Shown here one piece after another: positions 1 through 54,738 of a stretch of 54,738 nucleotides of DNA. The stretch lies in assembly GCA_017409825.1 (NCBI GenBank), contig JAFQRZ010000032.1, positions 1 to 54,738 on the forward strand. The letters run 5' to 3'. Origin of the DNA: Agathobacter sp. Lineage in GTDB: Bacteria; Bacillota; Clostridia; Lachnospirales; Lachnospiraceae. Below the pieces are notes generated by a model that was given only the letters and a program-made list of their open reading frames with translations, was not told where the DNA came from and made no database searches. The stretch's first letter is position 1. Every line of letters begins with the position of its first letter. Position numbers and translations under genes: made by a program.

Positions 1-233
1 ATGTACCAGTGTCTTTCCCACATCGGAGCATACTTCGCAGATAGTAAAATGGTTGAAAGACATAAAACTTAAGCCGTAATTGTGTTTCAAGAAATTTAAG
101 CGTTTTCCCTAAAGGTTCGAAAATGCATCCACGATACAGAGGAAAATAAATTTCGAAATTTAAACATAAGGCGGCGGCAAATCGGAATTTTTTAAGGGCA
201 AGTTCACGAATTGAAAGAAAACTAGAAAAAGGC

Positions 234-261
234 TTGCAAAAAATGGATAAATAGGTAAAAT
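234..261 (+). promoter_or_regulatory. Promoter of the ABC-F gene
   Basis: A -35 hexamer TTGCAA (234-239), a 16-bp spacer and a -10 hexamer TAAAAT (256-261) lie about 70 bp before the ABC-F start, which has a strong GGAGGA site at 317-322. In the remaining upstream sequence (1-230) I see no gene beyond a 23-codon open frame ending at 72, and no clear hairpin. Confidence 0.5.
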
Positions 262-331
262 AGATAGCGGTGTCTATTAAAATAAGTATATAAAAAACTG
301 CATTATACAGTTTCATGGAGGACATAATCGT

Positions 332-1969
332 ATGATTCAAGCTAGCAATATCACATTACGTCTTGGAAAAAAAGCACTTTTCGAAGATGTTAATATCAAA
401 TTTACAGAAGGAAACTGCTACGGCCTTATCGGTGCCAACGGAGCAGGTAAATCTACATTTTTAAAAATCATGTCAGGACAGTTAGAACCTACCAATGGTG
501 ATATCATCATCACACCTGGTCAGCGTTTATCATTCTTACAGCAGGACCACTTCAAATATGATGAATATCCTGTATTAGATACCGTTATCATGGGTAACAA
601 ACGTCTCTATGACATCATGAAAGAAAAAGATGCTATCTACATGAAGGAAGATTTCACTGACGAAGACGGCATCCGTGCCAGTGAATTGGAAGCCGAATTT
701 GCAGAAATGGATGGCTGGAATGCAGAATCCGATGCTGCTACTCTCTTAAATGGTCTTGGCATCGAAACAGAATATCATTATACACTTATGGCAGATATGC
801 CAGGTGCGCTTAAGGTTAAGGTTCTCTTAGCACAGGCATTGTTTGGTAATCCAGACATTCTTCTCCTCGACGAACCTACCAACCACTTGGATTTGGATGC
901 TATCGCTTGGTTAGAAGAATTCTTAATCAACTTTGAAAATACCGTAGTTGTTGTATCACATGACCGTTACTTCTTAAACAAGGTATGTACTCATATCGCA
1001 GATATGGACTATGGCAAAATCCAGCTTTATGCTGGAAACTATGATTTCTGGTACGAATCCAGCCAGTTACTGGTTCGCCAGATGAAAGAAGCGAACAAGA
1101 AAAAGGAAGAAAAAATCAAAGAATTACAGGAATTTATTTCACGATTCTCTGCAAATGCTTCGAAATCAAAACAGGCAACTTCTCGTAAACGTGCCTTAGA
1201 AAAAATCCAGCTCGATGAAATTAAACCATCCAGCCGTAAATACCCATACATCGATTTCCGTCCACAGCGCGACATCGGTAACGAAGTTCTTACTGTAGAA
1301 GGCATTTCCAAAACCATCGATGGTGTAAAAGTATTAGATAACATTTCTTTCGTTGTAGGACGCGAAGACAAAATCGCTTTTGTAGGTGGTAATGAACTTG
1401 CAAAAACAACCTTCTTCAAAATCCTTGCAGGCGAAATGGAACCAGACGAAGGTTCTTACAAATGGGGAATCACAACCAGCCAGGCTTACTTCCCTAAGGA
1501 CAATACCGAAATCTTCGATACAGATGAACTTATCGTAGACTGGTTGACTGGTTACTCTGAAATCAAAGATGCTACTTATGTACGTGGATTCTTAGGACGT
1601 ATGCTTTTCGCAGGCGAAGATGGCGTTAAGAAAATGCGTGTACTTTCCGGTGGTGAAAAGGTACGTGTACTGCTCTCTCGTATGATGATTCAGGCAGCAA
1701 ACGTTCTTATGTTTGACGAACCTACCGACCACTTGGATATGGAATCTATCACAGCTTTAAACAACGGTATGATGAAATTCTCTGGAGTCATCCTCTTCTC
1801 TTGTCGTGACCACCAGGTAGTTCAGACCACCGCAAACCGTATCATCGAATTCCTTCCAGACGGAAGCTTCATCGATAAGATGACCACATACGACGAATAT
1901 CTCGAAAGTGATGTTATGGCTCGTAAACGTACGGTATATAATGTAAATTTAGATGAAGATAATGAATAA
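332..1969 (+). CDS. ABC-F family ATPase (YkpA/YbiT-like)
   Basis: Soluble protein of 545 residues with two ABC ATPase domains in one chain and no membrane segments, typical of ABC-F translation factors that act on the ribosome. Domain 1 has Walker A GANGAGKST (34-42) and Walker B with DEPTNHLD (180-187). Its signature motif reads MPGALK (156-161) instead of LSGGQ. A charged linker (about 250-300) joins it to domain 2. There Walker A is degenerate, GGNELAKTT (353-361), but the signature LSGGEK (439-444) and DEPTDHLD (463-470) are intact. From memory of the family, a relaxed second Walker A is common in YkpA-type members; the weak first signature is more unusual. ATG with GGAGGA nine bases upstream. 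Single gene with its own promoter and terminator. It does not look like a specific antibiotic-resistance ABC-F, but that cannot be excluded. Confidence 0.9.
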   Translation: MIQASNITLRLGKKALFEDVNIKFTEGNCYGLIGANGAGKSTFLKIMSGQLEPTNGDIIITPGQRLSFLQQDHFKYDEYPVLDTVIMGNKRLYDIMKEKDAIYMKEDFTDEDGIRASELEAEFAEMDGWNAESDAATLLNGLGIETEYHYTLMADMPGALKVKVLLAQALFGNPDILLLDEPTNHLDLDAIAWLEEFLINFENTVVVVSHDRYFLNKVCTHIADMDYGKIQLYAGNYDFWYESSQLLVRQMKEANKKKEEKIKELQEFISRFSANASKSKQATSRKRALEKIQLDEIKPSSRKYPYIDFRPQRDIGNEVLTVEGISKTIDGVKVLDNISFVVGREDKIAFVGGNELAKTTFFKILAGEMEPDEGSYKWGITTSQAYFPKDNTEIFDTDELIVDWLTGYSEIKDATYVRGFLGRMLFAGEDGVKKMRVLSGGEKVRVLLSRMMIQAANVLMFDEPTDHLDMESITALNNGMMKFSGVILFSCRDHQVVQTTANRIIEFLPDGSFIDKMTTYDEYLESDVMARKRTVYNVNLDEDNE

Positions 1970-1984
1970 TCTATAAATACTACC

Positions 1985-2013
1985 AAAAAGGGGGCTTTTT
2001 ACAGCCCCCTTTC
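1985..2013 (+). terminator. Intrinsic terminator after the ABC-F gene
   Basis: A seven-pair GC-rich stem, GGGGGCT (1990-1996) with AGCCCCC (2003-2009), is flanked by A-run and T-run. It follows the ABC-F stop by about 15 bp and could also work on the minus strand for the operon that ends near 2040-2207. Confidence 0.75.
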
Positions 2014-2039
2014 ATCATGTAGAATCTTTCTAAAGAAAC

Positions 2040-2159
2040 TTATTCCATATACAGCTCATAAAACAACTCGTGAAATGAATCGTTCGCATCATACCATTCA
2101 TCATCATCATTATTATTATTTCTCACCACAATGATTCCACCCTCTTCAATTGTAATCAT
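2040..2159 (-). CDS. Possible 39-residue acidic peptide
   Basis: A short open frame with ATG at 2159 encodes a peptide that begins MITIEEGGIIVV, carries an NNNNDDD run and ends in aromatic and acidic residues. It lies directly downstream of the small membrane protein of the Dlt-like operon. Its start resembles the EITIHEDG stretch near the end of that protein, so it may be the remains of an extended or duplicated C-terminus. The ribosome binding site is poor and the frame is short, so it may not be expressed. I do not recognise a family. Confidence 0.25.
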   Translation of the reverse strand: MITIEEGGIIVVRNNNNDDDEWYDANDSFHELFYELYME

Positions 2160-2206
2160 GCCACCATCATACAGAAAAAATTTTATTTAAAACGATGGTG
2201 TTCCAA

Positions 2207-2374
2207 TTATAGGATCTCCCTGGCGATAGTTTTCAAGCCATCCTCATGGATTGTAATTTCACTTTTACTCTGAAATACAAACATATATATCATTAATAAC
2301 ATAATTGAGAGAACTAAGATTCCTAATATTATCAGTGGTCTCCTATTTTTACATCCCATCCCTTTAATCTCCAT
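2207..2374 (-). CDS. Small single-pass membrane protein, last gene of Dlt-like operon
   Basis: A 55-residue protein with a positively charged N-terminus (CKNRR) followed by one hydrophobic helix (about 13-34) and a short polar tail. Its ATG overlaps the stop of the SGNH gene as TGATG, which suggests coupled translation. A second in-frame ATG five codons later, preceded by GGAG, is an alternative start (2359). Some dlt operons carry a tiny membrane protein (DltX) that helps the transfer complex; this one is at the other end of the operon and shows no clear DltX motif. The role is therefore inferred only from position. Confidence 0.6.
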   Translation of the reverse strand: MEIKGMGCKNRRPLIILGILVLSIMLLMIYMFVFQSKSEITIHEDGLKTIAREIL

Positions 2375-3333
2375 CAAAACTTCATACCACAATTTTTCAA
2401 ATCTTCGTTCCATGAACTATAGATTTCATCCTGACGATGATCAGTCAAATCAAAATTATCCTTTAAGTAAGAACCAAAATATGCCGTAAGCTTCTTTGCA
2501 CCTGTAAAATTCAAATGATCTCCACCATCTCTGGTATCCTTGGCCCAGTCAATCTGAATCTCATTGACATTTAAATTCATATCCAGATACTTTACGTCAT
2601 TTTCGTCAGCCCAATCACTAACAGAATTGTGTTTTGCATAAGTCCAGTTATCTGGAGCTGGAGTTGTTACCAATACAAGTTCTATGTCCTGTTTTTTGCA
2701 CAGCTCATAAATCTTAGTCAAATATTCCTCTGCTTTCTCTCCAAATGCTTTTCGTTTGTCACTTTCATTCATCCATTCACCGCCAGTATATGGAACCACA
2801 TCTGTTCGAAGCTTAAACCCTTTTCTCAAATGCTCTTTTTCCAGTTTTTTCTGTTCCGTTGGATTCATCACAGAAAATGCCTGTTTCCAACGATTATGAT
2901 ATTTGAACACTGGCAGATACTGCGACACCTCATACAACGTACGGTCTGACAGTTCTGGTTTTACACCTGCGTAGCGAAACAAACAGTTTGTTTCCAAAAC
3001 AACAAGTTCTGGTGACTGTGTTTCTAAACTAGTTTCTAAAATGCTAAGAGTATCACATAACCTTTGTGCGTGCGTTCCACACACATAAGATGTAATCCCC
3101 TGTTCCTTCCACATCTGCAAAGGATTAAATGCAGAATACGTTTCACTATCACCTATAATAATTACATCAATGGTATCCTTTGCTTCTTTGGAAAAGTAAC
3201 TCGTCTTTTTCTCTACATCAATAATATTATATACTTCGCCACGAGGGGTCATCAAAGCAGATAATAAAATCAGAATCAAAACTAATCCAGAAAGGAATAT
3301 TGTACCGCCTGCTATTTTCTTTACTCTATCCAT
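2374..3333 (-). CDS. SGNH-fold membrane-anchored protein, DltD-like position
   Basis: Protein of 319 residues with an N-terminal membrane anchor (about 9-29) and an extracytoplasmic SGNH/GDSL-like domain. The catalytic-type serine is in GDSE (61-64) and a C-terminal Asp-His pair is in DGGDHLNFTG (about 272-273). Such proteins are the usual partners of MBOAT acyltransferases (DltD, AlgX/PatB-type) and complete the transfer of an acyl group to a surface polymer. Start: an upstream in-frame ATG at 3357 overlaps the MBOAT gene, but the ATG at 3333 has AGAGGAAG at ideal distance (3336-3343), so I chose 3333. It lies 10 bp after the MBOAT stop and overlaps the next gene by one base. Substrate unknown. 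Confidence 0.8.
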   Translation of the reverse strand: MDRVKKIAGGTIFLSGLVLILILLSALMTPRGEVYNIIDVEKKTSYFSKEAKDTIDVIIIGDSETYSAFNPLQMWKEQGITSYVCGTHAQRLCDTLSILETSLETQSPELVVLETNCLFRYAGVKPELSDRTLYEVSQYLPVFKYHNRWKQAFSVMNPTEQKKLEKEHLRKGFKLRTDVVPYTGGEWMNESDKRKAFGEKAEEYLTKIYELCKKQDIELVLVTTPAPDNWTYAKHNSVSDWADENDVKYLDMNLNVNEIQIDWAKDTRDGGDHLNFTGAKKLTAYFGSYLKDNFDLTDHRQDEIYSSWNEDLKNCGMKF

Positions 3334-3343
3334 AACTTCCTCT

Positions 3344-4894
3344 CTAATATCCTGCATATATCATTTCTACAATCGAATAGCCTGTACCATACGCCCCGAG
3401 CATGATTACTGCAAGAATTGCTGCATACCACATGCCCCAGCGTACAGGAAGTACCCATTTAGCGATTTCTTCACGAATTTTGGTTTCCCGCTCATGAAGA
3501 CTACCTACAATCGCAACCACTACAATTCCAATTGCCACAACTACCAAATCTGCGACATCCATTTTCAAAGAAGATAACTTTCCTAGTAATTCACTGATAT
3601 GAAAATCTGTTACGATTTTCCCAAGCATGGCAAAACCATCCTGTAAGGTATTGGCACGGAAAAACAGCTCGCCGATATTGATGATAAAAAACATCTTTAT
3701 CGCCTGGAACATTCGGTATCCGCTACTCTCTCGGTTAATATTCCACTTTTGGGCAAGTTTTTGTACTGGTTCCTCTGTTATATTCTCAATAAAAATTAGC
3801 ACAAAATAGTACATACCATAGAAAATAAAGGTCCAGTTGGCACCATGCCATAATCCGTTGCAAGACCACACACCAAAAAGTGCTATCGTTGGTCCGACAA
3901 ACTTGCTCACATTTCTGCCTAACTTCTCTTTTACTTTTTTCGCAAGATTTTTTACTGGTTTTGCAAGCGAAATCGAATAGAAGATATAATCCTTAAAAAA
4001 TGTACCTAAGGTAATATGCCACCTTCTCCAAAACTCCGATGCATCTTTCGCTGCAAATGGCTGGCGGAAATTCTCAGGAAGCTTCACCCCAAAGATTTCA
4101 CCACTTGCAATAATAATATCCATACATCCAGAAAATTCCATATAAAGCTGTACGGTATAACATACCACACCAAATGCAATCACGGAGCCATCCAAATCGC
4201 GATAATTATCAAACACATGTGAAACCGTCGCATATAACCTGTCCGCAATTACGATTTTCTTAAAAAGGCCCCATACAATTCTCTGATATCCAAACTTCAA
4301 ATTCTCGAACGTAATACTTCTTCCTGCATACAGTTCTTCCCCTACCTGTGCATATCGGCAGATTGGCCCTTCCATAATCGTTGGGAAAAAGCTTAAATAC
4401 AGTGCAATTTTCAGCAAATTGTGCTCTGCCTTCTGCGTTCCTCGATACACATCTGTGATATACGAAATCATCTGTAGGGTATAAAACGAAATGCCGATTG
4501 GTACCATAAAGCGGATTGGTTCATACACAAAATTCACCTGGAACAAAGCCAGCACATCTGCTACTGTTTGTCCAAAGAAATTGAAATATTTTAAAACGCC
4601 CAGAATACCAAGGCTTATTGCAATTCCAAACACAAGCACCTTGCGTTTTTTCATAATAAGTGCTTTGCCTTCCACTTCAGCCGTAAGCGACACATTTTCC
4701 AGCCAAAGACCTATGTAATGGGTAAAAATTGTGCTAAAAAGCATATATACCACTAATGGTCCACTAATCATATAAAAAAAGGCATAATTCGCCATCAAAA
4801 GTGCCACAGGTCTAAATCTCTGTGGCACAAGCTGATATATTATCAATACGACTGGAAGGAAAAAAGCAAAATAATCCATCAAATGATAAGACAT
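3344..4894 (-). CDS. MBOAT family membrane O-acyltransferase, DltB-like
   Basis: Protein of 516 residues with about a dozen hydrophobic segments. It carries the MBOAT features: FWRRWHITL (around H293) and the invariant histidine in NGLWHGANW (H350). In D-alanylation DltB moves the aminoacyl group from the carrier protein across the membrane. The position here, directly after an acyl carrier protein gene and before an SGNH gene, fits the same job. The start ATG lies one base after the carrier stop, with AGAGGAG upstream. The acyl group need not be D-alanine, because a decarboxylase belongs to the same operon. Confidence 0.9.
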   Translation of the reverse strand: MSYHLMDYFAFFLPVVLIIYQLVPQRFRPVALLMANYAFFYMISGPLVVYMLFSTIFTHYIGLWLENVSLTAEVEGKALIMKKRKVLVFGIAISLGILGVLKYFNFFGQTVADVLALFQVNFVYEPIRFMVPIGISFYTLQMISYITDVYRGTQKAEHNLLKIALYLSFFPTIMEGPICRYAQVGEELYAGRSITFENLKFGYQRIVWGLFKKIVIADRLYATVSHVFDNYRDLDGSVIAFGVVCYTVQLYMEFSGCMDIIIASGEIFGVKLPENFRQPFAAKDASEFWRRWHITLGTFFKDYIFYSISLAKPVKNLAKKVKEKLGRNVSKFVGPTIALFGVWSCNGLWHGANWTFIFYGMYYFVLIFIENITEEPVQKLAQKWNINRESSGYRMFQAIKMFFIINIGELFFRANTLQDGFAMLGKIVTDFHISELLGKLSSLKMDVADLVVVAIGIVVVAIVGSLHERETKIREEIAKWVLPVRWGMWYAAILAVIMLGAYGTGYSIVEMIYAGY

Positions 4895-4895
4895 T

Positions 4896-5126
4896 TTATG
4901 CTTCTCCTCTGAGTCTTAAAATCATATTCCAAAGGCTTTCTGCGGAATTAAAATTCTCTGGAATTAATTCTGCTGGAAGCACTTCAATATCAAATGCATC
5001 TTCAATCTCTGATACCAAAGAAAGAATGCTAAATGAATCCAAAATATGGTCATCAATCAAAGTTGTACAATTTTCATAATCTACTCCTGGCTGGATTTCT
5101 TCTAAAATTTCAAGTAATTCGTTCAT
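4896..5126 (-). CDS. Acyl/aminoacyl carrier protein, DltC-like
   Basis: A 76-residue acidic, helical protein of carrier-protein length. The phosphopantetheine attachment site reads DHILDSFSIL with S31; the usual Leu after Ser is Phe. It would carry the amino acid loaded by the adenylation enzyme (6302-7825), present it to the PLP decarboxylase, and then pass it to the MBOAT protein. The gene begins 4 bp after the decarboxylase stop and ends one base before the MBOAT start. Confidence 0.88.
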   Translation of the reverse strand: MNELLEILEEIQPGVDYENCTTLIDDHILDSFSILSLVSEIEDAFDIEVLPAELIPENFNSAESLWNMILRLRGEA

Positions 5127-5130
5127 AATT

Positions 5131-6312
5131 TTATCTCCTTGTTGTGTTAAATATATTTGTCGCTATCAGTTCTCTAACAACTGTGAAACCATTCTCTTTT
5201 TCGTAAAACATAATCTGTGGAAGCTCGCGACTCAAAAACAATGCCATACCTTCCGTTACGGAATATGCACCACAGGTTTCAAATACAATACAATCGCCTT
5301 TAGACAAGCTTGGCAACATAGCTCCCTTGGTGATTACATCATTTACCGTACATAATGAACCACAAATCGTCCACGGAAGTACGTCCTCTTCTTTTTCGTT
5401 TTCTGAAATATACACCATCCATGGGACCTTCATTCCCATCATCTGACCATAATAGTTCAACTGATGAATCCCTCCATCCACAATGGCATAATTCACACCA
5501 TTCGAATGCTTGACATCCATCACACGAGTCATATAATAGCCGCAATCGGATGCCAAGAAACGTCCCATCTCTATGGTAATATTTTCAAACTCTGTCACTT
5601 TGTCTAACTGCTCTTTCAGATCTTTTACCTGTTCTTCTGCATCCAGCGAAGTTTCTCCTTGGAAATATGTCACAGACAAACCTGGACCATATTCCAATTC
5701 TTTAAGTGTAACTCCATAGGTTTCTTTGATATGTACAGCATATTCCTGTAAAAGTGCAAGCTCTTTTTCCACTTTCTTTGGTTTTTTCTGCGTTCCAGAA
5801 TAATAATGAATGCCTTCTAGTGTCATATTTGCATCAGCAACCACCTGCAATAACACTTTTTCAAAGCATTCCTTATCCATACCAAACTGATTGCCACTCG
5901 AAAGACGAATCAAAACCTTAATCTGTGTTTCCTGCAACTTACAAACCTCTGATAAAATACGGAAATGTTCTTCCGATTCTATCGTAAAAATTCCCTCGCC
6001 CTTGCTCAACTCCATAATACGCTGCATGCTGGCAAAGGTTTTGTTTACACCTGAAACCACAATCTTAGAAGGTGCAATACCCTGACGATGACAAATTTCA
6101 TACTCTCCTGGTGAACAAACCTCATACTTTTCCGTATAAGCATCCATCGCTCCTACCAAAAATGGATTCGCTTTCATGGCATAACATACGGTGGCCCTAT
6201 CTTTTAAAATAGATTGTGCAAGTACCATACGCTCTTTCAGCTTATCCAAATCAAATACATAAGATGGCGTTGCATGTTCCTTCCAAGCTGCTTTCATTAC
6301 ACTATACTCCAT
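5131..6312 (-). CDS. PLP-dependent fold-III decarboxylase (DAP/ornithine decarboxylase family)
   Basis: Protein of 393 residues with an alanine-racemase-fold barrel. The PLP lysine is in YAMKANP (K47), followed by the EMGR loop (248-251), the catalytic-type cysteine in CGSLCTVNDV (C321) and ETCGAYS (345-351). Cys plus the GAY motif point to a decarboxylase rather than a racemase. Starts with ATG at 6312 with GGAGG six bases upstream, overlapping the end of the adenylation gene by 11 bp; ends 4 bp before the carrier protein. This placement recalls BtrK of butirosin synthesis, a family member that decarboxylates glutamyl bound to a carrier protein. Action on a carrier-bound amino acid is therefore my inference. 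A free diamino-acid decarboxylase is the main alternative. Confidence 0.82.
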   Translation of the reverse strand: MEYSVMKAAWKEHATPSYVFDLDKLKERMVLAQSILKDRATVCYAMKANPFLVGAMDAYTEKYEVCSPGEYEICHRQGIAPSKIVVSGVNKTFASMQRIMELSKGEGIFTIESEEHFRILSEVCKLQETQIKVLIRLSSGNQFGMDKECFEKVLLQVVADANMTLEGIHYYSGTQKKPKKVEKELALLQEYAVHIKETYGVTLKELEYGPGLSVTYFQGETSLDAEEQVKDLKEQLDKVTEFENITIEMGRFLASDCGYYMTRVMDVKHSNGVNYAIVDGGIHQLNYYGQMMGMKVPWMVYISENEKEEDVLPWTICGSLCTVNDVITKGAMLPSLSKGDCIVFETCGAYSVTEGMALFLSRELPQIMFYEKENGFTVVRELIATNIFNTTRR

Positions 6313-7825
6313 GCTTGCCTCCGTTCTGGTACAGCTCTTTCAAATGATTTCGGTCAATCTTACCATTTTTCGTCAGAGGCATTTCATCTACCTGCAAGAA
6401 GACATTTGGCACCATAAACTCTGGCACCTTGGTCTTCATATCGTCAATGATACCTCGTTTATCATCGTCTCCCACATAAAACGCAACTACCTTATTCTTC
6501 TTTTCATCAAAGAATGTGCATGCACGTTCTATTCCACAAAGGCTGTTCAAAACGGTATCAATTTCTTCCAATTCAATACGGTGTCCCATATGCTTAATCT
6601 GGAAATCTTTTCGTCCAGCAAAATACATCTGACCATCTTCACTATAATGAGCCAAATCACCTGTGCGATAAATCAATTCCGGATAATATAGGTTCAATGG
6701 ATTTTGAGTAAATGCTTTTCCTGTCATTTCTGGATTATTGTAATATCCCAAGGCTAATGCAGTTCCCGCTACGCAAACCTCTCCTGACTTACCACTTTCG
6801 GTAACCTCTTTATCCTCTTCATCCAAAAGGAATACTCTTTCATTTGGGAAAGGAACTCCCATTGGCAATTTTTCTTCTTCTGAATATTCTCTATCTACAA
6901 TATAATAGGTACAGTTGCACGTAATCTCTGTCGGTCCATATAAATTCACAAACATCGCATTTGGATAATGACTTCTCCACTGATTCAACTGCTTGATTGG
7001 CATCATCTCCCCACTAAACATAATTTTGTTTATCGCAGATGGCACCTTATATTTCAATCCATGCAGACGATTCAACATGCATAATGCAGACACCGCCCAA
7101 ATCAATGTCGTCACCTGATTATCCTCTAACATATCTACCACGTTATTTGGGAACATGAAATACGCTTTAGGGATAATCACAAGTGTCGCACCTGTTTTCA
7201 AGCAAGAATATATATCCTTTACAGAAACATCAAAGTCAAACGGCGCTTGATTTCCGATGACATCTTTCTCTGTAATTCCAAAAATCTCTGTAAAGCACTC
7301 AATAAAATCAATAACCGAACGATGGCAAATTACAACACCCTTTGGCACACCTGTAGAACCTGATGTAAAAATGCCATACAACGGATCAGTATCTAAGCTC
7401 TGCTCACGAATCTTTGCAAGAAGCTGTGTATCTTCCTCATCCTTCATCTGTGCGTATTCTACTATCACGCCTTTATAGTCTACTTCTGCTAATTTTTCTC
7501 TATATTCTGGCTTGGTAATCACCATCTCTGGCTCTAATACACTTAAAATCTGAGTAATTCTCTGTAACGGAAAACTTGGATCTACAAGTACATAAAAATC
7601 ACCTGCAAATACAATTCCCATAAATATCTGTAATGTCTCTACACTCTTTTCCATAAAAACCACAACGGGTCTACGCAAAGGCACATGTTTTGCCACATAA
7701 GTACCAATCTGGCGAGCTTTACTACGCAATTCTTCATAGGTACACTGTTTTTTTTCATCCTTTGCAGCAATCTTATTTGGAAAACGAATAGCGGCATTGT
7801 CAAGATACTCTAACACATTTTTCAT
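6302..7825 (-). CDS. Amino acid adenylation enzyme, DltA-like
   Basis: Protein of 507 residues with all adenylation motifs: A3 FTSGSTGVPKG (153-163), A5 NLYGPTE (294-300), A7 YRTGDL (386-391), A8 GRKDFQIKHMGHR (404-416) and the C-terminal lysine in TKNGKID (K489). It would activate an amino acid with ATP and load it on the carrier encoded at 4896. Overall it resembles DltA. However, the pocket stretch reads FDFDVSVKD, with K203 where I recall Met in DltA, and IMFSGE, with S271 where DltA has the Cys linked to D-alanine selectivity. The substrate may therefore differ. Start: ATG at 7825 with GAGGA eight bases upstream; an upstream TTG at 7861 has no such site. First gene of the operon. Confidence 0.88.
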   Translation of the reverse strand: MKNVLEYLDNAAIRFPNKIAAKDEKKQCTYEELRSKARQIGTYVAKHVPLRRPVVVFMEKSVETLQIFMGIVFAGDFYVLVDPSFPLQRITQILSVLEPEMVITKPEYREKLAEVDYKGVIVEYAQMKDEEDTQLLAKIREQSLDTDPLYGIFTSGSTGVPKGVVICHRSVIDFIECFTEIFGITEKDVIGNQAPFDFDVSVKDIYSCLKTGATLVIIPKAYFMFPNNVVDMLEDNQVTTLIWAVSALCMLNRLHGLKYKVPSAINKIMFSGEMMPIKQLNQWRSHYPNAMFVNLYGPTEITCNCTYYIVDREYSEEEKLPMGVPFPNERVFLLDEEDKEVTESGKSGEVCVAGTALALGYYNNPEMTGKAFTQNPLNLYYPELIYRTGDLAHYSEDGQMYFAGRKDFQIKHMGHRIELEEIDTVLNSLCGIERACTFFDEKKNKVVAFYVGDDDKRGIIDDMKTKVPEFMVPNVFLQVDEMPLTKNGKIDRNHLKELYQNGGKHGV

Positions 7826-7867
7826 CTCAACATCCTCATTTCCATATTTAGTATCACACAAATAAGA

Positions 7868-7896
7868 ATTTTATCATGTATACCACTATATAGCAA
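7868..7896 (-). promoter_or_regulatory. Promoter of the Dlt-like operon
   Basis: On the minus strand a -35 TTGCTA (7891-7896), a 17-bp spacer and a -10 TAAAAT (7868-7873) lie 43 bp before the adenylation gene start. No other promoter is seen before the small membrane protein at the end, so the operon is probably one transcript. Confidence 0.6.
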
Positions 7897-7965
7897 TACT
7901 TAGTAATAATATTAAGACAATCTTAAGGTAACTGTAAAATTTCCTATCTCACTTCTTACAATTTC

Positions 7966-7997
7966 AAAAAAGAGTTTGCATAAGCAAACTCTTTTTT
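7966..7997 (-). terminator. Intrinsic terminator after the FliD-like gene
   Basis: A perfect 14-bp stem, AAAAAAGAGTTTGC (7966-7979) with its complement (7984-7997) and a four-base loop. On the minus strand it ends in a T-run, 34 bp past the stop of the FliD-like gene. It closes the long minus-strand chain from 13158. Confidence 0.85.
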
Positions 7998-8031
7998 GAT
8001 TTCTTTATTCTTTTATTAAATGATTCTATTA

Positions 8032-9258
8032 TCAGATGATTCCATCAAAAATACTTCCGGTATTATGGTTATTCCCATAAGTTGCATCATCTGTATAGGT
8101 ATTTGCTTTATTCGCTTCGGTCTCTGCCTGATTTGCTACCATGGTAGCTTTTAAGGTAGCCTGATATGCAAATGAACCCGTTCCTACAAATAAGGATTTC
8201 ACCTCTTTCATATCGGAATTCAAGAAACTTTCTTCATCAAAGTTCAAGGTTCCATCTTCTTTGTCCACGGTAATTCCAATTTCTGCCAAATCCTTCTTGT
8301 ATGCATCCGTGATACCTTCCAAGGTCTTCATCGCACTTTCCACACCAGAGCTCTTGGTATTTTCAGCCGCGATAACCAAGTCATTATAATCCTTGATAAA
8401 CGCACTGATTTCTTCTACAATTTCATTGGTATTATATTCACCGTTAAAATTCTTATCAAACAAATCTCGGTTTCGGTAAAGATCTGAACCTGTCGCAATC
8501 AAATCATCTGCTCGTTCTTTGATTTTCGCAATCGTATTAGCGGTATCTTTTGATGTACTAGACGTAGTTTCACTCTTACTTGATTTATATGCACTGCCAG
8601 AAGACACCTTATCTTCTACCATGCTATATACACGAGATGCTTTCGCTCCTACCTGATATGCAAAGGAACCCACACCACTAAACATACTCTTTACATCTGA
8701 GATGTTAGATTTCATAAATTTTTCTTTATCAATAGAAAGAGTAAAATCTGCACCACTGACAGAAATCCCAAGCTTCGACAACATATCAATATTATTTGAT
8801 GTCGCATTAACGATATTTCCACCAGCTTTTGCGATACTTTCGGTTTCTGCTAAACCTACGCTACCAATCATCGCATTATAATCTTCAATGAACGCATTTA
8901 CTTTCTCATAAATCGCATCCATATCATATTCTCCATTCGCATTCTGAGCGAATAATCCTTTGGCCGAATATAATGCCGCTGCACTATCCTTCAAATCATC
9001 GGATGCCGTCTTGATACTGCGAATCGTTGCATCGGTATCATTCGTGTCATTCTTTGACTTTCTATCCTTTGTAGATTCTTCTTCATCTAACGCGTAATAT
9101 GACTTCATCAATTTTCCGTAAGAGCCATTTTTGATGCTGGCATAATCATTTAGATTAATCCCCATCACTCCATTGGAAGACGAACTCGAAGCACTTGTTC
9201 CCATACTTGAAAACAATGAGTTAATCGAATTGGAATCAAAACCATTAATTGTTGACAT
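8032..9258 (-). CDS. FliD C-terminal-like protein with two repeated domains
   Basis: Protein of 408 residues built from two related units of roughly 130 residues. Each unit has an N(A/F)NGEY stretch, a FI(E/K)DYN helix and a VGTGSFAYQ-like end. Compare GVGSFAYQVGAKA (about 195-207) with GTGSFAYQATLKA near 370. The units resemble the C-terminal region of the flagellar cap protein FliD, but the cap-specific N-terminal part is missing. The N-terminus is Ser/Asn rich and there is no signal peptide. ATG with AAAGGAGC upstream. It follows ung by 30 bp and ends the operon. A role in flagellar or surface structure is inferred from similarity only. Confidence 0.65.
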   Translation of the reverse strand: MSTINGFDSNSINSLFSSMGTSASSSSSNGVMGINLNDYASIKNGSYGKLMKSYYALDEEESTKDRKSKNDTNDTDATIRSIKTASDDLKDSAAALYSAKGLFAQNANGEYDMDAIYEKVNAFIEDYNAMIGSVGLAETESIAKAGGNIVNATSNNIDMLSKLGISVSGADFTLSIDKEKFMKSNISDVKSMFSGVGSFAYQVGAKASRVYSMVEDKVSSGSAYKSSKSETTSSTSKDTANTIAKIKERADDLIATGSDLYRNRDLFDKNFNGEYNTNEIVEEISAFIKDYNDLVIAAENTKSSGVESAMKTLEGITDAYKKDLAEIGITVDKEDGTLNFDEESFLNSDMKEVKSLFVGTGSFAYQATLKATMVANQAETEANKANTYTDDATYGNNHNTGSIFDGII

Positions 9259-9288
9259 AACATCGCTCCTTTCTACGTATCTATTCCT

Positions 9289-9966
9289 TTAGATATCCTG
9301 AATCTGCCAGTCAATCGCTTCCAATCCATTGGAAGTCAAGAAGTCATTCGTCTGGCTGAAATGTTTACATCCGAAAAATCCACGATATGCCGAAAGTGGA
9401 CTTGGATGAGGTGCTTTTAATATCAAATGCTTTGGATTATCAAGCATTGCAATCTTACTCTGTGCCGGTCTTCCCCAAAGAAGGTACACCACCGGTCTGT
9501 CAATTTTGTTTACTTCACGAATAATCGCATCTGTAAACTGCTCCCACCCCTTATTCTGGTGAGAATTCGCCTGATGTGCACGCACCGTAAGCACGGTATT
9601 GAGCATCAGTACCCCCTGCTTCGCCCATTTTTCCAAATAACCGTTGTTTGGAATCTTGCATCCCAAATCGGATTCCAGCTCTTTGTAGATATTCTGTAAA
9701 GAAGGCGGAATCTCTGGCTGTGATGGCAAAACAGAAAAACACAAGCCATGCGCCTGATTTACATTGTGATATGGATCCTGCCCCAAGATAACGACTTTTA
9801 CTTCACTAAGCGGCGTATAATGCAAAGCATTAAAGATATCCTCTGCCGGTGGGTAAATGGTCGTCTTTGCGTATTCTTCTCTTACAAAATTATATAATTC
9901 TCTATAATAGGGCTTTTTGAACTCGCCTTCCAAGGCTTTTGCCCAATCATTGGTAAGCATTGCCAT
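9289..9966 (-). CDS. ung: Uracil-DNA glycosylase
   Basis: Family 1 UDG of 225 residues, the usual length. It removes uracil from DNA to start base excision repair. The water-activating motif GQDPYH (62-67, D64) and the DNA-contact loop HPSPLS (about 187-192) are both present, as are the PPS loop and the uracil-binding LLWG strand. The ATG at 9966 is preceded by a purine-rich AAGAAGAAAG. It lies 24 bp after hisF in the same direction and 30 bp before the FliD-like gene, so all are probably co-transcribed. Confidence 0.97.
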   Translation of the reverse strand: MAMLTNDWAKALEGEFKKPYYRELYNFVREEYAKTTIYPPAEDIFNALHYTPLSEVKVVILGQDPYHNVNQAHGLCFSVLPSQPEIPPSLQNIYKELESDLGCKIPNNGYLEKWAKQGVLMLNTVLTVRAHQANSHQNKGWEQFTDAIIREVNKIDRPVVYLLWGRPAQSKIAMLDNPKHLILKAPHPSPLSAYRGFFGCKHFSQTNDFLTSNGLEAIDWQIQDI

Positions 9967-9990
9967 ATCTTTCTTCTTTCTATATCGGCA

Positions 9991-10752
9991 TTATCTTCGA
10001 ACAGATACACCCCGTTCGGCCAGATATTTTTTTAAATCCATAATTTCTAATTCTTTAAAGTGGAATAAAGATGCTGCCAAAGCTGCATCTGCACAACCTT
10101 CGGTAAGTGCATCATAAAAATGTTCCTTCGTCCCAGCTCCTCCGGAAGCAATGACCGGAATTGAAACATTCTGTGAGATCAAACGGGTGAGCTCAATATC
10201 ATAGCCAGCCTTCGTACCATCACAATCCATGCTAGTAAGCAGAATTTCTCCTGCTCCCATTTTATCCGCCTTCATCGCCCATTCAATCGCATCCAAACCG
10301 GTATCGATTCGTCCGCCATTTTTGTACACATTCCAACCACTTCCATCTTCACGACGACGTGCATCAATGGCAACTACCACACACTGGCTTCCAAAACGAT
10401 CTGCCGCATTGCTGATAAGCTCTGGCGTATTAATCGCAGAGGAGTTAATCGAAATCTTATCTGCCCCCTCTCGAAGCAAGACCTTGAAATCCTCTACGGT
10501 ACGGATTCCGCCACCAACCGTAAACGGAATGAACACCTTTTCCGCCACACGACGCACCATATCCACTACTGTTCCACGGTTATCCGATGATGCCGTAATA
10601 TCCAAAAACACCAGCTCATCTGCACCTGCTTTATCATAAGCAGCCGCAATTTCCACAGGGTCTCCAGCATCTATTAAATTCACGAAATTCACGCCTTTTA
10701 CTACGCGTCCACCATTCACATCCAGACAAGGGATAATTCTCTTGGTAAACAT
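9991..10752 (-). CDS. hisF: Imidazole glycerol phosphate synthase cyclase subunit
   Basis: TIM-barrel protein of 253 residues that, with HisH, makes imidazole glycerol phosphate and AICAR in histidine synthesis. It begins [12 protein letters not shown] with the catalytic Asp, and has the second catalytic Asp region (SMDCDGTK) and phosphate-binding GG motifs. An open frame extends upstream to 10770, but the ATG at 10752 has GGGAGG at good distance and matches the family N-terminus. It is one base after the hisH stop. No other his genes are in the window; only the HisF-HisH pair is here, inside an operon of unrelated genes. Confidence 0.97.
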
Positions 10753-10753
10753 A

Positions 10754-11371
10754 CTATCGACCTCCCTCAATCTGTGTAAAATTCTTTAAAATCGCAAGTC
10801 CTACCTCGCTGCTCTTCTCTGGATGGAACTGGCATGCAAATACATTGTCCTTTTCTACCGAAGCATGGATACAGGTACTATAGTCACAGGTAGCTTTGAC
10901 AATGGACTCATCTGTTGCCTTCAAATAATAAGAATGCACGAAATACACATAAGGGTTCTGCTTCATTCCTTGGAACAAACGTCCATCATTCTGCAAATCC
11001 AATGAATTCCATCCAATATGAGGAATCTTAAGCCCCTCTTTATCTGGGATTCGAAGAATCTGTCCATCCAAAATATGTAGTCCTTCCACACCCTGGCTTT
11101 CATCACTGCCTTCAAACAAAAGCTGAAGACCAAGACAGATTCCTAAAAATGGTTTCTTCTCATCAACCACCTCGCGGATCACCTTGTGAAGCTCATACTT
11201 TTTCAACTGCTCCATCGCTTCCCCAAAAGCACCTACTCCTGGCAAAATCACATGTTCCGCAGACATGATAGTACGAAAATCTCTCGTAATCACACTTTCC
11301 TGCCCCACTGCCGCAAGTGCCTTTTCTACACTTTTCAAATTTCCCGCGTTGTAATCAATTATTGCTACCAT
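10754..11371 (-). CDS. hisH: Imidazole glycerol phosphate synthase glutaminase subunit
   Basis: Class I glutamine amidotransferase of 205 residues that feeds ammonia to HisF. The nucleophile cysteine is in GICLGLQ (C79), and the His-Glu pair is in FHPEKS near the C-terminus. I chose the ATG at 11371 ([10 protein letters not shown]), which overlaps the stop of the upstream gene as TAATG, a coupling arrangement; a TTG three codons earlier is possible. The next gene hisF starts one base after its stop. Confidence 0.96.
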
Positions 11372-13158
11372 TATTCCCAATTAATTCCTAGTTCTGTTAA
11401 TTTCTTGTATAAAGCGATTGTATAATCATCTCTATCTCGAATAGTATACATTTCAATCGCCTCTTCGTATGTCATGCCATATTTCTGTTCTAACTCATTG
11501 GAAACAGTTCTCTTTAACGTTTCCAACTGACCCAAACATCCATAGACATCTGCATTTTCTTCGTTGATATAACATCTTCCTGCCGCGCAAATCAAAGAAT
11601 CAAATGCCCAATCTTCTACTTCCGCTTTCGTAAATGCATTGTATGAATTCAACTCACTATCTATTGTCGATAACACAGCAAGTCGATTATAGAGTTCCAT
11701 ATCTTTTTCTTTGATTTCCAGACCACTTAATTCAGCAAAAGCTTCTGCGTAATGGCCCTGATTCTGTAAACTCTTTGCATTTGAAATCGGAGTATTATAT
11801 TTGATTAAATTCACACCCAACAACACCAATGCAACCATCGATGCTGCCATTATCCAAATCATAAAAACTGGTCCCTTTGGAAGCGGTGGTGTATTGTCCA
11901 CTTCTTTTGGTTTCTTTTCTTTCTTTGGCTTTGGTGCTTTCGGCGCCTTTGGCTTCTTAGGTGCTTTTTCCTTCTTTGGTTTCTTTTCTTTTTTCTTCTT
12001 TTCCTTCTTAGAAGGTTTTTCTTCCAAAGCATCCAATTCTGCTAAAATATCTGCATTCTCACCAGATAATGCCTCTGCTGTAGGATTTTTCGCAGGTTTC
12101 AGTGCAACCTCATCATCCTCGTCATCTTTCATAAGATTTCCAAGGATATCCTTCAGTTTACCAATGAGACCTCCTTTTTTGTCCTTTTTGTCTTTCTTTT
12201 CATCGGAAACATCTTCCACAGCTGGTTCTGCAGAAATCTGCTGTGCAGACATCTCATTTTCCGCGAAAATCGTAAATGCATCCAATTCATCTAGCGGAAT
12301 CTCAGTTGCTTCACTTTGGGAAAGCATATTTCCAATATCTTCCAAATCGTCAGCCCCGGCTAAAAGATTCATCAAATCATCTTCGCCCAAATTGCCCAAA
12401 TCAATGCCTTCGGAATCATTCTGCACCGGAACACTTTCTGCTAAATTCAGTCCGTCTTCCCCACCAAATAAGTCTTCAAACACATCCACAGGCATCTGTT
12501 CCAACGGAAGGTCATCCATTGGTACCTCTTCCATTGGTACCTCTTCCATCGGAGGTGCTTCTTCTAACACCGGCGGCTCTGGAATCTCATCTGCTCCAAC
12601 TCCCGCCATCACATCTGCTGCCGCATCTACCAACGAAGCCAAATCTACATCACCTAGCATAAAGCCATCTTCCTCGCCTGCTTCAAATGCTTCATGTGCA
12701 GCATAAATATCTTCTTGTTCTAGTTTATCTTCTGGTGTAATCTCTTGTTCTAACGGTTCTTCTGAACCAAATGACGCAAATAAATCCGCAAAGTCGTCAT
12801 CTCCTCCTGCCAATTCCGCTTCAAATTCCCTTAAGAAATCTGCTTCTGACTTAGAAACACGGCGCGAATACATCGGATTCGTGTCTGGTTTACGTTTATT
12901 CATCCCAAACTCTGTATTTTGCGCACTAGACAACAATGCATCTAAGATATCTTCCTGCTGAGATCTCGTTGCTGGCTTTGAAACAGGTGGCATATGAGAT
13001 ACATCCTGAAAATTCAAATCATCTTCTTTCAAATCCCAAAAGCTCATGGCATCGTTCAGCATCTTCGCTGTTTCTTTGAATTTATCTTTTCTAACTTTTT
13101 CATCATTCACAGAATTTAATAACTTATCCAGATAAGCTTCTGCCGGCATCTTTCCCAT
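11371..13158 (-). CDS. Acidic, lysine-rich single-pass membrane protein of unknown function
   Basis: Protein of 595 residues with no family I recognise. Residues 1-60 are a charged helical region. About 60-330 is strongly acidic and disordered, with PMEEV-type repeats near 205-225. A Lys/Pro-rich block (about 375-420) precedes one membrane helix (432-453). The C-terminal 140 residues are helical with a TPR-like look and three cysteines. The start ATG at 13158 has CGGAGA upstream. It lies between cheV and hisH, both in the same direction, and overlaps hisH by one base. A -10 TATAAT (13179-13184) lies just upstream, so it may have its own promoter. The layout suggests a cytoplasmic N-terminus and extracytoplasmic C-domain. 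Confidence 0.75.
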   Translation of the reverse strand: MGKMPAEAYLDKLLNSVNDEKVRKDKFKETAKMLNDAMSFWDLKEDDLNFQDVSHMPPVSKPATRSQQEDILDALLSSAQNTEFGMNKRKPDTNPMYSRRVSKSEADFLREFEAELAGGDDDFADLFASFGSEEPLEQEITPEDKLEQEDIYAAHEAFEAGEEDGFMLGDVDLASLVDAAADVMAGVGADEIPEPPVLEEAPPMEEVPMEEVPMDDLPLEQMPVDVFEDLFGGEDGLNLAESVPVQNDSEGIDLGNLGEDDLMNLLAGADDLEDIGNMLSQSEATEIPLDELDAFTIFAENEMSAQQISAEPAVEDVSDEKKDKKDKKGGLIGKLKDILGNLMKDDEDDEVALKPAKNPTAEALSGENADILAELDALEEKPSKKEKKKKEKKPKKEKAPKKPKAPKAPKPKKEKKPKEVDNTPPLPKGPVFMIWIMAASMVALVLLGVNLIKYNTPISNAKSLQNQGHYAEAFAELSGLEIKEKDMELYNRLAVLSTIDSELNSYNAFTKAEVEDWAFDSLICAAGRCYINEENADVYGCLGQLETLKRTVSNELEQKYGMTYEEAIEMYTIRDRDDYTIALYKKLTELGINWE

Positions 13159-13196
13159 ACTGTTTCTCCGTAAAAAAAATTATAATAAATGTCATA

Positions 13197-13226
13197 AAGG
13201 GATGTGACAGTTTCATCACATCCCTT
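13197..13226 (-). terminator. Hairpin after cheV
   Basis: An 11-bp perfect stem (13197-13207 with 13216-13226) lies 18 bp past the cheV stop. The T-run on the minus side is short (CCCTTTATG), so termination may be partial and some transcripts may continue into the 595-residue protein gene. Confidence 0.55.
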
Positions 13227-13243
13227 AATTTTCAAAAACTAAA

Positions 13244-14149
13244 TTAGATTCCTGATTCAGCAATCAAACGGTCAATTGCATCAACCAGCATTCCGATTTC
13301 AGGTTTTGTCAACTGTGCGTCTGCTCCAAGCTGTTCCCCTTTACGTCTCATTTCTTCATTTACGAGTGATGAGAAAATAACAAGTGGAATCTTCTTAATT
13401 GTATCATCGGACTTGCAAAGCTTTGTAAGACGATGTCCATCCATCTGTGGCATTTCAATATCTGTGATAATACACTGTACACCACCAATCAAGGTGCCAT
13501 TCTTCTTCATTTCACAAATCTTATCCCATGCTTCCTGTCCATTATTGGTAACAATCAAATCCTGATATCCAGCCTTCTTCAAGCAGTCTGTGATAAGTTT
13601 GCTAAGAAGTGGTGAATCCTCTGCAATAAGAATACGAGAATCACTTCTGTCTCTTGCCTGAAGATTATCAATATCTGCAGTACGAAGTCCAGTTTCTGGA
13701 CTGATGCTAGAAACGATTGATTCAAAGTCTAAGATAACCACAAGTCTGTCGTTCATCTTAATTACACCAGTAGAAACACTTCCATTCTCACCATTAATCG
13801 TAGAATCAGGCTTAATAATCTCTTCCCAAGAAACTCTGTGAATACCAATTACCTGGTCAACATGGAACGCAACATTTAATTTATTGAAGTTCGTAATAAT
13901 GAATAATCCATCTACTTCTGGATCAGGCATACCAAGACATCTTCTAAGATTAATTACCGTAATCATTACATCACGTGGCATAAAAATTCCTTCTACACTT
14001 GGATGTGCGTTAGGAACCGGTGTCACCTGTGAATATTGTAAAATTTCTTTAATCTTAGCAACGTTGATACCATAATGGTTATCTCCTAATGCAAATTCAA
14101 GTATCTCCAGTTCGTTTGTCCCAGACTCTAATAAAATATTAGTATCCAT
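13244..14149 (-). CDS. cheV: Chemotaxis protein CheV (CheW-receiver fusion)
   Basis: Protein of 301 residues. Residues about 13-150 form a CheW-like coupling domain, which joins receptors to the CheA kinase. Residues about 172-298 form a response receiver with LIAEDSP (acidic pocket), the phosphorylated Asp in ITDIEMPQMDG (D230) and the KP pair near 281. CheV adapts receptor arrays. It has a strong GGGAGGG site and its own extended -10 promoter. It shows that the organism is chemotactic and fits the sigma-28 promoter, FliD-like protein and chemoreceptor elsewhere in the window. Confidence 0.95.
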   Translation of the reverse strand: MDTNILLESGTNELEILEFALGDNHYGINVAKIKEILQYSQVTPVPNAHPSVEGIFMPRDVMITVINLRRCLGMPDPEVDGLFIITNFNKLNVAFHVDQVIGIHRVSWEEIIKPDSTINGENGSVSTGVIKMNDRLVVILDFESIVSSISPETGLRTADIDNLQARDRSDSRILIAEDSPLLSKLITDCLKKAGYQDLIVTNNGQEAWDKICEMKKNGTLIGGVQCIITDIEMPQMDGHRLTKLCKSDDTIKKIPLVIFSSLVNEEMRRKGEQLGADAQLTKPEIGMLVDAIDRLIAESGI

Positions 14150-14180
14150 AGTTTCCCTCCCAAAATCATCTATATGGTAT

Positions 14181-14189
14181 ATTATAACA
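14181..14189 (-). promoter_or_regulatory. Extended -10 promoter of cheV
   Basis: On the minus strand TGTTATAAT gives a perfect -10 (14181-14186) with the TG extension. The -35 region is weak (CTACAA at best). No sigma-28 type motif is seen here. The distance to the cheV start is about 32 bp. Confidence 0.5.
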
Positions 14190-14227
14190 TATTGTTATAC
14201 ATTTTGTAGTAATTTTTTTAAATTTTT

Positions 14228-14953
14228 TTACAATTTAATGGTTTTTGTCGTTTTTTCTACTGTAATCTGCAATTTTGGTGCAGTAATTTTCTCCGCAACG
14301 GCTTCTGAAACCTCAAATAAGAGAATGGTTTCTACTGACTCGCCAGCCTTTAGCGTTCCTTGATATGTAGAAAAATCGGTTGCTAAAAATGTAACTTCTG
14401 ACTTCACTGTCACCGCATCGCTCACCAGTTTCACAATCGGACTTTTCGATGCATTATTCACTTCCACATCTGCGTCCGTCGTATTCGTCAATTTGAACTT
14501 CATAACATAAAAGGTTTTACCCTGCGCCGCATCTACCAAATATGCAGTACCTTCCATGTAAGTATTCGTTACTGAACTGCCTTCGTAAGTCACTTTTAGA
14601 TCATTCGCATGTCCAATCAGTTCTGCCAAGGTAATCATATCCTCAGAAGGTTTCTGCGTTTCCGTTGGTCCTTCCGAACCACTTCCACCACTTTCGGATT
14701 CAGATTCTGTCTCTGTTTCTGTTTCCGTCTCAGATTCCGATTCACTTTCTTCCTCATCAAAACTGTCTGGCAACGGATAGCCATTTACGCCATCCTTCTG
14801 CTGTATATTATGCTTTGCCACAAAGTATGCCGCTGAGTGAATGATTAGATTTTCTTCCTCTGCAGTCAACTCATAAAGCTCCGCACCACAGCCTGTCAGT
14901 AACATCGTTATCACCGCAACCGCGATAAATAGATATCTTTTGAATTTTTTCAT
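14228..14953 (-). CDS. Lipoprotein with Ser/Glu-rich linker
   Basis: Protein of 241 residues with a lipoprotein signal: charged start, hydrophobic core and lipobox LLTGC (C22). Residues about 68-104 are a low-complexity Ser/Glu/Thr linker that keeps the folded part away from the membrane. The C-terminal 130 residues look like an Ig-type beta-sandwich, similar in style to DUF4352 domains (alternating FYVMKFKLTN and TILLFEVSE strands). Ribosome site TAGGAG before the ATG. No function can be assigned. It sits alone between cheV and the DUF2812 operon. Confidence 0.8.
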   Translation of the reverse strand: MKKFKRYLFIAVAVITMLLTGCGAELYELTAEEENLIIHSAAYFVAKHNIQQKDGVNGYPLPDSFDEEESESESETETETETESESESGGSGSEGPTETQKPSEDMITLAELIGHANDLKVTYEGSSVTNTYMEGTAYLVDAAQGKTFYVMKFKLTNTTDADVEVNNASKSPIVKLVSDAVTVKSEVTFLATDFSTYQGTLKAGESVETILLFEVSEAVAEKITAPKLQITVEKTTKTIKL

Positions 14954-15136
14954 AGCGACTCCTATAAAATTTCACCAAAAATCTTCTATTTATCGTACCA
15001 CATTTCAAGAAATTGTACAACTATTTGTACAATTATTTTCCAATTCAAACCAAAATTCTACTCCATTTTCTACATTTTGCACTCCACACTGGCGATTCAT
15101 GGAATCCATAATGGCTTTTACTTAGTTATAAAAGCC

Positions 15137-15167
15137 AAAAACGCCTTCCATTCGGAAGGTCGTTTTT
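15137..15167 (-). terminator. Terminator after the PadR/DUF2812 operon
   Basis: Stem AAAAACG-CTTCC paired with GGAAG-CGTTTTT, with a small internal bulge, lies 17 bp past the stop of the last operon gene. It ends in a T-run on both strands. Confidence 0.65.
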
Positions 15168-15184
15168 CAACTCTTATCCATGCC

Positions 15185-15808
15185 CTACTCTCCACCATTC
15201 ATATCTTCACGAAGCTGATTCTCACGTTTTTCTAAAAGTGCTTCCCATTTTTCCAGACGTTCTTCCTCCGTCTTGAGTTCTGCTTCCCAACCCGCATATT
15301 CATTCAAAAGCTGCTCACGATAGTTGATGATATTTATATTATTGCCACTGATGGCGTTAATCGCAAACATTCCGAGGACGGAAACACCCAAAACGATAGA
15401 GAAAAACAGTGCCACATAAAATGGTTTTTTATAGCTTCCACCAACCTTGTCGTCTACTTTCTTATTTACCTTTTTCACCGCTTCTACCGGTTTCTGCACT
15501 ACTTTTTCCACAGGCGTAGCTGGTTCTTCTTCCTTCGCAGGTTCGGTTGCTTTCACTGGAATTGGTGGGATTTCTTCCCTTGCGATATAAACCGATGTCA
15601 AAAGGATATTCTGCAACTCCGTAAGGAAGCGAATCCCCACTGGAGTCACAAAAAGCTCCTGCTCTAACAATTTTTTATACAGCTTCAAAACCACCTCAGG
15701 ATTGTTCAATGCGGTACGTTCTTTTATGAATCGAATGCCCTCTTCCTCTTTTCGAGCAATCTGAGCAGTTGCTTCATCTTCAAATAAAAATCCATCTACA
15801 TTTATCAT
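15185..15808 (-). CDS. Single-pass membrane protein with C-terminal coiled coil
   Basis: Protein of 207 residues. The N-terminal 70 residues are soluble and helical, a Pro/Glu/Lys-rich linker follows (about 80-125), then one membrane helix (about 131-152) and a strongly charged coiled coil (about 165-203). I do not recognise the family. It is the third gene of the PadR operon: it begins 13 bp after the DUF2812 gene with AGAGAGG upstream, so it is likely controlled with it. Confidence 0.75.
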   Translation of the reverse strand: MINVDGFLFEDEATAQIARKEEEGIRFIKERTALNNPEVVLKLYKKLLEQELFVTPVGIRFLTELQNILLTSVYIAREEIPPIPVKATEPAKEEEPATPVEKVVQKPVEAVKKVNKKVDDKVGGSYKKPFYVALFFSIVLGVSVLGMFAINAISGNNINIINYREQLLNEYAGWEAELKTEEERLEKWEALLEKRENQLREDMNGGE

Positions 15809-15821
15809 AATATACCTCTCT

Positions 15822-17180
15822 TTAAGGGATATTATATATGGATTCTCTCACCTTTGCAATATCCTCATCTGTCACTTCCCAGCCGAGATTGATTTGAATC
15901 ATTCGGTCCTCGTAACAAACGATATATCTATTTTCCGGTTCATTCTCAAAGCCATGATACTGATACACTTCTACAGCATTCCACTGTGGCATATTCACAC
16001 TTTTGTAGCCCTGATAACCCTGCAGTTCAGGATAGTTTTCATCCCAATCACTGTATCGATCCAGCATCTCCTCTTTGCAAAAATCATAAATAAATGGAAG
16101 TTTGACCACAAGAACCGTGTAATCTATCATCAGTCTGTCTGCTACACTTTCGCCTTCTTCCCACTTTTCTCGCTGGTAACCTTCTTTATACATCAGGAAA
16201 ATGGAGTCGCTTTCGCGATAATTTTCCACCAAATCATCCTCTTCTACCTCTCGCAAATCACTAAGTTCCAACGGCATCTCTGTCTTTTCCCGAGAAATAA
16301 AATCTGCATCCTTCATAACGGTCATAATCAACGCCGCACTCATTCCAACAGATGCCACAATCGCTAGCACAATGATAATGATTTGATTCCACTTCGCGGA
16401 TACTTTCATCTTCTTAAGAAGTTTTGAGCCACCTACTGGTACACCAATTATCACCGTAGTCCAAATAACTACGAACCACCCATACTTTACAGAAGTAAAA
16501 TCCACCAGAGCTAAAATACCGAAGAACAAACTTACCATCGCAACAGCTAAATATATAATTCGAAAACCTTTGATGGATTTCGGCAAATACAGATATTCCT
16601 CTTCTTCTGCAATTCGCTTCGCTTTTTTATGCCACAGCAAATAGTGCACGATTTCTGTTCCACTACCAATTCCCAATGCAATCCAACACAACAGCAGATA
16701 AAAATTAAAGCCTCTACTCAGCCAATCAATCGGATTCACAGCGAACTGTAACATCTGCATCATAAATTGCAAAACTGCATTTGCAAGAAGAATGCTATGC
16801 GTCAATACAATTCCCTTTTTCATCGTCTCGTGGATATTCTTCACCTGTATCCATGCTTCTGTTTCAATCGGAGTCGGATTCGCCGCTTCATTGCAGAAAA
16901 TTTGCATCTGACCTACTTCTGCCACCAGCTTCCATCCTGTCTTCTCACAGAACTCACGCATCATCACCAGGCTGTCCGATGGTTCTGGATCCAATGCATT
17001 CGTCTTAGGGAAGAACACAATCGAATAGTGCACCTGTTTCGGCTCACACGCCTCATACGTCCAAAAGAATGTACCCGTCTTTTTCAGCATCCAGCCTTCT
17101 GCAGCCTTCTTCTCCAATCGTCTCTCTAACTCTTGAAACTCTAGCAAAGAATACATCGTCATCTCTCTTCTTGTTCTCAT
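15822..17180 (-). CDS. DUF2812 domain membrane protein
   Basis: Protein of 452 residues. The N-terminus (about 8-120) matches the DUF2812 pattern: LEKKAAEGWML near the start, then FFPKTN and an aromatic-rich beta region. A set of about five membrane helices (about 125-300) and an extracytoplasmic C-terminal domain follow. DUF2812 genes are typically found next to PadR regulators, as here, and are thought to be part of envelope stress responses, but no reaction is known. The ATG at 17180 overlaps the PadR stop by four bases (ATGA). Confidence 0.85.
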   Translation of the reverse strand: MRTRREMTMYSLLEFQELERRLEKKAAEGWMLKKTGTFFWTYEACEPKQVHYSIVFFPKTNALDPEPSDSLVMMREFCEKTGWKLVAEVGQMQIFCNEAANPTPIETEAWIQVKNIHETMKKGIVLTHSILLANAVLQFMMQMLQFAVNPIDWLSRGFNFYLLLCWIALGIGSGTEIVHYLLWHKKAKRIAEEEEYLYLPKSIKGFRIIYLAVAMVSLFFGILALVDFTSVKYGWFVVIWTTVIIGVPVGGSKLLKKMKVSAKWNQIIIIVLAIVASVGMSAALIMTVMKDADFISREKTEMPLELSDLREVEEDDLVENYRESDSIFLMYKEGYQREKWEEGESVADRLMIDYTVLVVKLPFIYDFCKEEMLDRYSDWDENYPELQGYQGYKSVNMPQWNAVEVYQYHGFENEPENRYIVCYEDRMIQINLGWEVTDEDIAKVRESIYNIP

Positions 17181-17500
17181 TCTGATTCCTCCTCTCCCAT
17201 GAATTTCAGATAGTCCTGTGCCTGTGCACGGATTCGCTGATATTCGTTATCTAACATTTCCTGCCCCTTTTGTGTCAAAATGTAACTGCGTCTACGCCCT
17301 TCTACCTTCGTCTCTCGAATCATTCCTTCTTCAAGAAACTGCTCCAATAAATTGTATAGTGTTCCGGAACCAACATTCACACGTCCATCCGTCATCGCTG
17401 GCACTCTGTCCAAAATATCCATGCCGTAGCACTCCTTTCTCAAACAAAGTAATATGTAAAACATCTGCTCCGTTAAAGTATGAAATTTCGCTCTTGGCAC
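17177..17500 (-). CDS. PadR family transcriptional repressor
   Basis: Winged-helix protein of 107 residues with the PadR core: LTEQMFYILLCL (first helix), YGMDI and VGSGTLYNLLEQ (recognition helix and start of wing), then GRRRSYILTQKG (wing). It starts with GTG at 17500 after AGGAGG. It is the first gene of an operon with the DUF2812 protein, and the palindromes in its own promoter make autorepression likely. Such regulators usually bind hydrophobic drugs or peptides; the inducer here is unknown. Confidence 0.93.
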   Translation of the reverse strand: MPRAKFHTLTEQMFYILLCLRKECYGMDILDRVPAMTDGRVNVGSGTLYNLLEQFLEEGMIRETKVEGRRRSYILTQKGQEMLDNEYQRIRAQAQDYLKFMGEEESE

Positions 17501-17518
17501 CGCTATACACCTCCTATT

Positions 17519-17588
17519 CTCGATTATCGAGTTTCCTTAGTTAAATTATATTCTCGATTATCGAGTTTGTCAATATCGAATATCGAGA
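17519..17588 (-). promoter_or_regulatory. PadR operon promoter with operator palindromes
   Basis: On the minus strand a consensus TTGACA (17568-17573), a 17-bp spacer and TATAAT (17545-17550) form a near-ideal promoter. The 13-bp palindrome CTCGATAATCGAG lies inside the spacer (17553-17565) and occurs again just before the ribosome site (17519-17531). A related half-site cluster lies upstream (17574-17588). A repressor bound to the spacer copy would block RNA polymerase directly. Confidence 0.85.
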
Positions 17589-17605
17589 ATAACCAAAAAT
17601 AATTA

Positions 17606-17623
17606 GGCGAGCCAAAGCTCGCC
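17606..17623 (-). terminator. Terminator after the cysteine desulfidase-like gene
   Basis: Stem GGCGAGC (17606-17612) with GCTCGCC (17617-17623) and a four-base loop, 8 bp past the stop. It is followed on the minus strand by TAATTATTTTT. Confidence 0.8.
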
Positions 17624-17630
17624 CAACCTA

Positions 17631-18905
17631 TTATTCCAACATAATTTTAATGATTTCCTTATCTGTTCCAGCCATACCCTCTCTTGCCAACTGTCCAACA
17701 TTTGCAATGGTATTCTCTACGCCCTTGGTAATGATTCCGTCACCACCGTAGAACTGCTGCCCATTACGATACATCTCGTATCCAAGGATACCGCTTTCAA
17801 CTGCCATAGCAATCTTCGCTGCACAGGAGGATTTCGCTCCATCACAAATCGTTCCCGAAAGGATAGCCAAGGAATTTACAATCGTATGTGCAACTTCCTT
17901 GAAACCACCTCCATAAAGGTAAGCAATCCCTGCACCAGCACCACAGCCCGCACTGATGGCTCCGCAATATGCAGAAAGACAACCAATACCCGTTTTCAAA
18001 TGTGTCGTAATCAAATCCGAAAGCACCAATGCACGAAGCATTTCTTCTTCGGATTTACCTAATTCTCTCGCATAAATCACGATTGGAATCGATGCTGTCA
18101 TACCCTGATTGCCACTGCCTGAAATAATACAAACCGGAAGCTCACAGCCGTTCATACGTGCATCCGAGCCTGCTGCAGCATAAGCTCTTGCTTTGTCTGC
18201 CAAGCTGCAATCTCCGTTCTTGTAAATAACTTTTCCGATGCAGGCACCATAATTATTCTTAATGCCTTCTTCTGCAATCGCCATATTGCAGGAAATCTGA
18301 CGTTCCAAAAGTTCACGCACATCATCCAAATTCACTTCGTCTGCAAACTTTGCGATATTTTCTACTGTCAAAAGGGTACGGTCTGTCTTGATACCGCCGT
18401 CCTCTTCCTCAGCTTCGTTGCGCACCAAAACTTCACCATTCTTTTCCACATATACTAAATTGGTATGTCTGTCCAACAAACGAACCGTAACCGAATCGGT
18501 ATCATTTTTCATCTGAATCAAAATCTCGAAAATATGTGTCGTATCTAATTCTTTCACATCAATCGGACATGTTTCCAACAAAGCTTTCATCGCAGGGACA
18601 TCTTCTTCTGTCAAAGAAGACAATACTTCTAATACCAATTCTGGCTTATTTGCCACGGTTCCAGCTGCAACTGCTGCTGGAATCCCATGCATACCACCTG
18701 TGGCTGGAACCACAACACTCTTTGTATTTTTGATGATATTTCCACTCAGACCGATACGAATTTCCGTTGGGGCATTGCTCAAATAACTACGTGCAATTGA
18801 CGCACTATACGCGATTGCGATAGGCTCGGTACAGCCCATAGCCAGACGCAATTCCTCTTTTAAAATATCACAGTATACCTGATAAATTTCTTTTGTAAGA
18901 CTCAT
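17631..18905 (-). CDS. L-cysteine desulfidase / UPF0597 (CyuA/YhaM-like)
   Basis: Protein of 424 residues of the serine dehydratase alpha-like fold. It should break down L-cysteine to pyruvate, ammonia and sulfide using an iron-sulfur cluster. Visible marks are LAMGCTEP near the N-terminus, the SGSGNQG loop, CGAISAGCGAGAG and GTICDGAKSSCA near the C-terminus; these cysteines are the probable cluster and catalytic residues. The ATG at 18905 has GGAG six bases upstream; an upstream TTG is less likely. The gene is alone, with a terminator-like hairpin in its leader. An L-serine dehydratase activity cannot be excluded. Confidence 0.88.
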   Translation of the reverse strand: MSLTKEIYQVYCDILKEELRLAMGCTEPIAIAYSASIARSYLSNAPTEIRIGLSGNIIKNTKSVVVPATGGMHGIPAAVAAGTVANKPELVLEVLSSLTEEDVPAMKALLETCPIDVKELDTTHIFEILIQMKNDTDSVTVRLLDRHTNLVYVEKNGEVLVRNEAEEEDGGIKTDRTLLTVENIAKFADEVNLDDVRELLERQISCNMAIAEEGIKNNYGACIGKVIYKNGDCSLADKARAYAAAGSDARMNGCELPVCIISGSGNQGMTASIPIVIYARELGKSEEEMLRALVLSDLITTHLKTGIGCLSAYCGAISAGCGAGAGIAYLYGGGFKEVAHTIVNSLAILSGTICDGAKSSCAAKIAMAVESGILGYEMYRNGQQFYGGDGIITKGVENTIANVGQLAREGMAGTDKEIIKIMLE

Positions 18906-18931
18906 GTTACACTCCAATTATTCTTAATCAT

Positions 18932-18970
18932 AAAAAAACTCGTGCATAACCAATCCTAGTTCCACGAGTT
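18932..18970 (-). terminator. Leader terminator (attenuator) before the cysteine desulfidase-like gene
   Basis: On the minus strand AACTCGTG (18963-18970) pairs with CACGAGTT (18937-18944) and runs into seven T's (18932-18938). It lies between the promoter and the start codon. An ATG in the hairpin opens a seven-codon frame (MHEFFYD) preceded by AGGA, a possible leader peptide. No upstream minus-strand gene needs this terminator, so it probably regulates the gene behind it. Confidence 0.65.
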
Positions 18971-18979
18971 ATTTGATAT

Positions 18980-18988
18980 ATTATATCA
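18980..18988 (-). promoter_or_regulatory. Extended -10 promoter of the cysteine desulfidase-like gene
   Basis: TGATATAAT on the minus strand, with a perfect -10 (18980-18985) and the TG extension; the -35 is T-rich and weak. Transcription would start within about 10 bp of the leader hairpin. Confidence 0.5.
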
Positions 18989-19025
18989 CATATTCTCTCA
19001 TAAAAAATCTTTTTTCACAAAAAAG

Positions 19026-19052
19026 TTAAGATTTCTGCAAACCCGCCGATAT
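19026..19052 (+). promoter_or_regulatory. Sigma-28 (SigD/FliA) type promoter
   Basis: TTAAGATT (19026-19033), an 11-bp spacer and GCCGATAT (19045-19052) match the motility sigma factor consensus (TAAAGTTT, 11 bp, GCCGATAA) in 13 of 16 positions by my count. It reads toward the gene at 19218, which places that gene in the flagellar late-gene regulon. Confidence 0.75.
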
Positions 19053-19217
19053 AGAGTTTACATAGGTTATGGATCCAACCGAAAATACAACAAATTGGAC
19101 AACTCAGGGATGACACTGTAGAAAATGGACTTTTCTTACAGCCGTCGTCCTTTTTCTTTTCCAATGAAAGGAGTCAACGAAAAAGAATACCGTCCTAGAA
19201 AGAAAGAGGATGATATT

Positions 19218-20399
19218 TTGATAATTCAAACAAGTTCCGTTGGCACAAATGCCAGCAGACGTTATAACTATCAGCAATTAAGCTATGCCGAGCATAGCGA
19301 ATGGGACAACGCAACAGGTGCTTTTTCGAAAGAAATCTGTAGCAATGCACTGTACGCAAATGAGCAGTCCTACTCCCGAAATGGAGCAATGTGTACACCT
19401 CCGCAAAAAGAGCTCGATGCCGCAGAATACAGCACGCCAACAGATGATGAAACAGAAGGCGCTTCGAATACTTCTGCCAATTCTGAAATGGACGCTCTCC
19501 TAAAACGCTTTGGACCACTTCAGATGAAAGGTATCCCTACGGTACAAGACCGATTAGAAATGGTACGTGATATTCAGCAAAGAAGTCTGGATTACCTGAT
19601 ACGAATCTTGTTTGGCGAGGATGAAAAATATGTCAAGGACATAAACACACTTGAACGTACCTCTAGTCCTGGCGAACAAAGTGCTAACAATCCGATTACG
19701 ATGCTTGCCAACGAAATGGGGCAGAACCTAGGCACAGGCTGGAGTCACTACTCCTTCTACTACTGCGCAGAACATGAAACCACCTGTTTCGACACACAGG
19801 GAACCGCTATCACCGCAGATGGTAGAAGTCTAAGCTTTAACATCAGTCTGGAAATGTCTCGTTCCTTTGTGGAAATGGCAGAAGAAAAAATCGATTTCGG
19901 GCAGCCACGCCTTTGCGACCCACTGGTTATTAATCTAAATACCAATGTTGCCAGTGTTTCTGACCAGAAATTCTTTTTTGACATAGACGCAGATGGGGAA
20001 AAAGATGAGATTTCCATGTTAGGTAAAAACAGCGGCTACCTCGCCCTTGACAATAATGCGGATGGCATTATCAACGATGGCAGCGAACTTTTCGGTACGC
20101 AAAGCGGCAATGGTTTTAAAGACTTGCTCGCTCATGATGAGGATGGCAATGGCTGGATTGACGAGGCTGACTCCATATTCCAGAAACTCAAAATCTGGAC
20201 CATGGATGAAAATGGCATCTCCACCCTGCTCGACCTAAAAGAATCTGGTGTAGGTGCGATTTATCTCGGTTATGAAAACACCGAATTCTCGCTCAAAAAT
20301 ACTTCAAATGAAACAAATGCTGTGATTCAGAAAACCGGACTTTTCCTCTATGAAAACGGGAACTCCGGCACAGTACAGCAGATGGATTTGGCGGTGTAA
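19218..20399 (+). CDS. Protein with EF-hand/dockerin-like calcium loops, flagellar regulon candidate
   Basis: Protein of 393 residues. The N-terminal half is polar with no signal peptide. The C-terminal part holds three calcium-loop-like motifs in a row: DIDADGEKDE, DNNADGIINDGSELFG and DEDGNGWIDEAD, then a beta-rich tail. This arrangement is seen in exported calcium-binding proteins of motile bacteria, but I know no function. Start: the frame is open from an ATG at 19125 with a poor site. The TTG at 19218 has AGAGGA seven bases upstream (19205-19210) and gives an N-terminus (MIIQTSSVGTNASRRY) that fits better, so I prefer it. It is driven by the sigma-28 type promoter and its 3' end overlaps the convergent gene by 52 bp. 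Confidence 0.7.
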   Translation: MIIQTSSVGTNASRRYNYQQLSYAEHSEWDNATGAFSKEICSNALYANEQSYSRNGAMCTPPQKELDAAEYSTPTDDETEGASNTSANSEMDALLKRFGPLQMKGIPTVQDRLEMVRDIQQRSLDYLIRILFGEDEKYVKDINTLERTSSPGEQSANNPITMLANEMGQNLGTGWSHYSFYYCAEHETTCFDTQGTAITADGRSLSFNISLEMSRSFVEMAEEKIDFGQPRLCDPLVINLNTNVASVSDQKFFFDIDADGEKDEISMLGKNSGYLALDNNADGIINDGSELFGTQSGNGFKDLLAHDEDGNGWIDEADSIFQKLKIWTMDENGISTLLDLKESGVGAIYLGYENTEFSLKNTSNETNAVIQKTGLFLYENGNSGTVQQMDLAV

Positions 20400-21283
20400 A
20401 TCACCGCCCCATCTGTTTCCATGATAATCGTTCCCAATTCATCGTTTCGCAAAATTTCTACTTGATACTCATTCAATAGTTCTACCACTTCTTTGTGTGG
20501 ATGCCCATAGTCATTGTCCTTCCCACAGCTTATCACCGCATATTCTGGCGACGTTGCTTCCAAAAACGCCTCTGATGTAGAATCCGAAGAACCATGATGC
20601 CCTACCGAAAGCACCTCACAATCCAAATCCATGCCCGACGCAATCATGGCACTTTCGCTATAATAATCTGCATCTCCTGTAAAAATGAAATCGCTTTCAC
20701 CATAGCTTAATTTGATGGCAACCGAATTTGCATTACTGTCATCCATTATTTCTGCCGGAGCCAAAATCGTTATCACAGCCTCGCCAAACGGATATTTCGT
20801 TCCCACCGAAGGATGCCGCACGGTTTCCCCTTCTTTTGCAACCGCATTCTGGAATGAGGTATACAATTTACTATCGTGGACATAATCACTACCGATTACG
20901 TTTTTCACATCAAACGCATACAAGCACCCTATCAGACCACTGACATGGTCTGCATCATAATGGCTGCTAATCAGATAGTCAATTTCCGTAATTCCCTGCT
21001 CTTGCAGATATGCCACCACAAAGCTCGATGTATCCCGACCTCCACCATCGTAGATAAGCACCTCATCTCCCAGCTCGACCAGAATACTCAAGCCTTGACC
21101 TACGTCAAGGAAATGAACTTGCATAGATTCTTTGATATCTAGATCAATATTTATCTGTGCATCCTGCTCCCAAAGGCTTCGTAGCTCTGTACTAAAATTG
21201 ATTACAATATTAGAAAGAAAAATAATTCCTCCAGCTATAACAAATGCGAAAAACTCCCTCTTTTTCCTGTACCTTTTTCTCAT
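20348..21283 (-). CDS. Membrane-anchored metallo-beta-lactamase-fold hydrolase (ComEC C-domain-like)
   Basis: Protein of 311 residues. A basic N-terminus and one membrane helix (about 11-30) are followed by a metallo-beta-lactamase domain with HFLDVGQG, the metal motif SHYDADH, a GDAD metal ligand and GHHGS. This set is typical of the hydrolase domain of the DNA-uptake protein ComEC and of stand-alone relatives, which may act on nucleic acids or phosphodiesters outside the cell. The channel part of ComEC is absent. It follows the PBECR4-like gene by 17 bp and may be co-transcribed. The ribosome site is weak. The substrate is not known. Confidence 0.85.
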   Translation of the reverse strand: MRKRYRKKREFFAFVIAGGIIFLSNIVINFSTELRSLWEQDAQINIDLDIKESMQVHFLDVGQGLSILVELGDEVLIYDGGGRDTSSFVVAYLQEQGITEIDYLISSHYDADHVSGLIGCLYAFDVKNVIGSDYVHDSKLYTSFQNAVAKEGETVRHPSVGTKYPFGEAVITILAPAEIMDDSNANSVAIKLSYGESDFIFTGDADYYSESAMIASGMDLDCEVLSVGHHGSSDSTSEAFLEATSPEYAVISCGKDNDYGHPHKEVVELLNEYQVEILRNDELGTIIMETDGAVIYTAKSICCTVPEFPFS

Positions 21284-21300
21284 AATATTATTACACCATT

Positions 21301-21915
21301 CTATCTTATGTCATTTAACTGAAAATTCTTGTGTTTATACAAAACTCTTGATGCACCATCTTTAATTTTCTCTTTGTACATCCAATATAATGCATTTCCA
21401 CTGTACACAATATTCTTCTTTAAGAAGAAAGATTTCACACAATAACTATCTGCGTCCTCCTTTCTTCTAGCTAAGAAAATATACACTGTTTTGTGACTAT
21501 TTTTTAATTTACTCTCAATTATATACTCTGCATCTATTTTTGATTTCAAATAAATATCATCGCTCACACAAAATATTCTAATCAAATTATCTGTGTCTAA
21601 ATACTTCTCCAAATAACACAATTCTTCTATTCTAGATTTAACGTCGACTTCAGAATTACGACTATTATAATGCTTACTTTTCTGCAAACACTCATCCGAA
21701 ATACATTTTTCTTCTAAAATACTATATAAAGTTGTTTTTCTATTTCTTGGAATCGCTAGATCGGATAAGTACTGTAATCCAGCTAGATGAAAGAAATCTG
21801 TTTCTTGAAAATTTAGATGAATTTCTCGTGTTTTTCTTTGGAAAGATACGATGAATTTATATGAAACATCACACAACTGCTGAAAATTTAGTGCGCATTC
21901 CATTATTTTATCCAT
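21301..21915 (-). CDS. PBECR4-like nuclease-fold protein
   Basis: Protein of 204 residues that fits the PBECR4 pattern (phage Barnase-EndoU-ColicinE5/D-RelE-like nuclease family) as I recall it: FIVSFQRKTREI, then FFHLAGLQYLSD, a charged middle, VYIFLARR, YCVKSFF and a closing MYKEKI. The family is found in phage and mobile contexts and is predicted to cut RNA, but activity has not been shown to my knowledge. There is no signal peptide. AAAGGA precedes the ATG. An intrinsic terminator lies only 17-21 bp upstream of the start and no other promoter fits between, so expression must come from read-through of the RNA leader at 21932-22118. The assignment is from memory of motifs. Confidence 0.6.
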   Translation of the reverse strand: MDKIMECALNFQQLCDVSYKFIVSFQRKTREIHLNFQETDFFHLAGLQYLSDLAIPRNRKTTLYSILEEKCISDECLQKSKHYNSRNSEVDVKSRIEELCYLEKYLDTDNLIRIFCVSDDIYLKSKIDAEYIIESKLKNSHKTVYIFLARRKEDADSYCVKSFFLKKNIVYSGNALYWMYKEKIKDGASRVLYKHKNFQLNDIR

Positions 21916-21931
21916 ATCTCTTTTCCTTTGT

Positions 21932-21958
21932 AAAAAGACCTTGCATAAAGCAAGGTCT
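21932..21958 (-). terminator. Intrinsic terminator between leader RNA and PBECR4-like gene
   Basis: Nine-pair stem AGACCTTGC (21950-21958 read on minus) with GCAAGGTCT (21936-21944) and a five-base loop, followed by T5 on the minus strand. It ends about 16 bp before the ATG at 21915. Confidence 0.8.
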
Positions 21959-22118
21959 CTATATTCAAATCACAACTTTCTTTCGCTTAAGCTAGATGGA
22001 TTATGGTAAGTTGCCACCTTTGTAAGTCTCCATATGCACCGCTTTCCATCACGGATTATATTTCATCGACACATAATGCATTTAAGGAGTATGCTTCTCC
22101 TGAAATCTAATGATTTCT
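21932..22118 (-). ncRNA. Candidate structured leader or stand-alone RNA (about 185 nt)
   Basis: The segment is bounded by a strong promoter and an intrinsic terminator on the minus strand and has no plausible gene. Its ends pair (22111-22116 with 21967-21972, extended by a few more pairs). Inside are a perfect five-pair hairpin (22085-22101), a GAUGGA/UCCAUC pairing option and a GGU...ACC hairpin. The plan is promoter, closed RNA domain, terminator, then the PBECR4-like gene. It could be a riboswitch-type attenuator, a stand-alone RNA such as 6S, or an RNA partner of the protein. I do not recognise a known riboswitch core. Confidence 0.6.
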
Positions 22119-22124
22119 ATAATT

Positions 22125-22153
22125 ATAGTATGCAACATTCTATCAAAAGTCAA
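22125..22153 (-). promoter_or_regulatory. Promoter of the leader RNA
   Basis: TTGACT (22148-22153), a 17-bp spacer and TACTAT (22125-22130) on the minus strand; a perfect TATAAT lies three bases further on (22122-22127). The transcript would start near 22118. Confidence 0.65.
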
Positions 22154-22172
22154 CAAAAAATATATTAAACTT

Positions 22173-22856
22173 TTATAAATACTCATACGTCGCTTTCACA
22201 TCCTCTGTATACTCTGGTGAGCAATTCGTATGGACATACCAGGTATCCATGCCAACACCCTGTGCACCTAAAATATCGCACGTTTGGTCATTGCCCAAAA
22301 ACAGGCTCTCCTCTGCTTTTAACCCCTCATTCTCCATCAACAAACGGAAAAATGCTGGATTTGGTTTCTTCATGCCATAATCCGAAGAAATATATATTTT
22401 GTCGAAATACTTCACAATATCGAGCGTCTCCATCTCATGATAGGTAAAGCTTCGCTGTGCATTGGACAACAGATAAACCTTTTTCCCATTCTCCTTCAGT
22501 TTCTGCAAAATCGGCAGACTCCACTCATACAGCCGCAAATGATAGGTCGAGGTATCACGGAAGAATCGGCAGGTCTCCAAAACAAGTGCTTCACTTGCCT
22601 CTACACCTTTATCTGCATAAAGCTTCGCAAACACCTTCTCGACCTGAATCTCTTCTGCCTTTTCCAACTCCTCATCCACATATTTGTGGTATCCACGACG
22701 AATACCGCCCGCAAAATAAAAGGCGCCATGCTGGCGATAAAATTTCGCCAACGCCTTCCATAGCTTCTTCTCACCCTCTTCGGTATGGATATCAATGATT
22801 GTGCCATATAAATCAAATATATAATTTTTATAATCTAAATTTACGGATACGTTCAT
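22173..22856 (-). CDS. HAD superfamily hydrolase (HAD-IA, YjjG-like)
   Basis: Cytoplasmic phosphatase-type protein of 227 residues. HAD motif I is FDLYGTIID, with the nucleophile Asp but Tyr where a second Asp is common, the form seen in several HAD-IA groups. Motif II is LLSNAQ, motif III Lys is in KKPNPAFF and motif IV is GNDQTCDILGA. A helical cap lies between motifs I and II. AGGAG precedes the ATG. Substrate unknown; nucleotide or sugar phosphates are usual. It is 52 bp downstream of the Card1-like gene in the same direction. Confidence 0.9.
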   Translation of the reverse strand: MNVSVNLDYKNYIFDLYGTIIDIHTEEGEKKLWKALAKFYRQHGAFYFAGGIRRGYHKYVDEELEKAEEIQVEKVFAKLYADKGVEASEALVLETCRFFRDTSTYHLRLYEWSLPILQKLKENGKKVYLLSNAQRSFTYHEMETLDIVKYFDKIYISSDYGMKKPNPAFFRLLMENEGLKAEESLFLGNDQTCDILGAQGVGMDTWYVHTNCSPEYTEDVKATYEYL

Positions 22857-22908
22857 TGGCTTCTCCTATATGGTTCTAATTATTTTATCCTACTTTTTCG
22901 CTTCAAGG

Positions 22909-24099
22909 CTAGCATTTGTCTTCTTTACCATAGTATCTTAATTCAATGTTCATTTCCTCAGCACGTTTTATATTTACTTCCTTCATCGGATGTACTAAAG
23001 ACAAGACCTTTTGGGCATACTTTCCACCAAATCGATTCGCTACGGTTGAAAGCTCATACATTGGTTCAAGTGCCTGTCCTTCATCCATTTTTCCACCTTT
23101 ACAAGAAATGAAGACCGGAACATTCCCCTTGATACTAATGACATCTACTTCATTCAATACGTCTTTGCCTCTTTCCTTGTGCTCTACTCCATCCCAGTCA
23201 ATCATTATACTCTGTTTGCAATCAAACGATTGCTTTTTCATCATTTGATAAGTGTGCAGTTCCAATACATTTCCCGCTTTTATCAAACAACGCTTCATAT
23301 CTTCGCTATCATAAAAGAAAGAAATTCTCTTACGCACCGGTTCATTTTCTTCCGACACAGTCGTAATACGCAATTTGTGTATTGACTCCGTATCTTGAAT
23401 CGCAGCGAGATAATTTTCAAAATCTACAAAATCTGCCACTTTCCCACTATCTACAATAGCATCTGCGTACAAGGTTTTAGTACCCAATGTACCGCTCAAC
23501 AGCTCTGCGTATTTGTTCCACATCTCCTTATAATCACAAAGCACATCCCAAAGTAATTCCGTCTTTTTTATAAATGTCGCATTACTGGTATCCATTTCCC
23601 CTGACACTTTCTTAGAAGAAATGACAGCACCCTTCATCTTGATGTAGGTATCCAAATCCAATGCTACTTTTTTCTTTTTCAACTCTGTATAGGTACTAAT
23701 CGGATCCGCATCGTCCGTGTTCATTTCATGGATTTCGTCCGTAATAATATCATATTGATGAATTGGCAGACTATATTCCTTCGCCAACATTCCAAATGCC
23801 ACGAGAATCAAGCCTTCCCCACCTGTAATGTCGAAAAATATCTGGTTTCCAGCATTTGTCTCTTCGTCTACCACTTCACGTAATTTTTGCAGTATATCAT
23901 ACAAATCTGTTTTAGAAACATCCTTATACACGATTTCTTTTACATCACAGTAATCTCTCAAAAATTCCGCCGTTTTCTCTTTAAATCTTTCTGGCACATC
24001 TTCATAACCAATAAAAATCGTCTTGTCTACCTTGTGATGAAGCGCTGTGATGACATTTTCAATTTGCTCTGTATCTAAAAATTCGATATTTACGTACAT
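22909..24099 (-). CDS. Card1-like CARF-nuclease (DUF1887)
   Basis: Protein of 396 residues with the layout of Card1/Can2. An N-terminal CARF (Rossmann) domain (about 1-145) has FDITGGEGLI (89-98) as the ligand loop. A linker with winged-helix character follows, then a C-terminal restriction-type nuclease: AGNVLELHTY (E280), NEVDV (E317, D319) and FISCKGG (K334). In type III CRISPR defence Card1 binds cyclic tetra-adenylate and cuts DNA and RNA. The CARF loop lacks the usual Lys after GG, and SCK replaces ECK, which I recall as a common DUF1887 form. No CRISPR array, Cas10 or Cas effector gene is in the window. AGAGG precedes the ATG, and a -10 TATAAT at 24135-24140 may be its promoter. Confidence 0.82.
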   Translation of the reverse strand: MYVNIEFLDTEQIENVITALHHKVDKTIFIGYEDVPERFKEKTAEFLRDYCDVKEIVYKDVSKTDLYDILQKLREVVDEETNAGNQIFFDITGGEGLILVAFGMLAKEYSLPIHQYDIITDEIHEMNTDDADPISTYTELKKKKVALDLDTYIKMKGAVISSKKVSGEMDTSNATFIKKTELLWDVLCDYKEMWNKYAELLSGTLGTKTLYADAIVDSGKVADFVDFENYLAAIQDTESIHKLRITTVSEENEPVRKRISFFYDSEDMKRCLIKAGNVLELHTYQMMKKQSFDCKQSIMIDWDGVEHKERGKDVLNEVDVISIKGNVPVFISCKGGKMDEGQALEPMYELSTVANRFGGKYAQKVLSLVHPMKEVNIKRAEEMNIELRYYGKEDKC

Positions 24100-24196
24100 G
24101 ATTTACCTCTGTTTTTACATAATCTATTTTCTTAATTATAATCTACTACATCAAGAAATTCTACCCCATAAGTATTTTCTATAATTCTAAACTACT

Positions 24197-24234
24197 AAAA
24201 AAGCTGCCACACATTTTCATGTGTGGCAGCTTTT
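24197..24234 (-). terminator. tmRNA terminator
   Basis: A perfect 16-bp stem (24199-24214 with 24219-24234) and a TTTC/GAAA loop, directly behind the tmRNA 3' end and ending in a T-run on the minus strand. Confidence 0.9.
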
Positions 24235-24236
24235 AG

Positions 24237-24573
24237 TGGACTAGACGGGAGTCGAACCCGTGTCCGAAAACCAATTCCCTGTCCTTCTACGAGTGTAGTT
24301 TATCGTTTGACATTCCCTCCACCGTCCGAGGATAAACACCCTAACGGCTTTAGTAGCTTCATGATACGCCCACTGACTCAAAGCTTTGCCAGCGTCGTTT
24401 CCTACATAGTCGAAGCCTGGATCCTAATGTGTAGGTGCACTAGGTCAGACTGCCGCAATTAAGCAGCGTATGCTAAATTTTCTTCAGCGTTTATATTTAA
24501 GTTTGCCATTTCACGCATTGCATGCGACTCGCTTCTCCAGCTGCATGATCCCCGTCGAAACCATTACTAGCCC
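24237..24573 (-). ncRNA. ssrA: Transfer-messenger RNA
   Basis: The 5' end GGGCTAG (24567-24573) pairs with CTAGTCC (24238-24244) as the acceptor stem with one G-U pair. GGTTTCGACGGGG follows the 5' stem as usual, and the T-arm GGGTTCGACTCCC is at the 3' end. The tag frame starts with a GCA resume codon and encodes ANLNINAEENLAYAA, then TAA; the ending LAYAA differs from the common LALAA. After the discriminator A the genome reads CTA, so CCA must be added. It rescues stalled ribosomes with SmpB, whose gene is 49 bp upstream. Confidence 0.95.
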
Positions 24574-24622
24574 AAGATATTTATTTATGCTGACATTTTT
24601 TCTGCCAGTTGTCAAACGAGGT

Positions 24623-25093
24623 CTAGCCTCGCATAGACACCTTATAATCACGTTCCGCCTCACGTCGTTGGTCTTTCTTCGCGATATCCTGACGTTTATC
24701 GTAAAGTTTCTTACCTTTGGCAAGAGCGATTTGCACTTTAACAAGCCCATTACTTAAATACACTTCTACTGGTACGAGGGTGTAGCCTTTTTCCGCAATC
24801 TTGCCAATGAGCTTTTGAATTTCCTTTTTGTGAAGCAAAAGCTTCTTTGGACGAAGTGGGTCTTTGTTGAAGATATTTCCTTTTTCATAAGGGGTAACGT
24901 GCATACCATAGATGTACACCTCGCCGTTCTTGTCGATACGGACGAAGGATTCTTTGATACTACATTTTCCCATACGAATTGATTTTACTTCGGTACCATG
25001 AAGGGCGATGCCTGCTTCATAGATTTCTTCTAAGAAATATTCATGGTAAACCTTTTTGTTGTTGGCGATAAGTTTCTTGGCGCCCTTTTCCAT
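24623..25093 (-). CDS. smpB: SsrA-binding protein
   Basis: Protein of 156 residues that binds tmRNA and brings it to stalled ribosomes. It shows the family features: [28 protein letters not shown], the KLLLHKKEI stretch and a basic C-terminal tail ([16 protein letters not shown]) that enters the mRNA channel. The ATG at 25093 has AAAGGAGG upstream; the open frame extends six codons further but without support. It lies between rnr and ssrA, the standard order in Gram-positive bacteria. Confidence 0.97.
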
Positions 25094-25119
25094 GAGGCAT
25101 CCTCCTTTCAAAGTTTACA

Positions 25120-25146
25120 TATGTGGCTAGTGTTCCTAGCCACATA
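25120..25146. repeat. Perfect 11-bp inverted repeat upstream of smpB
   Basis: TATGTGGCTAG (25120-25130) and its complement (25136-25146) around a five-base loop, between rnr and smpB. There is no T-run after it on the minus strand, so it is more likely an RNA processing or stability element than a terminator. A second small hairpin, GATTTTTT/AAAAAATC, lies at about 25158-25175. Confidence 0.55.
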
Positions 25147-25204
25147 CGATAATAAACGATTTTTTATAAAAAATCAACTAAACTGCTAGTTCAATTTTAT
25201 AAAC

Positions 25205-25240
25205 TTTCGGACATGGGTTCGACTCCCGTCTAGCCCACTA
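25205..25240 (+). repeat. Inverted copy of the tmRNA 3' end
   Basis: This 36-bp stretch on the plus strand matches the minus-strand tmRNA 3' end (24234-24269) in 34 of 36 positions, covering the T-arm, the acceptor 3' strand and the following ACTA. The acceptor part here reads CTAGCCC, which pairs perfectly with the tmRNA 5' end, while the copy in ssrA gives a G-U pair. It abuts the rnr stop codon. tmRNA 3' ends are common phage and island attachment sites, so this looks like an integration or inversion scar. Confidence 0.75.
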
Positions 25241-27361
25241 GTCCTCCACCAGTGAAAAGTCAACCGTTCTAGCAATTCTATCGGTTCCTTCTACGCGAAC
25301 CTTAACCACTTGCCCGAGTTTATAGGCTTTTCCGCTATTCTCACCCACCATTTCATAGGTAGATTCGATATAGTGATAATAATCATCCTTCAATGCAGTT
25401 ACGCGCACCAATCCTTCTACCGTATTTGGCAGCTCTACGAAAATGCCCCATTCCATCACACCGGAAATGACACCTTCGAATTCCTCACCGATAAACTGCT
25501 CCATATACTGAACTTTTTTGAGTTTGACTGTTTCACGTTCTGCTTCCTCTGCACGACGTTCGGTTTCACTCGAATGTTTCGCTACCTCGTTCAGTATCTT
25601 ATCATAATGCTCAATTCGCTTGTCATTCATACGACCACGCAGGTTTTCCTTGATAATTCTATGAATCTGTAAATCCGGATAACGTCGAATTGGGGAGGTA
25701 AAATGGCAATAATACTTCGCAGCCAATCCGAAATGCCCCGTACAAAATGTGGTATATTTCGCCTGCTTCATCGAGCGAAGTGTCAGTCTGCTAATCAACG
25801 CCTCTTCTGGTGTACCTTCAATTTTGCCAAGCAATTTCTGCAATTCCTTTGGATGCAATTCTTCACTGCCCAAATGAATATGATGCCCGAAATTGCTGAT
25901 AAAAATATTCAATTTCTTTATCTTTTCCTCATCCGGATTATCGTGCGTACGATATACGAATGGAAGCTCCTGCCAGAAATAATCGGATGCGACTGTTTCG
26001 TTTGCAATGAGCATAAAGTCCTCGATAATCTTGGTCGCAACATTTCGCTCGTATGGTTTGATATCGATTGGCTTGCCTTCTGCATCCAAAATCACCTTCG
26101 TTTCTGGAAAGTCGAAGTCAATAGAACCGCGTTTCATTCGCTTCGTTCTCAGAATTCCTGCAAGCTCCTCCATGAGCTCAAACATAGGAACTAAATCACG
26201 ATATTTTTCGATTTCTTCCGCATCCTTGTCCGCAAGAATCTTCTTTACACTCGTATAGCTCATACGTGTATTTACTTTGATAACCGTTTCTGCAATCGTA
26301 TGGTCGATAACCTCGCCCTTTGGATTAATCGTCATAATACAGCTCAGTGCGAGACGATTTTCGCCTGCGTTAAGCGAACAAATCCCATTCGACAACGCAT
26401 GTGGGAGCATCGGAATTACACGGTCTACGAGATAAACGGAAGTACCACGTTTTAGTGCTTCTACATCTAATGCACTCTTTTCCTGCACGTAATTCGTTAC
26501 GTCTGCGATGTGTACTCCGAGAATATAATTGTCGCCATCCTTCGTAACCGAAACCGCATCATCCAAATCCTTGGCATCTTCGCCATCAATCGTTACCATC
26601 ACAACATCGCGAAGATCCATGCGTCCCGCCATATCCGCTTCGGAAACCTCTTTCGCAACATTCTCTACCTGCTGCATAATCTTCTCAGAAAACTCCATTG
26701 GGAGCTCGTAGGCACGCACGATAGATAAAATATCTGTACCTGGGTCATTGACATGCCCCAGAATTTCTACAACTTTGCCTTCTGGGCTTTTGCCAGGCTG
26801 AGCATACTTGGTAATCTCTACGACCACCTTATGTCCTTTGACCGCTCCTTTCGATTTCTCCAACGGGATGAAAATATCGGAACCAAAACGTGGATTGTCG
26901 GGTACGGCAAAGCCAAAATTCTTGCTTTGCTCATAGGTACAAACGACCTGTTTCATTCCTCGTTCCAAGACTTTTATGACGACTCCTTCTCTGCGACGTC
27001 CAGTTGCTCTCGGAGAAACGACCACCTGCACCTTATCCATGTGAAGAGCATCTCCCACCTTCGCTTCTGGAATGAAGATATCCTCTTCCTCGCCCTCTAC
27101 CGATACGAAACCGAATCCCTTGGCATGGGCTGTAAATGTACCCACAACCTGCGATTCCTCCGCCTTGGTATACTTACCTCGTTTTGAAAGAGAAATTTTC
27201 CCTTCCGCCATCAATTCAATGAGAATCTCCTCAAGCTGTGGTCTGTCTTCTTTTTTCACCCCCAGCACGATAGCCAGTTCCTTGATTTTCATTGGAACAT
27301 ACATATCGTCACAAATAAACTGATATACAATTTCTTTTCGCTTTTTAAAATCTTTTCCCAC
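25238..27361 (-). CDS. rnr: Ribonuclease R
   Basis: 3'-5' exoribonuclease of 707 residues that degrades structured RNA and defective mRNA in trans-translation. Domains in order: N-terminal winged helix (about 1-65), cold-shock OB folds (about 70-210), the RNB catalytic domain with DGEDAKDLDDAV (259-270; Mg-binding Asp) and RRYPDLQIHR, and a C-terminal S1 domain (about 620-705). The start is GTG at 27361 with GGAGG seven bases upstream, which lies right behind the secG terminator. The stop lies inside the inverted tmRNA copy. It is upstream of smpB-ssrA, as expected for functional partners. Confidence 0.97.
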   Translation of the reverse strand: MGKDFKKRKEIVYQFICDDMYVPMKIKELAIVLGVKKEDRPQLEEILIELMAEGKISLSKRGKYTKAEESQVVGTFTAHAKGFGFVSVEGEEEDIFIPEAKVGDALHMDKVQVVVSPRATGRRREGVVIKVLERGMKQVVCTYEQSKNFGFAVPDNPRFGSDIFIPLEKSKGAVKGHKVVVEITKYAQPGKSPEGKVVEILGHVNDPGTDILSIVRAYELPMEFSEKIMQQVENVAKEVSEADMAGRMDLRDVVMVTIDGEDAKDLDDAVSVTKDGDNYILGVHIADVTNYVQEKSALDVEALKRGTSVYLVDRVIPMLPHALSNGICSLNAGENRLALSCIMTINPKGEVIDHTIAETVIKVNTRMSYTSVKKILADKDAEEIEKYRDLVPMFELMEELAGILRTKRMKRGSIDFDFPETKVILDAEGKPIDIKPYERNVATKIIEDFMLIANETVASDYFWQELPFVYRTHDNPDEEKIKKLNIFISNFGHHIHLGSEELHPKELQKLLGKIEGTPEEALISRLTLRSMKQAKYTTFCTGHFGLAAKYYCHFTSPIRRYPDLQIHRIIKENLRGRMNDKRIEHYDKILNEVAKHSSETERRAEEAERETVKLKKVQYMEQFIGEEFEGVISGVMEWGIFVELPNTVEGLVRVTALKDDYYHYIESTYEMVGENSGKAYKLGQVVKVRVEGTDRIARTVDFSLVED

Positions 27362-27375
27362 GGAATACCTCCATA

Positions 27376-27406
27376 AAAAAACGAGGCTGTCATAATTGAC
27401 AGCCTC
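27376..27406 (-). terminator. Terminator between secG and rnr
   Basis: Perfect 10-bp stem (27383-27392 with 27397-27406), TAAT loop, and T7 on the minus strand. The T-run runs directly into the GGAGG of rnr, so rnr is read by transcripts that pass this terminator. Confidence 0.8.
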
Positions 27407-27413
27407 ATTAGTT

Positions 27414-27653
27414 TTACCAAATTCCTAAGTTTAATACTACAGCTAACAAAAGGAATACTCCTACACAAATCTTTGTGATTTTTACTAACATTCCTTCCAT
27501 TGAACGTCCTTTATTTTTGCCCCAGTAAGTGTCAGCAGCACCAGCGATAGCACCAAGACCTGCCTGCTTACCTTCCTGCATCAAAATTACTACTGTAATT
27601 ACAAGACTGACTATAATAAATACAATTGTTAAGATTGTCTTTAAAATTTCCAC
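27414..27653 (-). CDS. secG: Protein translocase subunit SecG
   Basis: Protein of 79 residues with two membrane helices (about 5-25 and 56-76) and the conserved loop between them (LMQEGKQAGLGAIAG). It assists SecYEG in protein export. The GTG start at 27653 has AGGAGG. It has its own promoter in the gap after gpmI and a terminator before rnr. Confidence 0.95.
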   Translation of the reverse strand: MEILKTILTIVFIIVSLVITVVILMQEGKQAGLGAIAGAADTYWGKNKGRSMEGMLVKITKICVGVFLLLAVVLNLGIW

Positions 27654-27693
27654 GGTTTTACACCTCCTATGTCATAACTTCACAACTCATGAT

Positions 27694-27722
27694 AGTATAT
27701 CATAAGAATTTGACATTATCAA
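27694..27722 (-). promoter_or_regulatory. Promoter of secG
   Basis: TTGATA (27717-27722), 17-bp spacer and TATACT (27694-27699) with a TG extension on the minus strand, 41 bp before the secG start. Confidence 0.65.
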
Positions 27723-27726
27723 GCAC

Positions 27727-29271
27727 TTATTTTATTAAAAGTGATTCTCCAGTCATTTCTGCAGGCTGTTCTAATTCCATGATTTCAAGCAAGGTTGGAG
27801 CGATATCTGCAAGACATCCCCCCTCACGGAGTTTCCAGTTTGGTTCGCCATTTACAAGGATAAATGGAACTGGATTGGTTGTATGTGCAGTGTGTGGTTT
27901 ACCTGTTTCGTAATCTACCATCTTTTCTGCGTTACCATGGTCAGCACAGATAAACATTACGCCACCAGCTTCTTTCACAGCTTCTACTGCATCACCAACA
28001 AGGCTGTCTACACGTTCTACTGCTGCAACTGCTGCAGGAATTACGCCTGTATGACCTACCATATCTGGATTAGCGAAGTTGATAACGATTACATCATATT
28101 CATCTGATTTGATTGCTTCTACAAGGTCCATACCTACTTCCGGCGCACTCATTTCTGGCTTCAAATCGTAGGTTGCTACTTCTTTTGGTGAGTTTACAAG
28201 AAGACGGGCTTCGTCTACGTTTGGTTCTTCGATACCACCATTGAAGAAGAACGTTACGTGAGCATATTTTTCTGTTTCAGCAAGACGTAACTGTTTCTTT
28301 CCGCATTTTGCAAGATATTCACCAAATGTATTTTCAATAGATTCCTTTTCGAATGCGATGAGTTTGTTTGGAATTGTTTCATCGTAATCTTTGAAACATA
28401 CATAAGTAAGTGGAAGGAATCCTGTCTTTCTTTCAAATCCTGTAAAGTTGTCATCACAGAATGCTCTTGTCATTTCACGAGCACGGTCTGGACGGAAATT
28501 GTAGAAAATAACAGAGTCGTTTGCTTTTACGATAGCACGTGGTGCACCATTTTCTGTAATAACAGTTGGAAGCACGAATTCGTCTGTTACCCCATTATCA
28601 TAAGATTTCTGCATTGCCTCTACTGCACTTGTTTCCTGTACACCTTCACCAGCTACTAAAGCATTGTAAGCCTTTTCTACACGATCCCAGTTATTGTCAC
28701 GGTCCATTGCATAGTAACGTCCAGAGAGGGATGCTACTTTACCAACACCGATTTCAGCCATCTTCGCTTCAATCTGTTCTACGAAACCTTTCGCAGATGC
28801 TGGAGGTGTATCACGACCGTCAAGGAATGCGTGAAGATATACATTTTCCAAACCATTTCTCTTAGCCATTTCTAAAATACCATAGATATGTGTGATATGG
28901 CTGTGAACACCACCATCAGAGAGAAGTCCCCAAAGATGAAGATCTGAATTATGTTTCTTGCAGTTTTCAATAGCAGCAAGAAGTGCTTTATTATCAAAAA
29001 ATGTACCATCATTGATTTCTTTTGTGATACGAGTAAGATCCTGATAAATGATACGGCCTGCACCGATATTCATATGACCTACTTCTGAGTTACCCATCTG
29101 TCCATCTGGAAGACCAACTGCAAGGCCAGAAGCATTTCCTTCTACAAAAGGACATTCTGCCATCAACTTATCCATAACTGGTGTATTTGCCATTGCAACT
29201 GCATTTCCTTCTGGATTTTCATTTAATCCATAACCATCAAGTACCATTAATACAACTGGTTTTTTGCTCAT
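27727..29271 (-). CDS. gpmI: 2,3-bisphosphoglycerate-independent phosphoglycerate mutase
   Basis: Protein of 514 residues, the usual length, that interconverts 3- and 2-phosphoglycerate using two manganese ions. Marks: MVLDGYGLN (metal Asp), GNSEVGHMNIGAGR (catalytic Ser), DGRDTPP, the VNFANPDMVGHTG metal loop and ADHGNAEKM. AGAGG precedes the ATG. It follows the CapA-family gene by 41 bp, at the downstream end of the gap-pgk-tpiA cluster. Confidence 0.98.
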   Translation of the reverse strand: MSKKPVVLMVLDGYGLNENPEGNAVAMANTPVMDKLMAECPFVEGNASGLAVGLPDGQMGNSEVGHMNIGAGRIIYQDLTRITKEINDGTFFDNKALLAAIENCKKHNSDLHLWGLLSDGGVHSHITHIYGILEMAKRNGLENVYLHAFLDGRDTPPASAKGFVEQIEAKMAEIGVGKVASLSGRYYAMDRDNNWDRVEKAYNALVAGEGVQETSAVEAMQKSYDNGVTDEFVLPTVITENGAPRAIVKANDSVIFYNFRPDRAREMTRAFCDDNFTGFERKTGFLPLTYVCFKDYDETIPNKLIAFEKESIENTFGEYLAKCGKKQLRLAETEKYAHVTFFFNGGIEEPNVDEARLLVNSPKEVATYDLKPEMSAPEVGMDLVEAIKSDEYDVIVINFANPDMVGHTGVIPAAVAAVERVDSLVGDAVEAVKEAGGVMFICADHGNAEKMVDYETGKPHTAHTTNPVPFILVNGEPNWKLREGGCLADIAPTLLEIMELEQPAEMTGESLLIK

Positions 29272-29312
29272 TCGCTTTTCCTCTTTTCTTTTATTTTGTA
29301 TGTAAAAGCCTT

Positions 29313-30836
29313 CTATTGTAGATTTCCTACAATATCAATTGCTCTTCCTTCTAAATCACGATTTCCACTATAACTGCCATACTGTTTTTCAGATTGATAG
29401 TAATCATCCGTCTTCAAATGTTCATTGGCACCATTAGAAGTATTATATACAAATCCATTTTTGTCAATCACAATATTTTTTGAAATATCTGCCATGAATT
29501 TATAAAAACGATCTGCTTCTTCTCCAGACAACATATATGTACCTAAATCCTGTTGTATGCAAGGAAGCATACGAAGTGCTAATTCTCCTTCGTCATCAAT
29601 CTGAACCTGCGCAATCGTCGTATATAGGGTTCCTGTAGAGAACCAGAAATTCCCAAGACTATAACAAACTGGTACATTATCTATGTATTCAATCCCTTGC
29701 AAACGATGTGGATGTCCACCTATTACGGCATCTGCTCCTGCTGCAACAAATCCTTTTGCCAAATTCGTTTGCGAGCTGTTATATCGATGCGTTCCCTCTG
29801 TACCCCAATGTACACTGGCAATCACATAATCACTGTTTTCCTTTGCTTCTGCAATCACCTGATTATATATCGTTGGGTTTAATGTTTTTAATACCCCAGC
29901 CTCTGTTTCTGTCGCCTCTTTCGTAAATCGATAATACTTTTCAATCTCTGTTGCAGATACGAAGGCTATTTTTTTCCCATTCGCTATATAATATTGAATC
30001 GTTTTCGCTTCAGCAAGGTTAGCCCCCGCTCCCATCGTTGCGATTCCATATCCATTTAAGGTTGCAATCGTATCCATAAGACCCGATGCCTTGAAATCAT
30101 ACGTATGATTATTTGCCAAATTCGCCAAATCTGCACCAAACGCATTCAAAAAAGAAATATTCGATGTTTTCGCACGGAAGGTATATGCTTTATTCTCCTG
30201 CCGTTCGCCACCATCACTAAATACAAATTCATTATTAATCACAGAAATATCTGCAGACTGCAACTCCTTTACTACTTCCTTTGAAATACAATCATAAATG
30301 CCATTGGGTTTGGCGCTAGCCGCCTGCATAGTGTGCCAATCATCTGCCAAATTGATGTCACCTGTTAAATCGATTGTAACAACAGTTTCATCTGCACACT
30401 CCTTCCAATGCACATGTTCTAACTGGTATGTGGAAAATCCCAGCTCCTTACAATACATGAGCCAAAGCACATGCATGGAATTATCGGTATAGGTATACCA
30501 CAATTCTTCATCTACATATCCTTCATACAAACGATACGCAATATCCATGATTGCATCATCACCAAAACGATTACTTACCCAGTGAAGGAAAGATTCATCT
30601 ATCGGATACCCCTTATAAAACTCTCGGGGACTATTTTCTAAAATTATATCAAATGCTTTCGACAAGTCATTGATTACCACTTTTGCATCTGGACGAACCA
30701 AATTTAACAGTGGATTTTTAATTCCACCACTCAATACAGAACCCCAGTTGACACCGCTATGTTGGAAAATACCAATACCTATCGCCACAACTAGTAAAAC
30801 CGATAAGCATATATTTCCTATGCGTCTTTTGTTCAT
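29313..30836 (-). CDS. CapA/PGA-cap family extracytoplasmic phosphoesterase-like protein
   Basis: Protein of 507 residues with an N-terminal membrane anchor (about 9-25), a family-untypical helical region (about 50-145), then the CapA calcineurin-like domain. That domain has VTIDLTGDINLADDW, DLANLANNHTYDF and GADAVIGGHPHRLQG followed by YSLGNFWFS. Relatives take part in poly-gamma-glutamate capsule export, but stand-alone copies are common and their role is unclear. AGAGGAG precedes the ATG. It sits between tpiA and gpmI, an odd place inside a glycolysis cluster, with a terminator hairpin in front. Confidence 0.88.
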   Translation of the reverse strand: MNKRRIGNICLSVLLVVAIGIGIFQHSGVNWGSVLSGGIKNPLLNLVRPDAKVVINDLSKAFDIILENSPREFYKGYPIDESFLHWVSNRFGDDAIMDIAYRLYEGYVDEELWYTYTDNSMHVLWLMYCKELGFSTYQLEHVHWKECADETVVTIDLTGDINLADDWHTMQAASAKPNGIYDCISKEVVKELQSADISVINNEFVFSDGGERQENKAYTFRAKTSNISFLNAFGADLANLANNHTYDFKASGLMDTIATLNGYGIATMGAGANLAEAKTIQYYIANGKKIAFVSATEIEKYYRFTKEATETEAGVLKTLNPTIYNQVIAEAKENSDYVIASVHWGTEGTHRYNSSQTNLAKGFVAAGADAVIGGHPHRLQGIEYIDNVPVCYSLGNFWFSTGTLYTTIAQVQIDDEGELALRMLPCIQQDLGTYMLSGEEADRFYKFMADISKNIVIDKNGFVYNTSNGANEHLKTDDYYQSEKQYGSYSGNRDLEGRAIDIVGNLQ

Positions 30837-30850
30837 AAAAACTCCTCTAT

Positions 30851-30878
30851 AGAAAAGAGAAGTTCCGAAGAACTCCCC
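30851..30878 (-). terminator. Terminator after tpiA
   Basis: Stem 30857-30865 with 30870-30878 (some G-U pairs) closed by a UUCG tetraloop on the minus strand and followed by TTTTCT. It lies 25 bp after the tpiA stop and 15 bp before the CapA-family start. Confidence 0.7.
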
Positions 30879-30902
30879 TTTTCCAACATTTCTTTATAGG
30901 AA

Positions 30903-31649
30903 TTAGTAGTTTACGATTTTTCCAAAATCAGCCTTTAAGGAAGCGCCGCCAACAAGACCACCGTCGATGTCTGGTTTTCCGAAAAGTTCTGCTGCATTTG
31001 CACCATTTACAGAGCCGCCGTACTGAATACGAACTGCTTCTGCTGTAGCTTCGTCATACATTTCCTTGATACATTCACGAATTGCTGCACATACTTCCTG
31101 CGCCTGGTCAGATGTAGCTGTTTTACCAGTTCCAATAGCCCAGATTGGTTCATAAGCAATTACTAAAGAAGCAACCTGTTCTGCTGTTACGCCATCTAAA
31201 TCAGATTTAATCTGAAGACGAATCCAGTCAAGAGTTACACCCATTTCACGCTGTTCGAGTGATTCGCCACAGCAAAGGATTGGTGTAAGACCAGCTTCTA
31301 AAGCTTTCTTTACTTTTTTGTTTAAAAGTGCATCATCTTCTTTGAAGTAATCTCTTCTTTCAGAATGTCCGATGATAACATATTTTACACCAGCATCTAC
31401 AAGCATTTCTGCTGAGATTTCGCCTGTGTAAGCACCTTTTTCTTCGAAGTACATGTTTTCAGCACCTACAGCTACATTTGTGCCTTTTACAGCTTCTACT
31501 ACTGGTACGATATCGATTGCAGGTACGCAGTAAACTACGTCTACAGAATCAGATTCTACCAATGGTTTTAATTCTTCTACTAATTTTACAGCCTGGCTTG
31601 GAGTCATGTTCATTTTCCAGTTGCCAGCTACGATTTTTCTTCTTGCCAT
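30903..31649 (-). CDS. tpiA: Triosephosphate isomerase
   Basis: Protein of 248 residues; interconverts dihydroxyacetone phosphate and glyceraldehyde 3-phosphate. It has GNWKMNMT (Lys at the active site), GHSERR (catalytic His), [14 protein letters not shown] (catalytic Glu and loop 6) and the GGSVNG phosphate site. CAGGGGG precedes the ATG. It follows pgk after a 146-bp gap. Confidence 0.98.
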
Positions 31650-31795
31650 AATCGTTTTCCCCCTGTTTTTATAAGGTAGTTCGGTTCACTAGGCTCTGTC
31701 TTCGCTTTCAGCTCGCCAATCGCCAAGTTCCTCCGAACAAAGCTCACACTAAATTCAGGCATCGCTTACACTCACCTTCATTAAGTGCTCTACTT
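31650..31795 (-). other. Gap between pgk and tpiA with a possible RNA fold
   Basis: I see no gene here. On the minus strand GTTCGG and CCGAAC, about 60 bases apart, can close a domain with several GGCGA/GCGAAG-rich segments in between. There is no T-run, so it is not a classic terminator. It may be a processing or mRNA stability element that tunes tpiA relative to pgk, or a dispersed intergenic repeat. Confidence 0.35.
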
Positions 31796-33019
31796 TTATT
31801 TGTCATCTGCTGCTACAACACCTGGAAGTTCTTTACCTTCTAAGAATTCAAGAGAAGCTCCACCACCTGTAGAGATGTGAGACATCTTGTCACCGTAACC
31901 CATCTGGTTTACAGCTGCTGCAGAGTCACCACCACCGATGATTGTTGTTGCATCTGTTTCAGCTAAAGCTTTTGCTACTGCAAGTGTACCAGCTGCAAGT
32001 GTTGGGTTTTCGAATACACCCATTGGTCCATTCCAAACAACAGTCTTAGCAGATTTAACTGCTTCTGCATATAATTCAGCTGTCTTAGGTCCGATATCGC
32101 AGCCTTCACGGTCTGCTGGCATAGCTGTTGCATCATATACTTCTGTTTCAACAGGAGCATCGATTGGGCTTGGGAAATCTTTGGTTGTTACAGCATCTAC
32201 TGGAAGTAATAACTTCTTGCCAAGAGATTCTGCTTTTGCCATCATTTCTTTACAGTATTCAATCTTTTCATCATCACAAAGTGATTTACCGATTTCATAT
32301 CCCTGTGCTTTTAAGAATGTGTAAGCCATACCACCACCGATGATAAGAGTATCACATTTTTCAAGAAGGTTGTTGATTACGTTAAGTTTGTCAGCAACTT
32401 TAGCACCACCAAGGATTGCTACGAAAGGTCTAACTGGATTTTCTACAGCATTTCCAAGGAAGTCGATTTCTTTCTGCATTAAGTAACCAACTACATTTTC
32501 GCCACCTTTTTCTGTGATGAATTTTGTAACACCAGCTACAGAAGCATGAGCTCTGTGTGATGAACCAAATGCGTCACATACATATACGTCTGCTAAATCA
32601 GCTAATTCTTTAGAGAATTCTTCGCCGTTCTTTGTTTCTTCTTTGCCACGGAAACGTGTATTCTGAAGTAATACAACATCTCCTTCGTTCATTGCTGCTA
32701 CTGCAGCTGTTGCAGCTTCACCTGTTACGTTGTAATCAGATACAAATACAACTTCTTTTCCTAATTTTTCTGTAAGTCTCTTAGCAACTGGAGCTAAAGA
32801 TTCTTTTTCATTAGGACCTTCTTTTACTTTACCAAGGTGTGAGCAAAGGATAACCTTGCCACCATCTGCTAATAATTTTTTGATTGTTGGAAGAGCTGCG
32901 TTGATACGTGTTTCATCTGTGATAACGCCTTCTTTTAAAGGTACGTTAAAGTCACAACGAACAAGAACTCTTTTGCCTTTTACGTTGATATCATCAACTG
33001 ATTTTTTGTTTAATGACAT
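31796..33019 (-). CDS. pgk: Phosphoglycerate kinase
   Basis: Protein of 407 residues that makes ATP from 1,3-bisphosphoglycerate. It shows [12 protein letters not shown] (substrate loop), HLGKVK, the GGAKVADK hinge, WNGPMGVFE and GGGDSAAAV (nucleotide loop). It is about 10 residues longer than many bacterial forms. AGGAGG precedes the ATG. It follows gap after a terminator-like hairpin, so read-through from gap is expected. Confidence 0.98.
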
Positions 33020-33044
33020 TGTAATGTCCTCCTAAATAATTGAT

Positions 33045-33073
33045 AAAAAGGCCCGGCCTAATCGGCCAGGCCT
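33045..33073 (-). terminator. Hairpin with T-run between gap and pgk
   Basis: GC-rich 10-bp stem (33049-33058 with 33064-33073) and T5 on the minus strand, 17 bp after the gap stop. It probably sets a higher level of gap than of pgk. Confidence 0.8.
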
Positions 33074-33089
33074 ATAAACTCTGTACTAA

Positions 33090-34106
33090 TTAAGCGAGTT
33101 CAGAGAAGTATTTGATTGTACGAACCATCTGAGATGTGTAGCTGTTTTCATTGTCATACCAAGAAACAACCTGTACTTCGTATAAACCATCGCCAACTTC
33201 TTTTACCATTGTCTGTGTAGCATCAAATAATGAACCATAAGTCATACCGATGATATCAGAAGAAACGATTTCGTCTGTGTTGTAACCGAAAGATTCGTTA
33301 GAAGCAGCTTTCATAGCTTCGTTGATTCCTTCTACTGTTACGTTTTCACCCTTAACTACTGCGAAAAGGATTGTTGAAGAACCTGTTGGGGTTGGTACAC
33401 GCTGAGCAGCACCGATAAGTTTTCCGTTTAATTCTGGAATAACTAAACCGATAGCTTTAGCAGCACCTGTGCTGTTTGGAACGATGTTGCAAGCTGCAGC
33501 ACGTGATCTTCTTAAATCGCCTTTTCTCTGTGGTCCATCAAGTGTCATCTGATCGCCTGTATAAGCGTGGATTGTACACATGATACCAGATTTGATTTCT
33601 GCATATTTGTTTAAAGCGTTAGCCATAGGAGCTAAACAGTTTGTTGTACAAGAAGCTGCAGAGATGATTGTATCATCAGCTTTTAATGTTTCATGGTTTA
33701 CATTGTAAACAATTGTTGGAAGGTCGTTTCCTGCTGGTGCAGAGATAACAACTTTACGAGCGCCTGCATTGATGTGAGCTTCTGCTTTTGCTTTGCTTGT
33801 GTAGAAGCCTGAACATTCTAATACAACGTCTACGTTTAATTCGCCCCATGGGCAGTTGTTTGCATCTGGGAATGCATAAATTTTGATTTCCTGTCCATCA
33901 ACGATGATAGAATCTTCTGTTGCAGATACTTTATCACATAAAGCATATTTACCCTGAGAAGAGTCATATTTTAACAAGTGAGCCAACATTTTTGGGCTTG
34001 TTAAATCGTTGATTGCTACTACTTCATATCCTTCTGCTCCGAACATCTGTCTGAAAGCAAGACGGCCGATACGGCCAAAACCATTAATCGCTACTCTAAC
34101 TGCCAT
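33090..34106 (-). CDS. gap: Glyceraldehyde-3-phosphate dehydrogenase, type I
   Basis: Protein of 338 residues; oxidises glyceraldehyde 3-phosphate with NAD. It has the nucleotide fold start [11 protein letters not shown], the catalytic cysteine in [12 protein letters not shown] (C153), catalytic His in the IHAYTGDQ segment and WYDNENSY near the C-terminus. AGGAGG precedes the ATG. First gene of the glycolysis run, with a good promoter and a small GUGAG/CUCAC hairpin in its leader. Confidence 0.98.
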
Positions 34107-34164
34107 TAATAATTCCTCCTAGAAATGTTAATTATATTTGTGAGTTACTTCTCACGCTTGTTTC

Positions 34165-34193
34165 ATTGTACCCAAAAAACGACTAAAATTCAA
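34165..34193 (-). promoter_or_regulatory. Promoter of gap
   Basis: TTGAAT (34188-34193), 17-bp spacer and TACAAT (34165-34170) on the minus strand; the leader of about 50 bases contains a GTGAG...CTCAC hairpin (about 34140-34155). Confidence 0.65.
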
Positions 34194-34261
34194 GCATTTT
34201 TACTTTCAAATTCTATCTTTGTTATTTCTTTCACAAAATGTTTTTTTTCGCATACAATTTT

Positions 34262-34371
34262 TGTCATTTTGACGAAAATTTCCCCAAAAAAACATAGCCA
34301 TAACCCTATAACTTGTAGTACAATTCAATATATCATAGACAACCCCCAAAAAAAATATGTCAATTTTGACA
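34262..34371 (+). promoter_or_regulatory. Two related palindromes upstream of the PHP gene
   Basis: TGTCATTTTGACG (34262-34274) and the perfect palindrome TGTCAATTTTGACA (34358-34371) lie 84 bp apart in the gap/PHP intergenic region. The second touches the ribosome site of the PHP gene. They look like operator sites for a dimeric regulator. I see no convincing promoter for the PHP gene between them. Confidence 0.4.
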
Positions 34372-34386
34372 AAAAAGAGGTACTTT

Positions 34387-35208
34387 ATGGATTTACGAAG
34401 CTTACATTTGTACGATATGCATACACATACCCACTTTTCCGGAGACAGTGAAGCAATGCCTTCTGCTATGGCACAAAAAGCCTGTGACCTAGGTTTGACC
34501 GGCATCTGTTTTACAGATCATCTAGATATTGATTACAAAGAAACACCCGGGCTCTTTGATTTGGATATTCCTGCTTATAAAAAAGAAATTTTACAGGTAA
34601 AAGAACAGTTTACTGAAAAACTGGATATCGGCTGGGGCATTGAGCTTGGACTACAGCCCTATCTGGCAGAGAAAAACGCACAGGTTATCGCAGAAAATGA
34701 TTTTGACTTTGTCATCGGCTCTACCCATGTAGTAAAGCAGATTGATATCTACTTTCCACCTTATTATGAGGGCCGCAAGGAAGATGACTGTTATCTCGAA
34801 TATTTCGAAGAAACCTTGAAAAATGCTCAATCTGATGTAGATTTCGACGTATACGGACATTTGGATTATGTCGTTCGCTACGGTCCAAATAAGAATAAAT
34901 ATTATTCTTACAAGAAGTTTGCGGATATCATAGATGAAATCCTGCGCACCTTGATTGCAAAAGGCAAAGGAATCGAACTCAACATGGCTGGTTTTAAATA
35001 CGGCTTGGGTCACGCCCACCCTACTATGGAAACCTTACGAAGATATAAAGAACTCGGTGGCGAAATTATCACGATTGGTTCGGATGGACATGCACCAGAA
35101 CAGATGGCATGGGAATTTGAAAAAGCTCCTGTTATTTTAAAGGCTGCGGGATTTGATTACTTTACTGTATTTCATAATAGAAAACCTGAATTTATCAAAT
35201 TGCCATAA
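34387..35208 (+). CDS. PHP-domain phosphatase, histidinol-phosphatase (HisK/HisJ) family
   Basis: Protein of 273 residues with the PHP metal motifs: YDMHTHTHFSGDS (10-22), CFTDHLD, GSTHVV, YGHLDYVVRYG and SDGHAP near the end. Members include histidinol-phosphate phosphatase, and the length fits. His genes hisF and hisH are elsewhere in the window, but a different phosphoester substrate is possible. The ATG at 34387 has AAAGAGG; the open frame extends ten codons further upstream without a site. It is divergent from gap. Confidence 0.87.
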   Translation: MDLRSLHLYDMHTHTHFSGDSEAMPSAMAQKACDLGLTGICFTDHLDIDYKETPGLFDLDIPAYKKEILQVKEQFTEKLDIGWGIELGLQPYLAEKNAQVIAENDFDFVIGSTHVVKQIDIYFPPYYEGRKEDDCYLEYFEETLKNAQSDVDFDVYGHLDYVVRYGPNKNKYYSYKKFADIIDEILRTLIAKGKGIELNMAGFKYGLGHAHPTMETLRRYKELGGEIITIGSDGHAPEQMAWEFEKAPVILKAAGFDYFTVFHNRKPEFIKLP

Positions 35209-35226
35209 GAACTACATAAACACAAA

Positions 35227-35265
35227 AAATCCTAGATAGTTCAAATTTTAAACCATCTAGGATTT
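35227..35265. terminator. Bidirectional terminator after the PHP gene
   Basis: Stem AAATCCTAGAT (35227-35237) with ATCTAGGATTT (35255-35265), T-rich on both sides, between the convergent PHP gene and the small acidic gene. Its left arm and surroundings (22 bases) are identical to the terminator at 41333. Confidence 0.8.
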
Positions 35266-35279
35266 ATTTTTATCTTCTT

Positions 35280-35570
35280 TTATTCTGGAATCCGGCATTC
35301 TCCAAATTCTATTTCACCTGTAGCCATATCCACATCACAATGAGCAAAATATGGCCAATCTTTCTTTGATGTCAGTATCAAGTAATCAACCTTTTCAATA
35401 TCATATTCATGTGCTGGTTCATCACTTACTCCAACAAAACATTCCATTTTACCATCTACTTCTCCATACGCAGAGGTGGAATTATCATTATGTGCTCGAC
35501 AAAATTCATATCCGACTTTATCGATACACGCACGAATACCAATGTTTTTTGCTTCTTCAAAAGTTAACAT
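35280..35570 (-). CDS. Small acidic protein, possible immunity partner
   Basis: Protein of 96 residues, acidic, no signal peptide. Visible features are LTFEEAKNIGI at the start, GYEFCRAHNDNS, FVGVSDEPAHEYD and CDVDMATGEIEF at the end. It is compact and beta-rich, like many immunity proteins of polymorphic toxins, but I do not recognise the family. The ATG at 35570 has GGAGG; a start at 35585 overlaps the upstream stop. It follows the JAB-like gene directly, which suggests the two work as a pair. Confidence 0.6.
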   Translation of the reverse strand: MLTFEEAKNIGIRACIDKVGYEFCRAHNDNSTSAYGEVDGKMECFVGVSDEPAHEYDIEKVDYLILTSKKDWPYFAHCDVDMATGEIEFGECRIPE

Positions 35571-35584
35571 AATCCTTACCTCCA

Positions 35585-36058
35585 TTATATTTCATCAAAC
35601 ATATCCGCTTTAAAAGCCCTCACTTTCCCTGTAATATACGAATCAATTAGGCTTTCTTTCTGTTCTATATATCTTAGAAACTCCCTATCATCAAATGATG
35701 GGTCAATAATATTATAATCCGCATGTGAGTGAACTACAAGTCTTAATTTCTTGGTCTTCAAAAGTAAAATAAGCTCTTCGTCGAAATAACAATGCTCTGA
35801 TACTCCATGAAATAATATATCTCGTGTTTTACCTCTTAGTAACGCAAACTCATCATGCGTCGCCGCAGACAAATATGCAACATCTTTCACAGTCACACTT
35901 TCTCGTTCCAGAGCAACCCAATCATTTTGCTTGGGCACACGATTCAATAGTTCTTGCCTATGTTTATTCAGCCCAGCTTCCCCCAAACGCACCGCCTCTA
36001 AAGATATTCTAGTTGATTCGCTGGATGATAATTTTCGTTTCTCTTTCGTATCTATCAT
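35585..36058 (-). CDS. JAB/JAMM-like domain protein, possible polymorphic-toxin module
   Basis: Protein of 157 residues. The C-terminal part has HGVSEHCYF followed by VVHSHADYNIIDPSFDD, which resembles the JAMM metalloprotease pattern (Glu, then HxH, eight residues, SxxD). The N-terminal 60 residues are helical and charged with no signal peptide. Single JAB domains of this kind occur as C-terminal parts of polymorphic toxins and in small stand-alone genes. GGGAGG six bases before the ATG. The small acidic gene follows immediately. The domain call rests on one motif. Confidence 0.5.
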   Translation of the reverse strand: MIDTKEKRKLSSSESTRISLEAVRLGEAGLNKHRQELLNRVPKQNDWVALERESVTVKDVAYLSAATHDEFALLRGKTRDILFHGVSEHCYFDEELILLLKTKKLRLVVHSHADYNIIDPSFDDREFLRYIEQKESLIDSYITGKVRAFKADMFDEI

Positions 36059-36103
36059 CTTAACCTCCCAAACACTTTTTAATAGCGTAACATGAAAATT
36101 AGA

Positions 36104-36136
36104 AAAAGTCAGGTCGCGAATCGCGACTTGACTTTT
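36104..36136 (-). terminator. Terminator after the transglutaminase-like surface protein
   Basis: Fifteen-pair stem (36104-36118 with 36122-36136, one G-T pair) and a three-base loop, ending in T5 on the minus strand, 31 bp past the stop at 36168. Confidence 0.85.
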
Positions 36137-36167
36137 ATCTATAAATATGCTATTAGCATTATTCGTT

Positions 36168-38765
36168 TTAACTCAATTTCTTATATTTCTTTCCAGTTAA
36201 CAACAATGTCATTCCTAAGAACAGAATTGTAATATACACTCCTATCAAGCTCTTATCCGCAGTTTCTGGTACCACAACATCTGTCTCATTCGACGCCAAT
36301 GTTCTAGCAAAATCATTGTCTAATACAGATACCGTTGCATCTGCTAAAGAAGTCTCATCTTTCTCTATATTTGTTAAATTATTATCCATAACAAAATACG
36401 TAGAACAGTGCGTGATGGTATACTCAATATATCCATCTTTCACTTCCAATGGCTTTCCACCAATACGGAACACTTTATCCTTTTCTTCATCATAATAATA
36501 CAACCATACCTTGTGCCCATCCTTATAGGTATCACCGACATAATTTCGAATCGTTGCAGGTCCTGGCAACTCTCCATGATGTGCAAACTCAATACACAAC
36601 ATGTCCTCATCACCAACATGATTTTTAATATGGTGTTTCTTATCGTCTGCAATTCGGATATCTAAGTCGATTTCCATATCTCGATTTTCCAACTCTTTGT
36701 TAGAAAACGTCCACGAATACTTGATTTTACCATTCTCTTTATCTTTTACACCGATAGTAACATCTTTATCATGTTTGCCCATAGATTCAAATACATCCTT
36801 ATCAATTTTGTTTGAATCTGGTGCAACAACCTCTACGTGTTTATCCTCTTCTTTCTCAATCTGCTCCTTTGTTTCTTCGCCCAATTTATCGGAATCTACT
36901 TCTGGAATCACTGGTGCTTCTGGCTCTACTGGGATTTCTGGCTCTGTAACTACTTCTTCCAAAAACCAAGTAATTTCATTGCTTCCGTCACATAAATTCT
37001 CAACGGAATACCATACTGTATTTTCTGTAATACCTTCAGAATCAGCTAAAATATAGCCTTCTGGAATTCGATAGTATATTTCTACCATAGAATATTCCTT
37101 ATCCTCATATACAAAAGAATTTCCACGATAAGAGAGTTTAAAATCACCTGCACCAACTAGCGATTCCTCAATTAGAACTTTATTAGCATCCTCTATTTCA
37201 TTACACAGACTAATTTCTACTTTTGTTTCCTCTACTGTAAAACCATTCACCGTAACGAATTGATAAGAAAATACTTCTTCAAATAATGCCTCAACCACTG
37301 TTATCACACAAGAATCACTAAGCCCGCTTCCATCTGCAAATTCTGCAATAATAATTGCGGTTCCTTCTTTTAATGCAGTTATTTTGCCTCGATTATCTAC
37401 TGTAACCACACTTTCATCAGTGCTTTCCCAGAAAAAATTAGAAAACTCTGAGGATGTTTTATCTGTGACAGTATCAAACGTATAGGTTTTTCCTATCTCA
37501 AGCTCAATATCGTCGCCAATCGTCAGTTCTGATACAAAATCATCTACATATAAAACTATAAAATAACCGATTTCATATCCTTTATTTACATCTGTAATCC
37601 AGCATTCTATATCAGCTCTACCTTTGCCCACCGCATGTAATACACCATTTTCATCAATGGTAATAACATCTGGATTTTGCGTTTTCCACTCAATAGTGTA
37701 TTCCTGCATGTCTACAAATGGTGCAATCTCAAATGAAGTTCCATTTTCTACCACCATACGTCCATCCTTCATTTTGTACTTACCATCCAGCTGTGAAACA
37801 TTAAACGGCTCCCCATTTGCACCAAAGTAATATAATGTGTCCTCCATTCTCACCGCATAATTGGTAATATTACACATACTATCCTTGAAATACAAAACTC
37901 GTCCATCAAAATTAGACACCCAGCCACTTTTATTAAATTCCATTAAAACCGATTCTTCCGTTTCGATATATTTAAAACGAGAAACCGAGCCATCTTCGTA
38001 ATCCCACCAGGCCTTACTCAAGCCAGCAACCCTTGAAGAACCAACAGAATACCCATTCAAGTCTTCTTGTATTACAACGCCCTCGTCAATAATAAGTGTA
38101 TAATACCAAGTAGCAATTTCCTCCTTTGTACACAACCATCTTTCATTGCAAGTGTCTAACAGTTGCCAGCAGCCCTCATTATATGCCAACACCCAGGCAC
38201 GTCGTGCATGCTGACCAGAAATCGAATCCTCGTACATCATTTCTTCTGAAAGCTCGGTATATGTGTTTCCCGTATATCCTTCCACAACTACTGCTGGAAC
38301 ACCTGCACTTCTAAGCAATTGGCACATCAAATTTGCCTGTCCATCACTATCGGCACCTCTCACATGATATACATCCAATGGATAATATACCCCATAATGA
38401 CTACCTTCCACATCATTTACAGATTCGTTCATCCAATTATAGATTGCTTCAATAGGTGAAATCTCTGGTTCCGCTTCTACGATTTCTGCTGCAATTTCTT
38501 TGAATTTTTCATGTTCTTCTTCGCTTGAAGACAGTGGTACAAGGGCTAGCTGTGGATACTTTTCTATATAATTCTCATCAAGGAATTCCACTGTTGCCTC
38601 GTAATTTGCTACTGCTCCCTCATAGCAACCTTCCAAGATGCCAGCCACATCTTCTGCAGCAGAATAATTATTTTGTTCGCCATAATTTGTTCCTAACTGA
38701 AAAAGCACTATGGCTACAACCATTAATAAACTTATTATTCTCAAACCTTTTATTCTTGTATACAT
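36168..38765 (-). CDS. Surface protein with inactive-looking transglutaminase domain and Ig-like repeats
   Basis: Protein of 865 residues. An N-terminal signal or anchor (about 8-25) is followed by a transglutaminase-like domain (about 60-210). There the usual Cys position reads SDGQA (S140) and the usual His of HAW reads RAW (R189); only the Asp in LLDT (D204) remains. Then come BIG2-type Ig-like domains (about 350-490; WESTDESVVTVDNRGKITA), a Pro/Glu linker (about 595-620) and a beta-rich module shared with the next protein (ITHCSTYFVMDN). The end is a sorting-type signal VVPETADKS, a membrane helix and a basic tail. GGAGAG precedes the ATG. It is 18 bp after the 694-residue surface protein, in one operon. 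No sortase gene is in the window. Confidence 0.8.
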   Translation of the reverse strand: MYTRIKGLRIISLLMVVAIVLFQLGTNYGEQNNYSAAEDVAGILEGCYEGAVANYEATVEFLDENYIEKYPQLALVPLSSSEEEHEKFKEIAAEIVEAEPEISPIEAIYNWMNESVNDVEGSHYGVYYPLDVYHVRGADSDGQANLMCQLLRSAGVPAVVVEGYTGNTYTELSEEMMYEDSISGQHARRAWVLAYNEGCWQLLDTCNERWLCTKEEIATWYYTLIIDEGVVIQEDLNGYSVGSSRVAGLSKAWWDYEDGSVSRFKYIETEESVLMEFNKSGWVSNFDGRVLYFKDSMCNITNYAVRMEDTLYYFGANGEPFNVSQLDGKYKMKDGRMVVENGTSFEIAPFVDMQEYTIEWKTQNPDVITIDENGVLHAVGKGRADIECWITDVNKGYEIGYFIVLYVDDFVSELTIGDDIELEIGKTYTFDTVTDKTSSEFSNFFWESTDESVVTVDNRGKITALKEGTAIIIAEFADGSGLSDSCVITVVEALFEEVFSYQFVTVNGFTVEETKVEISLCNEIEDANKVLIEESLVGAGDFKLSYRGNSFVYEDKEYSMVEIYYRIPEGYILADSEGITENTVWYSVENLCDGSNEITWFLEEVVTEPEIPVEPEAPVIPEVDSDKLGEETKEQIEKEEDKHVEVVAPDSNKIDKDVFESMGKHDKDVTIGVKDKENGKIKYSWTFSNKELENRDMEIDLDIRIADDKKHHIKNHVGDEDMLCIEFAHHGELPGPATIRNYVGDTYKDGHKVWLYYYDEEKDKVFRIGGKPLEVKDGYIEYTITHCSTYFVMDNNLTNIEKDETSLADATVSVLDNDFARTLASNETDVVVPETADKSLIGVYITILFLGMTLLLTGKKYKKLS

Positions 38766-38783
38766 TTTCCAATCTCTCCATAA

Positions 38784-40868
38784 CTAAATCAAGTTGCGTT
38801 TTCTTGCCATAAATACACAACCTATACCAAGTAATAAAACTAAACCATACATCATGAAAGTCGAGTCATCCCCTGTATCTGGAACATTTACATTCTCTGG
38901 CAATAATTCTGTCGTTACGATGTAATCAGAGCAATGTGTCATGGTAAATGTAGCAAAACCTTCTTTAATCGCAGATTCATCTATATATTCGAAATCTTTC
39001 CTATCTGGATTAAAGTAATAAAGGTAAACTATCTGCCCTTCCGTCACATCCTCTTTTCCCAAATTTGAATTTTGGATATCTAAAGTAACCTCTGCCTTTC
39101 CTGGCAATCCTCCGTCAAAATCAAAGGAAACTGTCGTATATTTAAAATCAGCAGTCACTTTGACATCTTCCACACATTTGTTTACTTCGTCAATTTGAAC
39201 ATCTACATGAACCGTTGGAAGAAAATCCATTACATATTCAATCTTATCAAATGCCCAATTTACAAAGCTTGACTTATCACTTTCTTCTACTTTAATATTT
39301 AATGAGCCCTCCTGCTCCTTTACTTCCTCCAGCACATCTTCTTCCACCACTTCATCTGTCACAATATCTGTTGGAATATCTGCTGGAATATCTGCTGGAG
39401 TATCCTCTTTTGGCGTAGTAAGACTTTCTGGCAACGCTTTATCGGAAACCACATAGGTACCTCGCTGGTTGATTTCAATTTGAAGTGCAGCTTGGTCTTC
39501 CATTTCCATATAAATTGCTTTCGCATCCGATGCTAACACAAATACATCTTTTTCTATGTCATAATAGTAAATATGCTTATCTGCAAATTGAATATCGCTT
39601 GTTTCATCTACTTCTGGAATTGTGAAAGTACCTGTTTCAAGTATTCCGAATGTCGTTAAATTTTCTTGCTGCCCAGTTCCTAAAATTTCATATTGAACAT
39701 ATCCATTCTCAATTCCAGACACTATCAATTTATCTATAATCGACTGGCTATTGTTCTTTTTTAGTTCAAAACTAAACGCTTCATCTGATGAAACTTGTTC
39801 AATTCCAACCCCTTGTACAACACCTTGATATAAATTGTAACTTGCATACTCCAATGATGCACCCAACTCGCTCAAAGTATCCATAACCTTTGCTGGAAGT
39901 TCTGGCAACTTTTCTTCTTTTACGCCTATGGTAACCTTTGGCTTATCTTCTTTCGTTACATAAGAAAGTGCTTCTAATATGATATCTTCATCTAAATCTA
40001 TATCTTTAAAATCAAGTTTAACACTCGTGTAATCCAATTCTCCGTATTTATAAAATTTGTAAACAGCATAATATTGATTATCAATAACCAATTCAGAATG
40101 AATCGATTCTTCTAATCTACTATCTCCATCTGACATATCCTCTACATAATAGTAAGTATCTGTGTAACCATTCTCGGCATCATATGTTATCGAATATGTA
40201 TTATCACCATTGTAATTTTCATAATTCTCTGGCAAATCAATCTCAATTGTAAGATATGTATATTCCATATCGTTATAAATCAGTACATTCTTTTCTTCAT
40301 TATAAACTACAGAATATTCCGCTTTTCCTGTTGTGCTTTCTGCAATAACTACTTTGTCTTCGTCCGTATTATGCAAAACAACTTTTATCAATGTTCCATC
40401 AACCACTTCATCCTTTTCAGAATATACCTTAAACTCCTTAATCGACAAATCATCTATTATATACATATATCCTGCTGATATATTCAAATCTTTTGCTTCA
40501 AAAACATCTACAAATTCATTTTCTCCAGTATAATATGCATATCCATCCGGCAAATCAAATTCAACTCTGAGATAAGCATATTCGTTACCATGATATACAA
40601 TCGCAGTCTCTGTTTCATTATGATACATCTCATTTGCATCAATATCTACTTTTCCATCTGTAGATTCTGCAACTACAATTTCATCATCTTCTGTATTATA
40701 CAATACAACTGCAACCTTCGCACCATCTACAACAGTTCTATCTTCTGTTTCCACATAAAACCCCGTATATCCTAAACATGTTGTTTCCCCAGCCAATGCT
40801 GTCGTTGGCAACATTCCTATAAGCATACACATCATTATGAGCATCCCCAAAAGTTTTCTTAATTTCAT
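38784..40868 (-). CDS. Sortase-anchored surface protein with repeated beta modules
   Basis: Protein of 694 residues. Signal peptide about 1-27 (ending TTALA), two copies of a roughly 85-residue module (VVDGAKVAVVLYNTEDDE and VVDGTLIKVVLHNTDEDK), further beta-rich regions, a Pro/Glu/Val linker (about 470-510), a TMTHCSDYIV module like the neighbour's, then NVPDTGDDS, a membrane helix and a basic end. This is a sortase signal of the PxTGD type. The ATG at 40868 has AAGGAGG; the frame is open 13 codons further. First gene of a two-gene operon, divergent from an XRE regulator. Ligand unknown; adhesion or wall function is inferred. Confidence 0.82.
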   Translation of the reverse strand: MKLRKLLGMLIMMCMLIGMLPTTALAGETTCLGYTGFYVETEDRTVVDGAKVAVVLYNTEDDEIVVAESTDGKVDIDANEMYHNETETAIVYHGNEYAYLRVEFDLPDGYAYYTGENEFVDVFEAKDLNISAGYMYIIDDLSIKEFKVYSEKDEVVDGTLIKVVLHNTDEDKVVIAESTTGKAEYSVVYNEEKNVLIYNDMEYTYLTIEIDLPENYENYNGDNTYSITYDAENGYTDTYYYVEDMSDGDSRLEESIHSELVIDNQYYAVYKFYKYGELDYTSVKLDFKDIDLDEDIILEALSYVTKEDKPKVTIGVKEEKLPELPAKVMDTLSELGASLEYASYNLYQGVVQGVGIEQVSSDEAFSFELKKNNSQSIIDKLIVSGIENGYVQYEILGTGQQENLTTFGILETGTFTIPEVDETSDIQFADKHIYYYDIEKDVFVLASDAKAIYMEMEDQAALQIEINQRGTYVVSDKALPESLTTPKEDTPADIPADIPTDIVTDEVVEEDVLEEVKEQEGSLNIKVEESDKSSFVNWAFDKIEYVMDFLPTVHVDVQIDEVNKCVEDVKVTADFKYTTVSFDFDGGLPGKAEVTLDIQNSNLGKEDVTEGQIVYLYYFNPDRKDFEYIDESAIKEGFATFTMTHCSDYIVTTELLPENVNVPDTGDDSTFMMYGLVLLLGIGCVFMARKRNLI

Positions 40869-40919
40869 TTCGTAATCCTCCTTATAATTATAAGCAATAT
40901 ATTGCACCTATTTTCATTC

Positions 40920-40948
40920 ATTATATATCTAATCCACTTATTTTTCAA
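40920..40948 (-). promoter_or_regulatory. Promoter of the two-gene surface protein operon
   Basis: TTGAAA (40943-40948), 17-bp spacer and TATAAT (40920-40925) on the minus strand, 52 bp before the ATG. Unlike the promoter at 53927, no palindrome lies in the spacer. Confidence 0.7.
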
Positions 40949-41070
40949 CATTTTTATATTCATTTTATTACTCATAGCAATTTATAACTAATATTCAACA
41001 AATTACATAGGCATTAAAATCTTTAATAAAGGAAAACATATATGAAACAATAGAATTAAGAGGTGTAAAT

Positions 41071-41340
41071 TTGATTAACTACGAGCCATTTTGGGCAACT
41101 TTAAAAGAAAAAGAAATCACGAAATATCAACTCATTTATCATTGGGGAATTTCGAGCAATACCTTAAGAAGAATGAAACATAATGAAGCTATCAGCAGCA
41201 CAACACTTAACGAACTTTGTTTGATACTTGATTGTAATATTTCTCAAATCATGCATTTCAATGCTACCACCGAGGAGCTTGATCATATAGAAAAAAAACG
41301 AATGGAAATTAAAAGCAAAGCAAAAAACAAAAAATCCTAG
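41071..41340 (+). CDS. Small XRE-family (YozG-type) DNA-binding protein
   Basis: Protein of 89 residues with a Cro/C1-type helix-turn-helix: TKYQLIYHWGISSNTLRRMK (helices 1-3) and TTLNELCLILDCNISQIM. A charged C-terminal helix (about 68-89) follows. It starts with TTG at 41071, six bases after GAGGTG. It is divergent from the surface protein operon, with about 200 bp between, and may control it. The stop codon lies inside the terminator stem. Confidence 0.88.
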   Translation: MINYEPFWATLKEKEITKYQLIYHWGISSNTLRRMKHNEAISSTTLNELCLILDCNISQIMHFNATTEELDHIEKKRMEIKSKAKNKKS

Positions 41341-41367
41341 ATAGTTCACCATAAACTATCTAGGATT
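41333..41367. terminator. Bidirectional terminator between XRE and chemoreceptor genes
   Basis: Perfect 14-bp stem AATCCTAGATAGTT (41333-41346) with its complement (41354-41367). It serves the convergent XRE and chemoreceptor genes and shares 22 bases with the terminator at 35227. Confidence 0.85.
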
Positions 41368-41390
41368 CATTTTATTATATATACTCTATT

Positions 41391-42344
41391 TTATCTCAGT
41401 TTCGCAACTTCTGCTGTCAAGCCCTGAATGTTATGCACAAGGCTTTCAGTATTCGTCGTCACATCAGCGATACCACGAGCACTTTCTTCTGCGCTTGCTT
41501 CTACGCCATCTAACGAATTGTTGATATCCTGAAGATGGGCATCAATCGCCTGTGCCATTTCATGGAACTTGCTAACTACTTCATGTACATGAATTGCGTC
41601 TGCATTATATTTCTCACCAGATTCTAAGAATTCATCATAATCAGGCACTACCTGGTCGATTACATATTCCAAAAGGGCATCCGATGATTTCACCAAATCA
41701 CCAACTGCTGAAGTTACTAACAAGTTGATGTTCTGAATGTGATTTGCTGTATTCTTAGAACGTTCTGCTAATTCACGAATTTCATCCGCAACTACCGCAA
41801 AGCCTCTACCAGCCTCACCCGCACGAGCTGCTTCAATACTAGCATTTAACGCAAGTAAGTTCGTCTGACTAGCAATTCCAAGAATGTCATTGGTCAAGCC
41901 TTCAATCTGTTCTACGCTCTTGCTTTCTTCCATCGCTTTCTTCAGTGACTCTCCAATCGGAGTAACCTTTTCGATGGTATCATTCTTATTCCATCTCGCA
42001 GACTCTACTAATGCACCAGCACTTTCTTCCATCTCTGTTGCATAGTTGTTTAAATCATCTAAATTCTCAGCTAAGTCGGAAACCTGAATATTTGCTTCTG
42101 AAGCACTTGAATTTACTGTCGTAATATTTGAAGAAATTTCTTCCATAGAAGCGGTAAGCTCCTGCATAACAGATGATACGCCTAATGCATTTTCATCTAC
42201 TTCATTTACATGTTTTAAAAGAGCTTCTTCTACTTTCTTCACATACGCTTTGTATTCTTCCAGCTCCTTATTCTTAGCCTCAAGCTCTGCTCTTAAGCTT
42301 TCCAACTCCTCATTTTTCTTAGTATTTCCTGAGAAAAGTCCCAT
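41391..42344 (-). CDS. Soluble methyl-accepting chemotaxis protein
   Basis: Protein of 317 residues without a membrane segment or recognisable sensor domain: an N-terminal coiled coil (about 10-45), then the receptor signalling hairpin. Its tip [20 protein letters not shown] and [13 protein letters not shown] bind CheA and CheW. A short four-helix C-terminal segment with a histidine-containing stretch ([18 protein letters not shown]) could hold a metal or cofactor. The ATG at 42344 is about nine bases after GGGGG; the ATG at 42353 is too close. It probably senses an intracellular signal. Confidence 0.9.
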
Positions 42345-42397
42345 TGGTTTCATCCCCCACTTATTTTCCTAAACAAAATTAATATATTAACATGTAC

Positions 42398-42426
42398 ATT
42401 TTACCATATCTTGTATTCTTTGCCAA
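42398..42426 (-). promoter_or_regulatory. Promoter of the soluble chemoreceptor gene
   Basis: TTGGCA (42421-42426), 17-bp spacer and TAAAAT (42398-42403) with a TG extension on the minus strand. This is a housekeeping-type promoter, not sigma-28. Confidence 0.6.
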
Positions 42427-42469
42427 GTCTTTTCCATATATCTACAAAAAGATTTTTTACAACCAAATA

Positions 42470-42499
42470 AAAGCCCGACCTCTTTCGAGGTCGAGCCTT
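42470..42499 (-). terminator. Terminator after purL
   Basis: Stem of about ten pairs (42473-42482 with 42487-42496) with a GAAA loop on the minus strand and TTTTATTT after it, 13 bp past the purL stop. Confidence 0.85.
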
Positions 42500-42511
42500 T
42501 CATCTTTACCA

Positions 42512-45500
42512 TTATTTGAAGTAAGCTACACCAGATTCGAAAATCTTAAGATCCTGTTCGCCATAGATATTTACAGCTACGCTATCACCACGACGTTCAG
42601 AGTGCGCCATCTTACCAAGCACACGTCCATCTGGGCTTGTAATACCTTCAATAGCCATGTAAGAACCGTTTACGTTCCATTCTTCATCCATCGTAGGTAC
42701 GCCAGCTTCATTTACATACTGAGTAGCAACCTGTCCGTTTTCGAAGAGCTTGTCTAACCATTCTTTTGGAGCTACGAAACGTCCTTCGCCATGAGATGCT
42801 GGGTTGCAGTATACCTTACCAAGTTCTGCCCCCTGTAACCATGGAGATTTGTTTGTAACAACCTTTGTATAAACCATCTTAGAAATGTGACGGTTAATTG
42901 TGTTATATGTAAGAGTTGGTGAATCTTCTGTCTGCATACGGATTTCGCCATGTGGTACTAATCCAAGTTTGATAAGTGCCTGGAAACCATTACAGATACC
43001 AAGTGCAAGACCATCTCTTTCGTTTAATAAGCGGTTTACTGCTTCTGCCATCTTTGCATTACGGAATGCTGTAGCAAAGAATTTTGCAGAACCTTCTGGT
43101 TCATCACCAGCAGAGAAACCACCTGGGAACATGATAATCTGTGACTGGTCGATTGCTTTTACAAATTCATCTACAGAATCACGGATATCTTCTGCAGTCA
43201 AGTTCTTAAATACTTTTACAATTGTGTCGGCACCAGCTCTTTCGAACGCTCTAGCAGAGTCAAATTCACAGTTTGTACCTGGGAATACTGGAATAAATAC
43301 AGTAGGTTTTGCAACCTTGTTCTTGCAAACATAAATATTCTTTGTATCGTAAAGTCCTGTCTGGATTTCTGTATAATCTTCTGTTGCACGAGTTGGGAAT
43401 ACCTTTTCAAGTGTTCCTGTCCATGCAGCAAGAGCTTCGTCCATAGAGATGTTCATATCGCCATAGATGAAGGCTTTCGCGTCATTTACTTCACCAATAA
43501 CTGTTCCAAGACCATTTAAGTCAGCATCTGCTGGAACTTCAACAACGATATTACCAAAGCCTGGAGCAAATAAGGTATCTGTTGTAACATCCGCATGAAT
43601 TGTAACACCAAGCTTGTTACCAAATGCCATCTTACTTACTGCTGCTGCAAGACCTTTTCCGTCAAGTGCATACGCTGAAATGATAGCACCTTTCTGGATA
43701 AGTGCATGGATATCATCGTAAAGCTTCATTACCTGTGCATAAACTGGTAAATCATACTGGTCTTTTTCAATGCTAAACATCACAAGTTTGTTTCCAGCAG
43801 CCTTGAGTTCTGGCGTAATGATGTCCGCTTCTTTTGCTACATCTACTGCGAAAGAAACAAGTGTTGGTGGTACGTCGATTTCGTTGAATGTACCAGACAT
43901 AGAGTCTTTACCACCGATGGATGGAAGACCAAAGCCCATCTGCGCATTGTATGCACCAAGAAGTGCTGCAACTGGCTGGCTCCAACGTTTTGGATCTTCA
44001 CCCATTCTACGGAAGTATTCCTGGAATGTGAAACGCACTTTCTTATAATCACCACCAGCAGTTACGATGCGGGAAAGTGATTCAAGTACTGCGTATACAG
44101 AACCATGATATGGACTCCATGATGATAAATATGGATCAAAACCATAAGACATCATCGTTACTGTGTCGCATTTTCCTGTAAGAACTGGAAGTTTTGCTAC
44201 CATGCTCTGTGTTTCTGTAAGCTGATATTTTCCACCATAAGGCATGTAAACGCTGCCTGCTCCGATAGAGCCGTCAAACATTTCTACAAGGCCTTTCTGT
44301 GAACATACGTTAAGGTCTGCAAGTTCTGCAATCCAAGCAGCTTTCATATCACCATTTGCTACTGCTTCTGCTACTGCAGGAGTATTAATCTTGTTAAAGT
44401 AATTGTCAGCTTCTACTGGCATATCTACAGCAACTTTCGCTTCCTGATGTGCACCGTTGGTATCAAGGAATGCACGAGAAAGATTTACGATTTCTTTGCC
44501 TCTCCAAACTAATACAAGTCTTGGGTCTGCTGTAACTTCTGCCACTTCAATAGCTTCTAAATTTTCTTCATTTGCATATTTGAGGAACTGCTCTACGTTT
44601 TCTGGAGCAATCACACAAGCCATACGTTCCTGTGATTCAGAGATAGCAAGTTCTGTACCATCCAAACCTGCATATTTCTTAGGAACTTTATCTAACTGTA
44701 CACGAAGACCATCTGCAAGTTCACCGATAGCTACGGATACACCACCTGCACCAAAGTCATTACATTTCTTAATGATGTAAGAAACTTCTTCGCGACGGAA
44801 TAATCTCTGGATTTTACGTTCTGTTGGTGGGTTACCTTTCTGTACTTCTGCACCACAAACAGCAGTTGATTCTGTGTTATGTGCTTTGGAAGAACCTGTA
44901 GCACCACCGATACCATCACGACCAGTACGTCCACCAAGGAGGATAATCTTATCTCCTGGGTCAGAGGTAAGTCTCTGTACCGCACGTCTTGGAGCAGCAC
45001 CCATAACAGCACCGATTTCCATACGTTTTGCTACATAGTCTGGATGATATACTTCTTTTACATAACCAGTTGCAAGACCAATCTGGTTACCATAAGAGCT
45101 ATAACCATGTGCTGCTTCACGAACCAATTTCTTCTGTGGAAGCTTTCCTTCAATGGTATTCTTTACAGATACCGTAGGGTCTGCTGCACCAGTTACACGC
45201 ATTGCCTGATATACATAAGTACGTCCTGACAATGGGTCACGGATTGCACCACCAAGACAGGTAGCTGCACCACCAAATGGTTCGATTTCTGTTGGATGGT
45301 TATGTGTTTCGTTTTTAAAGTTTACAAGCCATTCTTCTGTCACTCCATCTACTTCTACTGGAACAACGATAGAACAAGCATTGATTTCTTCGGATTCTTC
45401 CTGATCTGCAAGCTTTCCTTCTGCTTTTAATTTCTTCATAGCAAGAAGTGCGATGTCCATCAAACAAACAAATTTGTCATCACGGCCTGCATACATTTCT

Positions 45501-46282
45501 TTATGTGTATTCAAATAATCTTCGTAGGTTGCTTTAATTGGAGCATTGTAATATCCTTCATCAAAAGCTACTTCTGTAAGCTCTGTTGAGAATGTAGTAT
45601 GACGGCAGTGGTCAGACCAATAGGTATCTAACACACGAATTTCTGTCATAGAAGGATCACGTTTTTCTTCATTCTTGAAGTAATTCTGGATATGAAGGAA
45701 ATCCTTAAATGTCATAGCAAGATTTAAAGAACCGTAAAGTTCTTTTAACTCAGCTTCTGGCATATTCATAAAACCATCAAATACGATAACATCTGCTGGT
45801 TCATCAAATTTCTGTTCTAATGTTTCAGGCTTTTCTAAATCTGTCTCACGAGAATCTACAGGGTTGATGCAGTGTTTTTTGATTGCTGCAAATTCATCCT
45901 CTGTAAGTGCACCTTCTACCACATAAGTAGTCGCACAGCGGATGATTGGTTCCTCTGTTTCTTTCAAAAGCTTGATACACTGTTCTGCAGAGTCAGCTCT
46001 CTGGTCATACTGCCCTGGTAAATATTCTACTGAAAATACATGTGCATCCCCATATTCAAATGTCTCTTCGTAAACATCATCTACTGGTGGTTCAGAAAAT
46101 ACTGTCATAAGAGCATTCTTATATACTTCTTCTGAAATATTTTCGATGTCGTAACGAATTAAAACACGTACATTTGTAACTGTTTTAATACCGAGGTAGT
46201 TTTTTACTTCCTCTCGTAATTCTTTTGCTTTTACAGCAAAATCTGGTTTCTTTTCCACGTAAACGCGACGTACATTACTCAT
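42512..46282 (-). CDS. purL: Phosphoribosylformylglycinamidine synthase, single-chain
   Basis: Protein of 1256 residues that makes FGAM from FGAR, glutamine and ATP in purine synthesis. Synthetase half-domains hold NHPTEIEPFGGAATCLGG and GGKDSMSGTF. The C-terminal glutaminase domain (about 1000-1256) holds FPGGFSAGDEPEGSAKF, the nucleophile cysteine in GICNGFQALIKLG and a late HSERR. Many Firmicutes use separate PurS/PurQ/PurL; this fused form is usual in Clostridia and proteobacteria. CGGAGG precedes the ATG. No purine riboswitch is seen in the 122 bp upstream; a TGCTACAAT extended -10 lies near 46330. No other pur genes are adjacent. Confidence 0.97.
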   Translation of the reverse strand: MSNVRRVYVEKKPDFAVKAKELREEVKNYLGIKTVTNVRVLIRYDIENISEEVYKNALMTVFSEPPVDDVYEETFEYGDAHVFSVEYLPGQYDQRADSAEQCIKLLKETEEPIIRCATTYVVEGALTEDEFAAIKKHCINPVDSRETDLEKPETLEQKFDEPADVIVFDGFMNMPEAELKELYGSLNLAMTFKDFLHIQNYFKNEEKRDPSMTEIRVLDTYWSDHCRHTTFSTELTEVAFDEGYYNAPIKATYEDYLNTHKEMYAGRDDKFVCLMDIALLAMKKLKAEGKLADQEESEEINACSIVVPVEVDGVTEEWLVNFKNETHNHPTEIEPFGGAATCLGGAIRDPLSGRTYVYQAMRVTGAADPTVSVKNTIEGKLPQKKLVREAAHGYSSYGNQIGLATGYVKEVYHPDYVAKRMEIGAVMGAAPRRAVQRLTSDPGDKIILLGGRTGRDGIGGATGSSKAHNTESTAVCGAEVQKGNPPTERKIQRLFRREEVSYIIKKCNDFGAGGVSVAIGELADGLRVQLDKVPKKYAGLDGTELAISESQERMACVIAPENVEQFLKYANEENLEAIEVAEVTADPRLVLVWRGKEIVNLSRAFLDTNGAHQEAKVAVDMPVEADNYFNKINTPAVAEAVANGDMKAAWIAELADLNVCSQKGLVEMFDGSIGAGSVYMPYGGKYQLTETQSMVAKLPVLTGKCDTVTMMSYGFDPYLSSWSPYHGSVYAVLESLSRIVTAGGDYKKVRFTFQEYFRRMGEDPKRWSQPVAALLGAYNAQMGFGLPSIGGKDSMSGTFNEIDVPPTLVSFAVDVAKEADIITPELKAAGNKLVMFSIEKDQYDLPVYAQVMKLYDDIHALIQKGAIISAYALDGKGLAAAVSKMAFGNKLGVTIHADVTTDTLFAPGFGNIVVEVPADADLNGLGTVIGEVNDAKAFIYGDMNISMDEALAAWTGTLEKVFPTRATEDYTEIQTGLYDTKNIYVCKNKVAKPTVFIPVFPGTNCEFDSARAFERAGADTIVKVFKNLTAEDIRDSVDEFVKAIDQSQIIMFPGGFSAGDEPEGSAKFFATAFRNAKMAEAVNRLLNERDGLALGICNGFQALIKLGLVPHGEIRMQTEDSPTLTYNTINRHISKMVYTKVVTNKSPWLQGAELGKVYCNPASHGEGRFVAPKEWLDKLFENGQVATQYVNEAGVPTMDEEWNVNGSYMAIEGITSPDGRVLGKMAHSERRGDSVAVNIYGEQDLKIFESGVAYFK

Positions 46283-46404
46283 GGTTTTTCCTCCGAAGTT
46301 TTGTTTGCATGATAAAATAATTGTAGCATGTTTCTGTCAAAAAAACTACACCTTATGCCAAGTATACCACCTTAACTATAATTAGCAAAATTAATATATT
46401 TAAA

Positions 46405-47763
46405 CTAATTTATAAGTTCTCCTTCAACATTTTCTTCCGTTTCTGAGCCGTCTGTTGTCTCTACCATTTCCACATCATCTGCATCACCAGACTCCGCCTG
46501 AGCTTCTGGTTCTGTCGGAACTTCTGACTCCACTGATGTCTCTGACTCTGCCGGTACATCTGACTCTGCTGGTGCTTCTGATTCTGTCGGTACATCTGAC
46601 TCTGCTGGTGTTTCTGATTCTGTCGACACTTCTGGTTCTGCTGGTGTTTCTGGTTCTGTTGGTGTTTCTGATTCTGTTGGTGTTTCTGGTTCCACTGGTA
46701 CTTCTGACTCTGGTGGTAAAACTGCATTGATTGTCACGGTTGCATCTACAGTGGCCGTCATGCCTAATACTCCTGTCGCAGTATATGTCACCTTATGTAC
46801 GCCTGGAACACTCCAATCTAATGTATCAGACACTTCCACTTCCAAAGGCAATCCGTCTACGTCTGTTGCCGAAACTCCAGCAAGAAGATCTACGGTTTCG
46901 CCTTCATTTACAACAACATCTTTCACACCCGTAATACTTACCACACCTTTTTTCCATGGGTTTGCAGGGTCTGGGTCTGTTGGATCCCATCCTTTGTATG
47001 GGCTATTCTCACTGATCTTATAGCCCGCTGGTTTTCCTAATGGTCCCGGATCCGGACTATCATATATTTCTACTTTCGTACCATTGATACAATTATCATA
47101 CAACCATTTTGCATCTATTGCCATGAGACGAACACATCCCTGTGATGCTGGCTCTCCAAGCTTATTAAATGCTCCATCTAACAAACTATCCTTTGACTGT
47201 TGACTATATGGAACGGAGTGGAATAAGAAATGTCCTTTGAAACGAAGGGTATATTGCCCATAACTTCCACCAAACAATGGTCTCCACTGGTATCTAGCAT
47301 AAATAGAGTATACTCCCAAAGGCGTCTCTCCTGTTAAACCAACCGAACAAATCATCGACTTTACTGGAACCGAATAGTTGCCTTCCGCATCTTTGGTATA
47401 TACCGTTACGCAATTCGCCTGACGATTTACACGAATATAATATGGAATATCCACAGGCGGTGCAGGCGGTGTGCTTACCGTCTCCTTCGGAGGTTCAGGT
47501 GTTACAGCCTCTTCTTGCTGCGTCTCTGGAACTTCTGTCTCTTCTATTTCTTCCGTTGCTTCGACTTCGGTCTCCGTGAGCTCACTCTCCTCCCACAAGC
47601 TTTCCGATTCCTCTTCCGTTACCACTTCTGACATATTGCTGCCTGGTTCTTGCGCCAAAATATCTTCATTCTGTGGTTTCATATTTAGTAGCATAATCGC
47701 TCCTATCATTAGAACAATCCCCAGTGAAAGTCCCGCCAAAATACCTAAAATTGATTTTTTCAT
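46405..47763 (-). CDS. L,D-transpeptidase (YkuD) with Ig-like domain and hexapeptide repeat tail
   Basis: Protein of 452 residues. N-terminal membrane anchor (about 5-26), acidic linker, then the YkuD domain (about 105-235) with GHFLFHSVPYS (H182) and SQGCVRL (C210, R212), which makes 3-3 peptidoglycan cross-links or attaches proteins. Next is a DUF5011-type Ig-like domain (about 270-350). The tail (about 352-430) is a run of hexapeptide repeats of the type ETPAES/EVPTEP. There is no sorting signal at the end. AGAGG precedes the ATG. Divergent from the LysR regulator, which may control it. Confidence 0.9.
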   Translation of the reverse strand: MKKSILGILAGLSLGIVLMIGAIMLLNMKPQNEDILAQEPGSNMSEVVTEEESESLWEESELTETEVEATEEIEETEVPETQQEEAVTPEPPKETVSTPPAPPVDIPYYIRVNRQANCVTVYTKDAEGNYSVPVKSMICSVGLTGETPLGVYSIYARYQWRPLFGGSYGQYTLRFKGHFLFHSVPYSQQSKDSLLDGAFNKLGEPASQGCVRLMAIDAKWLYDNCINGTKVEIYDSPDPGPLGKPAGYKISENSPYKGWDPTDPDPANPWKKGVVSITGVKDVVVNEGETVDLLAGVSATDVDGLPLEVEVSDTLDWSVPGVHKVTYTATGVLGMTATVDATVTINAVLPPESEVPVEPETPTESETPTEPETPAEPEVSTESETPAESDVPTESEAPAESDVPAESETSVESEVPTEPEAQAESGDADDVEMVETTDGSETEENVEGELIN

Positions 47764-47794
47764 CGTACAATACCTCTAATATTTAGAAATTAGA

Positions 47795-47824
47795 TTGACA
47801 CCATTTATAAGCCCGTCTTATAAT
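47795..47824 (+). promoter_or_regulatory. Promoter of the LysR gene
   Basis: Consensus TTGACA (47795-47800), 18-bp spacer and TATAAT (47819-47824), 43 bp before the LysR start. It lies in the 103-bp region shared with the divergent L,D-transpeptidase gene. Confidence 0.75.
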
Positions 47825-47866
47825 ATCCTTGACACTTACAAAAGCAACGCACAAAAGGGGATATAT

Positions 47867-48751
47867 ATGGATATCAATTATGAGTTATATAAAGTTTTTT
47901 ATTATGTAGCATCTTCTCTCAGCTTCTCAGAAGCCAGCAAGAAGTTGTTCATTTCACAATCCGCTGTCAGCCAGTCCATCAAAACATTAGAGAAAAAACT
48001 GGGACAGTCACTTTTTATTCGTAGCACAAAAAAAGTTCAGCTCACTCCAGCAGGCAGCTTATTACTAAAGCATATCGAACCTGCCATGAATTTGATTTCA
48101 CGTGGCGAAAGTCAGCTGCTTGATTCAGGAACACTCGGACTCGGTCAGCTCCACATTGGAGCAAGCGACACGATTTGCCGTTATTTCTTAGTACCTTATT
48201 TGAAAGAATTCCACAAGAAATTTCCAAATGTTCCAATCAAAGTAACCAACGCTACTTCTATTCAGTGTGTAGAGCTTTTGGATCAGCGTAAGGTTGATTT
48301 AATCGTCACCAACTTTCCAAATGCTCACTTAAATCACGAATACATCCAGAAAAACATCAGCACCTTCCACGATGTATTCGTTGCAAATCCAAATTATTTT
48401 AATTTTGTTGAAAAAGAAATCACCTTTGAAGAGTTAAAGCAGCATCCACTGATGATGCTTAGCCGTCAAAGTACGACGAGTGAATTCTTGCACAATATCT
48501 TCATTCAACATCAATTAGAACTAGTGCCAGATATAGAATTAAACAGCAACGACCTACTGATTGACCTCGCCCGTATCGGACTTGGCATCGCTTTCGTTCC
48601 TGATTATTGTGTAGATGAAAATGACAAAGATTTGGCAATCCTTCCAACCAAGGAAAAATTACCAGCACGACAAATGGTCGTTTCTGTCAATACTGCCTTT
48701 CCAGTATCTGCATCTACCGAAGAATTCTTAAAGCTTTTACCAGAATGCTAA
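47867..48751 (+). CDS. LysR family transcriptional regulator
   Basis: Protein of 294 residues. The N-terminal winged helix-turn-helix has SFSEASKKLFISQSAVSQSI and LGQSLFIRSTKKVQLTPAG. The C-terminal two-lobe effector-binding domain (about 90-290) has LHIGASDTICRYFLVPYL and IARIGLG-type segments (LARIGLGIAFVPDY). The ATG at 47867 has AAAAGGGG; the frame is open from 47795, which is inside the promoter. A divergent target such as the L,D-transpeptidase is typical for LysR proteins. The effector is unknown. Confidence 0.93.
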   Translation: MDINYELYKVFYYVASSLSFSEASKKLFISQSAVSQSIKTLEKKLGQSLFIRSTKKVQLTPAGSLLLKHIEPAMNLISRGESQLLDSGTLGLGQLHIGASDTICRYFLVPYLKEFHKKFPNVPIKVTNATSIQCVELLDQRKVDLIVTNFPNAHLNHEYIQKNISTFHDVFVANPNYFNFVEKEITFEELKQHPLMMLSRQSTTSEFLHNIFIQHQLELVPDIELNSNDLLIDLARIGLGIAFVPDYCVDENDKDLAILPTKEKLPARQMVVSVNTAFPVSASTEEFLKLLPEC

Positions 48752-48755
48752 ATCT

Positions 48756-48782
48756 GAGGAGTCCTTACGACTCCTCTTTTTT
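48756..48782 (+). terminator. Terminator of the LysR gene
   Basis: Eight-pair stem GAGGAGTC (48756-48763) with GACTCCTC (48769-48776) and six T's. The convergent helicase gene ends inside the loop, so its last codons are part of this terminator. Confidence 0.85.
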
Positions 48783-51170
48783 ATTCTTCCAAAATGATTC
48801 CACTACTTCTTCAATCGTATTGCTATTACAAATTGTTTTTTTCGTCCATTCTCTCGGATACAAGCCTTGATAATCCGATTGCAAAAAACGTTCATCCAAA
48901 AGCAAAATAATACCCGTATCCTCTGTCGTTCGAATCACACGTCCAGCCGCCTGCAAGACTTTATTCATGCCTGGATAGCGAAATGCATAGTCGAAGCCAT
49001 TCCCCGAAATCGCATCGAAATGATTCTTCAAAATCTCTCGCTCATTGCTAATTTGTGGCAAACCAGTCCCTACCACAATCGCGCCAATCAAGCGGTCATT
49101 CGTCAAATCGATACCTTCACTAAAAATACCACCCATTACACAAAATGCCACAAAGGAAGTATTATATTCTTCTTCAAATTTCTGCAAGAAAGCCTCTCTA
49201 TCAGCCTCTTTCATACTATTTGCCTGCACCACTGATTCAGCCCTGTTTTCATCCAATTCCAAAAAGACTTCATAGACCTGATTCATCAACTTGTACGAAG
49301 GAAAAAATACCATATAATTGCCTTTTTTGCAATGGACAGTTTTCACAATATATTCTGCTATTTTTCTAAATTCTTTTTCATTGCGTCGTGTGTACTTTGT
49401 ACTGACATCCGTTCCAAATGCCAAAAGACGCTGTTCCTCTCGAAATGTACTTTGTGCATATATCGCATAATTCTCTTTTTCTGTACTCAGCAGACTTTTA
49501 TAATACTGAATTGGAAGCAAGGTCGCCGAAAAGAAAATCGTACTTCTGCCCTTATCGATACACTTCTGCAGATTTTCCGATGGGTCTACACAAAAGAGCT
49601 TCATCATAAATCTGCCATCTTCCTGTATCTCCGTATAGATCTGGTAATGCTCATCCACTAGCTGCATTATATTCAAGAAGTTGCGAATATTAAAGTAAAA
49701 ATCCAGCAATTCCTTTTTCCCCAAGAAGTCCCATGGATTCTCAATAAATTCCCCCTTGGTTCCTTTAAAACGTCTTGGCTTTTGCAGGAAATCTTCCACC
49801 TCACTTATCAGTAAAAGCAAAGCAAAATGCAAATTTCCAATATCCTCATACAAGCAGTAATTCTCGCATTCCCTTTTATATTCCAACAAAATCTTATTGC
49901 AACGGTCTGCAAGTTTCTCTATTTTCTTGTTATAATTTTTCATCAAACGTTTGATTGCAAGAAAGTCTTCTTTGTAAATAGCTGCACTATACATCTCCCT
50001 GCTACGATCCACCAAATTGTGTGCTTCGTCCACAAGGAATATGTAATCCCCCTTGACACCTTCCTGAAAAAAACGTTTCAAATATACATTCGGGTCATAG
50101 GCATAATTATAGTCACAAATAATATTATCCGCCCAGGTTGCCACATCCAGACTCATTTCAAACGGACAAACCTGATGCTTTTCTGCCTGAGCAAGCACTT
50201 CCTCGCGGGTAAACATATCACTTTCCTGCAAGAGTTCAAACACTGCATCATTCACACGGTCAAAATGTCCCTTCGCATACGGACAATTGACTGGATTGCA
50301 CTCCATTTCTTCGCACAAACACAGCTTCTCCTTTGCCGTAAGCTGAATCGTCTTCGCCTGATAGCCCTGCTCGCGCAAAAGCTGAAAGGTTTCCTTTGCC
50401 ACAGTCCCCGTAATCGTCTTAGCCGTCAAATAAAAGATTCTGTCCGCCAAATTTTCCCCAACTGCTTTCACCGCTGGAAAAATAGTAGAAATCGTTTTTC
50501 CAACTCCCGTCGGAGCCTGGATAAAAAGATTCTTTCCACGATGAATCGTTCGATACACATCTGTCACCAACTGTTTCTGTCCCTCACGATATGCATAAGG
50601 AAACTCCAGCTTATGAATAGATGCCTGTCTTTTCTGCTTCCACTCAAACTGAAAATCTGCCCATTTCTTGTAGCTTCGCATCAATTCCAGAAACCATTCC
50701 TCCAGTTCTTCAAACGAAAACTCCTGTTGGAAATACTTCTTATCCTCTGTATCCAGATTGATATAGGTCATCTGTACCGCAATCTGTTCCAAAGCATTCT
50801 GTTTTGCAAAAATATAGGCATAACACATCGCCTGTGCCTGATGCACATAAATCGGCTGTTCCATATAGTCCAGATTCTTGTATATGCCCTTTATTTCATC
50901 AATCACCACGATACCTTCCTCGTTGGTGAAAATACCATCTGCACGGCCATCTATCGTCAGCTCATACAAGGCTTCCTCTACTGAATATTTCAGTGGAACT
51001 TCCGCCTGATACTCTGGTCCCATCGCGCCTTGAATTTTGCGATGCAGACGGCTCCCCTGCATCATGGCATCTGCACTTGGTGGACGACCATTTCTATTGT
51101 CAATATCACCCTCTCGGAAAATGAATTCCACCAAATTTCGAACCGAAATATGAAGTTTATGTTTTGTCAA
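48765..51170 (-). CDS. Cas4-like nuclease fused to XPD/DinG-type helicase
   Basis: Protein of 801 residues from the preferred start. The N-terminal part (about 10-165) is a RecB/Cas4-like nuclease: RLHRKIQ (H43), TIDGRADGI (D78), VVIDEIKG (E92, K94). It joins an XPD-type superfamily 2 helicase: Walker A APTGVGKT (219-226), four or five cysteines for a 4Fe-4S cluster (284, 286, 291, 296, 335), VDEAHN (380-385) and a C-terminal AAGRVIRT motif. Such proteins unwind damaged DNA or R-loops. Start: an ATG at 51221 has no good site. The TTG at 51170 has AGGAG seven bases upstream and gives the typical early HISVRNLVEF, so I prefer it. Downstream of the HD-GYP gene. Confidence 0.85.
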   Translation of the reverse strand: MTKHKLHISVRNLVEFIFREGDIDNRNGRPPSADAMMQGSRLHRKIQGAMGPEYQAEVPLKYSVEEALYELTIDGRADGIFTNEEGIVVIDEIKGIYKNLDYMEQPIYVHQAQAMCYAYIFAKQNALEQIAVQMTYINLDTEDKKYFQQEFSFEELEEWFLELMRSYKKWADFQFEWKQKRQASIHKLEFPYAYREGQKQLVTDVYRTIHRGKNLFIQAPTGVGKTISTIFPAVKAVGENLADRIFYLTAKTITGTVAKETFQLLREQGYQAKTIQLTAKEKLCLCEEMECNPVNCPYAKGHFDRVNDAVFELLQESDMFTREEVLAQAEKHQVCPFEMSLDVATWADNIICDYNYAYDPNVYLKRFFQEGVKGDYIFLVDEAHNLVDRSREMYSAAIYKEDFLAIKRLMKNYNKKIEKLADRCNKILLEYKRECENYCLYEDIGNLHFALLLLISEVEDFLQKPRRFKGTKGEFIENPWDFLGKKELLDFYFNIRNFLNIMQLVDEHYQIYTEIQEDGRFMMKLFCVDPSENLQKCIDKGRSTIFFSATLLPIQYYKSLLSTEKENYAIYAQSTFREEQRLLAFGTDVSTKYTRRNEKEFRKIAEYIVKTVHCKKGNYMVFFPSYKLMNQVYEVFLELDENRAESVVQANSMKEADREAFLQKFEEEYNTSFVAFCVMGGIFSEGIDLTNDRLIGAIVVGTGLPQISNEREILKNHFDAISGNGFDYAFRYPGMNKVLQAAGRVIRTTEDTGIILLLDERFLQSDYQGLYPREWTKKTICNSNTIEEVVESFWKNKKEES

Positions 51171-51172
51171 TA

Positions 51173-51200
51173 AATGCTCCTGATTTTCATCAGGAGCATT
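51173..51200 (-). promoter_or_regulatory. Hairpin that contains the helicase ribosome site
   Basis: A perfect 12-bp inverted repeat with a GAAA tetraloop on the minus strand (51173-51184 with 51189-51200). Its 3' arm contains AGGAG, the likely ribosome site for the TTG start at 51170. No T-run follows, so it is not a normal terminator. Confidence 0.6.
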
Positions 51201-51226
51201 CGTTTCACTCTTCTTTATCATATCTT

Positions 51227-52237
51227 TTAATTAAAATCCGTCAACATCTTTACAATCGTAATATCTAAACGTTCTAACAAATCCACTCTCGTTCCACTAT
51301 CTAAGCGAACTACCGGACGACTTAACATGCTTCGATTATTTTTCACTACAATCGCCTTCTGTCCAGTCGAAAGCTCCACCTGTACACCTAATGGATATGG
51401 TGCGACATATTCCATAAATGTAGCTACCAAATCCTTGTCAAACATACGCTCTGCATTTCCCATCAAATACTCTAGTGCATCCGCTGGATTCATCGCCTCT
51501 TTATAAACTCGCTTCGTCGTAAGCGCATCATACACATCCGCCACATGAATAATCTTGGCAAACAAATGTATTTTCTCAGAAGTAAGTCCTCTTGGATAAC
51601 CACTACCATCTTCATTTTCATGATGCGAAAGAATCGCATTTCTCGCCACTGAAGAAACCTCATAATTGTCACGCAACATATTGTAGCCATAACGTGGATG
51701 GTTCTTTACCTCTGCATATTCTTCTTCTGTCAATCTGCCCGGTTTATTGATAATCTCTATCGGCACACAGGTTTTTCCGATATCATGCAAAAGAGCTGCC
51801 TGTGAAAGCTTTCTCAATTCATCATCACGCAGCCCACAAGCCACCCCCAAGATAACTGACAACATATCTACATTGACACTATGGGAATAAGTATAGTTAT
51901 CGTAGGTAGAAAGGTTAATCGTCTCCACAATCATAGAATCACTCTCACGAATCTCTTCTACGATATTATTGGCAATATAAATACAATCATCGATATTCAA
52001 TCGCTTCAAGCTCTTAATCGCCTTCAAACGCGTCTGCTCAGATACAATCGGTGTATGCTCCTCGATCTCATCATCTTCAAACACATACAATCCCATAATA
52101 TCCATCTGTTGAATACGATTGATGTAATTCTGCGTCAATTTTCGATTTGCTTTTAATAGCACCTTCTCGTTATTGTCATATAGGGTATATACCAAAACCA
52201 TACCCTTCTCCAAATGTTCTGTTCTTACGTATCTCAT
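51227..52237 (-). CDS. HD-GYP domain c-di-GMP phosphodiesterase
   Basis: Protein of 336 residues without membrane segments. An N-terminal region (about 1-95) like DUF3391 precedes the HD-GYP domain: ALLHDIGKTCVP (HD pair), NHPRYGYNML, LSHHENEDGSGYP (HHE and GYP) and DVYDALTTKR. It would degrade cyclic di-GMP, linking to motility. The C-terminal 60 residues form a small beta domain. The frame is open from a TTG at 52285, but that lies upstream of the promoter start; the ATG at 52237 fits the family N-terminus (MRYVRTEHLEKGM). Its ribosome site is weak (GGGGGA about 13 bases away). Confidence 0.92.
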   Translation of the reverse strand: MRYVRTEHLEKGMVLVYTLYDNNEKVLLKANRKLTQNYINRIQQMDIMGLYVFEDDEIEEHTPIVSEQTRLKAIKSLKRLNIDDCIYIANNIVEEIRESDSMIVETINLSTYDNYTYSHSVNVDMLSVILGVACGLRDDELRKLSQAALLHDIGKTCVPIEIINKPGRLTEEEYAEVKNHPRYGYNMLRDNYEVSSVARNAILSHHENEDGSGYPRGLTSEKIHLFAKIIHVADVYDALTTKRVYKEAMNPADALEYLMGNAERMFDKDLVATFMEYVAPYPLGVQVELSTGQKAIVVKNNRSMLSRPVVRLDSGTRVDLLERLDITIVKMLTDFN

Positions 52238-52276
52238 AAAATTTACTTTATCCCCCAAGTGTAGTCCACTATTTCT

Positions 52277-52306
52277 ACTATACAAAATAAGTCCCTATGC
52301 TGTCAA
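52277..52306 (-). promoter_or_regulatory. Promoter of the HD-GYP gene inside the upstream terminator
   Basis: TTGACA (52301-52306) is exactly the loop of the preceding terminator; an 18-bp spacer leads to TATAGT (52277-52282) on the minus strand. The transcript would start near 52270, about 33 bases before the ATG. Confidence 0.7.
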
Positions 52307-52316
52307 GCATAGGGAC
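52287..52316 (-). terminator. Terminator after the 510-residue surface protein
   Basis: Perfect 10-bp stem GTCCCTATGC/GCATAGGGAC (52291-52300 with 52307-52316), six-base loop and TTATTTT on the minus strand, 16 bp past the stop at 52333. Confidence 0.75.
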
Positions 52317-52332
52317 CTTGCCTCAATCTAAA

Positions 52333-53865
52333 TTAGATTCTATTTTGTTTCTTTGAAGCTACCATCAAAAGTCCAGCTCCGCAAACAAGTAACATCATAT
52401 ACATCACAACATTTGTTGTATCACCTGTATTTGGCACATTAATTGTAGTATCTTCATAAACTACAGCATAAGTAGAAAATTTATCTGTTTCAAAAGAAAT
52501 AGTTCCTTTTTCAGCATCATATTTTGTAGCCAATTTGTCCACTTTTCCGTCATGATATCTCATAACGCTATAAATTCTATCTACTTTTGAATCTGCATTC
52601 TTTAATTCTTCTGGAATTTCAAAAGTAATTGTAATAAGCCCTGTTGTTTCAGAAATCGCTGTTTCTGTCGTACCAATTTTCTTTGCTAAATCGATTTCAA
52701 GGAAAGTACCAACTTTTTTATTCCCAAGTTCTTTTTCGATTGCTTTCTGCTCTTCTGTAACAGCCTCTGCACCTACTTCTTTGAAATCAAGGATGATTTC
52801 TAATTCTTCACCATTCGCGATTGCTTCTTTTTCTGCATCTGTTAATTCGATTTTTTCTGCTACTTCCGCTTCATTTTCGATTTTTGCAGAATAATCATTT
52901 TCAACAACTGCATCTTCTTCATCTTCTGTTGGTGGTACTACTGGGTCTTTGTCTTCATCATCCTCCACTGGTGGTACTACTGGTTTACTCGCTTCTTGTT
53001 TTGCCTTTTCTACTCTTTCAACCAGCTCAGCACCAGTTCCAAGCTCCATTGGAACTACAATATAAGTAGCCCAATAATGAGACTGTTCCGTAGTTGGTGC
53101 TGCCACCCCATCTTTTACCGTTTCATCATTTACAACAATACTAGTATCTTCTACTTCTACATAATATCCATCCTTAAGGAAAAGAATCGCATTAAATTTA
53201 TAGCTATCAGTCTCATTTATTATAACATCTTCTCCACCGTGGAAAGATTCTTCGGTTCCATCCGGTGAAACAACATAGATATAGCCAAGTTCAAATCCCA
53301 CTTTAGAAGTGAATTTATCATTTTTTACAAATCCTTCTTTAAAGTTTTGCATATCTAACAATCCACCGATTTCAACTTCAAACTTAGACCAGTCAAATTC
53401 AATTACTATATCTTCTAATTTCTCATAACATTCATTTGCATATACACTAATATCTACAACCGTCTTATTTCCTTGTTCAGAAGTTCCAACCTTCGCAACT
53501 GTGAATCCTGTCTCCCCTGTTTCTAAAACGGTTCTCATCTCTGAAACCTGTTTCTGCTCACCTTTTTCAATAGACTCTATTATATAACCTCTAGCATTAT
53601 CGGTTATTTCTTCTTTAAAAGCATGAACACGCACATAAATTTCTACATTGTCCGTCAGATTGTCTCCACCTTTAATTACATCTTCTGGCTTCAATACCGT
53701 TCCAACCTCTGGAGCACCTACTACTTTGTCATTTTCCACATCGTAATATGGTTCATAAATCTTTCCAGTATCTGCCTTCGTTTCAACCACCCCAATAAAC
53801 ATAGTAGATACTGCCATTAAAATTGCTAACATAAAACTTAAAACTTTTTTATTTGTCTTTTTCAT
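52333..53865 (-). CDS. Sortase-anchored surface protein
   Basis: Protein of 510 residues. Signal peptide about 1-31 (ends VETKA), beta-rich domains (about 35-280), an Asp/Glu/Pro linker (PPVEDDEDKDP type, about 300-325), a further beta module (about 330-465, ending FSTYAVVYED) similar to the last modules of the proteins at 36168 and 38784. Then NVPNTGDTT, a membrane helix and a basic tail, a PxTGD-type sorting signal. AGAGGGG precedes the ATG. Divergent from a small XRE regulator whose operator-like repeat lies in its promoter. Function unknown. Confidence 0.82.
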   Translation of the reverse strand: MKKTNKKVLSFMLAILMAVSTMFIGVVETKADTGKIYEPYYDVENDKVVGAPEVGTVLKPEDVIKGGDNLTDNVEIYVRVHAFKEEITDNARGYIIESIEKGEQKQVSEMRTVLETGETGFTVAKVGTSEQGNKTVVDISVYANECYEKLEDIVIEFDWSKFEVEIGGLLDMQNFKEGFVKNDKFTSKVGFELGYIYVVSPDGTEESFHGGEDVIINETDSYKFNAILFLKDGYYVEVEDTSIVVNDETVKDGVAAPTTEQSHYWATYIVVPMELGTGAELVERVEKAKQEASKPVVPPVEDDEDKDPVVPPTEDEEDAVVENDYSAKIENEAEVAEKIELTDAEKEAIANGEELEIILDFKEVGAEAVTEEQKAIEKELGNKKVGTFLEIDLAKKIGTTETAISETTGLITITFEIPEELKNADSKVDRIYSVMRYHDGKVDKLATKYDAEKGTISFETDKFSTYAVVYEDTTINVPNTGDTTNVVMYMMLLVCGAGLLMVASKKQNRI

Positions 53866-53926
53866 TTATGTTACCCCTCTTTCATTTTGTTTCTCTTAAT
53901 ATAACACAGTAAAATTTTATAAAAAT

Positions 53927-53972
53927 ATTATATCTGTATTACAGATAAAAGTCAATATCTTGATTACAGATA
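53927..53972 (-). promoter_or_regulatory. Surface protein promoter with two XRE operator repeats
   Basis: On the minus strand TTGACT (53950-53955), 17-bp spacer and TATAAT (53927-53932). The 17-bp palindrome TATCTGTATTACAGATA (53931-53947) fills the spacer and part of the -10. A second copy, TATCTTGATTACAGATA (53956-53972), covers the region just upstream of the -35 and lies about 28 bp before the XRE start. One regulator could control both directions. Confidence 0.8.
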
Positions 53973-53999
53973 TTGCATAATAACTAAGAGGTGAATTTT

Positions 54000-54206
54000 A
54001 TGCAATATAAAAATTTGCGAGCAATTCGCGAAGACAGAGACATCAAACAAAAGGACATAGCAAGTTTTTTAAATGTTTCACAAAATACTTATTCTCAGTA
54101 TGAGACTGGTGTAATTTCCTTAACCGCTGAGGTTTTGGTAAAATTGGCTGATTATTATGGTGTTACAGTAGATTACTTGCTAGACCGAACGAACAACCCT
54201 AATTAA
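54000..54206 (+). CDS. XRE-family repressor
   Basis: Protein of 68 residues, essentially one Cro/C1-type helix-turn-helix: LRAIREDRDIKQKDIASFLN, VSQNTYSQYETG and LVKLADYYGVTVDYLLDRT. The ATG at 54000 has AAGAGG about nine bases upstream; a GTG at 53991 overlaps that site. The twin palindromes between it and the divergent surface protein are probable binding sites. It lacks a sensor domain, so control must come from its own level or another factor. Confidence 0.92.
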   Translation: MQYKNLRAIREDRDIKQKDIASFLNVSQNTYSQYETGVISLTAEVLVKLADYYGVTVDYLLDRTNNPN

Positions 54207-54255
54207 AAAAAGAGTTTTAAATACTAAACCTAGTTAGTACTTAAAACTCTTTTTT
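54206..54255 (+). terminator. Terminator of the XRE gene
   Basis: Long stem (54206-54220 with 54241-54255, plus 54222-54227 with 54234-54239) with T-run, beginning at the stop codon. Confidence 0.8.
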
Positions 54256-54277
54256 ATTTAGTGTATGGCACAATAAA

Positions 54278-54309
54278 AAACAGCTAAAAACCTAAGTTTC
54301 TAGCTGTTT
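54278..54309 (-). terminator. Terminator after tRNA-Trp
   Basis: Stem of nine pairs (54278-54286 with 54301-54309) and a T-run on the minus strand, 8 bp past the tRNA 3' end. Confidence 0.8.
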
Positions 54310-54316
54310 CCTTTAG

Positions 54317-54387
54317 CAGGGGTGGAAGGAATCGAACCCTCCTCTGGAGTTTTGGAGACTCTTATTCTACCGATGAACTACACCCCT
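54317..54387 (-). tRNA. tRNA-Trp (CCA anticodon)
   Basis: Acceptor AGGGGTG/CACCCCT, anticodon loop CTCCAAA with CCA anticodon, and T-arm with GGGTTCGATTCC. The first pair of the anticodon stem is an A-C mismatch by my alignment. The 3' CCA is not encoded. Its own promoter lies just upstream. Confidence 0.93.
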
Positions 54388-54417
54388 ATATTTTAGTCTT
54401 ACGACCACAACAAAGAT

Positions 54418-54446
54418 ATTATAACCTAAAATCAAAAAAGACGCAA
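54418..54446 (-). promoter_or_regulatory. Promoter of tRNA-Trp inside the rRNA terminator
   Basis: TTGCGT (54441-54446), 17-bp spacer and TATAAT (54418-54423) on the minus strand, 31 bp before the tRNA. The -35 hexamer is part of the 3' arm of the rRNA operon terminator. Confidence 0.6.
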
Positions 54447-54464
54447 TAGTAAATTACGTCTTTT
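54434..54464 (-). terminator. rRNA operon terminator
   Basis: Stem AAAAGACG/CGTCTTTT plus three more pairs (54436-54447 with 54453-54464) and a T-run on the minus strand, about 145 bp past the 23S 3' end. Confidence 0.75.
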
Positions 54465-54608
54465 GTTAAGGTATATACCTTCAAAACTTCACACAGATTT
54501 GTTTCAAACAAGTTCCATAAACAAGGAAGTTCGATTCACTTTGTTCATCGAACGACCAAACGACTAAGTTCATACTGCGTCTTCGACTTGTATTCATTAA
54601 GTCTTATT

Positions 54609-54738
54609 GGTCAAGCCCTCGACCTATTAGTAACAGTCAGCTCCATGCATTACTGCACTTCCACCTCTGCCCTATCTACCTTGTAGTCTTCAAGGGGTCT
54701 TACTTCCTTATAGGAAGGGATATCTCATCTTGAGGGGG
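54609..54738 (-). rRNA. 23S rRNA, 3' end (partial)
   Basis: The last 130 bases read on the minus strand give the conserved 23S end: GATGAGATATCCC, GACCCCTTGAAGAC, AGCTGACTGTTACTAATAGG and TCGAGGGCTTGACC. The gene continues beyond the window. The 140 bp after it hold the usual spacer-like sequence but no 5S rRNA. Confidence 0.95.

Follow-up and report, generated by a model that had tools for sequence, protein, structure and literature searches.

Which acyl group would be made and exported by an operon in which a PLP decarboxylase is enclosed among Dlt-like genes? The question is raised by a six-ORF minus-strand operon (7825–2207) of Agathobacter sp., located in a window of 54,738 nucleotides (the whole stretch of DNA analysed, contig JAFQRZ010000032.1), which encodes, in this order, an adenylation enzyme (A), a decarboxylase (DC), a carrier protein (CP), an MBOAT acyltransferase (MBOAT), a GDS/SGNH-like protein (SGNH), and a tiny membrane ORF. 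The operon probably specifies a carrier-fed, envelope-decorating pathway, in which an amino acid would be loaded, decarboxylated on CP, shuttled via a Tyr, and esterified to a surface polymer. The gene content and order, the A pocket, the BtrK-like determinants of DC, the Ser of CP, and the His and Tyr of MBOAT are observed and support this pathway; all of its reactions, together with the identities of the amino acid and of the acceptor, are inferred.

Layout and distribution of the operon

All six ORFs of the preliminary description are found at their places on the minus strand (Table 1), which confirms its gene set, and the tight packing that it reported is also seen, with overlaps of 1–11 bp or gaps of at most 10 bp at every junction. 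The A and DC genes overlap by 11 bp (6302–6312), DC and CP are separated by 4 bp, and CP and MBOAT by 1 bp. The gap between MBOAT and SGNH is 10 bp when SGNH starts at ATG 3333, and an alternative upstream ATG (3357) would produce an overlap. The SGNH stop and the ATG of the tiny ORF (2374) overlap by 1 bp. Promoter and terminator scans remained at the shuffle level (22 vs 23.1 and 3 vs 2.8, respectively).

Table 1. Coordinates of the operon genes and of selected sites in the window.
Feature	Position	Strand	Basis
Adenylation enzyme A, stand-alone, 507 aa	6302..7825	-	TIGR01733 above cut-off
Pocket Lys203 codon (position 239)	7217..7219	-	K/R in family set, K in named set
DC, fold-III PLP decarboxylase, BtrK-like, 393 aa	5131..6312	-	PF02784 + PF00278; PDB profile match
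Cys321 + Thr322 codons of DC	5347..5352	-	Alignment with BtrK, 6knh
Predicted PLP Schiff-base Lys47 codon of DC	6172..6174	-	Invariance; role by homology
Carrier protein CP, 76 aa, DltC-like size	4896..5126	-	Sub-cut-off DltC and AmcB matches; Ser31
Predicted phosphopantetheine Ser31 codon of CP	5034..5036	-	Invariance; role from carrier-protein family
MBOAT acyltransferase, 516 aa	3344..4894	-	PF03062; WHG His350
MBOAT C-terminal MIYAGY, predicted acyl-Tyr shuttle (Tyr513)	3347..3364	-	Conserved Tyr
GDS/SGNH-like protein, N-terminal hydrophobic stretch, 319 aa	2374..3333	-	Presumed MBOAT partner
Tiny single-helix membrane ORF, 55 aa	2207..2374	-	No conserved part of set

DC homologues occur in 61 of 299 genomes of the Lachnospiraceae, the family of the window, with the window's genome among them; canonical DltA above its cut-off is found in just 8 of the 299 sampled. 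Two sets of loci were compared, which overlap, so that their counts are not independent: a family set of 59 (L040–L098), omitting G103 (the weakest DC match of the 61 genomes, 26% identity) and the second DC locus of G090, and a named set (L100–L179), the best 80 of at least 569 relatives. In 42 of the 59 family loci, all four partners of DC (A, CP, MBOAT, and SGNH) are encoded at most 6.5 kb away from it, in any order. Among the best 80 of at least 569 relatives, all five parts are likewise grouped in 62 loci and the exact order A-DC-CP-MBOAT-SGNH, which the preliminary description had proposed to seek in other Clostridia, is present in 47 (48 with the window); because of these two counts, the grouping is not a matter of chance. 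A CP gene is near DC in 56/59 family and 72/80 named loci (best 80 of at least 569). Counting against the proposed pathway, at least one of the four partner parts is absent near DC in 17/59 and 18/80 (again of the best 80 of at least 569), and part of these loci, not all, are at contig ends.

Loading and decarboxylation

A would adenylate an acidic amino acid, probably via the side-chain carboxyl, and load it onto CP. In the NCBIfam profile search, the enzyme passes the cut-off of TIGR01733 (344.6 bits, cut-off 317.4), and its matches to the DltA models stay below theirs (326–337 bits; equivalog TIGR01734, 326.2 against 559.85). The pocket, in what we take by motif to be GrsA numbering, consists of D235, V236, K239, I278, W279, M299, S301, L322, C330, N331, and K517. 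Among the 77 aligned rows of the named set (best 80 of at least 569 relatives, window counted), D235 and V236 are kept in 76, with one gap, and K239, W279, S301, C330, N331, and K517 in all 77. Position 239 is basic in 56/56 family-set rows including the window (K 52, R 4); one of these, L056, belongs to another A clade, its DC adjoining an A of another class. Lys239 is also present in DC-free sister operons (DAK class), one of them in the window's own genome, and is therefore not specific to decarboxylated substrates. In the A-domain tree, which is midpoint-rooted and carries long-branch warnings, a branch with support 98/92 sets apart the A domains of the DC loci; 28 of the 32 rows on their side are DC-associated, one with its DC on another contig.

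Compared with the D-Ala pocket of DltA, A has Val and Ser in place of Leu198 and Cys269, which in our own mapping correspond to positions 236 and 301; Leu and Cys are kept there in 8/8 DltA-type control loci. V236 and S301 resemble β-amino-acid A domains, for which a bulkier residue 236 plus Ser in VinN and A236V in TycA are given in the available text of PMC11253843. The VinN-type combination of D235, a bulky residue 236, and Ser301 appears in A as D, V, and S, with Val236 smaller than the Phe of VinN. The VinN pocket loop is described there as one residue shorter, with K330/R331 (PMC11253843), whereas the loop of A has the standard length, without a gap relative to LgrA, and keeps C330/N331; the VinN-type β-Asp code is therefore present in part.

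CP is the least secure call of the five parts, its assignment as a putative carrier being drawn from its size, its place, and the invariant LDS serine (Ser31, 74/74 aligned rows). It matched no family in the Pfam search of the window proteins and did not turn up when the whole genome was searched with PF00550, the PP-binding model; its NCBIfam matches are all below cut-off, including the DltC equivalog (29 bits, cut-off 68) and AmcB.

DC would strip the α-carboxyl from the CP-held amino acid, generating an ω-aminoacyl thioester, either β-alanyl from Asp or 4-aminobutyryl from Glu, the Asp route being at least as likely as the Glu route. Both PF02784 and PF00278 are matched. The DC profile (A3) finds BtrK as its best PDB match (2j66, 205 bits), ahead of SbnH (6knh, 179 bits) and of the DAP decarboxylases (at most 172 bits, 2p3e), making BtrK the nearest among solved structures. 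Lys47 is invariant (59/59 and 32/32 rows), and the catalytic Cys is present in 58/59 rows with one gap, followed by Thr in 53, Ser in 5, and a gap in 1. This Cys-Thr, shared with BtrK and 6knh, replaces Cys-Asp/Glu in the BtrK manner; the LysA-like protein of the same genome has Cys-Glu and, in the specificity helix, RPAMY, where DC has no Arg. In the available text of PMC7857480, the acid beside Cys binds the side-chain amine of the substrate, the substrates of BtrK, SbnH, FigC, AcsE, and MccE are conjugated amino acids, and BtrK converts carrier-bound glutamyl to 4-aminobutyryl. The missing Cys-Glu and helix Arg are thus sequence evidence against free diamino acids as the substrate; action of the decarboxylase on these alone was an outcome that the preliminary description had named as one that would overturn its proposal. 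Furthermore, loading followed by decarboxylation has a precedent in VinN/VinL/VinO, as described in the available text of PMC11284099.

The reverse order, in which free Asp or Glu would first be decarboxylated by DC and the resulting β-alanine or GABA then loaded onto CP by A, is unlikely. Free β-glutamate is decarboxylated prior to loading in the case of IdnL3 (available text of PMC11284099), and four operons whose A has an identical code but which lack DC (L193, L195, L199, and L215, among 41 further hand-picked A loci) count against the proposed pathway and might use β-alanine or GABA from elsewhere; however, the nearest solved relative of DC acts on a carrier-bound substrate, and the invariant basic residue of the A pocket is hard to explain without a second carboxylate on the substrate. 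A diaminopimelate decarboxylase-like DC, producing lysyl from DAP for loading or transfer, is very improbable: the lysA model TIGR01048 matches DC with 167.6 bits (E 3.2e-49), but this is below the cut-off of 297.9, both the Cys-Glu and the helix Arg are missing, and the separate LysA-like protein (279 bits, itself below 297.9) has 19% identity to DC. With that separate gene present, DC was rejected as the LysA of the genome. An even fainter prospect is a racemase or epimerase supplying a D-amino acid, as for D-alanylation; the Ala_racemase_N match (35.9 bits) suits it, whereas the matched decarboxylase C-terminal domain, the nearly invariant catalytic Cys, and the low score of alanine racemase in the PDB profile search (22 bits, compared with 205 for BtrK) speak against it.

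Transfer to the surface and the acceptor

After decarboxylation on the carrier, MBOAT would carry the CP-bound group through the membrane and place it on the Tyr within the hexapeptide at its own C-terminus. MBOAT passes the cut-off of PF03062 (57.5 bits, cut-off 27) and stays below that of the DltB equivalog TIGR04091 (137.7 bits, cut-off 375); the WHG His350 is kept in 68/70 rows. With a tail pattern widened after the tails were seen, a Tyr four residues from the end is present in 45/45 family and 67/67 named full-length homologues (best 80 of at least 569). Strict F.Y..F is found in 20/45 and 33/67, the latter within the same best 80 of at least 569, and the window's tail deviates from FXYXXF at both outer positions. 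The Tyr is present in 0/8 DltA-type control loci. It also occurs in 24/24 loci that have neither DC nor DltA and in which the MBOAT tail is complete, so that a fused shuttle is no peculiarity of the DC loci. Kept in the homologues and absent from the DltA-type controls, the Tyr marks the system as a probable Dlt/PatA hybrid. Both DltX and PatA use a Tyr within FXYXXF, according to the available text of PMC12148441. The DltX-like shuttle is predicted to be the C-terminus of MBOAT itself, and no DltX-like ORF was seen within the operon. The resemblance of MIYAGY to the acyl-shuttle motif had been overlooked in the preliminary description.

SGNH would pass the group from Tyr to its own Ser and then to an ester on a surface polymer, possibly of the lipoteichoic type, adding a free amine. 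The window protein has no Pfam match above cut-off, and its profile (A2) found nothing in the PDB below E 0.17. In alignment A2, G61-D62-S63 (GDS) and G271/H273 (GDH) are invariant (31/31 rows), and 20 of the 31 homologues match PF13472 GDSL at E ≤ 0.5 (best 1.5e-5); these motifs and matches, together with the gene context, suggest the SGNH-like label.

In the preliminary interpretation, the Dlt-like loading and transfer logic and a BtrK-like DC as a regular part hold up, whereas the tiny membrane protein, present in the operon, is no conserved part of it. BLAST against the ORFs (≥40 aa) of 181 other loci at E ≤ 1 returned only itself, and a small hydrophobic ORF stands just behind SGNH in 7 of 112 other loci with an SGNH match, none alike by eye. 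It was also rejected as a DltX analogue, since its C-terminal tail lacks a Tyr and no homologue was found among these loci.

The neighbouring genes hint at the acceptor through an LTA-synthase-like sulfatase, the one scanned member of a neighbour cluster found in 5/139 loci. Response-regulator and kinase genes are jointly near 22/139 loci, reminiscent of Dlt regulation. Both set a teichoic-type wall polymer ahead of a capsule, exopolysaccharide, peptidoglycan, or secreted small molecule, which we consider a less likely but sizeable alternative. Among the scanned cluster representatives, the neighbours are mostly housekeeping or regulatory, and no polymer-synthesis gene is frequent, which favours the alternative; in addition, the available text of PMC12148441 describes MBOAT-SGNH pairs with the C-terminal motif that modify peptidoglycan and expects like action on alginate, cellulose, and secondary wall polysaccharides. 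Such acceptors are compatible with the loading, decarboxylation, and Tyr-transfer steps set out above.

Comparison with known systems

D-alanylation is the textbook Gram-positive route to a positive surface charge. If carrier-bound decarboxylation and export are correct, bacteria would have a new means to this end, and common gut bacteria would carry a chemically distinct decoration (β-alanyl or GABA esters). Such a decoration could influence how well these bacteria resist antimicrobial peptides of the host, and could be relevant to β-alanine or GABA that reaches the gut from their envelopes; the mechanism is testable with five proteins. In the titles and abstract openings listed by the literature searches, neither the composition A-DC-CP-MBOAT-SGNH nor amine esters in such bacteria were found described. 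A broader reading, for and against which the balance is about even, is a third MBOAT-SGNH architecture with which gut Clostridia may decorate their envelopes, combining a Dlt-like carrier feed, a PatA-like fused Tyr, and a tailoring slot. The slot would hold DC or perhaps N-formylation, as a formyltransferase-family gene lies beside A and CP in two operons that share the A code but have no DC; by assembly-line logic, the groups would be β-alanyl, 4-aminobutyryl, or formyl-aminoacyl.

Of the NCBIfam models, DC scores highest (176 bits) within the exosortase-A-associated ligase/decarboxylase pair TIGR03098/TIGR03099, and A reaches 202 bits (TIGR03098), both far short of the cut-offs (478 and 592); the gene context of that ligase and decarboxylase differs from that of the operon. 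BtrI/BtrK of butirosin share the closest solved decarboxylase, but serve antibiotic biosynthesis without MBOAT or SGNH, and, to our knowledge, the butirosin loading enzyme BtrJ is no A domain. VinN/VinL/VinO (vicenistatin) and FlvN (fluvirucin) share an A, a stand-alone CP, and a PLP decarboxylase; the 3-methylaspartyl group loses its carboxyl while bound to the carrier VinL, and FlvN recognises Asp (available text of PMC11284099). These natural-product pathways, however, feed a polyketide synthase, and the short loop and K330/R331 of VinN are absent from the operon A. The preliminary description, which knew of no described system of this composition, thus needs narrowing, since the trio of A, CP, and PLP decarboxylase has precedents in VinN/VinL/VinO and BtrI/BtrK; its coupling to an MBOAT-SGNH exporter was not found described in the literature searches.

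PatA/PatB and similar MBOAT-SGNH pairs share the SGNH protein and the MBOAT with a C-terminal Tyr hexapeptide, which in the window resembles FXYXXF. Those pairs have no carrier protein and evidently use an acyl-CoA donor, as far as the available text of PMC12148441 describes them, whereas the operon, judged from its genes, encodes CP and its loading enzyme; it would form an exception to the carrier-less, acyl-CoA pattern of fused-shuttle pathways given in that text. The Dlt system (DltA-DltB-DltC-DltD and DltX) shares the A, the small CP, the MBOAT, the SGNH-type protein, and, as predicted for the operon, the outward transfer of an amine-bearing acyl group. Compared with Dlt, the operon adds a BtrK-like decarboxylase, carries the Tyr hexapeptide on its MBOAT, has the A pocket DVK..S..CN in place of DLMV..CTVA, and encodes proteins below the DltA, DltB, and DltC equivalog cut-offs.

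Make-up and distribution of the operon

Between 7825 and 2207 of the window, the minus strand carries six closely packed ORFs. Their overlaps of 11 bp and 1 bp and gaps of 1, 4, and 10 bp bear out the tight packing reported in the preliminary description. The set comprises an adenylation enzyme (A), a fold-III PLP decarboxylase (DC), a carrier protein (CP), an MBOAT acyltransferase, an SGNH-like protein, and a tiny membrane ORF. In the case of the CP, the Pfam scan gave no family and a PF00550 search of the genome missed the window carrier; it is held to be a carrier because of its size, its place, and its LDS serine, which is invariant in 74 of 74 rows. The Pfam scan of the window SGNH copy gave nothing above the cut-off, and PF13472 matches 20 of 31 SGNH homologues (E ≤ 0.5). 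The tiny membrane protein, earlier counted as part of the operon, is excluded from the system because a BLAST search against the ORFs of 181 other loci gave no match at E ≤ 1.

Features of the window and of the compared loci
Feature	Location	Strand	Evidence or remark
A, amino-acid adenylation enzyme		minus	TIGR01733, 344.6 bits, above cut-off
DC, fold-III PLP decarboxylase		minus	PF02784 and PF00278
CP, 76 aa		minus	DltC/AmcB matches, all sub-cut-off
MBOAT		minus	PF03062
SGNH-like protein		minus	SGNH-type GDS and GDH motifs
Tiny membrane ORF		minus	single helix; sixth ORF of the set
ABC-F family ATPase gene	window 332-1969	plus	past the operon end, opposite strand; NF011646, 670.6 bits (cut-off 762)
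Possible short ORF, ~40 codons	window about 2041-2160	minus	Asn/Asp-rich; after the operon
16-pair hairpin	window 7964-7999		between the operon and the PF07195 gene; terminator count of that scan not above shuffles
Protein with FliD C-terminal similarity	window 8032-9258	minus	PF07195; upstream of the operon
Second Dlt-like operon of the own genome, no decarboxylase	L182 (G000:C9:18001-36000), 5025-13289		transglutaminase-like region protein, CP, MBOAT, SGNH, small possible lipoprotein, A, gamma-glutamyltranspeptidase (PF01019)
MBOAT, one of eight in the own genome	L099 (G000:C2:14001-33000), 9407-10846		ends FLYFRF
Single ORF, putative fusion or assembly artefact	L056:6213-9557		decarboxylase, hydrophobic helix, surface Ig-like repeats, transglutaminase-like domain
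Formyltransferase-family gene	L193:9322-10188		PF00551
Formyltransferase-family gene	L195:2-850		PF00551
Weaker relative of the L193/L195 genes	L067:13798-14733

Homologues of the DC are found in 61 of 299 family genomes (E ≤ 1e-20, a few weak matches included) and in 4 of 398 phylum-sampled genomes (E ≤ 1e-45), the own genome being counted in both. Two overlapping sets of loci were compared: a family set of 59 loci, and a named set formed by the best 80 of at least 569 relatives from a scan of named species genomes. By their titles, these best 80 of at least 569 include many Lachnospiraceae, as well as Oscillospiraceae/Ruminococcaceae, Erysipelotrichaceae, and others; the A, CP, MBOAT, and SGNH genes all lie within 6.5 kb of the DC in 62 of the 80, and the window's exact order, which had been suggested as worth seeking in other Clostridia, recurs in 47. 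Non-pathogenic species that carry the operon include Lacrimispora aerotolerans DSM 5434 (L153) and Schaedlerella arabinosiphila DSM 106076 (L123). All parts are present in 42 of the 59 family loci. The DC-containing gene set is thus a conserved system. Contig ends explain the absent parts of some loci; in others, such as L043, L054, and L055, A-DC-CP sits amid housekeeping genes with no MBOAT nearby.

Decarboxylase and adenylation pocket

A profile of 32 DC homologues against all solved structures has BtrK as its top match (205 bits), and the next PDB matches are SbnH (6knh, 179 bits) and the DAP decarboxylase 2p3e (172 bits). In the available text of PMC7857480, where the structure named as SbnH is 6knk, BtrK, SbnH, FigC, AcsE, and MccE, whose substrates are conjugated amino acids, share one clade with the DAP decarboxylases; BtrK decarboxylates a glutamyl group on the carrier BtrI. 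According to the same text, the decarboxylases for lysine/ornithine, arginine, and DAP bind the side-chain amine of their substrate through an acid adjoining the catalytic Cys, and an Arg of the DAP enzyme binds the DAP carboxylate. The window DC possesses Cys-Thr, a pair also present in the aligned BtrK and SbnH, and its specificity helix is without the Arg; the residue after the Cys is Thr in 53, Ser in 5, and a gap in 1 of 59 rows. In contrast, the LysA-like protein of the own genome (contig C23; 279 bits, slightly below the cut-off of 297.9), 19% identical to the window DC, carries Cys-Glu and RPAMY. Judged from these residues, the DC is unlikely to act on a free diamino acid.

The pocket places of A were set to GrsA numbering by motif, on a map of our own that uses the GrsA motifs as we take them to be. 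The pocket residues given in the available part of the review PMC11253843 are D235, A236, A301, I330, and C331. In 77 rows (the window and 76 named loci, drawn from the best 80 of at least 569), D235 and V236 of A are invariant save one gap, and K239, W279, S301, C330, N331, and K517 are invariant. The window's A code is common to 51 of 56 rows of the family set. Four (L059, L067, L069, and L070), with the order A-CP-DC, carry a second DC-linked pocket, IARGWCSQASK, in which Asp235 is lacking and positions 239 and 301 are Arg and Ser, and the A of L056 belongs to a different class. Unlike the window A, all eight DltA-type controls (L203-L210; six above the TIGR01734 cut-off and two just under) read DL(M/F)V..CT.

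V236 and S301 of the window A are reminiscent of beta-amino-acid A domains. VinN has F at 236 and S at 301, and engineered TycA required A236V, according to the available part of PMC11253843; however, the shortened loop and K330/R331 of VinN are missing from the window A. Lys239 also exists in the DC-free DAK class, including the second Dlt-like operon of the own genome. A basic residue at 239 is likewise present in A domains that take alpha-Glu or acidic amino acids activated on the side chain. Since Lys239 extends beyond the DC operons, the pocket is read as probably that for an acidic amino acid, and nothing further.

Relatives without a decarboxylase

The A tree, midpoint-rooted and with long-branch warnings, contains 70 domains: the window, other groups, and 22 of the 50 other DC-class family rows, picked at random. 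A branch (98/92) has both DC-associated A codes on the same side, where 28 of 32 rows are DC-associated, counting L191, whose genome has the DC on a different contig. The other four rows on this side, which are DC-free, are scattered, a placement that looks like DC loss; one DC, that of L056, falls outside.

Of the four DC-free operons with the window's A code, L193 and L195 have a formyltransferase-family gene adjoining A and CP; none was seen in L199 and L215. The top PDB match of the window A is LgrA, which formylates its own carrier-bound amino acid. As a lead, these genes and the LgrA precedent suggest that on-carrier tailoring may be a common principle. In the second Dlt-like operon of the own genome, the MBOAT ends in FIYNQF and the A code is DAKSWFVLGIK; a relative of its transglutaminase-like region occurs in 12 of 12 sampled DC-free DAKC/DAKS loci, and also in L190 and L047.

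Export half and proposed route

In DltX and PatA, the acyl group is borne on the Tyr of a C-terminal FXYXXF hexapeptide, and the non-Dlt MBOAT-SGNH pathways, which lack a carrier protein, bear the motif as a fusion with the MBOAT, as stated in the available text of PMC12148441. The window MBOAT ends in MIYAGY. Among full-length MBOATs near a DC, the pattern [FILMPVQE].Y..[FYI] at the extreme end, widened after the tails were inspected, occurs in 45 of 45 of the family set and 67 of 67 of the named set, and the strict F.Y..F in 20 and 33 of them, respectively. The Tyr tail is absent from all eight DltA-type control loci and is present in all 24 DC-free Dlt-like family loci with a complete tail, so the fused shuttle belongs to a wider group and not to the DC operons alone. 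No A gene was matched in the 14001-33000 stretch of contig C2 around the MBOAT of L099, and the sole nearby carrier match (PF00550) is about 2.5 kb off on the other strand, beside what are presumably fatty-acid genes; this MBOAT may therefore be of the acyl-CoA type.

Beside the observed gene composition, order, conserved residues, and relationships, the following route is proposed. A would load Asp (through the beta-carboxyl) or Glu (through the gamma-carboxyl) onto Ser31 of the CP, and the DC would strip the alpha-carboxyl while the amino acid sits on the carrier. His350 of the MBOAT would hand the omega-aminoacyl group to Tyr513, and Ser63/His273 of the SGNH protein would esterify a polymer outside the cell. 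Loading precedes decarboxylation in VinN/VinL/VinO (PMC11284099, available text), and BtrI/BtrK provide a second precedent (PMC7857480, available text); IdnL3 is a precedent for the reverse order (PMC11284099, available text). As the transferred group, beta-alanyl is tentatively placed first, 4-aminobutyryl a close second, and another acyl group is rather less likely. Concerning the acceptor, a neighbour cluster with an LTA-synthase-like sulfatase as scanned member (5 of 139 loci), response-regulator and kinase genes (22 of 139 loci), and the five sulfatase-family genes of the own genome are clues and no proof.

Each half of the system is separately known, and the trio of A, carrier, and PLP decarboxylase is known from antibiotic pathways. 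The composition had been regarded as undescribed, which stands for the coupling of this trio to an MBOAT-SGNH exporter, no description of which was found in the available portions of the open-licence literature, and does not stand for the trio itself. In these systems, a carrier like that of Dlt and a fused shuttle like that of PatA exist together, an arrangement not foreseen by the pattern in the available text of PMC12148441.
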